A stretch of DNA of 64,000 bases, from NCBI GenBank assembly GCA_030062745.1, contig CP099840.1, positions 15,985,718 to 16,049,717 of the forward strand, given 5' to 3'. The position numbers and the translations under genes were made by a program. The notes under the pieces are model-generated. The model worked only from the letters and a program-made list of their open reading frames with translations, searched no databases and was not told the DNA's origin. Below are positions 1 to 64,000 of this stretch, piece after piece (the stretch's first letter is position 1; every line of letters begins with the position of its first letter). The DNA comes from Capitulum mitella (taxonomy: Eukaryota > Arthropoda > Thecostraca > Pollicipedomorpha > Pollicipedidae).

Positions 1-2082
1 TTGCAAAGGGACCCCGCTGGAATGTAAACGGGCCCGGTCTGTCGGTTAAAGGCGCTGCTGTCGACCTGACGGATGCGCCTTACATTCGTCGTTTTTTTTG
101 GTCGTCACCAACCGTCGTTTTACGCCATGATATGATTTTAACCACATGGGTCCACATTGGTTGTCAAGGTCCCCAGTGGTTACAAGGGTCCCCTGATCCG
201 ATTCGGCCCCTCCCGGGCAGAATTCTGGCTACTCCATTGCTCGTTGGCAACCACCGGTAAATGACAACCGCCTCGTTCCGCTGCACCGTTTTCATGGCCG
301 TGGCAATTCACCTGGGAAAGGGGAGACCGGAACTGACAACAGGGCTTCTATTCCCCCTTCACCATTAACCCTATTCCCGGCAGGGGGGGTGAATCCGCCC
401 CCTCGGGTTTTTTGTTTGCCGGTTCCAGGGTTTTTCATGCAACTTTACGAAACTTAGTGAGTTTTCCTAGACATTCTTTCCATGTGCTATAACAAAATTT
501 CGTAATTCTATTCTGCTCAGGTGCGGAGCCAGGCAACGTTTTTGGGAGGCACCTCGGGTTATTCTAGGGCATACTTCATATGATTGTTTAGGTATATAGT
601 TGGGCAAGCACACAAATACAATTTTGTTAATCGGAGGTCACTTCACAAGGTCAGGTCAAAGTCAGAAGTCAAAATTTGGTCACACAGTTACCATTTAGCA
701 CTGTAAAGGAAGATACGCGGCAAACGGATTTTGGGTCGTATGATTTTTACATCCAAGCTACAATCGTGCTATCTCAGTTCAAAATCCCAAGCAAAGGTGA
801 ACAGTCGCCGTTAAGGTGTCGGGCGCGCCCTAAAACGCCAGTCAACAACAAAATAGAACGTTCAAGGCGTCGGACTCTGGATTGGAAAGTCCCAAGTTCG
901 ATTTCTATCGGATGGAAGCGTTACGCGCCCCACTTCGAATTGGGTGTGGCGTGAATAATCATCTTAGTAATGTATATTAATAAAAAAAAAAAAATATAAG
1001 TAATATACAAATAACGGGTAGCAGTGCACTGCAGTCTGACCAGAGCATTCCATCCTTTAAGTTTCAAACGTGCCAATAGGTACATGTGACACAGTATCGG
1101 CAGAAAGTCCTGGGTGAATAGCAGGTAGAAATATTGCTATCAGCATCGGAGGGCTGGTTTAAACATTCAACAAAACGTGACTCAAAAGTCACAGCAAACG
1201 TAGTATGTAATGCACATGGACACCACTTGTGTCGTGACTGAATTTCTTACAGGTGTTACACTGGCTGGTGGCTGGATCAGGATGGGCAGGATGGCACCAT
1301 TTTGACGCATCAGCGGGTTCCGGCCGGCCATAAAGACCATGGCTTGTTCCGGGGGATTGGGGCTCCGGTCCCCCCCCCGTATTCAGGGATTTTAACATAA
1401 GCCTTTGACATTGCGTAGGAAGAAACGGTCTGAAATCGTGTTTGGACCCCCTCAACAATTTTTCGGAAATCGCCAGCCATGATGGAGACTTATGGATACT
1501 TAGTGTTGCCTCAGTTTCCATAGGTTCAATATGACTAGGAAAAAAAAACAGGTAAATTGTCGCCATGCTCAATGTTGAATGTATGCTACGACGTTCACAG
1601 TCACTGAACACCATTCATCATTTGGGAGTGGAAAATTTCACTATCAAATGGGGTGGTGAGAGTTGAAAATTATTCCTGTTTGAGGTATCATTTGTCACCC
1701 AAATCCGGCAATTTTGGGACACTGTGGCAAACGAGTGTCATTGACGAGGGCTGCTCACCTTGTGCAGTGAGCGTTACTGAAGAGAATTGCTGACGTCATT
1801 CATTGAACGTCGCCGGAGAGAACTGCTCACTTTGCAAAGTGGGCGATGTGGGGAGAACTGTTCACCTGACACAATGAGCGCGGTTTGAGAGAGCTGCTGA
1901 CCTGGTATAGTGAGTGTTGCTGGAGAGCGCTGGTACGATGGCTGGTACCGGAGACATCTGCTCACTCACCATGGTTAATGATGTGGAGAGAGCAAATTGT
2001 GGTGTGCTGCGTTGCAGAATCGGTCGTGTGTTTGGCCGTGTTGCCGGCTGCTGACTGCAGTATCGTGATCTGTGTTCCGCAG
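1..2082. other. Upstream IRS intron or 5' flank
   Basis: No convincing exon was found here, including any resembling an IRS PH domain. The stretch holds a truncated TTAA element (365-690) and a loose GCTCAC/GAGAGAACTGCTGACC-type repetition at about 1740-1980. A short A-rich run lies near 980. Because the first recognised exon needs a base from an upstream exon, this is probably intron. Confidence 0.5.
365..690 (-). mobile_element. TTAA element family 1, copy 1, truncated
   Basis: It starts TTAACCCTATTCCCGG and shares with the other copies the GGGTTTTTTG..GCCGGTTCC segment, the TACGAAACTTAGTGAG segment, GCGGAGCCAGGCAACGTTTTTGGGAGGCACC and a run of GGTCA/GACCT-type words. Only one end is present; similarity fades near 690. 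Orientation is inverse to the copies at 44 and 62 kb. Confidence 0.75.
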
Positions 2083-2222
2083 AGCGCATGTGGGACGTCT
2101 GTGTTACGGACCGCGGGCTGGGCAGCACCAAGAAGCTAAGCGGCCAGTACTGTATCGGCCTCACCGCCGATGGCATTCAACTTATCAACAAGGAGAACCC
2201 GAAGGAGACCTACGATCTCCCG
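2083..2222 (+). CDS. chico: IRS exon 1 of window: first half of PTB domain
   Basis: The exon follows the acceptor TGTGTTCCGCAG and ends at the consensus donor GTAAGT. It takes two bases to complete a codon begun upstream, then reads RMWDVCVTDRGLGSTKKL and continues to KETYDLP. This matches the start of IRS PTB domains (EVWQV...KGLGQTKNL in vertebrates). The needed upstream base shows that at least one further 5' exon exists. It ends in phase 0. Confidence 0.9.
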
Positions 2223-5200
2223 GTAAGTGGCGGCTGGTTGCCGCTGGGCCTCGGCTAATGGGTGGTCTGGCCCGGCGCCCGACTGGGGATGGTCAGGTCA
2301 GGCGCCCTACCAGAGGTGGTCAGGTCAGCCAACCTTCCAGGAATGGTCATGTCAGGCGCCCTACCAGAGGTGGTCAGATCAGGCGCTCTGCTAGGGGTGG
2401 TCAGGTCAGGTCAGGCGTCGACCGATGTCATGTCCGGGGCAGTTCCGACCATAGACTGGACAGATTGTAGCTGCCGTGTTTGCGCCTGGTTCCTGTCTTC
2501 TGGTGCTGAGAATGATGAGTTGGTCAGAAGTGGGTAGGCGTTTGGCTTTTGTCTTGATTTGGTTTTGCTCGACGAAAGTTGGAAGATACTGGTCAAGAAG
2601 AGTGGTCTCCGTGGAAATGTATGCTGCAAAATGTTCCCAACATGGATGCTTCAAAGGGCGTGTTTTACGTCTGCTGCACACATCGGAAATTCCTGTCAGT
2701 CCGTGTTTTCGTAATAAGTTGCACTACGCACTTCTTTGTTTGATTTTATGTACCACGTCCAGAATGGTGTGCCTGACTCGGCCGCACATGGCTCTCACCG
2801 TCTGCTCGGCCTGTTTTGCCGCGGCCGTCACTGTTGCACAGTACGCAGCCACCAAGTTCAGCGAGCGTGTCCACACATCAGCCGCTGTGCTTTGTGCCGA
2901 GTTGCGGGATAGAGCTCATTGCTGATTCTTGGTTTGCGTCATGGCGTGATGTCTAGTATGTGGCCAGAGCCGGAGGACGGCAGCGGCTGGGAGCACTGGC
3001 GCCTTCCTGTTGTGTCGCAGTTCACGACGATACGCGGCTGTCGGCATATGGAGTGCTTTTTCTGGATGGAGGTGGGCCGCACCTCCTGCTTTGGTGCCGG
3101 CGAGATCTACATGCAGCTGGAGGAGCGTATCTACGCCCAAAATATGCACGAAGTCATGAAGGCCAAGTTCAAGTAAATGACGCATGTTATGTTATATCGT
3201 TCATGATTAGGCGTATTCATTCACAGAAGATATAAGTGCTGTACAAATGTTGACAGGAACAGCACAGTAATCTGGGTTCGCCAGTTTTTCAGGGGTTTTA
3301 TGTGGTCCAAATAATGCGGCCTTTAAGAAAGAAATTGACGTTCAAGGTGTTTCAAGTTACATATGTAACTTTTAACGCGTCTGAGATAATTTTGGGGCGC
3401 AAAAAATTAGTTTTCAGTTCTGTGCATATTATCTTAATTTTTGGGATCCAAAAAAGTAGCTTTAAGATTATGTACAGATTTTGTTGGCATTGCGTAGGAA
3501 TGGTGTATTGCGTATCTGTCGTTTCTTTGTTACGACGTAAATCGAAGCGTCGTCACATGTCTCGGCGGGTTGTGCAAAGCCATTGTGTATCACCTAGTAA
3601 TATCAGGTGCTGTTGAGGCGGTCATGTGTGCCCACTGCTGCTGACGAGCTTGTGTCCCTGTTAACAGCTCTCGGAGCAGCGAGTCAGACAGCCAGTCAAC
3701 AGAGCCCAGGCCACGCGCACCGTCCACTTCTGAACCGTCACGACCCATCTCCGTCAAAGGTCGCCGGAACACCTACTCATGTGAGAGACAGTTCCCTCTT
3801 ACCGGTCCTTGTCTGCCTGCCCCGGCCCGTCCCAGAGCCAGCACCCATCGCTCCCGGCCCCCAGTCCTGACCCATCCCAGGGTCAGTACCCGTCCCTCCC
3901 GGCCCCCTTCCCTGGTCCATCCCAGGCCAATCCCGCAGCCAACACCCATCGCCCCCGGCACCCGTCCCAGGCCCATCCCAGAGCCAGCACTCATCGCTCC
4001 CGGCCCCCCAGTCTTGGCCCATCCCAGAGCCAGCACCCATCTCTGGCCCTCAGTATCCGGCCCTCGCTGCCTTGGCTGGTCCCAGAGCCAGCATCCGCCC
4101 CCCACCGCGGCTCCCAATATCTTTCCATTCGGACCTGCAGCCCTGGCACGTCCCAGAGCCAACACCCGTCCCTCTCGGCCCCTGTCTCTCGGCTTGGCAG
4201 CTGTCGCACTAACGCCCGCGCGGGCTCGCGTTGGTTCTCACCACTGCTGCAATGCTGCATCCGGGGAAAACTGCCAATTGTGCGGCCGCTAATTGCTCTG
4301 ACTGGCGTGGCGAACTGGGCGCACTGACTGATCCTTCGATATAGCCTGCGGTTGCACCAACTGCCTGGTGATATGGCCAGTTGCTGTGGCGATTTCCGGG
4401 ATGGATCCAAGAGAGGCCATATGGGCCATCGCCCCTCTCCCTTGGATTTGGGTAGATGTCTGAGACTAGGCCGCGCCCGTGAATACAGTTGAAATTCTGG
4501 ATTAAGTATATCGGGCATTCTATCGGCTGTTGCCTCCGGAAGATAGGACATTAGTGCCCTGCAGGTTCTCCGTATCGGACCGCCGAGGCCTGCCGCAGGG
4601 GCCTCGGCTCGGACTGACCAACTTTCCTGTGCGTCTCGAAAGTTGACTGGGTATTTCACCAGCGTGCGCGTACTGGGGTGAGGTGTCTGACGTCCGTTCT
4701 CAATGGGTCCGCAACCATTGGACTGATTCGGTTGATTCAAACAATTGCCATCGATAATGTGGCCCTCGATGTGTCATGAACCTGAATATTATATGTTAGT
4801 TCAAGGGTCAAGTCAGAGGTGTGCCGTATTTTGGGTACAATTTGGAGATCCTACTATATGTACATATAGTATACATATACGTATACATAAGATATACAAG
4901 TAATATATATACCTTCATACCATATACATCCTAGTAGTCACCGCCTGCGGCAGTAATGCATACATAATTTCCACGTGGTCGATCGCTATGTTTTATCATT
5001 CATGATTTTTTTAAAATATCGAACAAACCGAACGTACTAGAAAAAAAACTGCGTGTAATTTTCGCCGCACACAAGACTGAAGGTCTAATCACTCTACGCA
5101 GAAAGTATTGCATAGTGCCAAACGATAGCCTTGACCCGGCACTGCCTGGCGTGTTTTTATATCCGCGACCGCCCAGGATTGTCAGAAAGGGCACCCCTGG

Positions 5201-8200
5201 TATCTCAGTATCTAATTGTCGGATCTGAACCCATCCACCACCGATCGTATTATCCATCTGATCTGATCAATCTGAACCGATCTACCACGAACCAAATAAT
5301 CACTTGAGACTCAGAAAATACTGTGTAGCCCTGGCCACGTGAGTGGTGGCGTCACATTCCAAGCAAAACGCGCAACACGGCGTCGGAAAACTGACATCAG
5401 TCCGTACATCATATCGCCGGCAGTGCTGGCCGTAGTACCTTCAGTTGGGTATCAAAGAAAGGTCACGATCTTCTGCATCAGAAGCATGCCAAAATGTAAA
5501 AAAATGTCGGGTCAAGGTCAGCCAAAGTCGGATGAAATACTGACCTTACTTGACATGCCAAAGATCAGTACTTACTCGCAGCCGTTTTGACTGACGTCCC
5601 AAAAAGGACGGAAGTGAAACCTTGTGATGATCGGTTTTGCATTACCTGCTTTTCATCCGGTCAAGGTCAGTCTAAGTGAGGTAAGATACAGTTGCAGTAC
5701 TCTTCCTGCCAAAGAACGATAATTACTCCTGTAGGATTTTTGACTGCGTCAAGGGCAGAACTGAAATCACATCTCGTAATAATTAAATCTGCTTTGTCTG
5801 CTCTTTATCGGGTTAACGCCACGGCAGTCATTTTTCATTTTCTGACTAGGAACAATAATTGCTCCCTGCTGCTACTGAACGATCTTCCACAGACAATGTT
5901 GTGCTTCATTTCGTTGTGACATCTACCTGTGACATGACCTGTCATGACCTCACGTTGCATCAGGTGAACCTTGCTAAGAGGCGCATGTAGATTGACTTGA
6001 TTGGCTTGAACCATGGGGAAGGTCATCGGTAATCACATCTGCCACCTACAATGCAAATCAGTCCGTTTGTCATCATGCACGTAACCTAGCATGAACTCTG
6101 ATGCCGACGTGTGACGGTTGTATATCCTTTTGGGAACCGTATCTTGTGTAAATGCAAATTGTCCGTGCATTATATCCGCGAATATTTTAAAACCAACGAA
6201 ACATGTTTGCGTCACCGCCTGAAGAGGTGAAAACACGCATACGTGGTTTCACTAGTGACGTCATATCACCGTGACATGACGTAGCATTGAGATGGTTTTG
6301 TTTTCAGAATATGTAAAGTTGATTGATAAACATATACTGAACGTTTGGTTGGGCTGGCTCTAACGGTTCAGAAGTTACTCACGAAAAACCGAGGGAGCGC
6401 CCTATTTGACATTCCCCAGTGGCGCCGGCTTAATCGTTCGTTTTCTCAGGACGTCATTACGCCCCTGCAATGACGTCGTCGATTCTGTTCAGACGCGTTC
6501 GCAATGCAGATGGCGGGTTTTGTATTCCTGGGGGGTGGGCCTACTCAGACATTATGAATCTGCCTGCAGAAGCTTCTGGCAAGTGCTGGATTTCTTATTG
6601 ATTTCGGACATATTCTGTGATGCACATTTATTTACCTTTTTTGTTTTCGTTGGCGTTTTTGGCGTTTACCTCAAGCAAGCTATGAAATGATGAAATTCTT
6701 GCCTTCCTCGTTCTCCCATGATGATGTAAGGAAACACACCAAAAGTGATGAACTTGCACGTGTGGTATTCTTTTTCGTCATCATTGGATCCACTCAAGGT
6801 ATTACGCACCACGTAAAGTGTCCGTTCCCGTCATTAATGCACATGCGCCGTAGATGACGGCAGGCATTGCCAACATAGACGCGTCCATGTTGGCAGTACA
6901 AACAAACCGTTGGATGCGTCGGGTTAAAGGACGACGTGTGTTCTGGTGAAGAAGCTGCCGACCATTGCGCAAATGTGTCGATAACAGGTAACACGTCACA
7001 TTGCGCCGTTGCGTTTTAAACAAGTTGGGGTTTTAAACAGGCTAAACGTGTGTTTAGCACACACAGACCGGAGGGTCTCCTAGAGTTCGGAGGCCTTGAG
7101 GAGGCATATGTTTTCCCCCTGGAACCAAAAACTGGCAAAGCCAGACGCATGTAGGTTTCAGTTTATCTTGACGCTTCCTCGAAGTAGTCAGAGTGCAAGT
7201 TTCATGACCTTAACCCTTTTCCCGGCAAGGGGGGCTGAATCCGCCCCCCTCGGGTTTTTTGCTTGCCAATTCCGGGCTTTTTGACGCAGCTTCACGAAAC
7301 TTGGTCGCGTTTCCTAGCTATTCTTTTTACTTACTTGGACAAAATTTCAAAATTCTGTTTTGCTCAGGGGCGGAGCCAGGCAGCGTTTTTGGGAGGCACC
7401 ACAGATCGTTTTTGGCCCTGTTGAGGGTAAAAGGAAAATGACTGCCAAAAATGGCGTTTTTAAGATAGAACTTAAAATTTTATATGGATGTATAGCAAAA
7501 TAGGTGGACAAAGTGCAAATACAATTTTGTTCATTTGAAATTAATTTAGAAGGCCACGTCAAGGTCAGAAATCAAAATTTGCTCTTATAGTAAGCACTTC
7601 GGCGCTATTTGTTCAAATGCAAAACCAGGAATGCATATGACGTAGAAGAGTAATTCCCTTGCTTTCCAGACAGACGACTGACTGACGCCCGACTAGCCAC
7701 AAGACTTGACCCAAGAATTTGGACACCGGAGCCCAAGAGGCTGTGTGTCCTAACTCACAAACAAACAAACAAACAAACGTAGAAGAGTGCCCTGTACTTG
7801 TGTTTTAAGTTTCAGCTTGATATCAGGTCGGATCACGGAGCTATGACCTAAAATTTCAATGCGCGTACCCTATATCACAATAGCCGTAAAATGGAATTTT
7901 TTGAAATAGAGTGAATTCAAATGATTGAAAACGTTTACAGATAATACTAAATGCACACGAAATCATTCCAAGTGACTCCAAGGTCACCGGAGGTCATTTA
8001 ACGTCAAAGGTCATAAATTGATCTGAAAAACGTGACCATGACAGTTCCCCCTTTTTCATGTCCCTGGTACCGCCTATGCTAACATTATACAAACATTGTA
8101 ATACGATTTGTACTTCTTTAGCATAGCATGACTAGCAGAAGCCAAAAAAGTGTTTTTGCATTTTTTGTTCATTCGGTTGTTGAAAAACTAATCCTATTTT

Positions 8201-11200
8201 TGAAAGCCTGTGAACGCCTTTGAATTTTTTCAAAATTTCAAATGTGCGTATCAATGGTAAAAGTCGCATCCATAATCTCTCGATTCTTGCGAGTTTCATC
8301 GAAATGGGTCCATAAACAACAGAGTTATAAGAAGTCCAAAAATACCCCTGATTTTGATATTTTTGTCCCCCCCCTGTATCCACTACTTTCAAAATTTTGA
8401 AAATTTCTTAATATCAGAATGTAGTTTACGTCATGGCGAATCGATTGTCGTTTGTTGCGATGAAATCGGACGAGATGAGTTCTCGAGATCCGGGGGGGGG
8501 CGAATCCGCCCCCCCCCCCCGCCGGAAATCGGCCATACCGCCTAGCTCTCCGGGAATAGGGTTAAGTTGGTCTCATCTGGGTCAGATAAAATCAGATGAA
8601 CCGTTCGCTCTTTTATGGGCATCCCGCAGCCGAAAACACTGAATTATTGGGCGCAAAGAATAAGTAATTTACATTATCGCAGCTTTAATGACTGCAATCG
8701 ACGCGGAATGAAAGCTGAAATCCGAAACTTAGAAATGAGACCTATATATCGAAGGAAAGTATTTCCACACGCAGATTTATGTTTGAGTAGCCCACCTGCA
8801 AGTTAAAACAATTGCTGTCTGCATGGCGGATTTTGTCTTGTGTCTGCGCAGAATCAGCGTCGGTGGAGGAGTACACGGACGTCGTGACAGACCATGGTGA
8901 TAGCGTTGTCGTCGACAATGGCAAATCTTCCTGTATGGTGTGATCAGGCCGTAAACCGTGCTGGATTGCGTGATTTGCTGGTGCTGTTTCCTTCATCTTT
9001 TGGCTCTCGTGGTCAGATCGGTCCGGGCGCTAAATTAACGAAAAACAAGTGACTGTGGATAAAGTCGACAAAGAAGAGAAAGTGGCAAATGAATTCAGAG
9101 AAAGCAGCGTTTACCCGACGTTGCGCCAGAGCGGAAATACTAATCTCCGTAAACGGAGCAAGGAAATATCTAGATGTGTTATGACAAAGTTTGAGGTAGC
9201 GGAGATCAACGAGGTCTGCATGAGGACTGACAAGCTATGAGGAGCACGACACTGCCAAGAATTATGTCTCCGAGATCAAAACGACGCGACATGGAGTGCC
9301 GACGGTCATTGATATTTGCAGTCCATAGGGAGACGACTGCGGTTCATTGTCGGGTGTCAGAAGGCCGACCTCCGCGTTAGCTGTGTGCTGCGTCTAGACA
9401 GTCGCGTCATGCGGAGATCGGAGATAATTAGCTCGCTTGGAGAGGGCTGCCGTCGAACATCCGCGAAATCAGCTGGAAAAAGAAAACGAACGTATCGCAA
9501 GAGAGAAAGGGGAATTGCTGCCAAGAAGAGAGGTCTAGACAGCAAAGAACCGCCGTAGATTAGGAGACTTCAGCTCAGATGTCAGAATTAGAAGCGAGGC
9601 CGCAAGAGGCCGCTGTACGCGATCTGGAATGGGACAGCAATAGCGATCTCGACGACAGGCCGCGATTCTGGCTTGTGGTGACGCGTCGTTTGTAGCAGTT
9701 TGTGGCTTGTCATCGCAGACTTTTGATGACGCGCCGCCGGCAGCAACAGCGACCGCACCGACGCCAGCAGCAGCAACAGCAGCGCCGCCGGCAACTGTAC
9801 CAACAATGCTGTCGGCAGCAGTAACTATATGACCCCCGGCAGCAGCAACAGCAGTGCCGCCGGCAGGAGTAACAGCAGCACCACCGGCAGCAGTATTGAC
9901 CGCACCGACTGCAGCAGCGGCGATGACGACGGTAATGGTGGCTTCGGCAGGGGTGCCAGTGGCAGCGGTAACAGGATCGTCGCTAGAACCGGGAACGGCG
10001 GCGGCCCAGGTGGTGGGCTCCTGGCCGGCCGTGAGATGCCAGAACAGCAGCTATCTGTGGGGAGCTGCGCCGACGTCATGGGTCAGCCACATCAGTAAAC
10101 AGCAGGCCCGTGTCCGTCCGCCTGAGCCTCAGATTCAACTTCCCGACTTAACGGCCAGTTGGAGTGAGTGGCCACGTTGGATTGCCTGTTGAAGACGCCA
10201 ATGCACGCCTAGCCTGGCCTGACGAACATTGAGAAGATAGCCCACCTTCATTCGCCGGTCAGTGGCCTGGCGCGGCGGCTGACCGAGAACCAGCTGTTCG
10301 ACGTTCGGTATTGCCCGGCAGCTCTGAAAACACAAATCAGAAGACGCGGCAGAGAAAATGGCATCGTACAGGCCAGTCTCGCCGCTGGTTTCACTGCGGC
10401 GCCGATAAGAGACTTGGACGCCGCCGGTCTAGAGCTACTCTGCTCCTCAAAATACGGGACTCGCCAGCAGTCTGAACAGCACCGAAAGTCTCCGGCAACC
10501 TCCCCAGCGTCCAAACTCCCCATCGACCTGAAAAGGGAGTGGGGTTAGGCAGTGATGGAGTTTGAGCCAACTCATCTAGGTCTGAATGACATTGCCGATT
10601 GGCTGGACAAGCGAGCACAGATCGGTTTGAGCTCAGTAGGCCGGCCGTTGAACTGCAGCCAGCGGACAGGGCTACAGCGGAATATCCGGACCGGCACGGC
10701 CGCATTACCGGCGGCGCCCGACCAGACAACCAAGCCAGCGTGATGGCCGCTGTGAGGCGGCCCGGTTCTCGGCAGTGGGCCGTCTGCATACCGGGCGGAC
10801 TGGACGGCCGCGGGCGCCTGTGCACTTCGCCGCTCGGACCTATCCGTCTGTCCTGCGGATCTGCAGGAAATGAAGGGCGAACGCTGACAAGATTTGTCAG
10901 TCGAACTGCTGCTTTTTATGCCTGGATCTATGGCACCGGTCGAAGGAATGGGTCTTTGCTCGCCAATGCATTGAGAACGGCTGCCTGGGTGGCGCTCACC
11001 ATGGGACCCTGCAGGAGAGCAAGAGTAATATGCTGCCGCGTTGGGACAGGTCCGGTGACACCGCGTCTCTTCGTATTGTGGCTGCGACGGCCTCTGGCTT
11101 TGTACAGAGGCAGGCCAGAATGTTGTTGCGGATGGCGCGGGTTCGAGTACGGGGACCGGAGGGAAATATCTTGGATATCTTCGCGCTGCTGGATTCCGGT

Positions 11201-14200
11201 GCGCAAATCTCGCTCTGTCGAGAGAGGCGAAAACCGTGGGATCCGCTCTGTCTTGCTATCATCGAAGGGAAGACAAGAACGGATCTGAAGGTGTCGCTGG
11301 AGCTGCGCCTCCTGTAGCGCAGTGTAGACAACGTCCCAGTGCGGGTGGATGAAGCCTGGTTGGTGTGGACGCTCAGGGTGCCGTCTTGCATTTGCCGCGT
11401 AAAAAAATTAGCTTGGAAGCATGTCGAACGACTAGAGATTGGAGGCGCACGCTGTGATCAAATGAAGATTGTTCTGGGAGTCGACATTATGGAAGCAGTC
11501 ATGCAAAAAGAAGTTCGTGTATAAGTAGCAATGGCCGACCTGGTTTCGCCGACCAAGACAAGTTTCGGTTTGTCGTTGGATAGTCTGTCCGGGACCGTAG
11601 CGGGACTGGTGTCGCCTACCGTGCATCACGTAATGCATATGCGTCGCGAGACCACCAGACAGAGGAGCTGAACTGCACGCTGAAGGAGTGCTGGAAAACC
11701 GTCATTCGGTACCAGATATAGTTGAAACGCATCTTCATCGGGAAGACGACAGGCACGCCGAACAGCTTTTACAGGACGCCACTAGATGGTGTGGAGATCG
11801 GCACAAGACCGGCTTCCTGTGGAGCGCTGATGACATCACTCTTCAGTGCCATTGTACCGCTGCGCTAGAACGTCTTAATGCATGGAACGATCGATGGGGC
11901 GCTGCTGGAAGAAAGAAATCAGAAAACATTCGAGGGTATGTCAGCAATGAATACGTCACAAAACTGAAGCCCGAGGATTTGGAACGGTAGACGAGGAGAC
12001 GTTGGTTTCTGCTTCACCATGCGATTGTCAGCAAGAATAAACCGCTCGCTCAGCAGAAGGCTTCTGACGGGCCCTGATACGCAGATGAGTAGCTCGACAA
12101 AACTTGGTCTCCGCTTGGCACCGGAGTGGGCACGGCGTGTATCCGTTACCGGCTGAGGTCAGAGTCGAACTGTGGCAGGTATACGGTGGACTCATCGCGG
12201 GATGGCTGTTTCAGAGATAAACAATAGCGTAAGAAGGCTACGGGCAACTTCCGACGTTTTGAAAGTAAACCTGAGCTGAGCTCGTACCTTGTTAGCTGTA
12301 TAAACGTAAAGTGAATCTGAAAAATAGGGAACTTCCATACGCTCCAGTGGGGCCGCTCACGGGCGCCTCGGGCAAAAAGGATCGGCTGCTGGCCAGTAAC
12401 TGCATTGAATGACATGTTGATATGGCCAGTGGCTGCGCTGACTGGTCGGATGATCAGCCAATGGCTGCAGGGACTGGCGTGGTGATCTGTCCAGTGACTG
12501 CACTGATTGGCCTGGTGATATGGCCAGTAGCTGCACTGACTGGTCTGGTGGTCTGGCCATTGGTGCATTGACTGATGTAGTGGTCGAGCATGTAGCTGCA
12601 CTGACCTGGTCATCTGGTTGAATTTTGCGCTTACATGCGAGGTGATTGTTAGGTCTCGAAAGGTGTTCATAAACCGTGTGCACAAAGGGTGTGTGATAGT
12701 TGCATGCAGGCTTGTGCTTTGTCTTTATTTTTATGTCTGGCATTTGTGCATTTTTAGTCTCATGTACAGATCCACCTGGTAAAAATGAAATTTGATACGA
12801 TGCCTTATCAGAACGGTTATACATTAGCCTTTTCGCTCTTCAGGAAATGAAGTGTTCCGCTTGTGTGAGATACCACGTGAGGTCGACTACGTGGTGACAC
12901 ACCATAGTCTCAAATTGTAATGAAATTTTGTCCAGGGGGTAAGTTATGGCTGAGACGTCAGATTTCCGCTTCGCAGCTTCGCCTGACGAAGGGGTTTCTG
13001 CGCTAGAGCAATCTGATTTTTTTTAATTCCATGATTTTTGGCCAAACCCTTGGTGAGATAATGTGTATTATTTCAGCAACCAGCTATCACATTTTCAAAA
13101 ACTGGATTTCGTGGTCATGAGGGCGAAATGCTGCGATGTCCTGCTATCCCCATTTCCCGAAATTTCTTTCAGTATATTTGGCCTTGAAACCTGTTTTCAG
13201 GGTCAAATTTTGGAGAGGTGTGGCTAGTGGCTCTGATTAAAATTGTGAACTGATAGAATATTCTCTAAAGGGTTTTAATGTGTTTTAAATCTAGAAAAGC
13301 TTACCATTTTCATGTTAAACACTATACATGCACATATAATTTATGACGTATCAGCTGAAAATATCCTCGTTGGGTATTTTCTCGTCCGCTGCCGCCGAAA
13401 AATGGCATATATTTTGGGGCTATAAATGGTTTATGGTATGCATGTCAGCTTGTCACGTGATGATGTTATGAACAAACATTGAGTGGTAATATAGGTACAA
13501 GAAACATTCGGTGTCGTTCGCGAAGGAATCGACCGCAGACTTGAAAAAAATACAGGTTTTCAGTGGATGCCGTCTCAGACTGGGCAGGCGGTGCATCGAG
13601 TCCAGTCGGCCTGGGTGCCAGAAATAGCAAGAAGTACGGAAATGAAAGTAATTGATGTGCTCTTCACCATATCGTCAAAGAAATATTCTTGATAGACAAA
13701 TATGATAATGGTGTTTGCCACCACAGCTTGAGGCCGGTGGCCATTTCTTTCCAAAATACTGTGGGCAACACAGATTAAGCTGTGGGCAGCTTCTGACTTA
13801 GTATGGTATTAAATGTTTTCTATTTTTCTATTTTTCTATTTCTGCTGAATGAACTAAAAAGGTAAAAGCGCTTTTTTGGCTTCTGCTAGTCATGTTATGC
13901 TAAAGAAGTATAAATCGTATTACGGTGTTTGTATAATATTAGCATAGACGGTGCCATGGACCTGAAAAGGGGAGAACTATCATGGTCACATGTTCTTCAG
14001 ATCATCTTGTGACCTTTGGCCTTAAATGACCTCCAGCGACCTTGGAATCACTTGGAATGATCTCGTGTGCATTTAATATTATCTGACAACGTTTTCAATT
14101 ATTTGGATCCACTCTATTTCAAAAACTCCTTTTTACGGCTATTGTGATACAGGGTACGCGCACTGACATTTTAGGTCTCCGTGATCCGACCTGATATCAA

Positions 14201-17200
14201 GCTGAAACGTGGTACACAAGTGACCCTTCTACGTCATGTGTATTCCGGGTTTGGCATTTCAAGAACAGCAGCGAAATAATTACTATGAAACCAAATTTTG
14301 ACTTTTGACCTTGACCTGACCTTGTAAAGTGACCTCAGATGAAAAAATCGTGTCTGTACGTTGTCCCACTATTTAGCTGTTCATTCATGTTAAGTTTTAA
14401 GTTTTATCTTAAAGACGCTGTGTTTCGCAGTCATTTTCCTTTTATCCTCAACAGGGCCAAAAATGGCATGAGATGCCTCCCAAAAACGTTGTCTGACTCC
14501 GGCCCTGAGCAAAGTAGAATTTCGAAATTTTGCCACAGAACGTAGAAAGAATAGGTAGGAAAAGTCACCAAGTCTCGTGAAGGTGCGTCAAAAATCCTGC
14601 AATTGGCAAGCAAAAAACCCGAAGGGAGGATTTAGCCCCCCTGCCTGGGATAGGGTTAAGGACCTATTTGATTCTAAAAAAGTTTGGTTAGGAAGTTGAA
14701 AACACACGTAAAGCGTTGTTTTTTTTGATTTAATATTTTGACATATTTTGGCCTGTAAATATACAAATTGGGGGGGGGGGTAAGCGCTCGAAGCCCCGTC
14801 CATTACAAAGGACATGTGTTAAAAACAGCGCCGTCGTATGTTCTTGCAAATTATGTTTTTTATTATGCTTTGTGGAACAAAGAAGACAGTATGCAGCTCG
14901 TCCTTCTGCTAGTGCGGCTGGGCTGACAGGGTGATACAGCCGGCAGGCTTCGCCTGGCTACTGCATGGCGCGGGCGGAAGAGCGCGTTATAAAACCACCA
15001 ACTTTTATTTACGAATGAGAACGAGATTTCTTTAGTTTAATTGATTTGTTTTGCATGATGTAAGCTCTGCTTTTACGGCGTTTTTCCTATTGTTACGGTT
15101 CGCGGAATGGTGTTCAGATGCCCCCTGGTACGGGAAAGGTGGATCTGACGACTGGCAGGGGCGGATTAAAAGAAGCACAAAATCTTCCCGACCAGTCTTC
15201 CCAGTCGGGAGCCTTTATAAGTCTCGCACCTCAAAGCGGAAGTCAGCAAACGAAACTGCGAGGTATGGCGAGCAGAACGCATTTTCTGTCAAGTTATCTT
15301 TTTCTTTTCATTTTCTTCTGACTGCATTTTCGGTCAAGTCCGTCGAGGTTTCACGTCATCGAAATCTGGGTGGCGTCATTCCGTTCGTCCGTCGAGTCCG
15401 CGTCGGTGGAGTCCGCGACGGATTGCCGCTTATGTAAACTGAGCTTTAACGCTTTGCCACCCCGTCACGCACTTCCCTGTGACGTGGAATGTGGGCCAAG
15501 GCCATGCGGCACGGCCATCTAGCGTGGATAAAAACATAACTACATCGCCGTAGCGGGCGACAGATGAATATAAATACAATGAGATTACGAAATTTGTGGC
15601 ATGTACATAAAAGAAAACAATGACCTTGGATGTTCAGAACTGCCTTCGCCGGTCGTTCATACACGTTTTACCGGTCCAGGTCGGAATTTCCCGACAAGGA
15701 CGTATTCGGTGAAACCATCGCGAATTTGAAGCGCAATTTGCAACATTAAAAAATGAAAATGGGGAACTTTTCTCGATTTAAAGCAAATAAGAATACTTTG
15801 GAGGACATTTTACATGTTAAAGCTTTCAGTCGGAATTACTGGCCACACCTGGAAAATTTGGCCTTGGAAAAGGGTTTCAGAGTGAAATAAAAAACAAAAT
15901 ATATCTTGGGAAACGTGAATAGCAGAAAGATGCAGCTTTTTGTTCTCACCACAACGATACCCAATTTTTGGGAAATGTCTCCATTGGTTACTGAAACGGT
16001 ACACATTATTCCACCAAGGGTTTGGCCAAAAATAATGAAATCTCAAGCTTTCAGATTGCGCTAGCACAAAAACCACTTGTCTAACCGAGCGAAGAAGTGA
16101 AAAAATGAAATCTCAGCCACAGATTGCCCTACGGACCAAATTTCATCGAAATTTGAGACTGTGGGGTGTTAAATTTGGTAGTTACCTGATCGATTTGTCC
16201 TGTAACGCCCCTGATGTAAGATCTGTCTGCTACGTATCTGTCTGGTTTGCCGTGCACCCAGTTATGTGACGTGCTTCATGGCGTAGCAGTGGTTTGTTGA
16301 GAGAGGACGCCGAACATAGGTTACTTTCATTGGATGGTCTTCGGTTTTCGTTGGGTAGGTTGGGAGGTCGCATTGTTCTCCATGTGGATGAACGACAACA
16401 TTGATTCAATCTTTAGATGGTCCGTCGTGGATTGCCACCGGACACCATGTCCACACTTGTCCTTTGGCGTCGTCGTTTGCGCCCGTCAGTGGCGCGGTGA
16501 CAGAAGGTGGCGTGAGAACAGCGTGGCAGCCCATTTCAGATCAATGCACTTTGCTCTTCGTTGTATTAGCCCCATTTCCCTGTGGTGGATTGCGCTTGAA
16601 ATCCATGTGGGGAGGGGGATTGGACCCCCGACCTTTGTCTATTGGTTCAATTTCGACGAAACGTTGCTTAAAAGGCTTGTGATGCGAACTAACTTCATGT
16701 GTCCCGAAATAACCAAAAACGTCAGTGGCGTCTTCAGAAGAGGAAAAAGAGGTGTATGACCGATTCTTGTTCTCTGGCGTACTGCGCTGCAAGCGCTTCA
16801 TATCATGTTGATGTCAGCTTTTGAGCCTTTACGTAGTCTTAAATGACGGCATGCCTAAAACTAATTTCTTTTGGAGCAATTACAGATGAAAGGTCTCGAA
16901 CATGGCGGGGAATGATCTGCAGAATTTAAGATTATTTTCACTTAGGGTTGCTGGAATGGGTGGGCCAGTTTCAATATTTCTATATCAACCATGTTTGCTG
17001 TCTGTTGGAGTCATCAGTGGCAGGCTCAGGAAATTAAAATATGAGGTTATTGTAACGTAATGAAAGTGCGATTGGTGTACCCGTCAGACCAAACAGTGTT
17101 TATGTTGTTCTTTTTACCCTTTACTTTTTCAAGATCCCCCCATTAATGCATTTCCATAAGGGTCACGATTCGGTGGGAATCAGTAACGTAAACCAAAGAT

Positions 17201-20200
17201 TTGTGTGGGTCGAAGCTCACTCACACATGACTGCAATATCTCCTGTGATATTCCTGTACGAGCATGCGTCTAAAATAACTGAAAGGGTCTGACGTGCCTC
17301 CTAGAAACGGCTTCTGGAGACGCTTCTGTGCTATTTAGAATGTTCAGATTACCATGTTTTGTTGTAAAGGGATGCATAGGATAAGTCGTCAGATTTCAGC
17401 GCGCAGGCCAAAACGGTTTGGCTGAGACGCCGGAAAACCTCCGGGTTGGCCGATTCGCCCCTCGTTATGGATTTCCAGCGAAATGGACCGCATGAATATG
17501 TGGCTGAACTGTTTGATGCCATTCGTCGATATTAGATCTCGCAGTACATTTTGGTATCTAAATTTATCGTCATTGGCCATATTGCCATGAAATGTTGTAT
17601 GGCGCTGGGTGCATCCAGCCTGGAATTCAGCAAATCGGACGGACGCCGTTCTGGCATTGTTCACGGCGTGACGTTTCTGTGCGCTCATGTTGACGGACAT
17701 TGTTCAAGAAGTTTGCGGACAATAGTCACATGTTGAGTGGCAGTGGCATTAGGATGGCCCCTTTTCCAACGTTTTTTTTTTTTTTGAAAACGTAATGAGG
17801 CGTATTCTAGTCTGATGTATTTCAGTATACCAAATCCAAATATGACATTTGAAGTACAATGGTGGGGGGGGAGTGCCCGCACCACCCTCAAGAAGTTTTC
17901 GGCTTAACGCAGAATTCATGTGTTTGGGATGTTTGACGTCATATCGTATTTGCGAGGCAGGTACATGATATGAAAGATTAAAAATCAACTCCTTGTCTTC
18001 TTTTTTCACGTGAACCGCCACACGTTATCACATCATTTGGTAGTTTTGCAATATCACTTAAAGTTGTTAGGTGCGGACCTCCCGCGGACTTGATGGCGCT
18101 GGCGTCGCGCGCGCTGCGGCCGGGCGAGTCTGTGACCATGGCCGGTACTATGCCAGCGTCCGGTTATTTCGCGATTTATATATGGGGGATGGAAAAACGG
18201 GTGAACCTTGTGTGCGCCCACAACCGAAATTACGAGATACGAGTCTTGCCAAAGATGTATTGGCCAACAGTGTATCTAAATGATCACTGGAATGACAGCC
18301 ATCAGTTCTGTTCATACTGTTAGAGCGCATATTTCAAGCTGCGTACGTCAAACAAACGCGAAATAGCGACATACCAAGTAGACAGCGCAGTTACCAGCGT
18401 CGCCTCCGTCGCACTAGTGACTGCAATCTGCGCTTCTGGCGCTCACGAAACGCTCTTATTTCGAGCCATGCCATCTTGGCGGGTAGCAGCGACCACGGAG
18501 TCGGCCGCCTCCGTGGATTGGGTGTGGCACGGCACGCCATTCCTTAACGCTGTGCGCGAGTGCACCAGCTGCTCCAGCTGATCACTGATCAGCCGCTTCA
18601 AGTAGGCCATCTCCGCGTCACCTGCCCGGGTGGACCACCAGATCCCGGTAGCTACTGGCGCTGCGCTTGATTTCAGGTGCCTTGAAGCACCGGACTTGGC
18701 TGCTGGCTGGGCGCCGTCTTGCTGACTTTCAGGTCGACGGCCTCGGCCATGACTTGCTGGTCGTCGTTGCCTAGCTTCATCATGATACTCCCAGGATGCG
18801 CCATCTGCGCGTTCCTCGCGGCGTTGTCTTGGGCGACATTGAGCCACTGATACTTGCGCTGCTGCCACAACTGCTCCACCAGGCGACTTGGATTGTGCAC
18901 CACGCCCCACATGGTTGATCGTGACCACTGTAGGCACATATACGCACACTATTTACAGAGTCAGCGTGACGAGTTCCGGGGTCGCCAGCGTGACGAGCTC
19001 CGGGGTCGCGTCCGGTTCTGAGGTCTGCAGTGCACGTCTCTACAGATGGTCACACATATGCGTATATGGATGCAGTGTACTTCTGTAGAGATGGGCAAAT
19101 GTACAGTGTACATCTGAGATCCTGACCCGGCCCCACAGCTTATCACGTTGGCTCGTTATGAACACACGTCTGTAGGACGGATGTACGGAACATAGGGGTA
19201 ATGCAGCGTGATGTTACATTGGATTCGATAAACCGACAACAGGGTGTGGCGCGATAACTCAACTTTTAGATGCCATGACACGGACACCAAGAATATAGGT
19301 TGTAGTGGTGACATAAATAAGGATTCAGGGCGGAGCTAGGTACAGAAATTTGGGAGGCTGGCAGTTTGATTACCATAATCCAGTGGTTTACACTGCTGAT
19401 TTCAACCAGATTGTGGTATTTATGAAAAAATGCACGTATAATGTATATATTTATATGCACGTATAATGTATATATTTATATGCACTGGCAGAGGCAGATC
19501 CAGAAGAAAAAAAAAACAGGAGAGAAACGAGATGATTAGACCTATGGCTTGGTTTTAACGAATGCATCACTGACACTCCACTAAGTTGTAATTACCCCTT
19601 GTTTTGGTTTGCTGTGCCCGCCATTAATGTTCGTGATAGATTGTAACCATCGTCTCACGTAAAGATGTTGAAATTTGCGTAGCCAGTCGGGCAAAAGTGA
19701 GTGGAAAATAACCCAAACGTTTGTAGTCACATGTTTGAAATCCTGATTCCACCACTGCTTCCAGAATTGCTTCCAAGCTTGCCGTGAATTTAAGAGTGGG
19801 ATTGGTATGAGAATTAAAGTAAGTGCCTGAAACGTTGTATAGGAGATGACAGGAGCAACTTTTACCGCTTGTATATTAAGATGCCCCTGATTTTTTCTAC
19901 TTTTGTATATATCAAAAGTTGATCAGATCACAAGTTTTCATTTAAGTTCTGTCTCGTCGAAATCGGCCCAGTGGGTCGGCAGATCTGGGGTCGGAGTTAA
20001 CCCCGGGGGTTAAACCCCGATTAAGTCGGCAGATCTGGGGAGGGGGTTAACCCCTGCCCGCATGGATTTCAAGCGAAAGCCACTGCATGAAAATTGGGTT
20101 AAATCCAAAGTTGCGTTGCCATGTGACGCAATGTTACTTTATGTTTCAGTAAAAGCCAACTAAGGCCGCTTAAGTGGTGTTATTGCGTGGTTAACGAAAT

Positions 20201-23200
20201 GGTAACTGTCCGTAGGGAGGGCACTCAGTTGTGATGCGTATTGGTCAGTGCTCCGCCGTTCCTTACTCGTCCCCTCTCAGTTTTACCATTACGTCCATCC
20301 CTGTTAACAAACTCCATGAGTCCCGACCGTGAGGCTTCGTCTTACCGTTGAAGCCCGTTTCTGGGATTCCGAGCTGGCGGCGATCATGACCAGGACGCAT
20401 GGTCTTAGCGCATGACCTGGGCCCGAATGGTCGGGTTCAGTCATGTCTCGTGCTGACTAGGAACAAGAAACAGAAACAGTAGGCGCGCTACTGTGTCCAC
20501 TCTACGTGTTCTTCCATTTTTCTCGTCGGTCCGCTGTCCCTTCCGTATGCAACTGAAGGTGTGCTTTTTCCACCGTTTATTTTGCGGCTGTGGAGAAGCA
20601 CATGCCTTTCTCGGCGCTCAGTGAATGATTTCGGATGAGAAGCTAAATTCCTGCTTTATCCCGCCCCGCTTTGGTTGTTTGTGAGAGGCCGTCATATTCG
20701 GAAGGGAAGCGTAATTTGTGGTGAAAATCTTGGTCAAACAGGCGAGGGAAAGAGGGACTTGCTCATTTATCTGTGAGATTTTATGCTGCAAGTATTGGCC
20801 ATACCAGCTGTTGGCCGTTTCGCCGGAGGCGTCCTGCCGTGCCCACGGTCCGGATCGGCGTTCCGTCACCGTCAGGGCTGCGCGCCTGCACGCGTCAACG
20901 GTCTAACTCAGAGTATTCTTTTCTTTCCCTTTGTTTCATGGTTTCCTTTCTCGTCGTTCGGCCTTGATTTCGCGCTTGTGTTGGGTGTTAAATATGGAGC
21001 GCCTTCCCTGATTGGTTGGTTCAGATGTCCTTAGTCGGGTGGGGGTGGGGGTGGGGGTGGGGTCTGAAGCACCTCTGATCGGTTGGTTCAGTTGTCGTTA
21101 GTCGGGTGGGGGTGGGGGTGGGGTCTGGAGCACCCCTGATCGGTTGGTTCAGTTGTCCTCAGTCGGATGGGGGTGGGGATGGGGTCTGGAGCACTCCTGA
21201 TTGGTTGGTTCAATTGTCCTCAGTCGGGTGGGGGTGGGGGTGGGGTCTGGAGCGCCTTCCGGGATCAGTTGGTCCAGTTGTCCTCAGTCAGACTGCGGGA
21301 TCTGGAGCGCCTTCCCTGATTGGTTGGTCCGGTTGTTCTTAGTCGGGCTGCAGGGTCTGGAGCGCCTTTTCTGGTCGGTTGTTCCGGTTCTCCTCAATCG
21401 GACTGCGGGTTTGGAGCGCCGCGGAGCCGAGCGCCGCCATCTGGTGGCCGGGCCTAAACTCTAGCTGGCCGCCAGACGAACAAATATTCTCCTGCGCAGA
21501 ACGGACGTCCTGCGGCACGAAGGTTTCCGTTGACCTTGGTGCTGCTGCTCGATGGTTCCTGCGCAGGGCTGTCTCAAGAGCACGTCCCGCCGTCTAGTCA
21601 TTGTTGAATTCTCCCCTCCCCGGCAATTTATTGGGCCAGCGTCACTCGCGTTTACAAACAACAGGCCCTCCGCGTTTGCCCGGCCTCCTTGTGTGCCATG
21701 TGTCGGATTGTTCCTATCCTATTTGATGCGAACGTCTTTTTTATGCTTGTCCAGGCCCAAACGAGCAAGGGGAAAGTTGAATGGAATTCTCGTCGGTCTC
21801 CAGATTTGGGAAAACAATGCTGCTTCATTTTACCGTTGAAATTGATACGTTTATTCCCGCAGAGGAAGGGAGATGTAACTGCGCTACATTTGCGGATGCT
21901 AGTCTGTTGTTGACGGGCGTTGTTCGTGGCGTTTTGGGACAGTAGTTTCCTGTTGAGGGTCTGTAAAGCAGCGTGTGTCGCCTGCCTGACGTGCACCGTA
22001 TGCGATCGGTAAGGCTGTGAGGGCGTGCGGAGACGCCAGCTGACTGGGTGCGTCGTCCGCCGACAGCCAACAACTCGTCCCAAGCGTCGATGAGCACCAT
22101 TTCAGTGTCGACCAGCCCGGGCCGCGACCGGGCCGGCTCCGTCCCCAGTCGGCCGCGCACCGCCAGCGAGAGCAACGGGCACAGATACGGCGCCCAGCTG
22201 GTCGGGCAAGTGCTCATCAGCCCTGTGCACGGGGCCGGAATCACCGGCCGGCCGGGCCGGACAGCCGCCACCGGCAGGCAGTCGTCCGTTAACGGCAGCT
22301 CTCCACCAGGGTTGACTTTCATGTATAGACCTGGTGTTTGAAAATGATACATAAAACGCTTTCAGTATCCATTTTTTTGTAAAGAAAGAAAAAACGCCAA
22401 GAAGTTTCAGAAAATGCATTTGACTAAAAATTATTCTTAATCATATTATTAAATTACTCGTATTAATGGCAATGCAGCCATCTACGGATAGAACGAAATT
22501 CGGGGCTGCATCCGCTCGTGACGTCACGCAACAGCTATAAATAGGACGTGGTCAGATAGGACACAGAAAAATCATGGTAAATCGCCTTGAACCTCTTTAA
22601 GTGTAGAGTTTTCAGACATGATATATATATATATATATTAATGGTAAGCTTCAATGGCCACAGGCTATGCTTGTTTTTTTCGGTTCAGAACACTTATTTG
22701 GGTGGAACATTCACTTTCATCGTGTGAATCTTAGCTGACTGGAGCAGTAGCCATTAAACCATCTTAAACGTGGACCACAGTTTCACTTGTAGGTAGTACC
22801 TTACGAAAACAGTGATGCACTGGAAATATTCGATAATTTGTGGACTGTTTACGAAATGCAGTCATGGAATCGCAATGTTGGATTCTTTTTTTGTGACTGC
22901 AAAATGCTAGTTCAAAGTTATACAGTGATTCTTGAGAGAAAAATTTTAAAGACGCTGTGTGCGGTCTTGTGGGCTGCGTATGGTTGTTTTCGGTCCGGTA
23001 TTGTCTGAGTGCCCCGAACACTGCAGGCACGACAAGCACCACGCGCGGGTCAGGCCGGGCGCGGACGGGCGCCCGCACGCGGTACACCCCTGCAGCTCCA
23101 GCATGACGGCCGGCTCTCCTCCCAACCCGAGCAGCCCGTTCAGGTCAGTCCCTGATCCGCAGCAGTGCGATCAGGTCAGTCACTGATCCGCAGCAGTGTG

Positions 23201-26200
23201 GTCGGGTCAGTCCCTGATCCTCAGCAGTGTGGTCAGGTTAGTCACTTATCCTCAGCAGTGCGATCAGGTCAGTCACTGATCCCCACCTGTGTGGTCGGGT
23301 CAGTCCCTGATCCGCAGCAGTGCGATCAGGTCAGTCACTGATCCGCAGCAGTGTGGTCGGGTCAGTCACTGATCCTCAGCAGTGTGGTCGGGTCAGTCAC
23401 TGATCCTCAGCAGTGTGACCAGGACATTCTCTGATCCTCAGCAGTGTGATCAGGTCAGTCACTACTCCTCGGCAGTTTAATCAGGTTGGTCATCGATCCG
23501 CAGCAGTGTGAAAAGGTCAGTCACTGGTCCTTAATAGTCTGATGAGTTCAGTCACTGATGCTGAGCAGTGGGATCAGGTCAGTTTCTTACCCTCAGCAGT
23601 CTGATCAGGCCAGCCCCTGATCATCAGCAGTCTGAGAAAGTCAGCGGCGAATCCTCAACGGTCTGGTAAGACAAGCCCCTAGTCATCTGAAGTCTGAATA
23701 GGCCACCCGTTGATCCTGAGACAGATCTGTGTGGTAATGTGCCCGTGCTCTTCTTTGCAGCCCAGCGTCGGTGGATAGCAACTCGTCTTATAGCATGGAC
23801 GATCATGTTCCCATGTGCCACCCCATCCCGCCGGACAGCATCATCGTAGAGGAGGCCGGGGACTACCCGCCAGGTACGGCGTTCCGGTGGCTCTCCTGGG
23901 TCAGGTTGTGTATGGATTTAGGGCCAGTTGTTTCGTGAGCCCATTTCTTCGTGTTATGGGGAAGGCTGGGAACGGGGATGTCGCAGTGTGGGTGTGGTCG
24001 GTAGCTCCTTCATATGCTGGGATGCTTAATCTTCGGACTTCCTGGGGTTATTATGGAACGCTTGTTATATCCTGAGTTTTTTTCAACCAGCTGCGACCAG
24101 ACCTATCGGTGAAACGTGGAGTGTTAGTTGTGCGCAATGCCTAGGGCGTGCCTTCAAGTGTGGTTTTGGCCCTGAGGCCGGCGTCCTCTGCCCGCTGCAG
24201 TGGACCGGACCAGGACGTCCGCTGCGGACCTGTTCGACGGTGGTGGGGAGAAGCGAGCCCTGCCGCCGCTGTCATTACCGATTACGGCGCCGGGCGGCGG
24301 CGGCGGCGGCGGCAGCAGCGGCCAGGACGAGTCGCCCTACCTGGCAATGCTGCCGTCGGCGTCCGTGTCCCCGGGCGGCGGCCGGGCGTCGCTGTCGGCC
24401 GGCTGTGATGACGCCTACCTGCCCATGTTCTACTCGCCCGGCGGTGTGGCGGGAGGGGCCGACACGCCGGACGGCGGCCTCACCAGCCCCAGTAAGTCTC
24501 GACGCCGGAACGGTGCCCAGCAACCGACCAGAAGGCGTCACACCCACCGTTTGTGGACTAGGATATCCTGCGAATTTCATATTATGATTTGACTCCCCGT
24601 TGGTATTGGCGTTGATACTCACCCTGTGACCTTAGTGGCGTTAGTCAAGTTTTGTTGTGGCATTTGAGATGTATGGCTATCGACTGTTTTACAGTTGGCA
24701 AGGTCATTCCCATTTCAGGATGGATATTGTGCCAAAAAATCATGCTGATGGGATAAATGGCGGTTTTCGAAACGCCCGGTGTAGTGTATCTGTTGGCTGC
24801 CCGAAGAGATCTGCCGGGTGTCGGATTACGCCATCATTATTGGCGTACAGAACAAAACATCAACTTTTCGGTTGAGAATTATCCGGGGAAAACGGAAATC
24901 GTTGAGTGTGGTTCCAGGACGTTGGGCAGATGTTCAGATTCCCGAATTGGGATAACGTTGTCCGATTTTGATTGAATGTTTTCGAAAAATCGGCCTCTGA
25001 GCTCCAATGTAATGGGCATATGCAAAGTTGCATCAGCATGAAGCCATAATTGCTGAAATTATTCCACTCCCTCGAAGAGAGAATGCGGGGCGCCGGCAGT
25101 AGGCGCGCCTTAGAACCACCGCGACTGTCGGCTAGGTCCCGTTCAGAAACGTACTTACCTCACGGACGAGGTTATCTTTTCTCCTTTAAACTGCCCTTGG
25201 ACTGGGTTGCGTTTTGTTCTCTAAACGGCCCTTCGCAGCACAGTTGTTTCTTATTCACGTCTGTCTGAAAACGGTTATACTCCCTGATAGTGTTTTGAAG
25301 CAGTAACCTGGTCAGTAACGGTGACTTTTTTGGGGGTGGGGGGTCGGAGGGGGACGCAGGCCGAGTCTGAGAACAAATTTGGTCCATATGAGCGCCGGGC
25401 AATGATGGCAGACGGGGACGACGTGACGGCGTGACGACGTGACTGGCTCTGCGTCCGTGGCGGGCGGACCGTTGACGGGACGATGGTGCCGACAGCGGCC
25501 AGTCAGGGCCACCGAGGCTACCACAGCCGGGACCCGAGCAGTACGGAGGAGAGCTACGGGCCTGTGTTCGGAGGCGGCGCCGACCTTGGCTCCGATGATG
25601 GCAGCTACATGCCCATGAAGCTGGGTGTGGGTCATGTGCTGGACGGTAGGCCGCCGCCGGTGACCTGGGTTTAACTCGACGGCACATCAGTTCACATTAC
25701 TGTGGCGATTTCAGCCGGAAGTCGGCAATGCATGCGGTTAGGCCACTCATTGGTTTTGCTTAGCGTGTGGGAGCTGGCGTCCCAGAGGATGAGAGGTGGC
25801 GCTGGTCGGTATAGTAGATGGCAGGTATCTGGGGAAATGGAGGGCGTCGCCGGCCACGGTCGATATGTGCCGTCATGTGTGACGCCTGGCGTGTGAAGTG
25901 ACCCTTGAGATGCCGGACTTTCACTTGTTGGTTTGGTAGTAATAAACTGGGTATATCGGCTGACTGTGACTTATAACTTGTGGTGCCTGACATGCGATGT
26001 CTGCCATGTGACGCGTGGCGCCGGGAGTGTGGCGTATGACGCGACTTGTGACGTGTTCCGGCAGACGTCAGTCACAGTCGCGGCTCCAGCGTTGCCGAGC
26101 CGGATGGCTATATGGCTGCCAAGGTGATGCACGGCCACCTGGCCTTCCCCGCCGACTCGTCGAGCGCCTACGTGGACGTCCAACCGGGCAAGCGGACCAG

Positions 26201-29200
26201 CAAAATATCAGACGGTACGGCGCGGTGGTGTGGCCCGGTCGGTGGGTTGCGCTGTTCCCCGGTTACGGGCTGACTGTCGGTCCGTCAACACACATTCTGT
26301 TACCTCCGGTAACGGACCGACCGTCGGTCCTTCAACACAGAATCGGTCATCGCTGCTGAGGTGGCGCTGTTGCTGTTATGTGCGTCGCCGCAGTTACACC
26401 CAATTTGTTACGTCACTGAAGGCTGAAACATGCGTACATCTACCTCTGTCCATTTCAGACTGGAACCCGTCAAGTCTAGGTACGTGCGTGGTGTTTGTTC
26501 ACCAACTTGTGTGCCCTACCGTCACCTGTTGATAAAAAAGTAATAATAATGCACCACTCTGTGTTGGAGGCACTCGTTTGTGTAGACAGTGCACGACTTT
26601 GCACCGCAGGCTCCGTTCGTGGGGACTAATGTGTCCACCACATGATATGTTTCAGGAAGTGCAAAGATTTGCCCTGTTGTCCGGCTCACGTTCGTACGCT
26701 GGGAATTCTTGGTTGAAACAAACTGACATCTTGTAAACTTGTTCGTGCGGTCTGTAAGGTGGGGATGTGGTATGTCCGGGTCAGCCAGGGCATGACAAGG
26801 CGCCACTTCTGACGTACATCATTTCCCGTACCTTAATGACCTCTTGGGAAGGCACGTTTTGGATGTACCAAACTTTTTTTTTAAACTGGCAAAAGTACTT
26901 CTGAAATCGGTTTCACCTTCCGGCGGTGATGGCTTCAGTTCGATGAAGAGTTTTAGTTTTTCCACGGACTGCGAAAGACTACTAGGTGAGACAGTTCTTT
27001 AGCAAATGAAACTGGGATTCACGAAGGCAGATTATCGAAGGCGTATGCGTAGGATCCAACGAGCAAGGTGAAAGGATTTTGAGAATTGCACGGAGCGATT
27101 GGAGGCCTTAGTCCCCCCTCACCAGAAATGTGCCAGCGTTGGCAGCTAGAAACACATTTACGGGGTAGGTGAAGTGTGTAGACAATTCTTGTGAACTGGT
27201 TTCAGATCTTACATCAATTCTGAACAGGTTAAATTTAGTCATGCCTTCAGTTCGGAAGGCCTCACTTGTCAGTAAACGTTATGTTAGGTCATCGGCAAAA
27301 TAGCTTCCGATTGGAGGTAGCGGGTTTCCTTGTTTTAGGTTTGGACGTCACTGTCTTACTGTTTGTCAACTCATTGGTTGAAACACAGTCCACAAGACTG
27401 CCCCTGACAAAGGGTCTTCTCGGTCGTTTGTCGGGGAAAAATACATGGCGACATTGTCGTTGTTGTTTTTTGTGTCCCTGAAGAGGGTATCTTAAGACGG
27501 TGGGCGTCCTAACTCACAAGCAGTCGTCTACCGGGATGGCCGTGTTTTCCTAGATGGCTACATAGGGAATGTTGTGTGCAGTCTTATCGTAAAATAACTT
27601 ATGCGGTCCATCCACGTCTTATCTGTTTGTCTAGTTATATATTTGTTGAATCTTGGTCACAAGACACCATAGAAGGTGGGTGCCCTGGATGCACCAAGCC
27701 GATGATTGCTGGTGTGGCAGATGATTGCTGGTGTGGCTCGGCAGATGATTGCTGGTGTGGCTCGGGAGATGATTGCTGGTGTGGCTGGGGAGATGATTGC
27801 TGGTGTGGCAGATGATTGCTGGTGTGGCTCGGCAGATGATTGCTGGTGTGGCTCGGGAGATGATTGCTGGTGTGGCTCGGGAGTCCTTACGTCTGTTTCG
27901 AAATGGCGCTGGTAATCAAATGCTTATGTACGTCCATATGCGCAGTTACATATGCTTAGTGCTGTGCACACATGGTCCGTTGTCGTGGCGTGGAACGTTT
28001 GACATTTTCCCAACATGGTATTCCTGATTGCTCCATGTTCATGTATCAGGCTCTTCACAGTTTCGAGTTCGGCATGAATCCGCGCACGTCGGAGAACAGT
28101 TTTTATTGCTGACCATTAGCTCGGTTTCCCATATTTAGGCCCGTCCGAACTGGATGCCTGGGGCCTTGGTCGGAACCCTTGGAACGATCTCGCGCCGTGA
28201 CCCTGGGAGAGGCTCAGAGTCGACATATGCCATACGAAATATACTCAATGTTATCTGCAGCAGTACACCTGTTCCGTGGGCGAAGTTCAGCGGGCTCCGT
28301 CGTACAACCTGACCTGTACGCGAGCGCAGGCAAATTACACAAAAACGGGCCGCAGTAGATCCTCAGGGAAAACTGAGTCCTTGACACCTAACGTAGTGCA
28401 TCATATCTTTGTTTCAGTACTGAGTATAACGTATTGGTAACGTACTTCAGCAGGAACGCTGCAGGGGATCAGGTAATTCCACCCCCTTGGGCATAAGGTG
28501 GCCTGAGTGGCATCGTTTGTACTACGAGAGACAAGAGTTTTGCATTTTCTCCGCATATTTTCTACATTTCTTCATGAAATTCCTACCGACACCACTGAGT
28601 CGAAAATATAAAAAAGCGTTAAGATTTCATGATACATCAGTCCTCGCATTAAAACGTTGGCGTCACGAAAGTGGGCCGAATGGTGTTAGTTTTCTGGAAA
28701 AAATTGCTGCCATAGCGCTGTCTAGTATAGGTAAATTCCGAGACTGCTTGAATCAGAAGACCCTTTTATGAGAAACTTCTCTTGGATACATTGACGCCAG
28801 AAATCCAGTTGGCTTCGTCACATGGATAGGGTCGGCTTCAAGACGTTACATTAGCCACAGTTTTAGCGAGATGCAGTGTTCCCTAGAGGTTCTAAGTAAA
28901 ACTGTCTAAAGGTAGAGCAAGAACTATCAGAGTAACCGTGCATGTGTTTAGTAACTGTCATTGTTGGTTGACCTTGTTGAACTAGATGCTAACGAGGTAA
29001 TGTAACATGCTGTGGTTTCATTATATTGATGTTTAATAGATAATGCGATTGGACGGACGGAGGCTTTAGAGGCTACGCGATGACTCTTTTTTTGCATACT
29101 GTATCATTGTACAATGAAGAGCCACAGTGAGGGGAAGAATGGGAAGGAAGCAACCTAAATTCGTTCGATAACCGGGTCTTTGGTGTCAAGTAGGCTCCGC

Positions 29201-32200
29201 AGTGGCACATGAGACGTTGCGCGGGTACACTACTCGTAATGATATGTACGCTTATCGTCCACACGCACCGCTCGCACCACACACTAGAGGGACAGAGTGG
29301 GGCTTGTGATGCACAACTTTTTGGCAGACTGGTGATTTTCAGGATGTTACAACTATCCACGGTTGCAGAAAATATCTACATACATTATCTCCATATTCAT
29401 TCTTATTTTTAAATTTCAGTGACATACCGACACTTAATACTAACTGTTCCTGTGAACAACACATTCCATCTCGCTCTGGTCGCTGAATGGCCCCCTGCAA
29501 AAACATTTCCTTTTCGCCAACTCTGCTATACTTTTAACTCGAGCAGTTGGTTACCGCCGCTCAGCTGCCGCCGTATCTGTGAGGTTTGTGACAAGCCGTG
29601 TCATGACTTTTGTGACGGATTCCGCCGTAGCAGATTTGGCTTGTGACAGGCTAGCATATTTTGCACCTCTGGCATACGCCCACTACCAAGGGAAGAACCA
29701 ATGGCAATTTGAAAACGCGTGTCTTCTCGTCGTATGGAACACGACGAGTAGGCGTTGCGTTGTTGGAGGCAAAGAATGATGAGAATGCTGTGTATTCCAA
29801 TTAATCTTTGGGAAACTTTGACTCCTACCCACCGCGTGTACTCTCTACCTTGGCAGGTACAGATCTCTAGGAGCATTTAATATGTTTCCTTTGGCCATTT
29901 AGCTAGCCCAGTTTGTCCAGATAAGTTACCAGTCTGAAGCCGTTTGCGGCTAGGCATGTAGCGAGATATCTGAACCTTATTCCCACTTGCCGTTACTTGC
30001 CTAACCGCAGCCGTGGCTGTGTCGCTCTGAGAGAATGTTGATTTTTTGTTCTCGATGTTGATTTTTTGCATTTTCGCAGCTTGTCGCTCCACCCAACACT
30101 GATACGCGTTTTAAATGTCGGAAAGTCATGCATTTTAACCAGAAGCACAAGAGTTATAGGGGGAATGGTGCCGAATCGCCCCCCCCCCCCATGAAAAAGG
30201 GGATAAAAGAGTATAGCCTTGTCGATTAATACATACTGTTCTTGATGTGATTATAAACTAATTTAACCGTCCCTAAACCAGTAGTCCTTTTTAGCAGACG
30301 CAAGTTGTTCGTTTGCAGGTATGAAAAACGACGCCTCTCGCCCTGTTTTTTTTTATAATAAATTAAGCCTGAACGTGTTGGAGCGGATAGATTGTGACTA
30401 GTGCCGATGCCGGATCCAACCTTGTTGTCGGACCATGGCTCCGCCGCCATGTGGTCCCAGGTATGGAGTAATGTTGGCCCAGACACTGGATGGTCTTGAT
30501 CGTGCCGTGCACTTCACGACGTGGCCGGCTGACCGTGCCGATCTGGGCGAAACGCAATGTCCTTTTGTGGGACGTTACCTGTCCATTGTTCGTTACCTCC
30601 CCATGAAACAAAAACTGAGAGCGGCAAGACTCTCCCCGTCTGTAAGCGTGTTGATATACATGCTTACAGACGCTAGATATTGTACTGGTGTTCAGAACGG
30701 ACATGAGCACTCGACTGACATTTTCCGACCGGAGTACCCGCTGCCATGTGTCCCGTCTGTGTGTCTGTGTGTCTGTGTCTGTGTCTGTGTGACGCTGTCT
30801 GACGGCTGTCTGGCGCGGCAGACTCGTACGCCGAGGTGTCGCCGGCTTCCAGCTGCAGCCTGACGTCGGGCACGCCTCAGTCGGAGGCGCACCTGGAGCG
30901 GGCGCCGCTCACCGTGCTGACGCCCCCCGCCGAGAGCGCGGCGTCGGCTGGCCGGGGCGTCGGCGCTCCGCCGTCCGCCGCCGAGCGGCACAACAGGTGC
31001 GCTCACGGAACCGTCACCGCCGACCGGCCGCTGCAGGCGGCACCATGCTGCGCGAAACCAGGAGCCCGCTGGGACAGCTGTTGCGGTACTGTGTCAGAGC
31101 GCTTACGGCGGTAGCTGGCGCGGCTGTGCGTGTGCGTGTTGTGTGGTCTGTGTTGTTTGAGCGCCACTGCAGTGGTGTGCTGACGCGGCCGATGCTGCCT
31201 GCTGGTGCCAGGGGTGACACAGACAGTATGCGGACGCGGGCCTCGTCGCTAGGGAGCCGGCTGAGCCAGGCGCTGATGCCCCGCCGCCGAGACCGCTCCG
31301 AGAGCGACTCCAACTCCACCGAGCGGCCGTCCACTGGCGAGCCGGGCGTCACCACCAGGTGAGACCGCACCCCGGCACACGCTGCGTCACACCAAGCTCA
31401 GTCGATTCACCCGGCACATCTGTGTCACCTTCAGCAAGGTAAGGTGATATTTACGGACAGCACGGCACGTGGTCAAACCATGGGTTTTCGTTCGCATTTT
31501 CTGGCTTGCTGTTTGTTTGGGAATGTCTCCAGCGCCTGTTCATCTGAAATCGCTGGAACACCTGTGGGCCTTTATCGTCGTTTTCACCCATGTAGTGGCC
31601 CTGGGATTCGTCTATGATATTACGGTGTGTGATCCATAGTCGCGTTGACATAGCAGTTTGCGGAGCTAGCCATGCTTGTGAAGGAAGTAAGCATCCGCAG
31701 CTCTTCTCCCTTCATGAACGTTTTAGATGTCCTTAATATTGTGCATTAGTGACGAACTCAGCCATGAAGTAAAAACGCATTCAAGACCACACGCCGAAGC
31801 CCAAGTGGCTGTGCGCCCGTAGCAAGGCTATCCAAGAACCTGTGCGCATTACTTCAGTCCTCCTTACCTGTTTACTCGTCTGACAGGAGTTTGCTATTCA
31901 TAGGTCAGGCGAGACGCCGTAGAATCAGAGCGCTGCGTGCTGGAATACCCCTGACCAATCATAATCCGCGTTACATCCCATATCAAATCTCGGCCAGTCG
32001 TCGTCTGACCCCGAAGTCCATATCCCATCCAGGGATGTGGACTCTGGTCAAGTCCGCCTTGTCGGGGCCTGGCTGCCATGTCCTGGCCCGAAACGAACCA
32101 GGCGACTACGAATATCCGCCGCCATCTTCATGCGCATTGAATATAGCGCGCACTTGTTGGGATTCTGTGGTATCCATTCACTATTTAATGCTGTAAAATG

Positions 32201-35200
32201 TATTGTTACTAACTAAATGACTAACTAAAAGACTAACTAGAGAATGTTCTTAGCATTTTTGAGCAATAGCACATTTGTTTACCATTTTTCCCAAAGACCC
32301 AAACCGCTACTTGCTTCTGCTTCGTTCGAGACCGTTCCTGTCTGGCAAAACGCTTTTGCGATGTAAACTGGGCTTTTGTTTTTATCCAAGACTCGCACCC
32401 GGCTTTTTTATGTTTGATATATATAGCCCTATGTGAAGCATTATGGGTGTTGATCCCGAAATTTATCACTGTAGCCAATATATGGGATACTGGGACACTG
32501 GAGCCATTTGGCGTCATGTCCTTCTGCACACGTCCACTCACTGGCGGCCCGTGCCCGCAGTTCGGCGCCTCCGTGCGGCTCTCCCAGCCTCAGCTCTTCT
32601 TTGGATTCGACGGTGACCTCACTCAAGGAGTACTACCGGCGCCGCAGGAAGGGCTCGGAACTGCGCGAGACCGGCAGTCCGGCGGCCGAGTCCAAAGGAA
32701 GCCAGGACAGCCTGCGGCACCGGCCGCGCAGCAATTCTCAGAGCAGTCAGGGCAGCGACAAGGTCAGCTCTGTTGGCCGACTGGCGAATGGGCACCACCA
32801 TCCTAGTGATTGTGCGTAACTCAGACTGCTCTGTTCAGACTCCTTAGGTTTCGAGGCTCGGTTGCATGACTTCTTTCGTGCCAGACTAAGGCTTATTTTT
32901 TCCTCGCGCTCGGATGTGCGGGGCCCTTTGTTTGGGCTCAGGTGTGCCCCGGGTGCCGTTTGTTTGGGCTCCGGTGTGCCCCGGATACCGTTTGTTTGGG
33001 CTCAGGCGTGCCCCGGGTACCGTTTGTTTGGGCTCCGGTGTGCCCCGGGTACCGTTTGTTTGGCTCAGGTGTGCCCCGGGTACCGTTTGTTTGGGCTCCG
33101 GTGTGCCCCGGGTGCCGTTTGTTTGGGCTCCGGTGTGCCCCGGGTACCGTTTGTTTGGCTCAGGTGTGCCCCGGGTACCGTTTGTTTGGCTCAGGTGTGC
33201 CCCGGGTACCGTTTGTTTGGGCTCAGGTGTGCCCCGGGTACCGTTTGTTTGGGCTCAGGTGTGCCCCGGGTACCGTTTTTTGGGCTCGGTGTGTCCTGGG
33301 TAACGTTTGTTTTTGCTCGATTTGCCCTGGTTGCAGTTTTTTGGGCTCAGGTCTGCCCAGGTACTGTTTGTCTGGCTGTGGTGGACCAGACTTACATGCT
33401 TCCTGTGGTGGGCTAGTTTGTCGATCATTGTTGACGTGGTGTGCATCCAGCTACAATTGCCACGTGGCCATGGCAGTTGCGCTTTCTTGTCCTTTAATAA
33501 CTGGATATAACATAATAACTGCACATAAAATAACTGGACTCGCTTTCGGAACGAGTCCAGTTATTAAGCGGCGTTGAACGAGATATTGTTTTTTTTTTTA
33601 CTGGCTTACACTGATAGTCCGGTACGGTGGTCTTTTGGACTGCGCAGTTATGGATCCTGGCGAACGACATCTCACGATTCGTGCCAAACGCATCCAAGAT
33701 GTCCGTCAAAATGTCTCTGACTGTTTCTCTGCAGACCGTTTTAGTGTTGCCTGCACGTGTCACACGTGTTACAAGTTTTGACGCAGTTTTTCGTAACTTC
33801 CCTTCGTACTTGCGTTATCGCTTGCAGCTGAATTGCCATGCGACTCGGCCTGCCTGAACGCTGCTGACCCGGCCCTCTCCCCAGACGCACAGTGGCTGGC
33901 GGTATCTGTTCAAGCGGCGTGACAAAAAGAACGGCTCCGTGCCTGTGGACGTGCCGGCATGGAGCGGCTCGCCGACCGTTGCACATGGTTCACGCTCTCC
34001 GGGCCCGGCCGACGCCAGCGCACACCCCCCGCGTCACCCGGAGCCGGACACGGCCTATATGGCCACGGCGACCCGCTCCGCCGGCGGCGGGGGCGGCGGC
34101 AACCGGCGGCGGCGCTCCAAGCGACGCGAGCAGCCCCCGGCCGCAAATTACACAGACGACGACTACCTGGTGATGGGACCCATTCATCTGGACGAAGAGA
34201 CGTCGTCCGGGTCGCAGGCGGACTCTCTGAAGCGTCGCCGTCCGGCCGGACGCAAGGCAGTGGCCGCCGACGACGATGACGAACCCCGCTACATGCCCAT
34301 GGAGCCGGCGGTCCGTCCGGTGCCCGTCAGCAGTCCGTTGGCCAGCCCATCAGGCGATTACCTCACCATGGACATGAACGTGCGCTGCACGTCAACCCCG
34401 GCCATCTCCGCCGGTGATTACGTCAATATGAAGATAGGTGCGGTGACGGCCGCCGCTCCGTCGGTGACGCCAGCCGCTGCTGCGCCGGCGTCAAGCTCTG
34501 ATTATCTGGCCATGACGCCACGTGCTCTGGCTGCTCCCGCTACCTCTTCAGCGGCGGCGGCCGCTGCTTCGGCCACCGGCGACTACCTGCAGATGGTGTC
34601 TAGCGGCCGGCCGTCGGTGGTGCCGGCCGTGCAGCGTTCGCAGTCGGCGCGGACCTCGGCTGAACGCGAACCCGAGCGTCAGCCGGCCTTCGGCGGTCGA
34701 GATCCGGATACGTACTTTGCGGTGGAAGTGTCGGCACGGCCCGTGTCGGCGCTGCTCGCCGTCCAGACAGAGCCGGCCAACGCTGAGCGACGCAAATCGG
34801 ACACGGCGCCGCTGGGCGAGCGACGCGGCACCGGCGCCGGCAAGGTGCAGCGCAAAAATTCGAGTGGCGGAGCCGGCGGCGGCCTGCTGCGCAAACTGGA
34901 CGCCATGAACCCGCGCGCCATGTTCCGCTCGCTGAGCCAGCGCGGTAAGAAGGAAGCCAGACAGTCGCCGAGCGAGTGGCGCCAGACGCCGCCGCTGGAC
35001 CGCTCCCGCTCGTGGCTGGGCTCGTCACAGTCGCTGTCGTCGTCTAGCAGCATCCAGGAGGAGTCGGAGAGTGCCGAGGCGGCGGCGTGCGGCCGGCCGG
35101 TCGTCGGTGCCGTCGAGCCGGAGTCGCGGCTCTGCTCGGTCAGTCCATGCGGCTCTGTGGCCAGCGTAACTCCGCGCGCCTCGCTGTCGGGCTCTCAGGC

Positions 35201-35540
35201 GACCACGCCTCGCCAGACGCCGACGCCGACGCCGACGCCGCTGACCACCAGTAATTCGCTGACCAACTTTGGCGCGGTGGGCCCCGCGCCGGTGCGGCAG
35301 CGGCATGAGTCGAACCCGCCGCCGTGTAGCCTGCAGCGGCCGCAGCGGCCGCAGACGGGCGTCGGCTCGCAGTCGCTGACAACGCTGCCAACTGAGGAGC
35401 AGGAGGTGGTGTACACCTCGCTGGACCTAGCCAAGAACGATTCACCCGCCGGCCAGCCGCCTGCCGGCTCCCACAAACTGACGTACGCTAAAATCGACTT
35501 CGACAAGAGTGGGACGCCCAAAAACAAGCGAGACGGCTAG
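2083..35540 (+). CDS. chico: Insulin receptor substrate (IRS/chico) gene, 13 exons, 5' end missing
   Basis: This is the cytoplasmic docking protein that links activated insulin/IGF receptors to PI3-kinase and, through GRB2/SHP2-type sites, to Ras-MAPK. Exon join: 2083-2222, 3021-3172, 3668-3780, 22067-22310, 23027-23143, 23761-23873, 24201-24491, 25496-25645, 26065-26214, 30822-30996, 31227-31358, 32561-32762, 33885-35540. All junction phases agree and the joined frame is open for about 1,210 codons to TAG. Seen in order: PTB domain (about residues 1-100), Ser-rich linker, YxxM motifs near residues 339, 365, 427, 753, 795, 818, 838, 866 and 893, and a C-terminal pair of ITIM-like tyrosines near 1169 and 1193. 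Vertebrate IRS1 is about 1,240 residues including a PH domain. No PH exon was found in bases 1-2082, so it probably lies further left. Exon 4's ends are the least certain. Confidence 0.93.
2255..2412. repeat. 27-bp minisatellite in IRS intron 1
   Basis: About five to six imperfect copies of a 27-bp unit of the form TGGTCAGGTCAGGCGCCCTA-CCAGAGG begin about 30 bases after the exon 1 donor. The open frames across it are repeat artefacts. Confidence 0.85.
3021..3172 (+). CDS. chico: IRS exon 2 of window: second half of PTB domain
   Basis: The acceptor is TGTGTCGCAG and the donor GTAAAT. The frame reads FTTIRGCRHMECFFWMEVGR and then AGEIYMQLEERIYAQNMHEVM. It aligns with the IRS phosphotyrosine-binding half-domain, including the IR-G and EVGR arginines that contact the receptor NPxpY phosphate and the AQNMHE helix that packs over the peptide. 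A TAA follows immediately if the donor is not used, so splicing at GTAAAT is needed. The exon leaves two bases. Confidence 0.93.
3668..3780 (+). CDS. chico: IRS exon 3 of window: Ser-rich post-PTB linker
   Basis: The acceptor is CTGTTAACAG. One base completes the split codon (Asn), then SRSSESDSQSTEPRPRAPST follows and later PISVKGRRNTYS. The PISV-x-x-RR core resembles the segment just after the PTB in vertebrate IRS1. The donor GTGAGA at 3781 is preferred to a weaker GTCGCC at 3760; both leave one base, so the frame is unaffected. Confidence 0.78.
3840..4190. repeat. Degenerate ~45-bp minisatellite at start of IRS intron 3
   Basis: Seven to eight imperfect units built on CCCATCCCAGAGCCAGCACC followed by CATCGCTCCCGGCCCCC. 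The array begins about 60 bases after the exon 3 donor. Long open frames on both strands here (including one of 249 codons on the minus strand ending upstream) are largely products of the repeat. Confidence 0.85.
4191..7209. other. IRS intron 3, part: no recognisable feature
   Basis: No gene or repeat structure was recognised, apart from an AT-rich TATACATATA block at about 4850-4920 and scattered GGTCA/TGACC words (for example 5500-5560 and 5920-5960). Confidence 0.4.
7210..8565 (-). mobile_element. TTAA element family 1, copy 2, complete (with nested insertion)
   Basis: It begins TTAACCC and ends CCGGGAATAGGGTTAA, so it has inverted ends and a TTAA at both sides, the hallmark of piggyBac-type transposition. 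It has no transposase ORF. The interior shares the same blocks as copies at 44 and 62 kb in reverse orientation. A 127-bp retroposon-like insertion lies at 7652-7778. Near the right end a G8 and a C12 run form a potential hairpin. Confidence 0.85.
7652..7778 (+). mobile_element. Short retroposon (SINE-like) nested in TTAA element copy 2
   Basis: The insert ends in TAACTCACAAACAAACAAAC (a CAAA tail) and is flanked by a 10-bp direct repeat GTAGAAGAGT at 7642-7651 and 7779-7788. Sister copies of the host element have the uninterrupted site (GACGTAGAAAGGTGCCCTC in the same orientation), so this is an insertion. A simple tail plus target duplication indicates LINE-type mobilisation. No A/B box pair was recognised. 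Confidence 0.8.
11030..11523 (+). pseudogene. BEL/Pao protease domain remnant
   Basis: The frame 11030-11317 carries FALLDSGAQISLC, the retropepsin active-site motif in its BEL/Pao form (ALLDSGSQxSL). After a stop, 11339-11523 carries VERLEIGG and MKIVLGVDIMEAVM, matching the conserved post-protease IDVLIGAD(L/V) block. At least one frameshift or stop separates them. Confidence 0.82.
11688..12066 (+). pseudogene. BEL/Pao reverse transcriptase N-terminal remnant
   Basis: It contains EDDRHAEQLLQDATRWCGDR, LERLNAWNDR, NEYVTKLKPEDLER, then a stop, then RRRWFLLHHAIVSKNKP. This is the segment just before the RT palm in BEL/Pao elements (WYLPHHxVxxxxKPGKxRVV). The catalytic YVDD region is absent. 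Confidence 0.85.
12385..12620. repeat. ~33-bp minisatellite in IRS intron 3
   Basis: About seven imperfect units of the type GGCCAGTAGCTGCACTGACT-GGTCTGGTGAT. The CCTGGTGATATGGCCAGT core also occurs once near 4360. Open minus-strand frames over this region are repeat artefacts. Confidence 0.8.
12621..13846. other. IRS intron 3, part: nothing recognised
   Basis: AT-rich sequence without ORFs or clear repeats. Confidence 0.4.
13847..14659 (+). mobile_element. TTAA element family 1, copy 3, 5'-truncated
   Basis: It shares GCTTTTTTGGCTTCTGCTAG, the TGACCT-rich block, CCAAAAACGTTG and the right end GGGATAGGGTTAA with complete copies. The left end is missing: similarity starts near 13847. Confidence 0.82.
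14660..18440. other. IRS intron 3, part: no gene recognised
   Basis: A G10 run occurs at about 14770, poly-T at about 17770, and two short segments with gene-dead palindromic style (GGGGAGGGGGATTGGACCCCC at 16607 and CCGGAAAACCTCCGG at about 17430) followed by similar GATTTCCA/GAAATCCATG words. These may be small repeat fragments. Confidence 0.35.
18455..18945 (-). pseudogene. Unidentified GC-rich coding-like segment
   Basis: Unlike its AT-rich surroundings, this block reads like coding sequence on the minus strand but in two frames: NPSRLVEQLWQQRKYQWLN and AARNAQMAHPGSIMMKLGND in one, then EMAYLKRLISDQLEQLVHSR in another. A stop separates the first frame from the second, so it is either two exons of an antisense gene or a frameshifted relic, perhaps of a transposon gag. 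No family was recognised. Confidence 0.35.
18946..21000. other. IRS intron 3, part: nothing firm
   Basis: Contains a twice-repeated GTGACGAGCTCCGGGGTCGC unit near 18970-19010, a doubled CACGTATAATGTATATATTT unit at 19433-19481, and a doubled GTCGGCAGATCTGGGG with GTTAACCCC palindromes at about 19976-20055. No gene seen. Confidence 0.4.
21003..21425. repeat. ~61-bp minisatellite near end of IRS intron 3
   Basis: About seven units containing CTGATTGGTTGGTTCAGTTG, TCCTCAGTCGGG, a variable (GGGGGT)n run and GGGTCTGGAGCGCC. The G-rich part may form G-quadruplexes. All ORFs across it are repeat-derived. Confidence 0.85.
22067..22310 (+). CDS. chico: IRS exon 4 of window: Ser/Pro-rich linker with Akt-type site
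   Basis: The two bases after acceptor CGCCGACAG complete the Ser codon left by exon 3. The frame then reads NNSSQASMSTISVSTSPGRD, SVPSRPRTASESNGH and RQSSVNGSSPPG. RPRTAS fits the RxRxxS Akt consensus, and RQSSVNGS resembles the RPASVDGS region of vertebrate IRS1. An alternative acceptor in the same phase lies at 22106. The donor used here (GTTGAC at 22311) is non-consensus and was chosen because it is in phase with the next exon; GTATAG about 10 bases later is also in phase. Confidence 0.65.
23027..23143 (+). CDS. chico: IRS exon 5 of window: basic His-rich linker
   Basis: After acceptor CACTGCAG one base completes a codon, then HDKHHARVRPGADGRPHAVH and TAGSPPNPSSPF are read. The His/Arg-rich stretch sits where vertebrate IRS1 has its THAHRHRGSARLH segment. 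The donor CAG/GTCAGT is also the first unit of the 31-bp repeat that fills the next intron. The exon leaves AG. Confidence 0.78.
23144..23725. repeat. 31-bp minisatellite filling IRS intron 5
   Basis: About 18 units of GTCAGTCACTGATCCGCAGC followed by AGTGTGGTCAG. The array starts exactly at the exon 5 donor, and most early units repeat the donor context CAGGTCAGT. Units degrade toward the acceptor at 23760. Nearly the whole 617-bp intron is repeat. Confidence 0.92.
23761..23873 (+). CDS. chico: IRS exon 6 of window
   Basis: A strong pyrimidine-rich acceptor (GCTCTTCTTTGCAG) precedes C, which makes Ser with the AG left by exon 5. The frame then reads PASVDSNSSYSMDDHVPM and ends EEAGDYPP. It resembles the ASVSGSPSDGGFISSDEYG neighbourhood of vertebrate IRS1. 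The donor is GTACGG and the exon leaves one base. Confidence 0.85.
24201..24491 (+). CDS. chico: IRS exon 7 of window: two YxxM docking sites
   Basis: The acceptor is CCCGCTGCAG and the donor a perfect GTAAGT. The exon encodes VDRTRTSAADLFDGG, a poly-Gly run (seven Gly), DESPYLAM and DDAYLPM. The two YxxM motifs are binding sites for the PI3-kinase p85 SH2 domains when phosphorylated. The Gly run is coded by GGC repeats and is likely variable between individuals. Confidence 0.93.
25496..25645 (+). CDS. chico: IRS exon 8 of window: YMPM docking site
   Basis: The acceptor GTGCCGACAG gives the two bases that complete Thr with the A left by exon 7. The frame reads TASQGHRGYHSRDPSSTEES, then GSDDGSYMPMKLG. 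YMPM in an acidic/Ser context is the classic IRS PI3K site (compare DDGYMPM in vertebrate IRS1). The donor is GTAGGC and the exon leaves one base. Confidence 0.9.
26065..26214 (+). CDS. chico: IRS exon 9 of window: degenerate docking tyrosine
   Basis: The acceptor is GTGTTCCGGCAG. The frame reads DVSHSRGSSVAEPDGYMAAK, then SAYVDVQPGKRTSKISD. PDGYMAAK looks like an IRS repeat in which the +3 Met has been replaced by Ala, so it would not be a strong p85 site. The donor is GTACGG and the exon leaves one base. Nearby AGs are out of phase with exon 8. Confidence 0.82.
26215..30821. other. IRS intron 9 (4.6 kb)
   Basis: Apart from the 27.7-kb minisatellite, nothing coding was recognised. A C10 run lies at 30181 and a (TGTGTC)n run at about 30760-30795 just before the exon 10 acceptor. 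Confidence 0.45.
27697..27888. repeat. 19/24-bp minisatellite in IRS intron 9
   Basis: Eight to nine units of CAGATGATTGCTGGTGTGG with or without the extra bases CTCGG. Translated frames give repeated MIAGVAR or DDCWCGS and are artefacts. Confidence 0.9.
30822..30996 (+). CDS. chico: IRS exon 10 of window
   Basis: The acceptor is GGCGCGGCAG, just after a (TGTGTC)n run. The frame reads DSYAEVSPASSCSLTSGTPQ, then APLTVLTPPAES and AAERHN. SYAEV corresponds to the VSYADM tyrosine of vertebrate IRS1, and the RHN/RHS segment to its RRRHSS stretch. The donor is GTGCGC and the exon leaves AG. Confidence 0.85.
31227..31358 (+). CDS. chico: IRS exon 11 of window: Akt-type RxRxxS site
   Basis: The acceptor is GACACAGACAG and the donor GTGAGA. 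It encodes SMRTRASSLGSRLSQALMPR and RDRSESDSNSTERPSTGEPG. RTRASS fits the basophilic RxRxxS kinase consensus, a usual feedback-phosphorylation site type in IRS proteins. It leaves AG, which the next exon completes to Ser. Confidence 0.87.
31359..32560. other. IRS intron 11
   Basis: No repeat or gene recognised. A short GACTAACTA repetition occurs at about 32210-32240. Confidence 0.4.
32561..32762 (+). CDS. chico: IRS exon 12 of window: basic Ser-rich segment
   Basis: After acceptor GTGCCCGCAG the frame reads SSAPPCGSPSLSSSLDSTVT, SLKEYYRRRRKGSELRE, RHRPRSNSQSSQGSDK. YYRRRRKG is a strongly basic patch after a double Tyr, and RPRSNS is another RxRxxS site. The donor is GTCAGC and phase is 0. 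A longer overlapping ORF in another frame is a shadow. Confidence 0.86.
32920..33390. repeat. 32-bp minisatellite in IRS intron 12
   Basis: About 14 units of GTTTGGGCTCAGGTGTGCCC followed by CGGGTACCGTTT, alternating CTCAGG and CTCCGG variants and decaying rightward. Open frames of up to 211 codons exist in all three plus frames because the unit has no stop codon; none is a gene. Confidence 0.93.
33529..33565. repeat. 14-bp perfect inverted repeat in IRS intron 12
   Basis: AATAACTGGACTCG at 33529-33542 and CGAGTCCAGTTATT at 33552-33565 are exact reverse complements around a 9-base loop. A further partial copy (AATAACTGGAT) lies at about 33497. Confidence 0.75.
33885..35540 (+). CDS. chico: IRS terminal exon: six YxxM sites and C-terminal ITIM-like pair
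   Basis: After acceptor CTCCCCAG the frame starts THSGWRYLFKRRDKK and stays open for 551 codons to TAG 35538. It carries DYLVM, RYMPM, DYLTM, DYVNM, DYLAM and DYLQM. DYVNM also fits the GRB2 pYxN consensus. The C-terminus has EVVYTSLDLAK and, 24 residues on, KLTYAKIDFDK. These match the LNYIDLDL and SAYASI tyrosines of vertebrate IRS1, which bind the tandem SH2 domains of SHP2. The linker is rich in Ser, Ala and Pro and includes RRRRSKRR and a (TP)n run. No AATAAA was noticed in the kilobase after the stop. Confidence 0.95.
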   Translation, partial: THSGWRYLFKRRDKKNGSVPVDVPAWSGSPTVAHGSRSPGPADASAHPPRHPEPDTAYMATATRSAGGGGGGNRRRRSKRREQPPAANYTDDDYLVMGPIHLDEETSSGSQADSLKRRRPAGRKAVAADDDDEPRYMPMEPAVRPVPVSSPLASPSGDYLTMDMNVRCTSTPAISAGDYVNMKIGAVTAAAPSVTPAAAAPASSSDYLAMTPRALAAPATSSAAAAAASATGDYLQMVSSGRPSVVPAVQRSQSARTSAEREPERQPAFGGRDPDTYFAVEVSARPVSALLAVQTEPANAERRKSDTAPLGERRGTGAGKVQRKNSSGGAGGGLLRKLDAMNPRAMFRSLSQRGKKEARQSPSEWRQTPPLDRSRSWLGSSQSLSSSSSIQEESESAEAAACGRPVVGAVEPESRLCSVSPCGSVASVTPRASLSGSQATTPRQTPTPTPTPLTTSNSLTNFGAVGPAPVRQRHESNPPPCSLQRPQRPQTGVGSQSLTTLPTEEQEVVYTSLDLAKNDSPAGQPPAGSHKLTYAKIDFDKSGTPKNKRDG

Positions 35541-38500
35541 TGGTCGTCGCTGTCGGCCGCGGCCGGCGCGCTGGTCAGTCGTGCTGGCCGCCGCCGAGGC
35601 TGTCTCGCCGGGCGGAGAGCTGCAGTGGCGAGCTGCGACGCTGCGCGCGGGTCCTGGCCGCCGCAGTGTCCCGCGCTGAGCGCCGCGAGCTACCTCAGCC
35701 AGTCGCCTGGCGCCGCTTACTCGTATTTTACCCAAGTATTTTGTTATTTTGTATACCAGTTTATTTAAAAATGATCGTGCTGCACTAAAGTGTCGCCCTA
35801 GATTGGCGGGCGGGACTTACAGAGCGAAAACAATTGCGTCGGCCTGGACTACAGAGCTTCGTGTTCGGCGTAGTGTGCGGTGGTGGCGTGGCGTGTGAAC
35901 GGCGAACTCCTCCGGTGCCGGCCGTGCTGGGGGTCACGCCAGCGCGCAGGTCGCCGCGTCCGCGTGCGCCCCGCTCCCTGCGTCTGCGTCTGGCTTTAGG
36001 TGTGCCGTTGTAGCCATCTTTAAACCATGTGCCGTGTCCGTTGTTAGTACCAAGCCCGGGGCGCTGGTCGTCGTAGCGTGGGGTCGAGGGTGGCTGCCTG
36101 CTCTGGGGATCTGGCACTGTCGGCGCCGACTGCCAGCCGGTAGACGGGGCGGGCCGCAGTCTGGTCGCGTCTGTTACTGTTGTCGGCGGCTGCGTGTCGT
36201 GTGCGCTCAGTGGCGGCGGCCGAGTGCCGCTTCTGGCTGCGAGTGGACGTGGCAGCGGCGGCTCAATTAGGATCGGCACCGCGGCCTGCGGCTGCCGGCT
36301 GGTGCCGTGTCGCCGGCCGGTCTGGCCGACTCGGGTACGGCTGCCGGCTGGCGGCTGGCGGCTGGCGGCCGCTGCGCCGGCCGCCGCTTGTCCCTTGTCC
36401 GTGTCCTCGCGGAACGGGCACGTTTGTGGTTTTACCGCTGTTATGTAAGGATCATATCAGTGTTGTTTTACACGTTTGTTGAAAGTCTTATTTGCTCCGT
36501 TCGAGACGCTGCTAGTCATTTGTGGTCTTGTTCGGCATCGCTTGGCCCGCCCGTTTTACCAACCGCGTCATTTAACTAACACCTGGCATGTATTGTGCAT
36601 AGATAATTATTTTAATACAGAAGTGATAGATCGGACTTATTGACGGTTGGTTGTGGATGGCAGTTGTCGAAAATATGGCGTATGATAAGGTCGAAGTAAT
36701 GCTGATTACTGTACGGTTGTGTTGTATGGAACACGGTGCGTTAACCATCAACAGTACAGGAGTGCTGGCTGGTGCAACCATCCGCTCCCGGCCACCACGC
36801 ACGGCATTTTCACATCAAGGTCCAAAATGAGCAAAACACCCGATCGCCCGGAAATTCGCCGTACTGTTTTAAAAAAATTGGCTTGGAACTGTTTGACTTA
36901 TTCTTCCAAAATCTGAGTTCTTTTTTGGAACATGAGCATGGAAAGGAAACATGAAAGCCGTGATCTGTTTTTCGAGGCCATGTCATGGGTAAAATGATAG
37001 GCCACGGTCCGGCATCGAATGTACAGCAAACCAGCGGCGGCGCAAGGCCTCTGCAACGTGTGAAGCACTATCATGGCTGTGTACTTCGTGAAGGGGATGC
37101 AGATAATGGCTGGCCAGACGAAGTTTTTTACCCGAATTCGGTCACATGTTAGTGGGGAGGAATCCAGATGTTTTGCAGAGGTGATGTCTTTAAAAAAATG
37201 GTGTAGACTGTAGTGACCAATCCTCATTGGCATGCATCATTTTTATGTAGTTTTTAGCCAGTTTTTCTAGTATATAAGCTTACTTTAGATTGGACACAGA
37301 TGTTTAGCTTCTCTAGGTTTTGGCCTATTTGTAGCGGATTGGATCCGGATTGGGTCAGCCTTGGAGAAAATTTGTGGATTTCGATTGGATTTATTCAGTG
37401 GAAGTTATTCAGCCTAGCTGGATATACGGACTGGATCGGATCGAAATGGATTTATCCGTTTCGTACTCTTGTTCCGATGGCCGCGCTTCTGGTCCACTCG
37501 TCCGCAAATGGTTTGCGTACGCGGGACATCAGCGACTCGGCAAGGTTGCTGGTTGCTTGTGGCGTAAACAACAAGTCTGGCTGCCCTACTCTACGACGTC
37601 AGCTGTCTTGACCAATGCGATGCGGACATTTGGCAGTGACACTTCATCGCATTAATTACATTTTCTTGTTCCTAAACAACTGCAGTAGAAGTTTTTGCAG
37701 TTGTCATGGCCCAAAACATGGAATGACGCGTTTCCGAAACCATTAGCAAGGTCTGGCACATTCTGCTGGGGAACGCTTACCACCTTCACTTTTCAGTGCG
37801 TTATGTTATATCATTGTCCGAACTGTCTCCGTCATTTTTTATGTTCTAGAAACAGAGAAGACGAGTCTCAGTATGCTGTGGTGATCTTGCAAAACCCCGA
37901 AGTGTAGCCTTTCGTCAGGAACATCCGGACTGGGGGACGGCCCTCCATGAAGTCGCCGGCTCTCAACTCAAAATCGTGCCAGTGGAGGTGGGGAGGAGTC
38001 AATGGAAACGGGAAATATGCGTGAAAAATGGCTTTTGGATACTGGAATGTTAGAATGCACGGCATGCTAGGTGGAACACAAGACGTTCCAGTAATAAAAT
38101 GTTCAAACCACAATATAAAAGGTCTGCTGACAGACAAATATTCCTACGGAATAAACCCATATAGGGATAGGCACATTGTTTTGGTCTGTAGCATGTTTTA
38201 CCGCGCAAATAGCAAATAACTTTTATCCTGGGCATTAGGTACTAGCGACACTACGACTCTTCGGTGGTCTGAACATACGAATTACGAGTAGGTAGCCAGG
38301 AAAGCGGCGAGACTGAACATTAAAAATAGATGTATCCTGCGATTACTCGTATCGAGGCATGGCAAAAAACAGTAAATCGACATAGTCATCATGATATTCT
38401 TGAACACTATTCTGAACACAAGTGTCAGCCTCCCTTGATTGCATCAAAACAGCGCAGCAATATTGAAAGCGATGGCTTACCCAGGATTCCGCCAAGGAAT

Positions 38501-38586
38501 GAGAGGCCTGGTGTGCTAGTTTGTTGCACAGCAAAAGCGAAAGATGTTGTAACGGCCATTGCCAGTCGCTTCCGCCACCCACGTTC
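35541..38586. other. IRS 3' UTR and downstream flank
   Basis: GC-rich to about 36450, then AT-rich. No AATAAA was noticed in 35541-36700, so the mRNA end is not fixed. A 164-codon minus-strand frame at 35785-36279 lacks family features. A (GGAT/GGATT)-type run occurs at 37330-37450. No other gene was seen. Confidence 0.4.
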
Positions 38587-38587
38587 C

Positions 38588-38820
38588 CTCTGCCGAGAGG
38601 TGACCTTCAGCCGGGCGGCGATAGCAGGCCGCGGACCGAGGGCCGGCCGGACATCGACCGTCTTCCTCTGCCGAGAGGTGACCTTCAGCCGGGCGGCGAT
38701 AGCAGGCCGCGGACCGAGGACCGGCCGGACAACGGCCTCTTCCTCTGCCGAGAGGTGACCTTCAGCCGGGCGGCAACAGCAGGCCGCGGACCGAGGACCG
38801 GCCGGACATCGACCGTCTTC
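38588..38820. repeat. Three 78-bp tandem repeats
   Basis: Units start at 38588, 38666 and 38743 with CTCTGCCGAGAGGTGACC and include GGCCGCGGACCGAG and CCGGCCGGACA. Very GC-rich in an AT-rich flank, which suggests a captured GC-rich fragment or an old exon piece later duplicated. The frames through it give repeated REVTFSRAAIAGRGPR. Confidence 0.9.
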
Positions 38821-39968
38821 GAAACGTATCACAGAATCGCTCGGTGTCCCTCCAGAGCAAATAAAATTGGAGAAAATGATCGTGGATAGTCCGCCTTTAA
38901 TTTGGGTCGTATGGTTTTTGTTTTTATTCTTTTGTTGTTTTATACCCACCACTGTCAAGGCATCCGGAGACTAAAATCAGATAACACGTTCCCTTTTGGT
39001 AAAGGTTGACAGCATTTCAACGCTAATTCAGGGACATGAAGGGATTATGCTACATATTTCCGTACATTTCTCTGGCTCACAACGCCTTTTTAACGCCTCG
39101 GCTCCTGAAATGAGCCATTTACGGGAAGCTGACGACGATCCCCACTTGGCACGTTACATAATTTACGAATGTTCCCGGACCTTGCGTATGCTCCTGGAAT
39201 CAAAGCATTGTATCATTAATTTTTATTTCTTAGAACACATTCCAACAAAGACCGAGAGTACCGGTCTGCACAGGCGTAACTTTCTGTACTTTTGTATGTA
39301 ATGGCAAAAATGCCGAAAATGAGATTGGTATCATACCAGTACTATACACACCAAATAAATACGCAGTATGTACCAAAAACGAGATTGGTATTGAAAGGCC
39401 ATTCCAATATTTCAACACTATTTGATATTTTCCATTGGAAGAAATAAAATTTTATCCCGAAAATGGCAAGCAGTATCAAAAGACGTACAGGAAAATACGA
39501 CGCAAAACCACTAAAATATAACCTGCATTACTATATTGCATAATGACGTACTTTGAAGAACAACCATTTATCTGGCGATCGGTCTAAATTTGGGGGACCT
39601 TGACATCTATTTTGACCAAGAATGGAATCATATGTCTGTAGCGTATGGATGATCTACTGTAAAAAGATGGGGTCCTTCCGGACTCGGACCTTACCACGAC
39701 ACCAACCAGCGCGTCGCACCGCCAAGCGCCGTTCCACCCTCCACCGTGAGCTGTCGGCCGAACTCGTCACGGGGAGCCAAAAGCACCGGTATCGCCGTTT
39801 CGCTCGCCTGCCGCACGGTCGTTACGTGCGACCCGGTACACACACATGTGTTGCGCTCACCGCAGAGTAGTCCCGGCACCCCGCACTAAGGAGAAAGATA
39901 ACTGATCTCTAGTATCCCATGTATTCACTAATTACACATATATAGGACGTAAATTGCTTACATATTGT
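38821..39968. other. Intergenic, nothing recognised
   Basis: AT-rich with a doubled ACGAGATTGGTAT/GAGATTGGTATCATACC motif near 39317-39390. A short GC-rich stretch at 39690-39860 is open on both strands but resembles no family. Confidence 0.35.
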
Positions 39969-40134
39969 CTAGAACCAAAAACAAAACCAGTTTCGAACGC
40001 TATTCGTCACAAGCTTTCCAACGGTGTGCTTATTTTTATCGTGCGACCAATCGTTCGTGAGTTAGAGGGGGCGGCCAATTGCCTCCCCCCAGTCGGGCAT
40101 GATCGTAACCGACTGACGGTCGTGCGCGGGTTAA
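39969..40134 (+). mobile_element. TTAA element family 2, copy C, right-end fragment
   Basis: It shares CACAAGCTTTCCAACGG, GTGTGCTTATTTTTATCGTG, CGTGAGTTAGAGGGGGCGGCC with copies A and B and ends GCGCGGGTTAA. Only the terminal 166 bases are present. Confidence 0.75.
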
Positions 40135-40346
40135 TGAACATGATTTTGTTGGAAAAGCCGTCGTCAGATTAGCAGGACATACTTTTTTGGAATTAGGTTC
40201 ATTTCAAAGCTTCAGAGGTCAGGCACGTCTTGATCTCTGAAGACAGAGGTAGACGTCTTGTACATGGCTCCAAAGGTATAAAGCAGTAAGTAGGCCGCAT
40301 TTCACCACGTAATGCAGCAAAAGAACATTTAGGCCACACTGTTGGA

Positions 40347-40844
40347 ATGATGGAACCATTCGCCTGGTATAAATTACAGGTTCCCGTGTGCACGATCTTC
40401 AACGAAGCTGTTCAATGCGTGGCATTGCAGGACACGTATAACAGGTGGCTTTTAAGACGCTGCGCAAATCCTAACGAGTCCACAGTGAGCCCCATCTATA
40501 CCGACGCCACCGAGACGTTCAAAGCCCCGCTGCTACCTCCCCTCTCCCCACGTTACGCACCCGTCCCTCTCAGCCGGTGGCTGGCTCCGACCCGCCTGCA
40601 ATTTATTTTGACGTCCGTGGCCCCGGCACCGGCTGCGCGGGACGTGGCAGATCCCCAGTGGCAGGCACGACTGGCAGTGTGGGTGACTGATCTGTTGAAC
40701 CCTGCGACGGCCTCAGTACTTGGGGAGAAAGAGGGCCCAGGGGTGACCAACATCCAGTCTAGCCTACTGTCTAGTCTACTTATTGCAGTCCCTCAAATTG
40801 CCAGTTTATTCATTTATATTTCTTGGTATTGTTTCCTTTATTAA
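40347..40844 (+). CDS. Unidentified 165-codon ORF (doubtful)
   Basis: An uninterrupted plus-strand frame from ATG with a GC-rich core at 40490-40740 (PLLPPLSPRYAPVPLSRW, DPQWQARLAVWVTDLLNPAT) between AT-rich ends. The core has exon-like composition; the last 30 residues are hydrophobic (SLLIAVPQIASLFIYISWYC). No family was recognised and no splice model is supported, so chance is quite possible. Confidence 0.15.
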   Translation: MMEPFAWYKLQVPVCTIFNEAVQCVALQDTYNRWLLRRCANPNESTVSPIYTDATETFKAPLLPPLSPRYAPVPLSRWLAPTRLQFILTSVAPAPAARDVADPQWQARLAVWVTDLLNPATASVLGEKEGPGVTNIQSSLLSSLLIAVPQIASLFIYISWYCFLY

Positions 40845-43098
40845 TTAATTTATTCATCAATGGGCAGTATTGCCACCTGAAATGTTATCCTGCATCCCAA
40901 TGCAAAGCACACAGAATATGATATCGTGTCATATGTAAAATACTGTCTACATCTTCGCGAAGCACAACCCTCCCTGAGTGATTTCTAGACAACCGACGGA
41001 ATGAATTGGAGCGCTGCATGGCCCTGATGAGCTCATGGACGATGACTTGTTCCACCGGAAGCTGTTTATCACGTGCAGCGCGGTCTCCGTAGACAGCGTG
41101 GAGTCGCCGGCTCGCCCACCCAGCCACCTGTCTCTGCGTCCCCTTCTCCACACCACGGGGGGCCGGTCCGAACCTGGACGACGCTGGCGAGTTTTTTCAC
41201 AAACGCTGGCGCGCTGTTGACTATTGCATTCTGGCGCGATTTTCCCGGAAGAAATAGGTGCGTGCATGTGACCGACATAGTCGGGACGCACCCTCATCTT
41301 TTAAACGATTCGTACCTTCGCAAGTGCGTAAAAAAAGCCGCATTTTAACATTTAACTTCAACTAATGGTATATTCACTGAAATGGCCGCTTTGTTCGGCG
41401 CCGTTGCTCTCGTGATGCATCCAAATATGCTTGCGTTTTCCACTCGGTGCGCAACATAACGGCAGATACAACTGCGTGACATGAGGTCAGGGGTGTCGTT
41501 TTGTGTAAATGATGGGGAGGGAGCGAACCAAGGGCCATACTAGGCCCGACAGCCTAACCTCCCCCAAAATGTGAGTTTCTCAACGTCGCCAGCCGCCAAC
41601 TGCCACCAGGAAACTGGGTGGGGGGGGGGGGGCGAAAGGGTCGTGGTCCCCTGGTCCCCGCCTCCCGCTGACGAAGCCCGTTGTTGCGACGAAGAGATTG
41701 GGACATGGCACATCTGATAGTGGGCTCAGAATGCGATAACGGACGCATTCCGCAACGCATGATATTCCCTGGTCGCGCCCAAGGCCACTTGACATAACAT
41801 AAGCAGAACAGAGCGACAAACAACATCTAGTGAAGGAACGATGAACCTTTTCGGACACGATGCTGCATGTGGCAATGCATTTTGCTTATTCCCAGCGGGA
41901 TGCCGAAGTCAAATGAACCAGAAATTCCGTCTACCTGATAGAAAAATTACCTGGCTACAAGCTCCACCCATGGACAAAAATGATGGATATGCGCTGCGTC
42001 AGACAGCCATAAGCAGTAGAAATTTTGTCATGCCGAAGGTTCAGGAAAATACCTTGTTCACAGCTCACAAATCGCGAAATCCCCCCCGGATGTATCATGC
42101 CAATGACAATTTTTGCTAACGAAACTTAATGCAATGAATCATGCAACAGAGGCGGGGGAGGCTGAGGAAATGGGAAAAACAAAATATTAAGAAATAAATG
42201 AACAGGACCGCCCAGAAAGTGATATTCGTATGACAGATAAACGCGCCCATATAGGGCTAACATCCCGGCCCGGGGCGGTTGGCCCGCCGGAGTCGCTACC
42301 CCTGCGAGCGGCCGACCGGCTGGACGTCCGTCACAGCTGCCTAGGAGTCATTGGTAATCTGCAGGTCGCCGAGTAGGCCAGAATGAGCCTTCTTGACACC
42401 CCTTGAGAGTTAACTTCCAGCAAATGCGACACGTGGTCCCGTTTCAAAGACGACGGCACAAAATCCGGTTCGCAATTGTCGGAGGCATCTCCGGCTGGCC
42501 GTTGCGACACAAACGATGCGACAAATGAGTCACTCATTTAAACACGTCATAAACAGAAGCTTTTCCCTGCGATCAGCCCCCCGCATTCAAGACGATCCTT
42601 TCCGAGAAAGATGCTGACAGGAGCCTGGAGCCGGCAGCATGACGGCATTGCGCACTGCTTGGGAAGCAATGTATCGGGTCGTGCAGCAATTACTTCCATT
42701 AGAAATATAAAGGGGTGGAAGTATGCAGGTGATAAAACAGATTAGCAGAAACATAAAAATAATACAAATTATGCGTGATACTTTTCAAAGACATGAAAAC
42801 GTTTTGTTAGCATATGTCGTTACACTGATCTAAGAAGAGGTGCCGTGGGTTCTGCGTTAGCCCAAGCTATTTTTCCGTTGCTTGCGGAAAACGGAGGAGG
42901 GGAAGGGTTCCCAGGACTTCTCTTCATGTACGAACAGGGGGAGGGCGCACGTTTCTATTGGATTGGTTGCTGGCGCCGTTAGCCTCAGGGAACCAATGAG
43001 GAAGCCGGTGAGCTTGAGACCGTTAGAGTGTTCAGAACGTTTTTTGCTGAAAGGCCGCATGCTTTAGTTTGCCGGTGCTCTCGGTGCGTTTAAGGCAG
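40845..43098. other. Upstream flank of the DUF4806 gene
   Basis: No feature recognised besides a G13 run at about 41620 and short GC-rich islands (41090-41170, 42260-42330). Further 5' exons of the DUF4806 gene may lie here but none could be identified. Confidence 0.3.
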
Positions 43099-43162
43099 CT
43101 TGGGTGACTCGAACGAAGTTGACTCGCACGAAGACTCACGACCTCCATCAGCTGCGATCACC
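43099..43162 (+). CDS. DUF4806 gene exon A
   Basis: Acceptor TTTAAGGCAG and perfect donor GTAAGT. Acidic/Ser-rich short exon in phase 0 with exon B. The host start codon is not seen here. Confidence 0.5.
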
Positions 43163-44416
43163 GTAAGTACTTATATGTATGTTGTAGGCATGAGTGTCTT
43201 GCTCGGCATTCATTTATTTGTGGAGGCCTTTACCCGTTTGTTTTTCCCCGCCAGAAACGGACGAACGACTTCAGTTAGGCATGCCGAACTTTCCTTACGC
43301 CTTCCTCAATATGGCGGACACGGCGCCAAGACGTTCTCTACACCTTGAAAATTGTGGTAGTTATACTCTGAAACGTTCTCTGATGTCAACCCGTTCGGCT
43401 CAGCCGAGCGGCGCTTCCCGAAAGCTGACATCTTTTTTCGTCATGCACGTCATACATCAACATGTTCCCAGGTGGAGCACCTTGCTGGATGGTGCAGCAG
43501 TGACGAGGAGGCCGATGTGAGGGCCGTCATGAAGGCCCTCATCTCTAACGAAATGACCGAGCGGCTGTCCCTGTCCGGACGCGAAGGAAAGCTGTGTCTA
43601 CGTGGCGTCAATCTTTATGAGGTGATGTGCTTTCAATCTTTATGTGCTTGCACACTGGTAAGTGTGCAAGCAGATTTGTTACGGAGAATATCTAGCAGCT
43701 TGCTCTATTGGAAATGGCAAGTTCGGTTGTTGGCCAGGGCATATGCCTCGAGTCGATAAGGTGCTGGGTTCAGGCCTAGCCGTTGGTGTATAGTTATCCT
43801 TGCCGACTAGCGGGATAATGGCTACGAACCCACTATTCTCAGGAAATAACCCAATGTTCCGGCTTGTAACGATACCTTAATTGTTGTACCACATAACGTC
43901 ACACTGGCAGGGGTGTAGTGTCCTATTCAGTTGAGGGGACGACTGAAACTGCCTCCTGAACTTCACCATTAGCCCCAACTTCGAAACGAAAGTGAATCAG
44001 ATTCGGGGGAATATTGGGTTCTATGTGTATTTTGATCGCACTTTGAGCCGTTTTCACCCGGCTCAGTCTCCTCAACTGCTTTTGCGAAACTTTGCACCTG
44101 CACACTGGTATTAAAATAAAGACAATCCATCTGCACCCTTTTCAGCCCAACGACGCAGTAATGATTCAATCAATTTTTTGCAACTTCCACAGAGACGCTG
44201 CGCCGGTGTGGCGGTGGCACCAGGGTGGCCATCGACCAGGTGGTGGCCCGCTGGCTGTCTGGCAGCCGGGACCGCAGCGGAGAACGGCTGCAACGTCTAA
44301 AAAAGGCAGTCGCAGTCGCAACGCCATCTGGCCCGGCAGCAGCAGGGCCCGAGTTGGATCCGGCTGCCGCGGTGCACCAAGTCGTGGTGGCCTTACCCCT
44401 ATTCCCGAAGGGCTAG
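43099..44416 (+). CDS. DUF4806-domain protein, three exons, stop inside a transposon
   Basis: Exons 43099-43162, 43472-43621 and 44195-44416 join in phase. Exon A reads LGDSNEVDSHEDSRPPSAAI. Exon B reads EHLAGWCSSDEEADVRAVMK, ALISNEMTERLSLSGREGK, LCLRGVNLYE. Exon C reads TLRRCGGGTRVAIDQVVARW, LSGSRDRSGERLQRLKKAV. The pattern L-I-S-N-E-M.. S-G-R.. K.. L-R..NLY.. followed by I..VV.RWL..S.DR.G fits the DUF4806 family, which is common in arthropods; its function is unknown. The last 7-8 codons and TAG lie within a TTAA element. The true start is not resolved and may lie further upstream. Confidence 0.65.
43472..43621 (+). CDS. DUF4806 gene exon B: N-terminal half of domain
   Basis: Acceptor CATGTTCCCAG, donor GTGATG, 50 codons. 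It carries the conserved L(I/V)SNE core and the Gly-rich turn SGREGK before the NLY helix. Confidence 0.68.
43622..44194. other. Intron of DUF4806 gene
   Basis: Begins GTGATG and ends ACAGAG. Contains a 12-bp inverted pair CTTGCACACTGGTAAGTGTGCAAG at about 43648 that could form a short hairpin. Otherwise featureless. Confidence 0.45.
44195..44416 (+). CDS. DUF4806 gene exon C: C-terminal half of domain
   Basis: Acceptor TTCCACAGAG keeps phase 0; the AG two bases earlier would break it. It encodes the IDQVVARWLSGSRDRSG block, the usual C-terminal signature of the family (V..WL..A.DR.G), then a Pro/Ala tail. From 44393 the sequence belongs to a TTAA element and gives the last residues LPLFPKG and the stop. 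Confidence 0.65.
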   Translation, partial: TLRRCGGGTRVAIDQVVARWLSGSRDRSGERLQRLKKAVAVATPSGPAAAGPELDPAAAVHQVVVALPLFPKG

Positions 44417-45610
44417 ACGGTATGGTCGATTCCCGGCAGGGGGGCGGATTCGGCCCCCCTGAGATCTCGAGAACTACACATCCGGTTTCATCGCAACAAA
44501 CAGCAATCGATTTGCCATGACGTGAACTACATTTTTATAAAAAGAAAATTTCAAAATTTTGAAATGTGTGGATACAGGGGGGCAAAAATGTCAAAATTAG
44601 GGGTATTTTTGGACTTCTTATAACCCGTTGTTTACGAACCGATTTCAACGAAACTGGCATGAATGGAGAGATTATGGATAGGACTTTTATCATTGGTACA
44701 CACAACTGAAATTTTGAGCAGATTCATGGGCGTTCACAGGGTTTCAAAAACAGGAGGATTAGTTTTTCGACAAATGAATGAAAAAAAAGGCAAAAACACT
44801 TTTTTGGCTTCTGCTAATCATGTTATGCTAAAGAAGTACAAATCGTATTATAATGTTTGTATAATATTAGCATAGGCGATGTCAGGGACATGAGAAAGGG
44901 GGAACTGTTATGGTCACACGTTTTTCAGATCAACTTGTGACCTTTGACCTTAAATGACCTCCAGTGACCTTGGAGTCACTTGGAATGATCTCGTGTGCAT
45001 TCAATATTATCTGTAAACGTTTTCAATCATTTGAATTCATTCTATTTAAAAAAAAAATCCATTTTATGGGTATTGCGATATAGGGTACGCCCACTGACAT
45101 TTTAGGTCATGGCTCCGTGACCCGATCTGATATCAAGCTGAAACTTGATACACAAGTAGAGTGCACCTTTCTACGTCATACTTACTCCGGGTTTGGCATT
45201 TGAAAAAAACAGCGCCGGAATTATTGTAATAAAACCAAATTTTGGCTTTTGACTTTGACCTGACGTTGTAAAGTGATCTCACATGAACAAAATGATATCT
45301 GCACATTGCCCAATTATTTAGCTATGCATCCATATAAAGTTTTAAGTTCTATCTTAAAAAGGCTGTTTTTGGCAGACATTTTCCTTTTACCCTCAACATC
45401 ACGGAAAATGGCCTGAGGTGCCTCCCAAAAACGTTGCCTGGCTCCGCCCCTGAGCAAAACAGAATTTTGAAATTTCGTCACATCACGTAGAAAGGGTAGC
45501 TAGGAAAAGTCACCAAGTTTCGTGAAGCTGTGTTAAAAAGCCTGGAATTGGTAAGCAAAAAATCTGAGGGGGACAGATTCAGCCCCCTACCCTGCCGGGA
45601 ATAGGGTTAA
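44393..45610 (+). mobile_element. TTAA element family 1, copy 4, full length
   Basis: Left end TTACCCCTATTCCCG (first site mutated from TTAA), right end CCGGGAATAGGGTTAA. Interior blocks are collinear with copy 6 at 62 kb: GAGATCTCGAGAACTACACA, GCTTCTGCTAATCATGTTAT, GTGACCTTTGACCTTAAATG, and CCAAAAACGTTGCCTGGCTC. No transposase frame, so non-autonomous. Confidence 0.88.
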
Positions 45611-45723
45611 TGCACCAGGACAAGGTGGCCACAGCGCACCAGGACGAGGTGGCCCCAGGAAAATGCTCGTTACTCGGTTCAGCATGTGACACTGTATAGA
45701 TTGCCAGTGCTGTGTAAGCATGA

Positions 45724-45732
45724 GTGGTTGTA
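45724..45732. repeat. Left 9-bp target-site duplication of foldback element
   Basis: GTGGTTGTA, identical to 50338-50346 on the same strand. Confidence 0.85.
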
Positions 45733-45848
45733 ATGTAACGGAAGACAGCCCACATTCAGCCCAGATTCGGCCCAGCCCAGATTCGGTAGGGAATTCCCTT
45801 TACGGGACGATAACTCCCACAGAACTTGAGAAACCTGGCTTTGCCACA

Positions 45849-46680
45849 CATCAAATGAAAGCACTCGTTAACCCAAACACAACTGTGCAAAGAAAAATCA
45901 CCTACCTTGTCTATGGGGAAAGTTATAGACGATCGAAAAAACCGTGGCTATGGGGCGGCCCCTACGATTTCCTCCAAAATTGGCACATTATACCACTGTC
46001 ACAAGCCCATCAATCTGGCTGAAGAAACCCTATGGGCCATTGAAATCTAAGGGGTCAAAACCCCATAGGAAAATTAAAAACGCGTTTTAGAGCCTAAATA
46101 GCGCCGTGCATAGGCCGAATGACACATCAAATGAAAGCACTCGTTAACCCAAACACAACTGTGCAAAGAAAAATCACCTACCTTCTCTATGGGGAAAGTT
46201 ATAGACGATCGAAAAAATCATGTCAATGGGGCGGCCCCTACGATTTTCTCCAAAATTGACATATGAAATCACCGACACAAGCCCATCAATCTGGCTGAAG
46301 AAACCCTATGGGCCATTAAAATCTAAGGGGTCAAAACCCCATAGGAAAATTAAAAACGCGTTTCGTAACTTAAACAACGCCACGCATAGGCCGAATGATA
46401 CATCAAACGAAAGCACTCGTTAACCCAAACACAACTGTGCAAAGAAAAATCACTTACCTTGTCTATGGGGAAAGTTATAGGCGATCGAAAAAACCATGGC
46501 TATGGGGCGGCCCCTACGATTTCCTCCAAAATTGGCACATTAAACCACTGACACAAGCCCATCAATCTGGCTGAAGAAACCCTAAGGGCCATTGAAATCT
46601 CAAGGGGTCAAAACCCCATAGGAAAATTAAAAACGCGTTTTACAGCTTAAACAACGCTACAGATAGGCCGAATGACACAT
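45849..46680 (+). repeat. Left-arm array: three 276-bp tandem units
   Basis: Unit starts at CATCAAATGAAAGCACTCG (45849, 46125, 46401), then TTAACCCAAACACAACTGTG, TCTATGGGGAAAGTTATAGA, TATGGGGCGGCCCCTACGAT, GGGGTCAAAACCCCATAGG. A fourth unit starts at 46678 and stops after three bases. Confidence 0.93.
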
Positions 46681-47669
46681 CCCGGCCTGGCCGAGGTAGT
46701 GCGTGGCCTGCAGACGGGCCTGGCCAAGCCATAGCTGATCGGGACCGGGAACCAACGACATGGGCTATAAGACCTAAGAAATTGAGACTGGTGTTGGTAT
46801 CACATGCGGAAACAGCGGAGCTGGGATAACGGCCTTGGACAGAGAACCGCGACAGGGGACCAGGGAACAAAACTGCGGCCATTTCGATGCGTCCCCACTG
46901 CAACGTCACGCGCAGTCGGCGTATTTGCTGGTCCGTTGCTCAACCTGTTAAAAGAGCTCTCGGTAAAAAGTATAAATTTCATGAAAAAATAGAAAATTCA
47001 TGAGATAAGTCATGTCCATACCTGGTCGGGACAGGGAACCAGCAACAGGGGATGCAGCGATGCCGCGACAGCGCCGAGGTCTGGGTGGTGTGAGGAGAGT
47101 GAGAATGCCGGCGGACTCCCATCCAGTGGTGAGTGGCAATTGTCATTTGGTTTCTGTATTTTTAAAATGCATTGGACAATGGTTGTCATCTTGAGGACAC
47201 AATGTCTCTCCCCCCATCCGACGGCTAACACAGAATTCAGAAGTCAGTCCTTGGCTGGACTGGAGGTTACTCCAGTGACAGAAACAGAAGCACGCTACCG
47301 TTGCATGTACATGAGGCCAGCTGGCCTCGCACAAGGAACGGAAATGGCTCGCGACTAATCGCCTTCCAGTTTTCGTTTTTCGTCGTTATCGATCATACGA
47401 TCCAGTTGGTCATACGATTTCGACGTTTATTTCCTCGGACATCCCAAAAAATTAAACTATCACTAGCTCACATACATTCATACTTCAACACGCCAAACAT
47501 ACAATTTACATCGAAACGAGAAAAAAAAGTTTCCCATCCCGGGATGCATCCCAAGCCCTCACTGCCCCTGGTGTCCCCTTGTTCCTGTGCTCTCTCCGTG
47601 GGATGGACGGTTGTCATTACGACTGGAATTTTGCGTGACCTTATAACCAAAAAAAAAAACGTGGTGCAA

Positions 47670-47714
47670 GTTGAGTGTTATACGGCACATTTTGAGCGCC
47701 GTATAACACTCAAC
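47670..47714. repeat. Perfect 17-bp inverted repeat
   Basis: GTTGAGTGTTATACGGC at 47670-47686 and GCCGTATAACACTCAAC at 47698-47714, 11-base loop. Could be a fold-back relic or nested element end. Confidence 0.85.
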
Positions 47715-48271
47715 TCACGGATGATGTTTTGGGCTGGCTGGACTTTCCCCTCGAACTTGCACCCATGACTGGCAGTCATTCTCAGTCAAATTTCCCACGA
47801 ACTCCTCCCGAACTCTGTTGCATGGAGACCTTCCACGAACTCTTCACGGACTGAACTATCTCAAATCCTTTTTCACTTTGTTCTCCTCCCGCTTCTGAGA
47901 CTTCACGTGGCTTCGACATGGCACAGTGTGATTGGTCAGTTGGTTTACGTCAGCTTGTGACGTATCCAGCCGGCCCCCGGAAAAAAGGGCTGCGTTTCTG
48001 GGTCAGGCATTCGGGCCCCGGCGCCGTCCTTGCGGCCACCTCGTGGCTTTGTGACCCACTGACGCCGGCGTATCTGAGTTTGGCGTTCGGCCGGTCTAAA
48101 TTTGGAATCTTAACCGGTTGTTTTTCAGTCACACAAACGGCCTGTGGGACCTCTGGTCGATGTTGCCCCCTAGAAACGAGCTACAGCTGCAGCGATGCTA
48201 AGCCAGCGTCGTCTCAGAAGCCGGGATGTAAAAGATTTTGAATTCTCGTATGCCTGCAATAAAGAGCCGAA

Positions 48272-48598
48272 ATGCAACCCGTTACACCTCCATCGTCGAT
48301 GCCGGGGATAGTGGCGCCGCCTGGGCCGGGAAATGCTTATCCCCCACCGCTGAGCGCGTTCAGCCAGACGCCCCCGGGACCGCGTACGGCGCTGGGCGGA
48401 CGTATGGCAAACCGCGCAGCGCAAACTGGACGTCGGCCAGATGTCCTCGCCGATCAAAGTGATTGCGGATGGCCAGGCCAAATGCACCACATGTATCTGG
48501 TGTCCTCGCTGCCGGTATGCCGTTCGGTGCCGTACCTGTACCCGCGCCTTCTGCCGCTGGCTGGCCTGGACCCGGCTGCCACCAAGCTGTCAGTGTGA
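48272..48598 (+). pseudogene. Captured proline-rich exon-like fragment
   Basis: The frame from ATG 48272 reads MQPVTPPSSMPGIVAPPGPG, NAYPPPLSAFSQTPPGPRTA, then later QMHHMYLVSSL and YLYPRLLPLAGLDPAATKL. The stretch between them makes better sense in another frame (LAAGMPFGAV). This looks like a host exon or cDNA fragment of a low-complexity regulatory protein with one or two frameshifts, carried inside the foldback element. The parent gene was not identified. Confidence 0.4.
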
Positions 48599-49360
48599 AT
48601 CGAGGATGCCCTGCAGAGAGGCGGCGTATCGATCGAAATCGCCACCGAAGAGTGATAAAAGTTTTCCCTCCTCAAGCGCTAGATTGATGTTGATGAACAG
48701 CGATACTAGTGTGATTAGTGACTGTTGCCACGGGTGTCGCTGGTGGTGCCACCGGCTGTGCAGTGTGCATGTGCATGTCTTTGATTACGCTTACACAAAT
48801 TAAGTAGCCAGTTGTCTTATGTGCGCCAGTATTGAATATATTCTAGAATACTCACTGGTGCAACCCCTAGATTACATGGTCGATCTTTGTTTCATTTCAG
48901 GTATGTAATTCGGTTCGCAGATACTGATATGATAACCACGTGAATACGAGACAGCACAGTATCGTCTTTCTTACTGCCGTTCCGTGCATTATTTGGCACC
49001 AGGCTCCATGTGTTTTGTTCAAATGTGACATGTCGTCTCGTAACCAGGCTAGGCAATTATACTTTGGAAGTCAAGACAGTAGCATAGTAAGATAGACACT
49101 AGTCAGTCATCTCAAAGCGAGATATTGTGGATGGGCTATGATAAAAACAGCGGGTACGTTAAAGCTGTGGAGCTATAGCTTAAACAGCAAGAAACCCGAC
49201 AAGATTAGTCTCTTGCGACAGCAGAATCTGCATCATATAATTGAGTGCGTGAAAATGGATGTAGGGATCTGGCAGTGACATGTAAACAATAGATACCTTA
49301 CTTACAGTGGTGGAGATCGAGAGCGCAGCCAATAGAGCACGAAACCAGCAAACTATATAC

Positions 49361-50222
49361 GTATTTGGGTTAACGAGTGCTTCTATTTGAAGCGTCATTC
49401 GGCCTATGCGTGGCGTTATTTAGGCTGTAAAACGCGTTTTTCATTTTCCTAGGGAGTTTTGACCCCTTAGATTTCAATAGCCCATAGGGTTTCTTCAGCC
49501 AGATTGATGGGCTTGTGTCGGTGATTTCATATGTCAATTTTGGAGAAAATCGTAGGGGCCGCCCCATTGACTTGACTTTTTCGATCGTCTATAACTTTCC
49601 CCATAGACAAGGTAGGTGATTTTTCTTTGCACAGTTGTGTTTGGGTTAACGAGTGCTTTCGTTTGATGTATCATTCGGCCTATGCGTGGCGTTGTTTAAG
49701 TTATGAAACTTGTTATTCAATTTTCCTATGGGGTTTTGACTCCTTAGATTTCGATGCCCCATGGAGTTTCTTCAGCCAGATTGATGGGCTTGTGTCAGTG
49801 GTTTAATGTGCCAGTTTTGGAGGAAGTCGCAGGGGTCGCCCCATAGCCATGATTTTTTCGATCGCCTATAACTTTTCCCATAGACAAGGTAGGTCTGTGT
49901 TCTTTGCACAGTTGTGTTTGGGTTAACGAGTGCTTTCGTTTGATGTGTCACTCGGCCTATGCATGGCGTTATTTAAGCTGTAAAACACGTTTTTAATTTT
50001 CCTATGGGGTTTTGACCCCTTAGATTTCAATGGCCCATAGGGTTTCTTCAGCCAGATTGATGGGCTTGTGTCAGTGGTTTAATGTGCCAATTTTGGAGGA
50101 CATCGTAGGGGCCGCCCCATAGCCACGGTTTTTTCGATCGTCTATAACTTTTCCCATAGACAAGGTAGGTGATTTTTCTTTGCACAGTTGTGTTTGGGTT
50201 AACGAGTGCTTTCATTTGATGT
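49361..50222 (-). repeat. Right-arm array: three inverted 276-bp tandem units
   Basis: Reverse complement of the left array; unit boundaries recur at about 49380, 49655, 49930 and 50210 (for example GGGTTAACGAGTGCTTTCGT). The innermost unit is the most diverged. Confidence 0.92.
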
Positions 50223-50337
50223 GTGGCAAAGCCAGGTTTCCCAAGTTCTGTGGGAGTTATCGGCCCGTAAAGGGAATTCTCTACCGAATCTGGGCTGGGC
50301 CGAATCTGGGCTGAATGTGGGCTGTCTTCCGTTACAT

Positions 50338-50346
50338 GTGGTTGTA
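50338..50346. repeat. Right 9-bp target-site duplication of foldback element
   Basis: GTGGTTGTA, identical to 45724-45732. Confidence 0.85.
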
Positions 50347-50549
50347 ACAGAACGGATGTTCGGAGTGATGCCAGCGCTGACAGCTATAGCAGTCAGTTCA
50401 GGGCGAACAGTCAGCATAGCCCGGTTATAAGGTTTATCTCAAATAAACGTCTGTCATGTATCGCCGTGTTCCTCATTCGCTGAAAGCGATTATTCCTGGT
50501 GCTTGAGAAAGCTACGGAAGAAGAAACCTTAGCAATGGTATGCTAGCCT

Positions 50550-51130
50550 GAGCTTTAAGTTTGGGTAGCCCTGGAACGGGGTTTTGGGTTAGCCTAGGCT
50601 TCAGGCTGGGATAGCCCGGGCTCTACATTAGGCCAACCTAGGCTCTAGGTTGGGCCAGCCCAGGCTCCAGGTTGGGCCAGCCCAGGCAGCAGGGTCGGCT
50701 GGTGATGCAAAGCCCAATCGGGCCCCGGTCGGTTAATGTTACGGCCCGGGTGGGGCAGGCCCACGTAGCAGCTCGGGTTCCGCCCAGGCAGAGCCCAATG
50801 GGCCGAGCCCAAGTCATCTGGGGCTGCCCAATTGCGCAGCTCGGGCGGAGCCCAAGCTGAGCCCGAGCGGTACTGTACTACGCCGTGTGGGCGTAGCCCA
50901 AGTTAGCTTGGGCATGCTCGGATTTTGGATGGATTTGCCCAGGTGGGGTCCGGTCGGGTTTTGCTCGAGTTTTGGTTGGCGTTCCTGTTTCAGAACCAAT
51001 CAATACCCAAGTCCTCCTTGGGCTCTGCCCATAAACCAACGTGGGCACGGCCCTAGCTCAGCCCGCTCGGGCCCCGATCAGAATTGCTGGCTGGGGCCCC
51101 ACCCAGCCCAGCTTGCCAATTCAAGAACTT
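50550..51130. repeat. Imperfect GCCCAAGC/TTGGGCC-type repetition
   Basis: Loosely repeated AGGTTGGGCCAGCCCAGGCT units at 50620-50700 followed by inverted and direct GGGCTGAGCCC/GCCCAAG words to about 51110. Palindromic in flavour, no coding capacity recognised. Confidence 0.6.
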
Positions 51131-51349
51131 AACTCACCATGGTTGGGTGTCCGGTGTAGGTTAGAGTAATCAGTTTGTAACTCTCAAGTGTTTAATCAAG
51201 TCTTAAACCCCAGTTGAACTCACATCCTATGCCGCTTTCCCATCCACACATCAACACATTTTGTTTGTTTATGGTTTAAGAAACCGAGCATCATGTGCTT
51301 CGGTCGAAAGTCAAAAGTGAAGTCGTGCGTCCGTCAGTCGGTCGTCTGA

Positions 51350-52542
51350 TTAACCCACCCCCAACTGGGGGCGGCTGATTAACCCGTCTGATTCCCCCCC
51401 ACCTCTGAGGTTTTAACAAGACTGCAAGAGAACGAACGTTGTGTGAAAGTTTTGGCCTTGTGTCAAAGTTTTGACCCAAGGCCAAGTCAGGTGTTTGACC
51501 CAGGTCAGGTCAAGCAAACCTACATATGTTCAAAAAAATTAGGCGCCTGGTATTTTTTTGGAAAACATGATATTACAATAATACTTTCGTGGATCAGAGA
51601 TCTTGATGGATGTGACAAATCTGCTATCTCAAATTTTTCTGAATTTCCGGGTCATTGACCAACCCCATTTTCAAGACATGTTTTTTTCGGAAATCGATGG
51701 AATTTTCAGAACATTTTTAGTGCGGGGCTATGTAGACATCTGGTTACCGTCAATGGGCAAGATATCAATGACTTCCAGCCATTAACCTGAAGTCAGGTCA
51801 CGAATAACTTATGAGACAAAATGCACCGCCGTCAAAATCAACGATAAATTGCTCAGAACCGATAGAACATAGCAGAACTGGGTTGCACAATTACAAGTAA
51901 TACCAGAAAGTTCAATAAGTTTCAAAAACTGCTCATTTTGGAAATAAGCAGTCTCTTGCGAATAAAGCCACAACAGTTGCGTAGATTAGTAGCTACTAAT
52001 TTTTTTCTTCAAAATTTAAGCATGAGAAGCCATCACAAGGACCACTAGGGTTAATGAATATTACGTGAAAAGGCTTCTGTCGCAAAAATAAAGGAATCCT
52101 AAGATTAGTTCCTGTTAATTTCATAACTCGCTCGGCTTCGGCGCCCACCGGCAGTCGGCGCGAAAATCGTCGTGTCTTTAACTCAACGTTTCGGCGTATA
52201 TATTCAACAGATCAGGGAAATTAGACGTGTGTCGGCATTTGCGAAATTTTACATGTTCGTTGGTGCCTTGACCTCAACTCTATTAATCACAGCCCTTGAG
52301 ATCCAGACAGCTTCTTGGTTTCATACAGTCGGTTGTGAGAAAAGAAATAGGGAGCAAATGGCTTACATATTCTCCAAGAATAAGAAAAAAAGATCAGTTT
52401 CGACCTCTGCTTGTCACGAGCTTCCCAACTGAGTGCTTATTTTCATCGTGCGAGCAGCCGTCCGTGAGTTAGAGGGGTCGGCCAACCGTCCCCCTGCGGG
52501 AAGAGCGTGGTCGGCGTCGACTGCCAGTCGGGGGCGGCTTAA
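51350..52542 (+). mobile_element. TTAA element family 2, copy A
   Basis: Left end TTAACCCACCCCCAACTGGG (a second TTAACCC lies at 51379), right end CCAGTCGGGGGCGGCTTAA. Inverted relative of copy B at 56-57 kb, sharing ACTCAACGTTTCGGCGTATA, TTAGACGTGTGTCGGCAT/TTAGACGTGTATCGGCAT, and GACCTGACCT-rich left part. Non-autonomous. Confidence 0.8.
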
Positions 52543-53850
52543 CGCATTGGTTTGGTTTGAGTTAGGGACGCATAGCTTCCTGGGCTCAAGTGCCCGTCCG
52601 GCACCAGAGTGACAACCACACGCTTGAAACCTGCAACCTTCCGGGGCCCGTTTCACCACAGGAATATATTCTCTAAAGGTGGCATATTTAGTCACTTATG
52701 ACTTATTCCATTACTTATGACATATTCCATTTCACCAACTGTCGCAGATGAATATTTATTCCGTTCAAACTTTGACAGCGTGAAGCGGCATAGTATCCTG
52801 CTTTCGGAACACTATGACGTCAGGTCTGTTATAATTATCTCATTTAGTCAGCGGACTGCCGAGTTTGTGGTCGCTCGGAGTATGGCACTTTTGCTGGCAT
52901 ATCGCGCGATTCTCGTCGGTGTTCCAGGGGTTATATCCGTGTTGCGATTGTTTGCTTTTCGGAAGTAGCAAGTTCGTTTGAAGCGTTTGGGCTCTGAGTC
53001 TGATGCTAGACCACTGAGCCGTTGAGGGGGACGACATAAACACATCTGCATTGTCCTGCGTTCTTACTGTCACAGCACATGAGCGTCGATTAATCCGACA
53101 ATGCTTACTACTTGAGGGTGACGGCAATACATGAAAGGATAGTGAAGACGTCATCCGTTTTGCATTGGCGTGCAGTTTGCGAAAATGGTCTAGTGACCGG
53201 CAGAAAAGGTCTCGTGCGCTACCATTAGTCCATTAATTTTCGTCGCAGCGCGGCCTGCCGTGCGCACGTGATGCGCACCTCAAACAGGACGTTTAGCCCG
53301 TAGGGATAACAAGTAAAACGAGAATCATTCATAGCGTTCAACATCACCTCGGTTCTGGCAAATTCTCTCTCTGCAACCAAGGGTTGGACCGGCGCGAAAC
53401 GCATCAACTAAGAACAAGAATTGAACGGGCAATTGCGTGACGAACATCCCGTTCCAAGGCGCGCGGTGCGTGCCACGGTGAAGCGGTGAAAATAAAAAAT
53501 CTGTTTCTGAACGTTTTCCCGGACTAGGCGTGGTACTGGCGATCACGTGATCGAGCACTACGGTATAACTTCTTGTGCCGTCTTTCGTCTGTCAAGCCGA
53601 CAGCCAAACGCCTCCGGCCCACGGTTTGAGGGCCACACCTCCTGGAATGGGATTGTGCACTCATTGTCAAACCTCTTACAGATTCCAACATTGTGCAGAA
53701 GCTTTTTAACAGTTCAAATCGCATGGACATGCATTTTTGTCGGGCTGCACGCCGATAGCTCCCCGTGAGAAATGATTTCATACATTCAGCATTACAACGA
53801 ATATCTAGACCATAGCTAAGTGTCTAACAGAACTTTGACACTGTCATTTG
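52543..53850. other. Intergenic, little recognised
   Basis: On the minus strand 53034-52975 there is a tRNA-like AACGGCTCAGTGGTCTAGCA start (A-box-like) with only a poor B box (CGCTTCAAACG); probably a tRNA-derived relic or chance. Nothing else seen. Confidence 0.25.
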
Positions 53851-53859
53851 ATGGCCTGA

Positions 53860-54290
53860 CAGTGGTTCTTTATGCTATTGGGGATGGTCCCACATAAGTT
53901 TTGTGTTTCTGTCATGGCTTCCAAAACATGGAAATTTTAAACATGGAAGCCTACCACCCTTACAACCTTGAATTGCTGGAACCTTGCATCTATTAGATGC
54001 AAGGTCTCAGCGAAATCGAAGGGGAAGACACATTTACCATTGTTTTGGTATTAGTGCAATTGGTTTTGTAACGGTTATGTAGACTATGATATTGATATCT
54101 TTGGCATTATAAAGGTCGCGTAGACCATGATATTCAATTCCTTTGGTACTGTAACGGTTACGTAGACCAATGAACTTCAGAAATCGCCGTTTGACAATCG
54201 TATTGCGGTTTTTGATGCCTCCGGGAATGGTTTCATACAAAATTCGTGTCTGTGTTGGTTTTCAGACGATGGATTTTTCAAGCCTCGTCC
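53860..54290. repeat. Repeat family 3, copy 1
   Basis: GCGAAATCGAAGGGG at 54011, ACCATTGTTTTGGTATT, a partly duplicated TAACGGTTACGTAGACCA unit (54068-54165) and the tail GGAATGGTTTCATACAAAAT. The upstream part repeats GGGATGGTCCCACATAAGTT and CATGGAAATTTTAAACATGG. Shared with 56.0, 57.4 and 59.3-59.5 kb. Confidence 0.65.
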
Positions 54291-55940
54291 CGCCGGCATC
54301 CTGACGTGGGCGGCCGGAGCACCAAAGGGGGGTTCCGACCCTCCCCCCCCGTCTCGCGATTGGAACGTTGGAGAAGAATGGGACTTATAATACCGAAAAA
54401 TTCGTGATGATCTTTGATTTGATGATGATGATGATCATCATCATTCCAAATCATTCTTATTGTTCGGAAAATTTTGACAATAAAGCATTGTATGCAATAC
54501 ATGTATGCAAAAATAGGATTTTCTACGTAGGGCTTTAGCCCGTATAAAGTCAGAGCATTTTTGAGCATGCCAATGGAAAGGTAATAGAGTTAACATTAAG
54601 GCGACATATAATTTATAACGCACATATAATCAAATATCGCATCAGGTGACCTGATATCATTTCTCATTTCACTGTACATGTGGGGTTTTTGTATGTTGCT
54701 GACGAGCTGCGGTCCATGCATGCTTCTGAAACTGCAGAAATGAATTGCACGAACATTTTTTTATTTGACAAACTAGAACGCCCGTGACTTAAGGCGACCT
54801 GACCTGGCCTTACATGCAGCAATTTTCTTTGCATTATTTCGTGTCCTGTTGCGGGTCAGTAACAACGAAAACAAACAGGCAAGGAGTACTTTCGGGTTGA
54901 AACTCATTGTGTTCCACAATCGTGACCTCAGTGGCTTCATGTCTCAGCCTGTCATAATTGCTTTCTGCACAAGCTAATGTAATTATTTTCCATACACCTA
55001 TGTCGTTTGTACCAACTACGTGATCCAATCATTTCTGACGATACTGAAGAAACGTATGGAGAGCTGGGCACAAAAAACTGCATTGGAACATTTGTGGGGT
55101 TTTGATAACTTCTAGCCACTTCTGTCTTCTTAATACTTCTTGATTTTATCACTTGATACTTTTAAACACTTCTATCAAATTCAGCGTCCATCATTACTTC
55201 AGAAATCCCAAGATCTGGTTTTGTAGCATAAAAAAAGACTGAATCAGTTGGGTGTTGCATACCGTCGGTCACCTGATTTGGAGCACGCTTGGGTTTCGAG
55301 TTTTTATGCCTAGATCTGGCATCGTCTAGTAAAATATACCAGAGGGATAGAGCTGGACATCTGGACGAAAACTCAGCTCCTACCACAATGACTTTGCATG
55401 ACCTCAGGTGACCTAAGGCTACCTCGCAGCTTGGGATCGTGTTGGTGCAATTTTGGGCTGCGAAATCCGAAATTCATTGCCCATTTTTCCCCAGGGATCA
55501 TTAAAACGAGGTTTTAGACTCCTTTTTGCTAGTCCAGCCCGAATGCGATTTGACCTGACCTGATGACCATTCATGTGGGTCAACACTATTTGTCGTGTTT
55601 AGTGACTTCCTTAGACTAGGAAAGCCTTTCAGGCGCAAACAAGCCGAAGAAACGGTCCAAACCGTTAGAAATAAGAAAACGGTGGAAATCGAACGGACCT
55701 AAGGTCACTGATTTGGCCCTCACAACAAATTCAGTAGCACAAATCTTAGGAATTTTCTCGACTTCCATCCCTGAAAATTTCAGGTCGATCGATCCAACAA
55801 TGTGGTTCGTAGGACTTTGTAGGACTGTCACCAAAAGTCCGGGGGGAGGGGGAGGACTCGAAACACCCCTTACCCGATTGGACAAGGGTTAAAGTGGAAG
55901 CCTACGGCATTATCTGGTTTCTTTTATCGATAAGTCCGTA
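54291..55940. other. Intergenic between repeats
   Basis: C8 and G-rich words near 54340 and 55845 (GGGGGGAGGGGGAGG, ends ACAAGGGTTAAAG) hint at further decayed TTAA elements. (GAT)n/(ATC)n at 54417-54440 forms a small palindrome. No gene seen. Confidence 0.35.
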
Positions 55941-55994
55941 GCTCACGAATTTGCTACGTTACCACTTAAAGGGATGACATCTGTGTAACGCACT

Positions 55995-57480
55995 TTTTGC
56001 GAAATGGAAGGCGTCGGCATTTTTGCTATTGTTTTGATATTCGATAATTCCGGAATTGCAACGGTAAGAAAGATCACAGAACTTAAAAAATCGTCTTTTA
56101 AAAAATCAGAACTTAACCCGCGCACGACCGTCGGTCCGTCCCGAACATCGGCGACTGGGGGGGGGGCAGTTGACTGCCCCCCCCTCTAACTCACGAACGG
56201 TTGGTCGCACGATAAAAATAAGCACACCGTTGGAAAGCTTGTGACGAGTAGAGCTCGAAACTGGTCTCATTTTTAGTTTTAGATAATATGTAAGGCAATT
56301 TACGCCCTATATATGTTTTTTCATAGCCGACTGCATGAGACCGAGAAATGGCCTGAATCTCAAGGGCTGTGACTAATAACGCATAGGTAAAGGCACCAGC
56401 GCACAAGGAAATGTCCACGGATGCCGATACACGTCTAATTTCCTCAGATTTGTTCAATATATACGCCGAAACGTTGAGTTAAAGACACCGTAATTCTCCC
56501 GTCAGCCGTCACTGTGCGCCGCTGCTGTATGCGGTACCAAATTGACGGGAACTAATTTTAGCGTTCCTTTATGTTCGTGAAAAAAGACGATCTATGTCAA
56601 TTTTATTGATCTTTGTAGTTCTTGTGATGGTTTCTCATGCTTAAATTTTGGAAAAATTGATTAGTTGCCAATCTACAAAGTTGGCGGAGCTTTATTCGCG
56701 AGAGCCTGTTTATTCCCAAAATATGCTACTTTTTCAAACTTTTTGAGGTTCCTGTTATTAATTACGTCTGTGCAAGCTATTTCTGCCATTTTCTACGCAT
56801 TCTGAGTAATTCATCGTCGATTTTGACGGTGGTACATTTTGGCCCACTACAGTTATTCGTGACCTGACCTCAGGTCAATGGTTGGAAGTCACTGATGCTT
56901 TGCCCAGTGACGGTAACTGGATGTCTGCTTCACTCCACACTAAAAATGTTATGGAATATTCCGTCAATTTCCGAAAAAACGTCGATATGTCTTAAAAATG
57001 GGCTTGACCTTAGGTCAATGACCCAGAAAATTCCGAAAAATCTGAGATAGCATATTTGTTGCATCTATCACGATCACTAATCCCTGAAAGTATTATTGAG
57101 ATATCTTGTTTTGCGAAAAAGTTAGAGAGCGCTAAACTTTTTTTGACATAGGTCTGTTTGACCTGACCTAGGTCAGGCACCTGACCTGACCTGAGGTCAA
57201 AATTTTGACACGAGACGTAAAATTGATGGAGCAAAAGGTACACAAAGTTTCGTGACTCTGTGTTTGTTGGTTCTCTCGCAATCCCAGAAAAACCTCAGGG
57301 GGGGCAGTCAACTGCCCCCCCCAGTCGGGGACGGGTTAAAAAAGTCGCCATTTGACGACCTGGTTGTGGTTCTTGATTCTCTTGAGTATGATTCCATACA
57401 AGTTGCGTGTTTTTGTCACGGTTTAAAACAGGGAAATTTGGGACCCGGGGCCTACGATACTTCAACAACTGTTTAAGTCA
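55995..57480. repeat. Repeat family 3, copy 2, split by element B
   Basis: Left part 55995-56112 (GCGAAATGGAAGGCGTCGGC, CTATTGTTTTGATATTCGAT) and right part 57340-57480 (GTCGCCATTTGACGACCT, GATTCCATACAAGTTGCGTG) together reproduce the order seen uninterrupted at 59300-59530. Element B sits between them at a TTAA. Confidence 0.72.
56113..57339 (-). mobile_element. TTAA element family 2, copy B, full length
   Basis: Ends TTAACCCGCGCACGACCG and CCCCGACTGG-type inverse GGGGACGGGTTAA with TTAA at both sides. Subterminal GGGGGGGGCAGTTGACTGCC palindromes are present at both ends. Reverse-oriented relative of copy A. No ORF of note. Confidence 0.85.
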
Positions 57481-57492
57481 TTGTGCGCGTTT

Positions 57493-59300
57493 TAACCCCG
57501 TTCACGGAGGGCTTGACGGTATACCATTTAGCAAAGTCGTGTTTATGTAGAAAGGCTTAACGTTACACTTGGACGCAAAACCGACGTCATTTCGACGCCG
57601 AATCAAGGTCTCGAGCGGCTAACAAAATCCACGTCGAATCGACATAGGTCGCGATGTCGATTCGATGCCGATTCTACGTTGATGTTTGTTGATGTTCCTA
57701 AGGATCACAACATAATAATGCATATAAGCTCCTCTCATGAGCACGAAGTCTGTTCTAGGCACCATTTAAATGCAGGGAAACGCATTTAACATCACAGGCA
57801 GCGAACAACTTCTATTGAATTATAATGTAGTTATTTATAGTGCAAATTCTAGCTTGTTAGTGATGCATTGGTGATTGAAACTGAGACTGCAGATTCCCCC
57901 GGGTCGCGTATTTTGTGTTCGGAAAGTGCTCACGCGATACTCAAAGCATCGGTGCACGATGCAATGCTGTATGGCTGCTGCATGTTGTATAGCACACAGG
58001 CGTAGGAAATGTAACATCGAAATTACGTCGATTCTACGTGGAAGTGTACGGTCATGATTCTACATGTTTTCGACAGAAATGCGACTTTGAATCAACGTCG
58101 AATCGAAATTAGTTTGATGTTGAAGCGCGATGTTAAATATTGGTGTCTGCACCCCTACTTCTTTTCAGCTTAAACACAACATGCATTTCATGTAGGCCCA
58201 TGTTGAGTCCATCAATGCTGAAATATACTGTCGTATTTTGGATGAAATGTAACATCGAAATTATATTGATTTTTAGTCGAAGTGTAATGTTGCGTTTCTA
58301 GATGTTTTCGACATAAACGCAACTTTGGATCAACGTCCAATCGATATCGATTCGATGTTGAAGCGTGAAGCTAAATATTGGTACCTGTATGCTTATTTTC
58401 AACTTAAAAACGACGTGCATTTCATGCAGGTCAACGATGAATCAGCGTGTAAATGTCGAAACATACTGTCGTATTTTGGTTGAAATGTAACAACGATGTT
58501 ACGTCGGTTACAAGTCAAGTGTGACGTTGCGTTTCTTTGTACTTTCGACATGAACGCGACTTTGAATCAACATAAATCAACGTCGAATCAATGTCGTGTG
58601 CTACCAGGGTATGGCCGATTCCCAGCAGGTGGGGCACATTCGGCCTCCTGAGATCTCGAGAACTACGCATCCGATTTCGCCGCAACAAACGGCAATCGAT
58701 TTGTCATGATGTAAACTGTACTTTTACAAGAAGTCTTCAAAATTTTGAAAGGGGTGGATACACAAGGGAAAGTCAAAATGGGAGATATTTTTGGACCTGC
58801 CATAACTGTATTGTTTATGGACCGAATTTGACGAAATTGGCACGAATCGAGAGATTAAGGATGGGACTTGCATCATTGGTCCAAACATGTTAACCTGAAA
58901 ATTCTGCGTCATACACATTCCGGGTTTGGTATTTGGAAAAATGGCGCCAAAATGAGACCATGAAACCAAATTTTGACTTTTGACCTTGACCTGGCCTTGG
59001 AAAACGACCTTAGATTAACAAAATTATATCCCTATGTTGCACAACTATTTACCTATACATCCATATAAAGTTTCAAGTTCTATCTTAAAAACGCTATTCC
59101 TGGTAGCCATTTTCCTTTACCCTCAACAGGGCCAAAAATGGCTTAAGGAGCCACCCAAAAACGTTGCCTGGCTCTGCTCCTGAGCAAGATAGAATTACCA
59201 AATTTTGCCGCAGTACGTAGAAAAAATAGGTAGGAGCTGGAATTGGCAAACAAAAAACCCGAGGAGGCAGATTCCGCCTCCCTGCCGGGAATAGGGTAAA
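57493..59300 (+). mobile_element. TTAA element family 1, copy 5, split and internally deleted
   Basis: Left end TTAACCCCGTTCACGGAGGG-CTTGACGGTAT at 57492-57522 continues at 58608 with GGTATGGCCGATTCCCAGCA, exactly the order of copies 4 and 6. The 1,085 bases between are an insertion with a 5-bp duplication GGTAT. The right part (to GGGAATAGGGTAAA) lacks the central block present in full copies. Confidence 0.75.
57523..58607. repeat. Inserted element with 238-bp tandem units
   Basis: It contains units starting near 58009, 58249 and 58484 (AAATGTAACATCGAAATTA, then GATGTT/TCGATTC words, GACTTTGAATCAACGTCGAA, TGCATTTCATG). TCGAAT, ACGTCGA and GTTGAT words recur throughout. The right terminus is GTGTGCTACCAG. 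No coding capacity. Confidence 0.72.
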
Positions 59301-59530
59301 GCGAAATCGAAGGGGTCGGCAGTTTTACCATTGTTTTGATATTCTATATATTTGGTGCTGTAACCATTACGTGGACCAAAAAATTTAGGAATTGCTGTCT
59401 GACGACCTTATAGCAAGTTAGACCGATGCCCTAGGGATGGTTCCATGCAACTTTCGTGTTTGTCATAGTTTTGAAAATTGTAACATTTTCCAGCATGGAA
59501 GACTGCGGCCCTTCCAGTTTTTTGTTATCG
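59300..59530. repeat. Repeat family 3, copy 3
   Basis: GCGAAATCGAAGGGGTCGGC, ACCATTGTTTTGATATTC, TGCTGTCTGACGACCT, GATGGTTCCATGCAACTTTC and CAGCATGGAAGACTGCGGCC. It directly abuts the right end of family 1 copy 5. Confidence 0.68.
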
Positions 59531-60540
59531 GGAGTAGTTAAGGAATGTGCTTATCCGCCATTTACAGTTTATGTAGATGACATCTGTTTAGAGCCTTGGA
59601 CAAGTTTTGAGAGAAATTGCAGGCTCAGCGCTAATCGACTGTAGCGCATTTCCGAATATCCGAACATCTAACAAACTTTCAGACGTGTGACGGCTCTTCT
59701 TAAACGACAGTACGAATGGCGACAGCTGCGTCTGGCAAGCGCCATACTTCTAGGAACTCAACTTGCATACTCTCTGAAATTTCAGGCGGCTTTTTGGTTC
59801 CATTTAAGCAATGGTGCGCATTACTGCCAGTGTTGCATGATGTTGAAAAGTCAAAGAGCTTATTACGGGTCAGCCGGAGCAACAAACAGAGACCGCCTGC
59901 GTTCTCGCGGGATCACGTTTCGCCATAAGACCTCCAAGTCCCAAAACGTCCGATATCGCTGCACTCGTAAAAGAAAATATGTCACACTCAGGTGGCTGCA
60001 GTAATCGTGCAACAACAAACCGCGGTCAGTCACAGAGCCATATTTTAAAATTTCCTTCAGTTATTATTAACCAAACGTTTACATGAACGTACACAAGCCT
60101 GGGCATAACAATTTTTCCGGCCGTATCTGATGGCAAACGCACAAATTTCAAACGTGGATGGAGGACGGCTGCGACAGCGTCCATCCAGTCAGGATCAACC
60201 TTTATTTCTGCAATCCGCTGGATCAGTTCCTTTTAGAACACCTAAGTGCACAATGTCAAACCGCGAACCTCTGGACACACATGCTGGAACACCAAACCTG
60301 AACGGACACACCCTGGTCTCGGTACGAATCCGTGCCAGATCCGTGCACTGTCCCAAACACGAACGGCCCGCTGCCCACCACGTACTGTGCCACGGATACA
60401 CAGAACAACTGATTGAAACAGATAAATGAAGCCGGTGTGGTTGTGCTCGGGAAAACACTCCGAACGCGAAGAATGCACATCTGTCCCGCGTGAAACACGA
60501 TAGTCCAGTTCGCGATCGATCCGACACGGTACGGTAGTTT
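59531..60540. other. Intergenic, nothing recognised
   Basis: A 105-codon plus-strand frame at 59687-60004 has no family features. No repeats recognised. Confidence 0.35.
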
Positions 60541-60599
60541 GCCGTGCAGCAGCTACAAACGTGTATCGGTTCACACATGTACACCATGAAGATGTCGAA

Positions 60600-60874
60600 T
60601 GCGCCTTCACCGGGGCTTGGCGAGCAGTTGGTCTTTGCAGCGGCCGTGGCCCCGGGAGGCGTCACAGGATGCCTCACGCCCTCGGAGGCGTCAGTCAGAC
60701 GGTCTCGCGCCCGTACGCACTGCCGCACAAACACACACGCATACACACAGCGTTCTCGGCGAGCACTCTACCTTGCATCTGCAACTCGGTTTGAGTCCAG
60801 ACGCCGGTCAAATCCACTTGGGCGAGCGTCGCTGCCGCTGCCGCTACCGCTGCGCCGCCGCTGCTGCTGCTGGT

Positions 60875-60920
<46 letters not shown>

Positions 60921-61510
60921 AGCCGAGCCGAGCCGAGCCGGGTCGGGTGGCCAGTCAGAGGGCGGCAGCGCGCCGCGCTGCGCCACTTACCTCCACCGCC
61001 GGCCGGCACCGCACACTGCGCACACACTCGGTCCGGCTCCCGCCACTGTGCACCCCAGCCGGACCCAGAAAACCAGGCGGCTCACGTGTAAAATGTATTG
61101 AGCTGGCCGTCTCGGAGGTCGGCAGCAGGTATGATCAACACCGACCAACAGTGGCGGCAGAATGCAGCGAATGATGACAATGGCCAATATCTCGGCCGAG
61201 TATCTGTATCACAGGCGGTGTCGGCGCGGCGCTCGGGGCGGTGTGAGGGCGGCCATCAGACGCGGCGCACACTCGGCGGCGGCCTAACGGCGGTGTCATC
61301 ACGCGTCCAGCTGGGCGGCGTTCAAGGCGTCCGGCGGACCGTCGCCCCTCAGCCGGCCGCCACGACCGCGAGGCGCCCACTCGGGCGGCGCCATCCAGCG
61401 CGGGCCACGACCGCCCTCCATCCATGGACCTGTAGGCCGACGCACCGTCCTGTACACGCACCGCCAGCAACACAGACACAAGCACGGCGCACATCTGAAC
61501 ACCAAACGCC
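60600..61510. other. CpG-rich block with (CCG)n; possible promoter or first exon
   Basis: GC-rich and CpG-rich throughout, in AT-rich surroundings. A (CCG)n run of about 16 units lies at 60868-60919 and is followed by four GAGCC pentamers. A potential donor CAG/GTATGA lies at 61128. Frames through the run encode poly-Ala, poly-Pro or poly-Arg and have no support as proteins. Composition resembles the 5' end of a gene whose other exons are outside the window or unrecognised. Confidence 0.35.
60868..60919. repeat. (CCG)n trinucleotide microsatellite
   Basis: Uninterrupted CCG/GCC units followed by (GAGCC)4. Confidence 0.9.
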
Positions 61511-61970
61511 GTGTGCATTAAGCCTGACCACATGGAAGATAAACTAACAATATGTTGCAGTCATTTCTGGCTAAACAACATTGGCAGAAATCATGAAAGA
61601 TCAAAGCAAAATCATCACAATTTCTTAACCCTTGTCTGCATTCGCAATATGAAAATCCTTACGTCCTGTAAAGATCGATTCCGTACAGAAAAAATACAGT
61701 GCTATAAAAAGACATGAGTACCTTTCCAAGAATACGGCCATGTGCCGTAACCTTACCTCATTTTAACTACACCCTTGTAATGAAAATCACAGATATTTAA
61801 TAAAGGTTATGTGTAGTTCCCTTTCCATACATCAGACATTTCCTTTTACGTCTCCAATTCAGTTATGAATTGAACTCTGTTCTCAATTTAAGCGTATATA
61901 CGTAACAGGAAGGTGCACGCTACTTCACTGGGGAGATAAAGCTTGATAGCGTCGAGCGTCGGTCAAACCC

Positions 61971-63181
61971 TTAACCCTATTCCCGGAGGGCTAGACGGTA
62001 TAGTCGACACCCGACAGGGGGAGGCGGATTCGGCCCCCCCTGAGATCTCGAGAACTACACATCCGGTTTCATCGCAACAAACAGCAATCGATTTGCCGTG
62101 ACGTGAACTACATTTCTATAAAAAGAAATTTTCAAAATTTTGAAATGTGTGGATACACGGGGCAAAAATGTCAAAATGGGGGATACTTTTGGACTTCTTA
62201 TAACTCCTTTGTTTATCGACCGATTTCAATGAAACTGGCGTGAATCGAGAGATTATGGATAGGGCTTTTACCATGGGTACACAAATCTGAAATTTTGAGA
62301 AAATTCATGGGCGTTCACAGGGTTTCAAAAATAGGAGGGCTAGTTTTCTAACAACTGAATGAACAAAAGAGGCAAAAACACTTTTTTGGCTTCTGATAGT
62401 CATGTTATGCTACAAGTACAAATCGTATTACAACGTTTGTATAATGTTAGTATAGGCGGTGCCACGGACATGAAAAAGGGAAAGCTGTCATGGTCACACG
62501 TTGTTCAGATCAACTTGTGACCTTTGACCTTAAATGACCTCCAGTGACCTTGGGGTCACCTGGAATGATGTCGTGTATATTCAATATTATCTGTAAACGT
62601 TTTTAATCATTTGAATTTACTCTATTTCAGAAAATTTGTTTTATGACTATTGCGATATAGGGTACGCCCACTGACATTTTAGGTCATAGCTCCGTGACCT
62701 GACCTGATATCAAGCTGAAACTTGGTACACAAGTAGAGGGCACCTTTCTACGTCATATGTATTCCGGGTTTGGCATTTGAAAAAAACGGCGCCGAAATTA
62801 TTGCAAAAAAACAAATTTTGACTTTTGACCTTGACCTGACCTTGTAAAGTGACCCGGACAAACAAAATTACATTTGCACATTGCCCAACCATTTAGCTAT
62901 ACATCCACTTAAAATTTTAAGTTCTATCTTAAAAACTATGCTTTTGGCAGACATTTTCCTTTTACCCTCAACATGGCCAAAAATGGCCTGAGGTGCCTCC
63001 CAAAAACGTTGCCTGGCTCCGCCCCTGAGCAAAATAGAATTTTGAAATTTTGTCACGGCGCGTAGAAAGAATACCTAGAGAAAGTGACCAAGTTTCGTAA
63101 AGCTACGTTAAAAAGCCCGGAATTGGCAAGCAAAAAACCCGAGGGGGGCGGATTCAGCCCCCCTGCCGGGAATAGGGTTAA
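61971..63181 (+). mobile_element. TTAA element family 1, copy 6, full length
   Basis: Ends TTAACCCTATTCCCGG and CCGGGAATAGGGTTAA, TTAA at both sides. Closest to copy 4. Most intact copy in the window and the best consensus for the family; no transposase frame. Confidence 0.92.
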
Positions 63182-64000
63182 TGCGAAGACGTCACAAATG
63201 AGGCGTACTAACAAAATTTATTGGTAAACGTCCTGTGAAAATCGTTTTTGAACATCCATAACATGGATTAGAAATGCATCCACGCCCCTAATACGACTGA
63301 CATAGGCGTGCATACTCAAATTTTACTCGTGTTTCTACTGTATCTTCGCGAATATATAACGTGACGCTGCATGCGATTTGTACAGTCTAGGCTCCCACCA
63401 TCCACTTCGACAACAACGAGCAGCACAAAATTTAAGTCAGTACATCAGAACAAAGCCACATGCTCAAAATTAAGCCCTTCATGCATCGAGAGCATCACGG
63501 CACTGGCCCACTGTAAATGAAAAATAAAGACAAGCCCTTCAATCAATTGGCACGATAAATATCATGCTCTTGAGGGAAGAATGACAACCTAAGATATTTC
63601 TTGCCCGAAAAGTATCTTTCTGAGCATTTTCCATGTCATAGAATTCGCGGTCTGAGCAGAAAAACTCAAAGGCATTAGTCCCGCGACGACAGGATGTCTC
63701 GCACAACCTGAAATCCCCACTGGCACAGGAACAGCGAACAGGGTTATTCTGTTAGCAACAGAGTATTTCGGAAAAATAAAGGGTCGAATTTATTTACATT
63801 TGTTTTGCGTTCCATGAAAAGAATAGTAATGCGAAGAGGTTGATCCGGATTCTCTCTCCCGGTACATACTGATGGGCTGAAAGGATGTCAGTATTGTCTA
63901 CAACATGACATCTTCGTTTTCCATAAAATAGTTTCTTGACTTAAAAAAGAAACAAATATGCTGACTGAAGAAATGGGATACTGCAAGAACTCTGGCTGAT
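63182..64000. other. Right-edge intergenic sequence
   Basis: AT-rich, no ORF, repeat or RNA gene recognised. The doubled AAGCCCTTCA at 63472 and 63532 is the only repetition noted. Confidence 0.4.

Follow-up and report, generated by a model that had tools for sequence, protein, structure and literature searches.

A foldback-type element with tandem-repeat arms in Capitulum mitella, probably a deleted copy of a transposon with a transposase-Ulp1 frame

The 4,605-bp element at positions 45733-50337 of the window, i.e., the entire stretch of 64,000 nucleotides of Capitulum mitella DNA that was analyzed, very probably belongs to a family of cut-and-paste DNA transposons of the foldback type, of which it is an internally deleted, non-autonomous copy, as judged from sequence comparison with other copies in the same genome. 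The element is flanked on both sides by the perfect 9-bp duplication GTGGTTGTA; related sites of the genome are unoccupied, and a colinear copy of 12.2 kb contains the interval that was lost from the window copy.

Structure and insertion of the window element

The coordinates given in the initial annotation proved to be correct, including the occurrence of GTGGTTGTA on both sides (Table 1). The inverted arms span positions 45733-46681 and 49361-50337; their outermost 622 bases are 94% complementary, and the outer 116 bases of the right end are 97.4% identical to those of the left end. A Pfam scan of two frames in the center of the element yielded zero matches, and no RNA family scored above its gathering score across the window.

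Table 1. Features of the foldback-type element and its flanks (positions in the window)
Feature	Position	Strand	Remark
Left target-site duplication, GTGGTTGTA	45724-45732	.	Single copy at three empty sites
Left terminal domain, unique outer part, 113 bp, begins ATGTAACGGAAGACAGCCCACATTCAGCCC	45733-45845	+	131 genome matches to the first 30 bases
Left tandem array, 3 x 276-bp units	45846-46681	+	
Center, 2,679 bp, without transposase	46682-49360	.	
Right tandem array, 3 x 276-bp units, inverted	about 49361-50224 (or from 49364)	-	
Right terminal domain, unique outer part, 113 bp	50225-50337	-	
Right target-site duplication, GTGGTTGTA	50338-50346	.	Single copy at three empty sites

The insertion site sits in repeated sequence, and unoccupied relatives of this site therefore exist. 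The two flanks were joined with one copy of the target-site duplication (TSD), and the resulting 400-base query was searched against the genome (477 Mb, 16 contigs). Fifty-three matches were listed, two of them being the flanks in the window itself and many aligning with just a portion of the query; three of those spanning the flank joint were read, namely, C13:7106924 (query positions 1-400, 82%), C11:13558727 (125-400, 92%), and C2:35448792 (130-398, 91%), each of which has one GTGGTTGTA and no element. On these sequence grounds, the window element is a genuine insertion, and the arms, the duplications, and the empty sites together support its initial description as a foldback-type transposon with a 9-bp target duplication. 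An assembly artefact, which the initial annotation had considered, or a local inverted duplication that involves no transposon is extremely improbable. Two termini on C16 (11873383 and 11925274) with reverse-complementary flanks do resemble an inverted duplication, but nothing at the window locus favors such an origin, and it is contradicted by the empty sites and by dispersed copies with different TSDs.

Dispersed copies and the lost coding interval

The 30-base terminus of the element has 131 matches in the genome (63 forward and 68 reverse, with at most two mismatches), compared with 0 for a reversed control pattern, and among the 100 of these 131 places that were listed, at least 38 convergent pairs with lengths of 410 to 12,446 bp are present. 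End pairs of 410 to 690 bp are located at C7:4036068, C11:3171588, and C13:8885278. Sixteen copies were read at both ends, i.e., the window copy, L031-L041, L044, L050, a 12,230-bp copy on C1 (L042+L043), and a pair on C16 (L047+L048). The TSD count refers to these 16 copies; the unpaired termini C16:11873383, C14:3629445, and C16:11943113, the single-ended loci of other copies, and all unread copies lie outside it. Differing boundaries or missing 9-bp repeats had been named in the initial annotation as evidence against its reading, but 9-bp duplications were found in 15 of the 16 copies. The TSD is exact and located directly at the terminus in 12 copies and contains one mismatch in L044; in L039 and L050 it is perfect and lies immediately outside an additional tandem copy, 15 or 18 bp in length, of the respective element terminus. 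The pair L047+L048 has no matching TSD (one of nine bases agreeing), and since its right flank runs on as 276-bp-unit sequence, it is regarded as a rearranged place. The shared ends are partly given by construction, as the copies were found via their terminus, but the TSDs are independent of the search. Since the extra terminal copies in L039 and L050 stop exactly at the TSD, these two cases suggest that the copies originated during transposition, when the end was free, rather than afterwards.

With L047+L048 set aside, the number of units per arm in the other 15 copies ranges from 0.5 to 10.9 and is often unequal between the two arms of one element, and the first 40 bases are identical in 28 of the 30 ends. 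Long inverted arms of tandem units that vary among copies place the family in the foldback structural class. A strong signal of homogenization between the arms of one element was not detected; for 72 of the 94 complete units, the nearest unit is located in another element. As a separate observation, the TTAGGG-run pattern gave six overlapping matches at three places, all within contigs, and was therefore not informative with regard to the telomere type. Genome searches gave 147 matches to rhodopsin-type receptors and none to chlorophyll-binding proteins, in agreement with an animal host.

The search for a full-length, transposase-bearing copy, which had been proposed in the initial annotation, was successful. 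This copy (C1:8744251-8756480; 12,230 bp) has the TSD CGCCATTTC and the same ends as the window copy, and the window element is colinear with its reverse complement at about 93%. Element positions 950-1547 match positions 1345-1944 of the reverse complement, and element positions 1549-3451 match 8076-9963. At about 47280 (element positions 1547/1549), the window copy lacks 6.1 kb through a deletion corresponding to the interval 1945-8075 of the reverse-complemented copy, and this interval includes a 1,110-amino-acid (aa) frame (3611-6940) together with an upstream 351-aa frame (3061-4113) that overlaps it in a different frame. The center had been described as lacking a transposase, which agrees with the finding that the lost interval holds the transposase frames in the colinear copy. 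In L047, which is near-identical, the core and the Ulp1 part are in different frames. A further 1.2 kb (positions 9963-11167 of the reverse complement) has no counterpart in the window element, where the corresponding point lies at about 49178-49183 (element positions 3446-3451). This sequence is a dispersed repeat that occurs several times elsewhere in the window, and the difference is therefore better explained by an insertion in the 12.2-kb copy than by another deletion from the window element.

The transposase-Ulp1 protein and its classification

The 1,110-aa frame begins with a repetitive N-terminal part and a Cys-rich segment, after which come a DDE-like core, a linker encoded by a 30-bp minisatellite, and, at the C-terminus, an Ulp1/SENP domain. 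The core residues, which we take to be the DDE and C-x2-H positions and which were assigned by eye, are D395 in HIDATGS, D468 in VVTDLS, C510-x2-H513, and E665 in SNACVESW. An alignment of five proteins shows no variation at D395 and E665, and D468 is replaced by N in one of them (L054). The Pfam family Peptidase_C48 matches the 1,110-aa frame slightly under its cut-off of 20.7 (E = 6e-4, 20.1 bits) and four related loci above it (1.5e-7, 3.8e-10, 1.2e-10, and 3.9e-4); in L055, a single in-frame stop precedes the Ulp1 part, for which a separate scan was made. By eye, the catalytic H, D, Q, and C of the Ulp1/SENP C48 domain are kept in all five proteins. The five-protein profile matches SENP1 at 7e-16 and matched no transposase structure. 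Comparison of L053 with L054, both of which are copies of the same related family, resulted in dN/dS values of 0.99 overall, 0.48 for the DDE part, and 1.66 for the linker; the Ulp1 part exhibits no sign of purifying selection in this pair, in which the counts are small (0 synonymous and 6 non-synonymous changes).

The initial annotation had combined a foldback with a Mutator reading, of which the former stood and the latter is suggestive only. The MULE family PF10551 matches the 1,110-aa frame with E = 0.061 and 14.2 bits, below the curated cut-off of 27.6, and did not match the four related loci. A genome-wide PF10551 search with E values up to 1 resulted in 22 places, among them 10 that reach the cut-off, all of which are other proteins, and four copies of the window family's transposase, all below the cut-off. 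An hhalign comparison with two MULE-like proteins (C8:6218716 and C4:30192888), which are partial stretches that just reach the cut-off, revealed no relation. The 9-bp TSD of the window family falls within the MULE range of about 8 to 11 bp (PMC6446971). Because the transposase remains under the Pfam MULE cut-off and the scans revealed no PHD finger, the element is filed here as a foldback-type DNA transposon and neither as a MULE nor as Rehavkus.

A close comparison is provided by Rehavkus, which occurs in arthropods and annelids and for which a 9-bp TSD, a PHD finger, and a minisatellite have been described (PMC6446971). Rehavkus-1_TC is 9.5 kb long, and its inverted termini contain short tandem arrays, mostly of five and eight, that are built from a 164-bp unit (PMC10218199). 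Arthropod MULEs are also treated in PMC13359780, and Rehavkus is named in a list in PMC4298943. That the window element is an ordinary Rehavkus-group Mutator-like element, differing from the published ones just in host and sequence, is an alternative with a chance somewhat below even. The anatomy is alike, with tandem units in the inverted termini and a length of about 10 kb, and the 9-bp TSD and the minisatellite are common to both (PMC10218199, PMC6446971). However, the PHD finger expected in this case had no Pfam match with E up to 1 in the seven scanned frames, and the C-terminal Ulp1/SENP domain and the units of 276 and 329 bp set the present elements apart from the published descriptions. 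Phantom is characterized by a FLYWCH finger together with a MULE domain; in the same seven frames, FLYWCH had no match and MULE stayed below the cut-off. Ginger1 has an integrase core of the Gypsy type, followed by OTU or Ulp1; here Ulp1 is present, but no integrase family was matched in these frames.

The anatomy of the window element is already known from published elements. Its overall organization resembles that of the Tm1 Mutator/Foldback family of root-knot nematodes, but Tm1 has units of 13 to 15 bp and a 496-aa transposase with FLYWCH and a clear MULE domain (PMC3169594), and the word Ulp1 is absent from the main text of that paper. Ulp1 and OTU domains have been reported for several transposons, including Ginger1, with a possible part in transposition, and Mutator elements that contain Ulp1 are described from hydra, lancelet, and plants (PMC2836005). 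These Mutator elements share with the present family a transposon protein bearing an Ulp1 C48 protease domain, but the accessible portion of that source mentions no foldback tandem arms, and the MULE domain of the present protein is below the cut-off. Tetris has an outer unique domain and a variable number of about 220-bp tandem arm units, but no copy of Tetris that encodes a transposase was found (PMC4079207), and foldback elements are often known solely from such transposase-less copies. Galileo likewise has long, internally repetitive terminal inverted repeats (TIRs) but is classed with the P element (PMC3573991). No element uniting foldback tandem arms and a fused transposase-Ulp1 protein was found in the literature searched, a corpus to which Repbase and most subscription papers do not belong; this result is therefore no proof of novelty.

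Related families and the tandem arms

At least 89 matches to the 548-aa core of the transposase occur in the genome, 79 of the 111 candidates having been scored. Among the matches listed, five are 99 to 100% identical over 540 to 548 residues and free of stops, and the remaining ones range from 29% to 98%, many of them being partial. The four related loci represent three families and are all ordered transposase then Ulp1, and arms have been demonstrated in one of the three. This relative on C3, with a core identity of 45%, is a 9,921-bp element flanked on either side by the perfect 9-bp TSD GGCCGGGTC; its inverted arms contain 329-bp tandem units, 5.9 in one arm and 3.1 in the other according to Tandem Repeats Finder. 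The loci C5:3914608 (30% in the core) and C1:23421261 (37%), the latter belonging to the family of which L054 is another copy, have the same transposase-Ulp1 order, and no inverted arms are present in the 3 to 4 kb read per side. Relatives in viral contigs were also considered; 19 pattern matches were obtained, and none was confirmed.

In the mechanism that we infer for the family, the DDE transposase of the full-length copy would bind the terminal domain, acting on the outermost 30 or so bases, excise the element, and insert it into a target site opened by a 9-base staggered cut, and deleted copies such as the window element would be mobilized in trans. Since the unit number differs between arms and between elements, the 276-bp arrays may lengthen and shorten via unequal exchange, slippage, or hairpin template switching between the arms. 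The Ulp1/SENP domain would probably act during transposition by stripping SUMO either from the transposase itself or from repair or silencing proteins of the host.

The chance that the tandem arrays are incidental satellite growth within the transposon, with no role in mobility, is close to even. The wide range of unit numbers among the 15 copies is in line with this explanation, as are L050, which has half a unit per arm and its 9-bp TSD beyond the extra 18-bp terminus copy, and the TIR-220 arrays of Tetris, which expanded into satellite DNA (PMC4079207). Nevertheless, two families with a core identity of 45% both have such arrays in both arms, and the arm repeats of Galileo hold extra transposase-binding sites (PMC4079207). 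A more far-reaching proposal, which appears rather unlikely, is that the family represents a separate animal lineage, distinct from Rehavkus and from the named MULE clades. In such a lineage, fusion of a DDE transposase to a SUMO protease via a minisatellite-encoded linker would be regular, and this protease and the tandem foldback arms at the element ends would cooperate. The arms would then gather transposase or form hairpins, and the protease would remove SUMO from the repair or silencing proteins gathered there.

One chromosome-scale genome provides copies with deletions alongside full-length copies that are open, as well as empty sites and another family of the same build, and the origin and role of tandem arms thus become testable. 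The family also bears on the question of why several transposon groups acquired SUMO/ubiquitin proteases (PMC2836005).

Conserved motifs between the 276-bp and 329-bp units were considered and rejected, since the best local scores of 26 and 25 compare with a maximum of 29 in 100 single-letter shuffles. The ends of the two families (ATGTCTGTCAAGACAGCCCACGCTCAGCCCA in the C3 relative and ATGTAACGGAAGACAGCCCACATTCAGCCCA in the window family) agree at 20 of 22 bases at positions 10 to 31. This match has a score of 34 compared with a shuffle maximum of 30, and it was retained because, besides its score, it is located equally far from the end in the two families. The terminal part common to both consists of ATGT followed by AAGACAGCCCAC-NN-TCAGCCCA.

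Short, extended, and rearranged ends

Genome-wide matches to the terminus of the foldback-type element included three terminus pairs, on contigs C7, C11, and C13, spaced merely 410 to 690 bp, which are likely miniature derivatives whose array is small or absent. At the right ends of two family copies, L039 (C10:10246554) and L050 (C15:9063250), 15 or 18 bp of the element's terminus are repeated once more in tandem, and in both cases this extra stretch stops exactly at the 9-bp duplication; these extra copies look as if they had been formed during a free-end state of the element.

Since the flanks of the first two termini listed for C16, 52 kb apart, are reverse-complementary, their sequence points to an inverted duplication around a single insertion. 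The 12.4-kb pair of ends on the same contig (L047 and L048) adjoins unit sequence belonging to another copy, and comparison of the flanks at both ends yielded no matching target duplication.

Repeats in linkers and in the window

Where transposase is followed by Ulp1, a minisatellite encodes the linker joining the two, and this minisatellite differs among three families (L053, L052, and L051), with every unit length divisible by three. Linker length is unequal between L053 and L054, two copies of one related family.

Three other tandem arrays of the window lacked an inverted partner among the longest 25 of its 53 inverted pairs. A 1.2-kb dispersed repeat occupies six places there, with 72 to 89% identity to the copy within the 12.2-kb transposase-bearing element on C1.

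Coordinates of termini and repeats
Feature	Sequence	Position	Remark
Close terminus pair	C7	4036068-4036477	
Close terminus pair	C11	3171588-3172049	
Close terminus pair	C13	8885278-8885967	
Family termini (L045-L048)	C16	11873383, 11925274, 11937719	
Linker minisatellite	L053	795-1487	21 bp
Linker minisatellite	L052	3970-4379	12 bp
Linker minisatellite	L051	3110-3573	30 bp
Tandem array	Window	23140-23635	31 bp x 16
Tandem array	Window	32927-33375	32 bp x 14
Tandem array	Window	58006-58571	238 bp x 2.4
1.2-kb repeat	Window	366-678	
1.2-kb repeat	Window	7211-8565	
1.2-kb repeat	Window	13846-14658	
1.2-kb repeat	Window	44398-45609	Among two longest places
1.2-kb repeat	Window	58608-59297	
1.2-kb repeat	Window	61971-63180	Among two longest places
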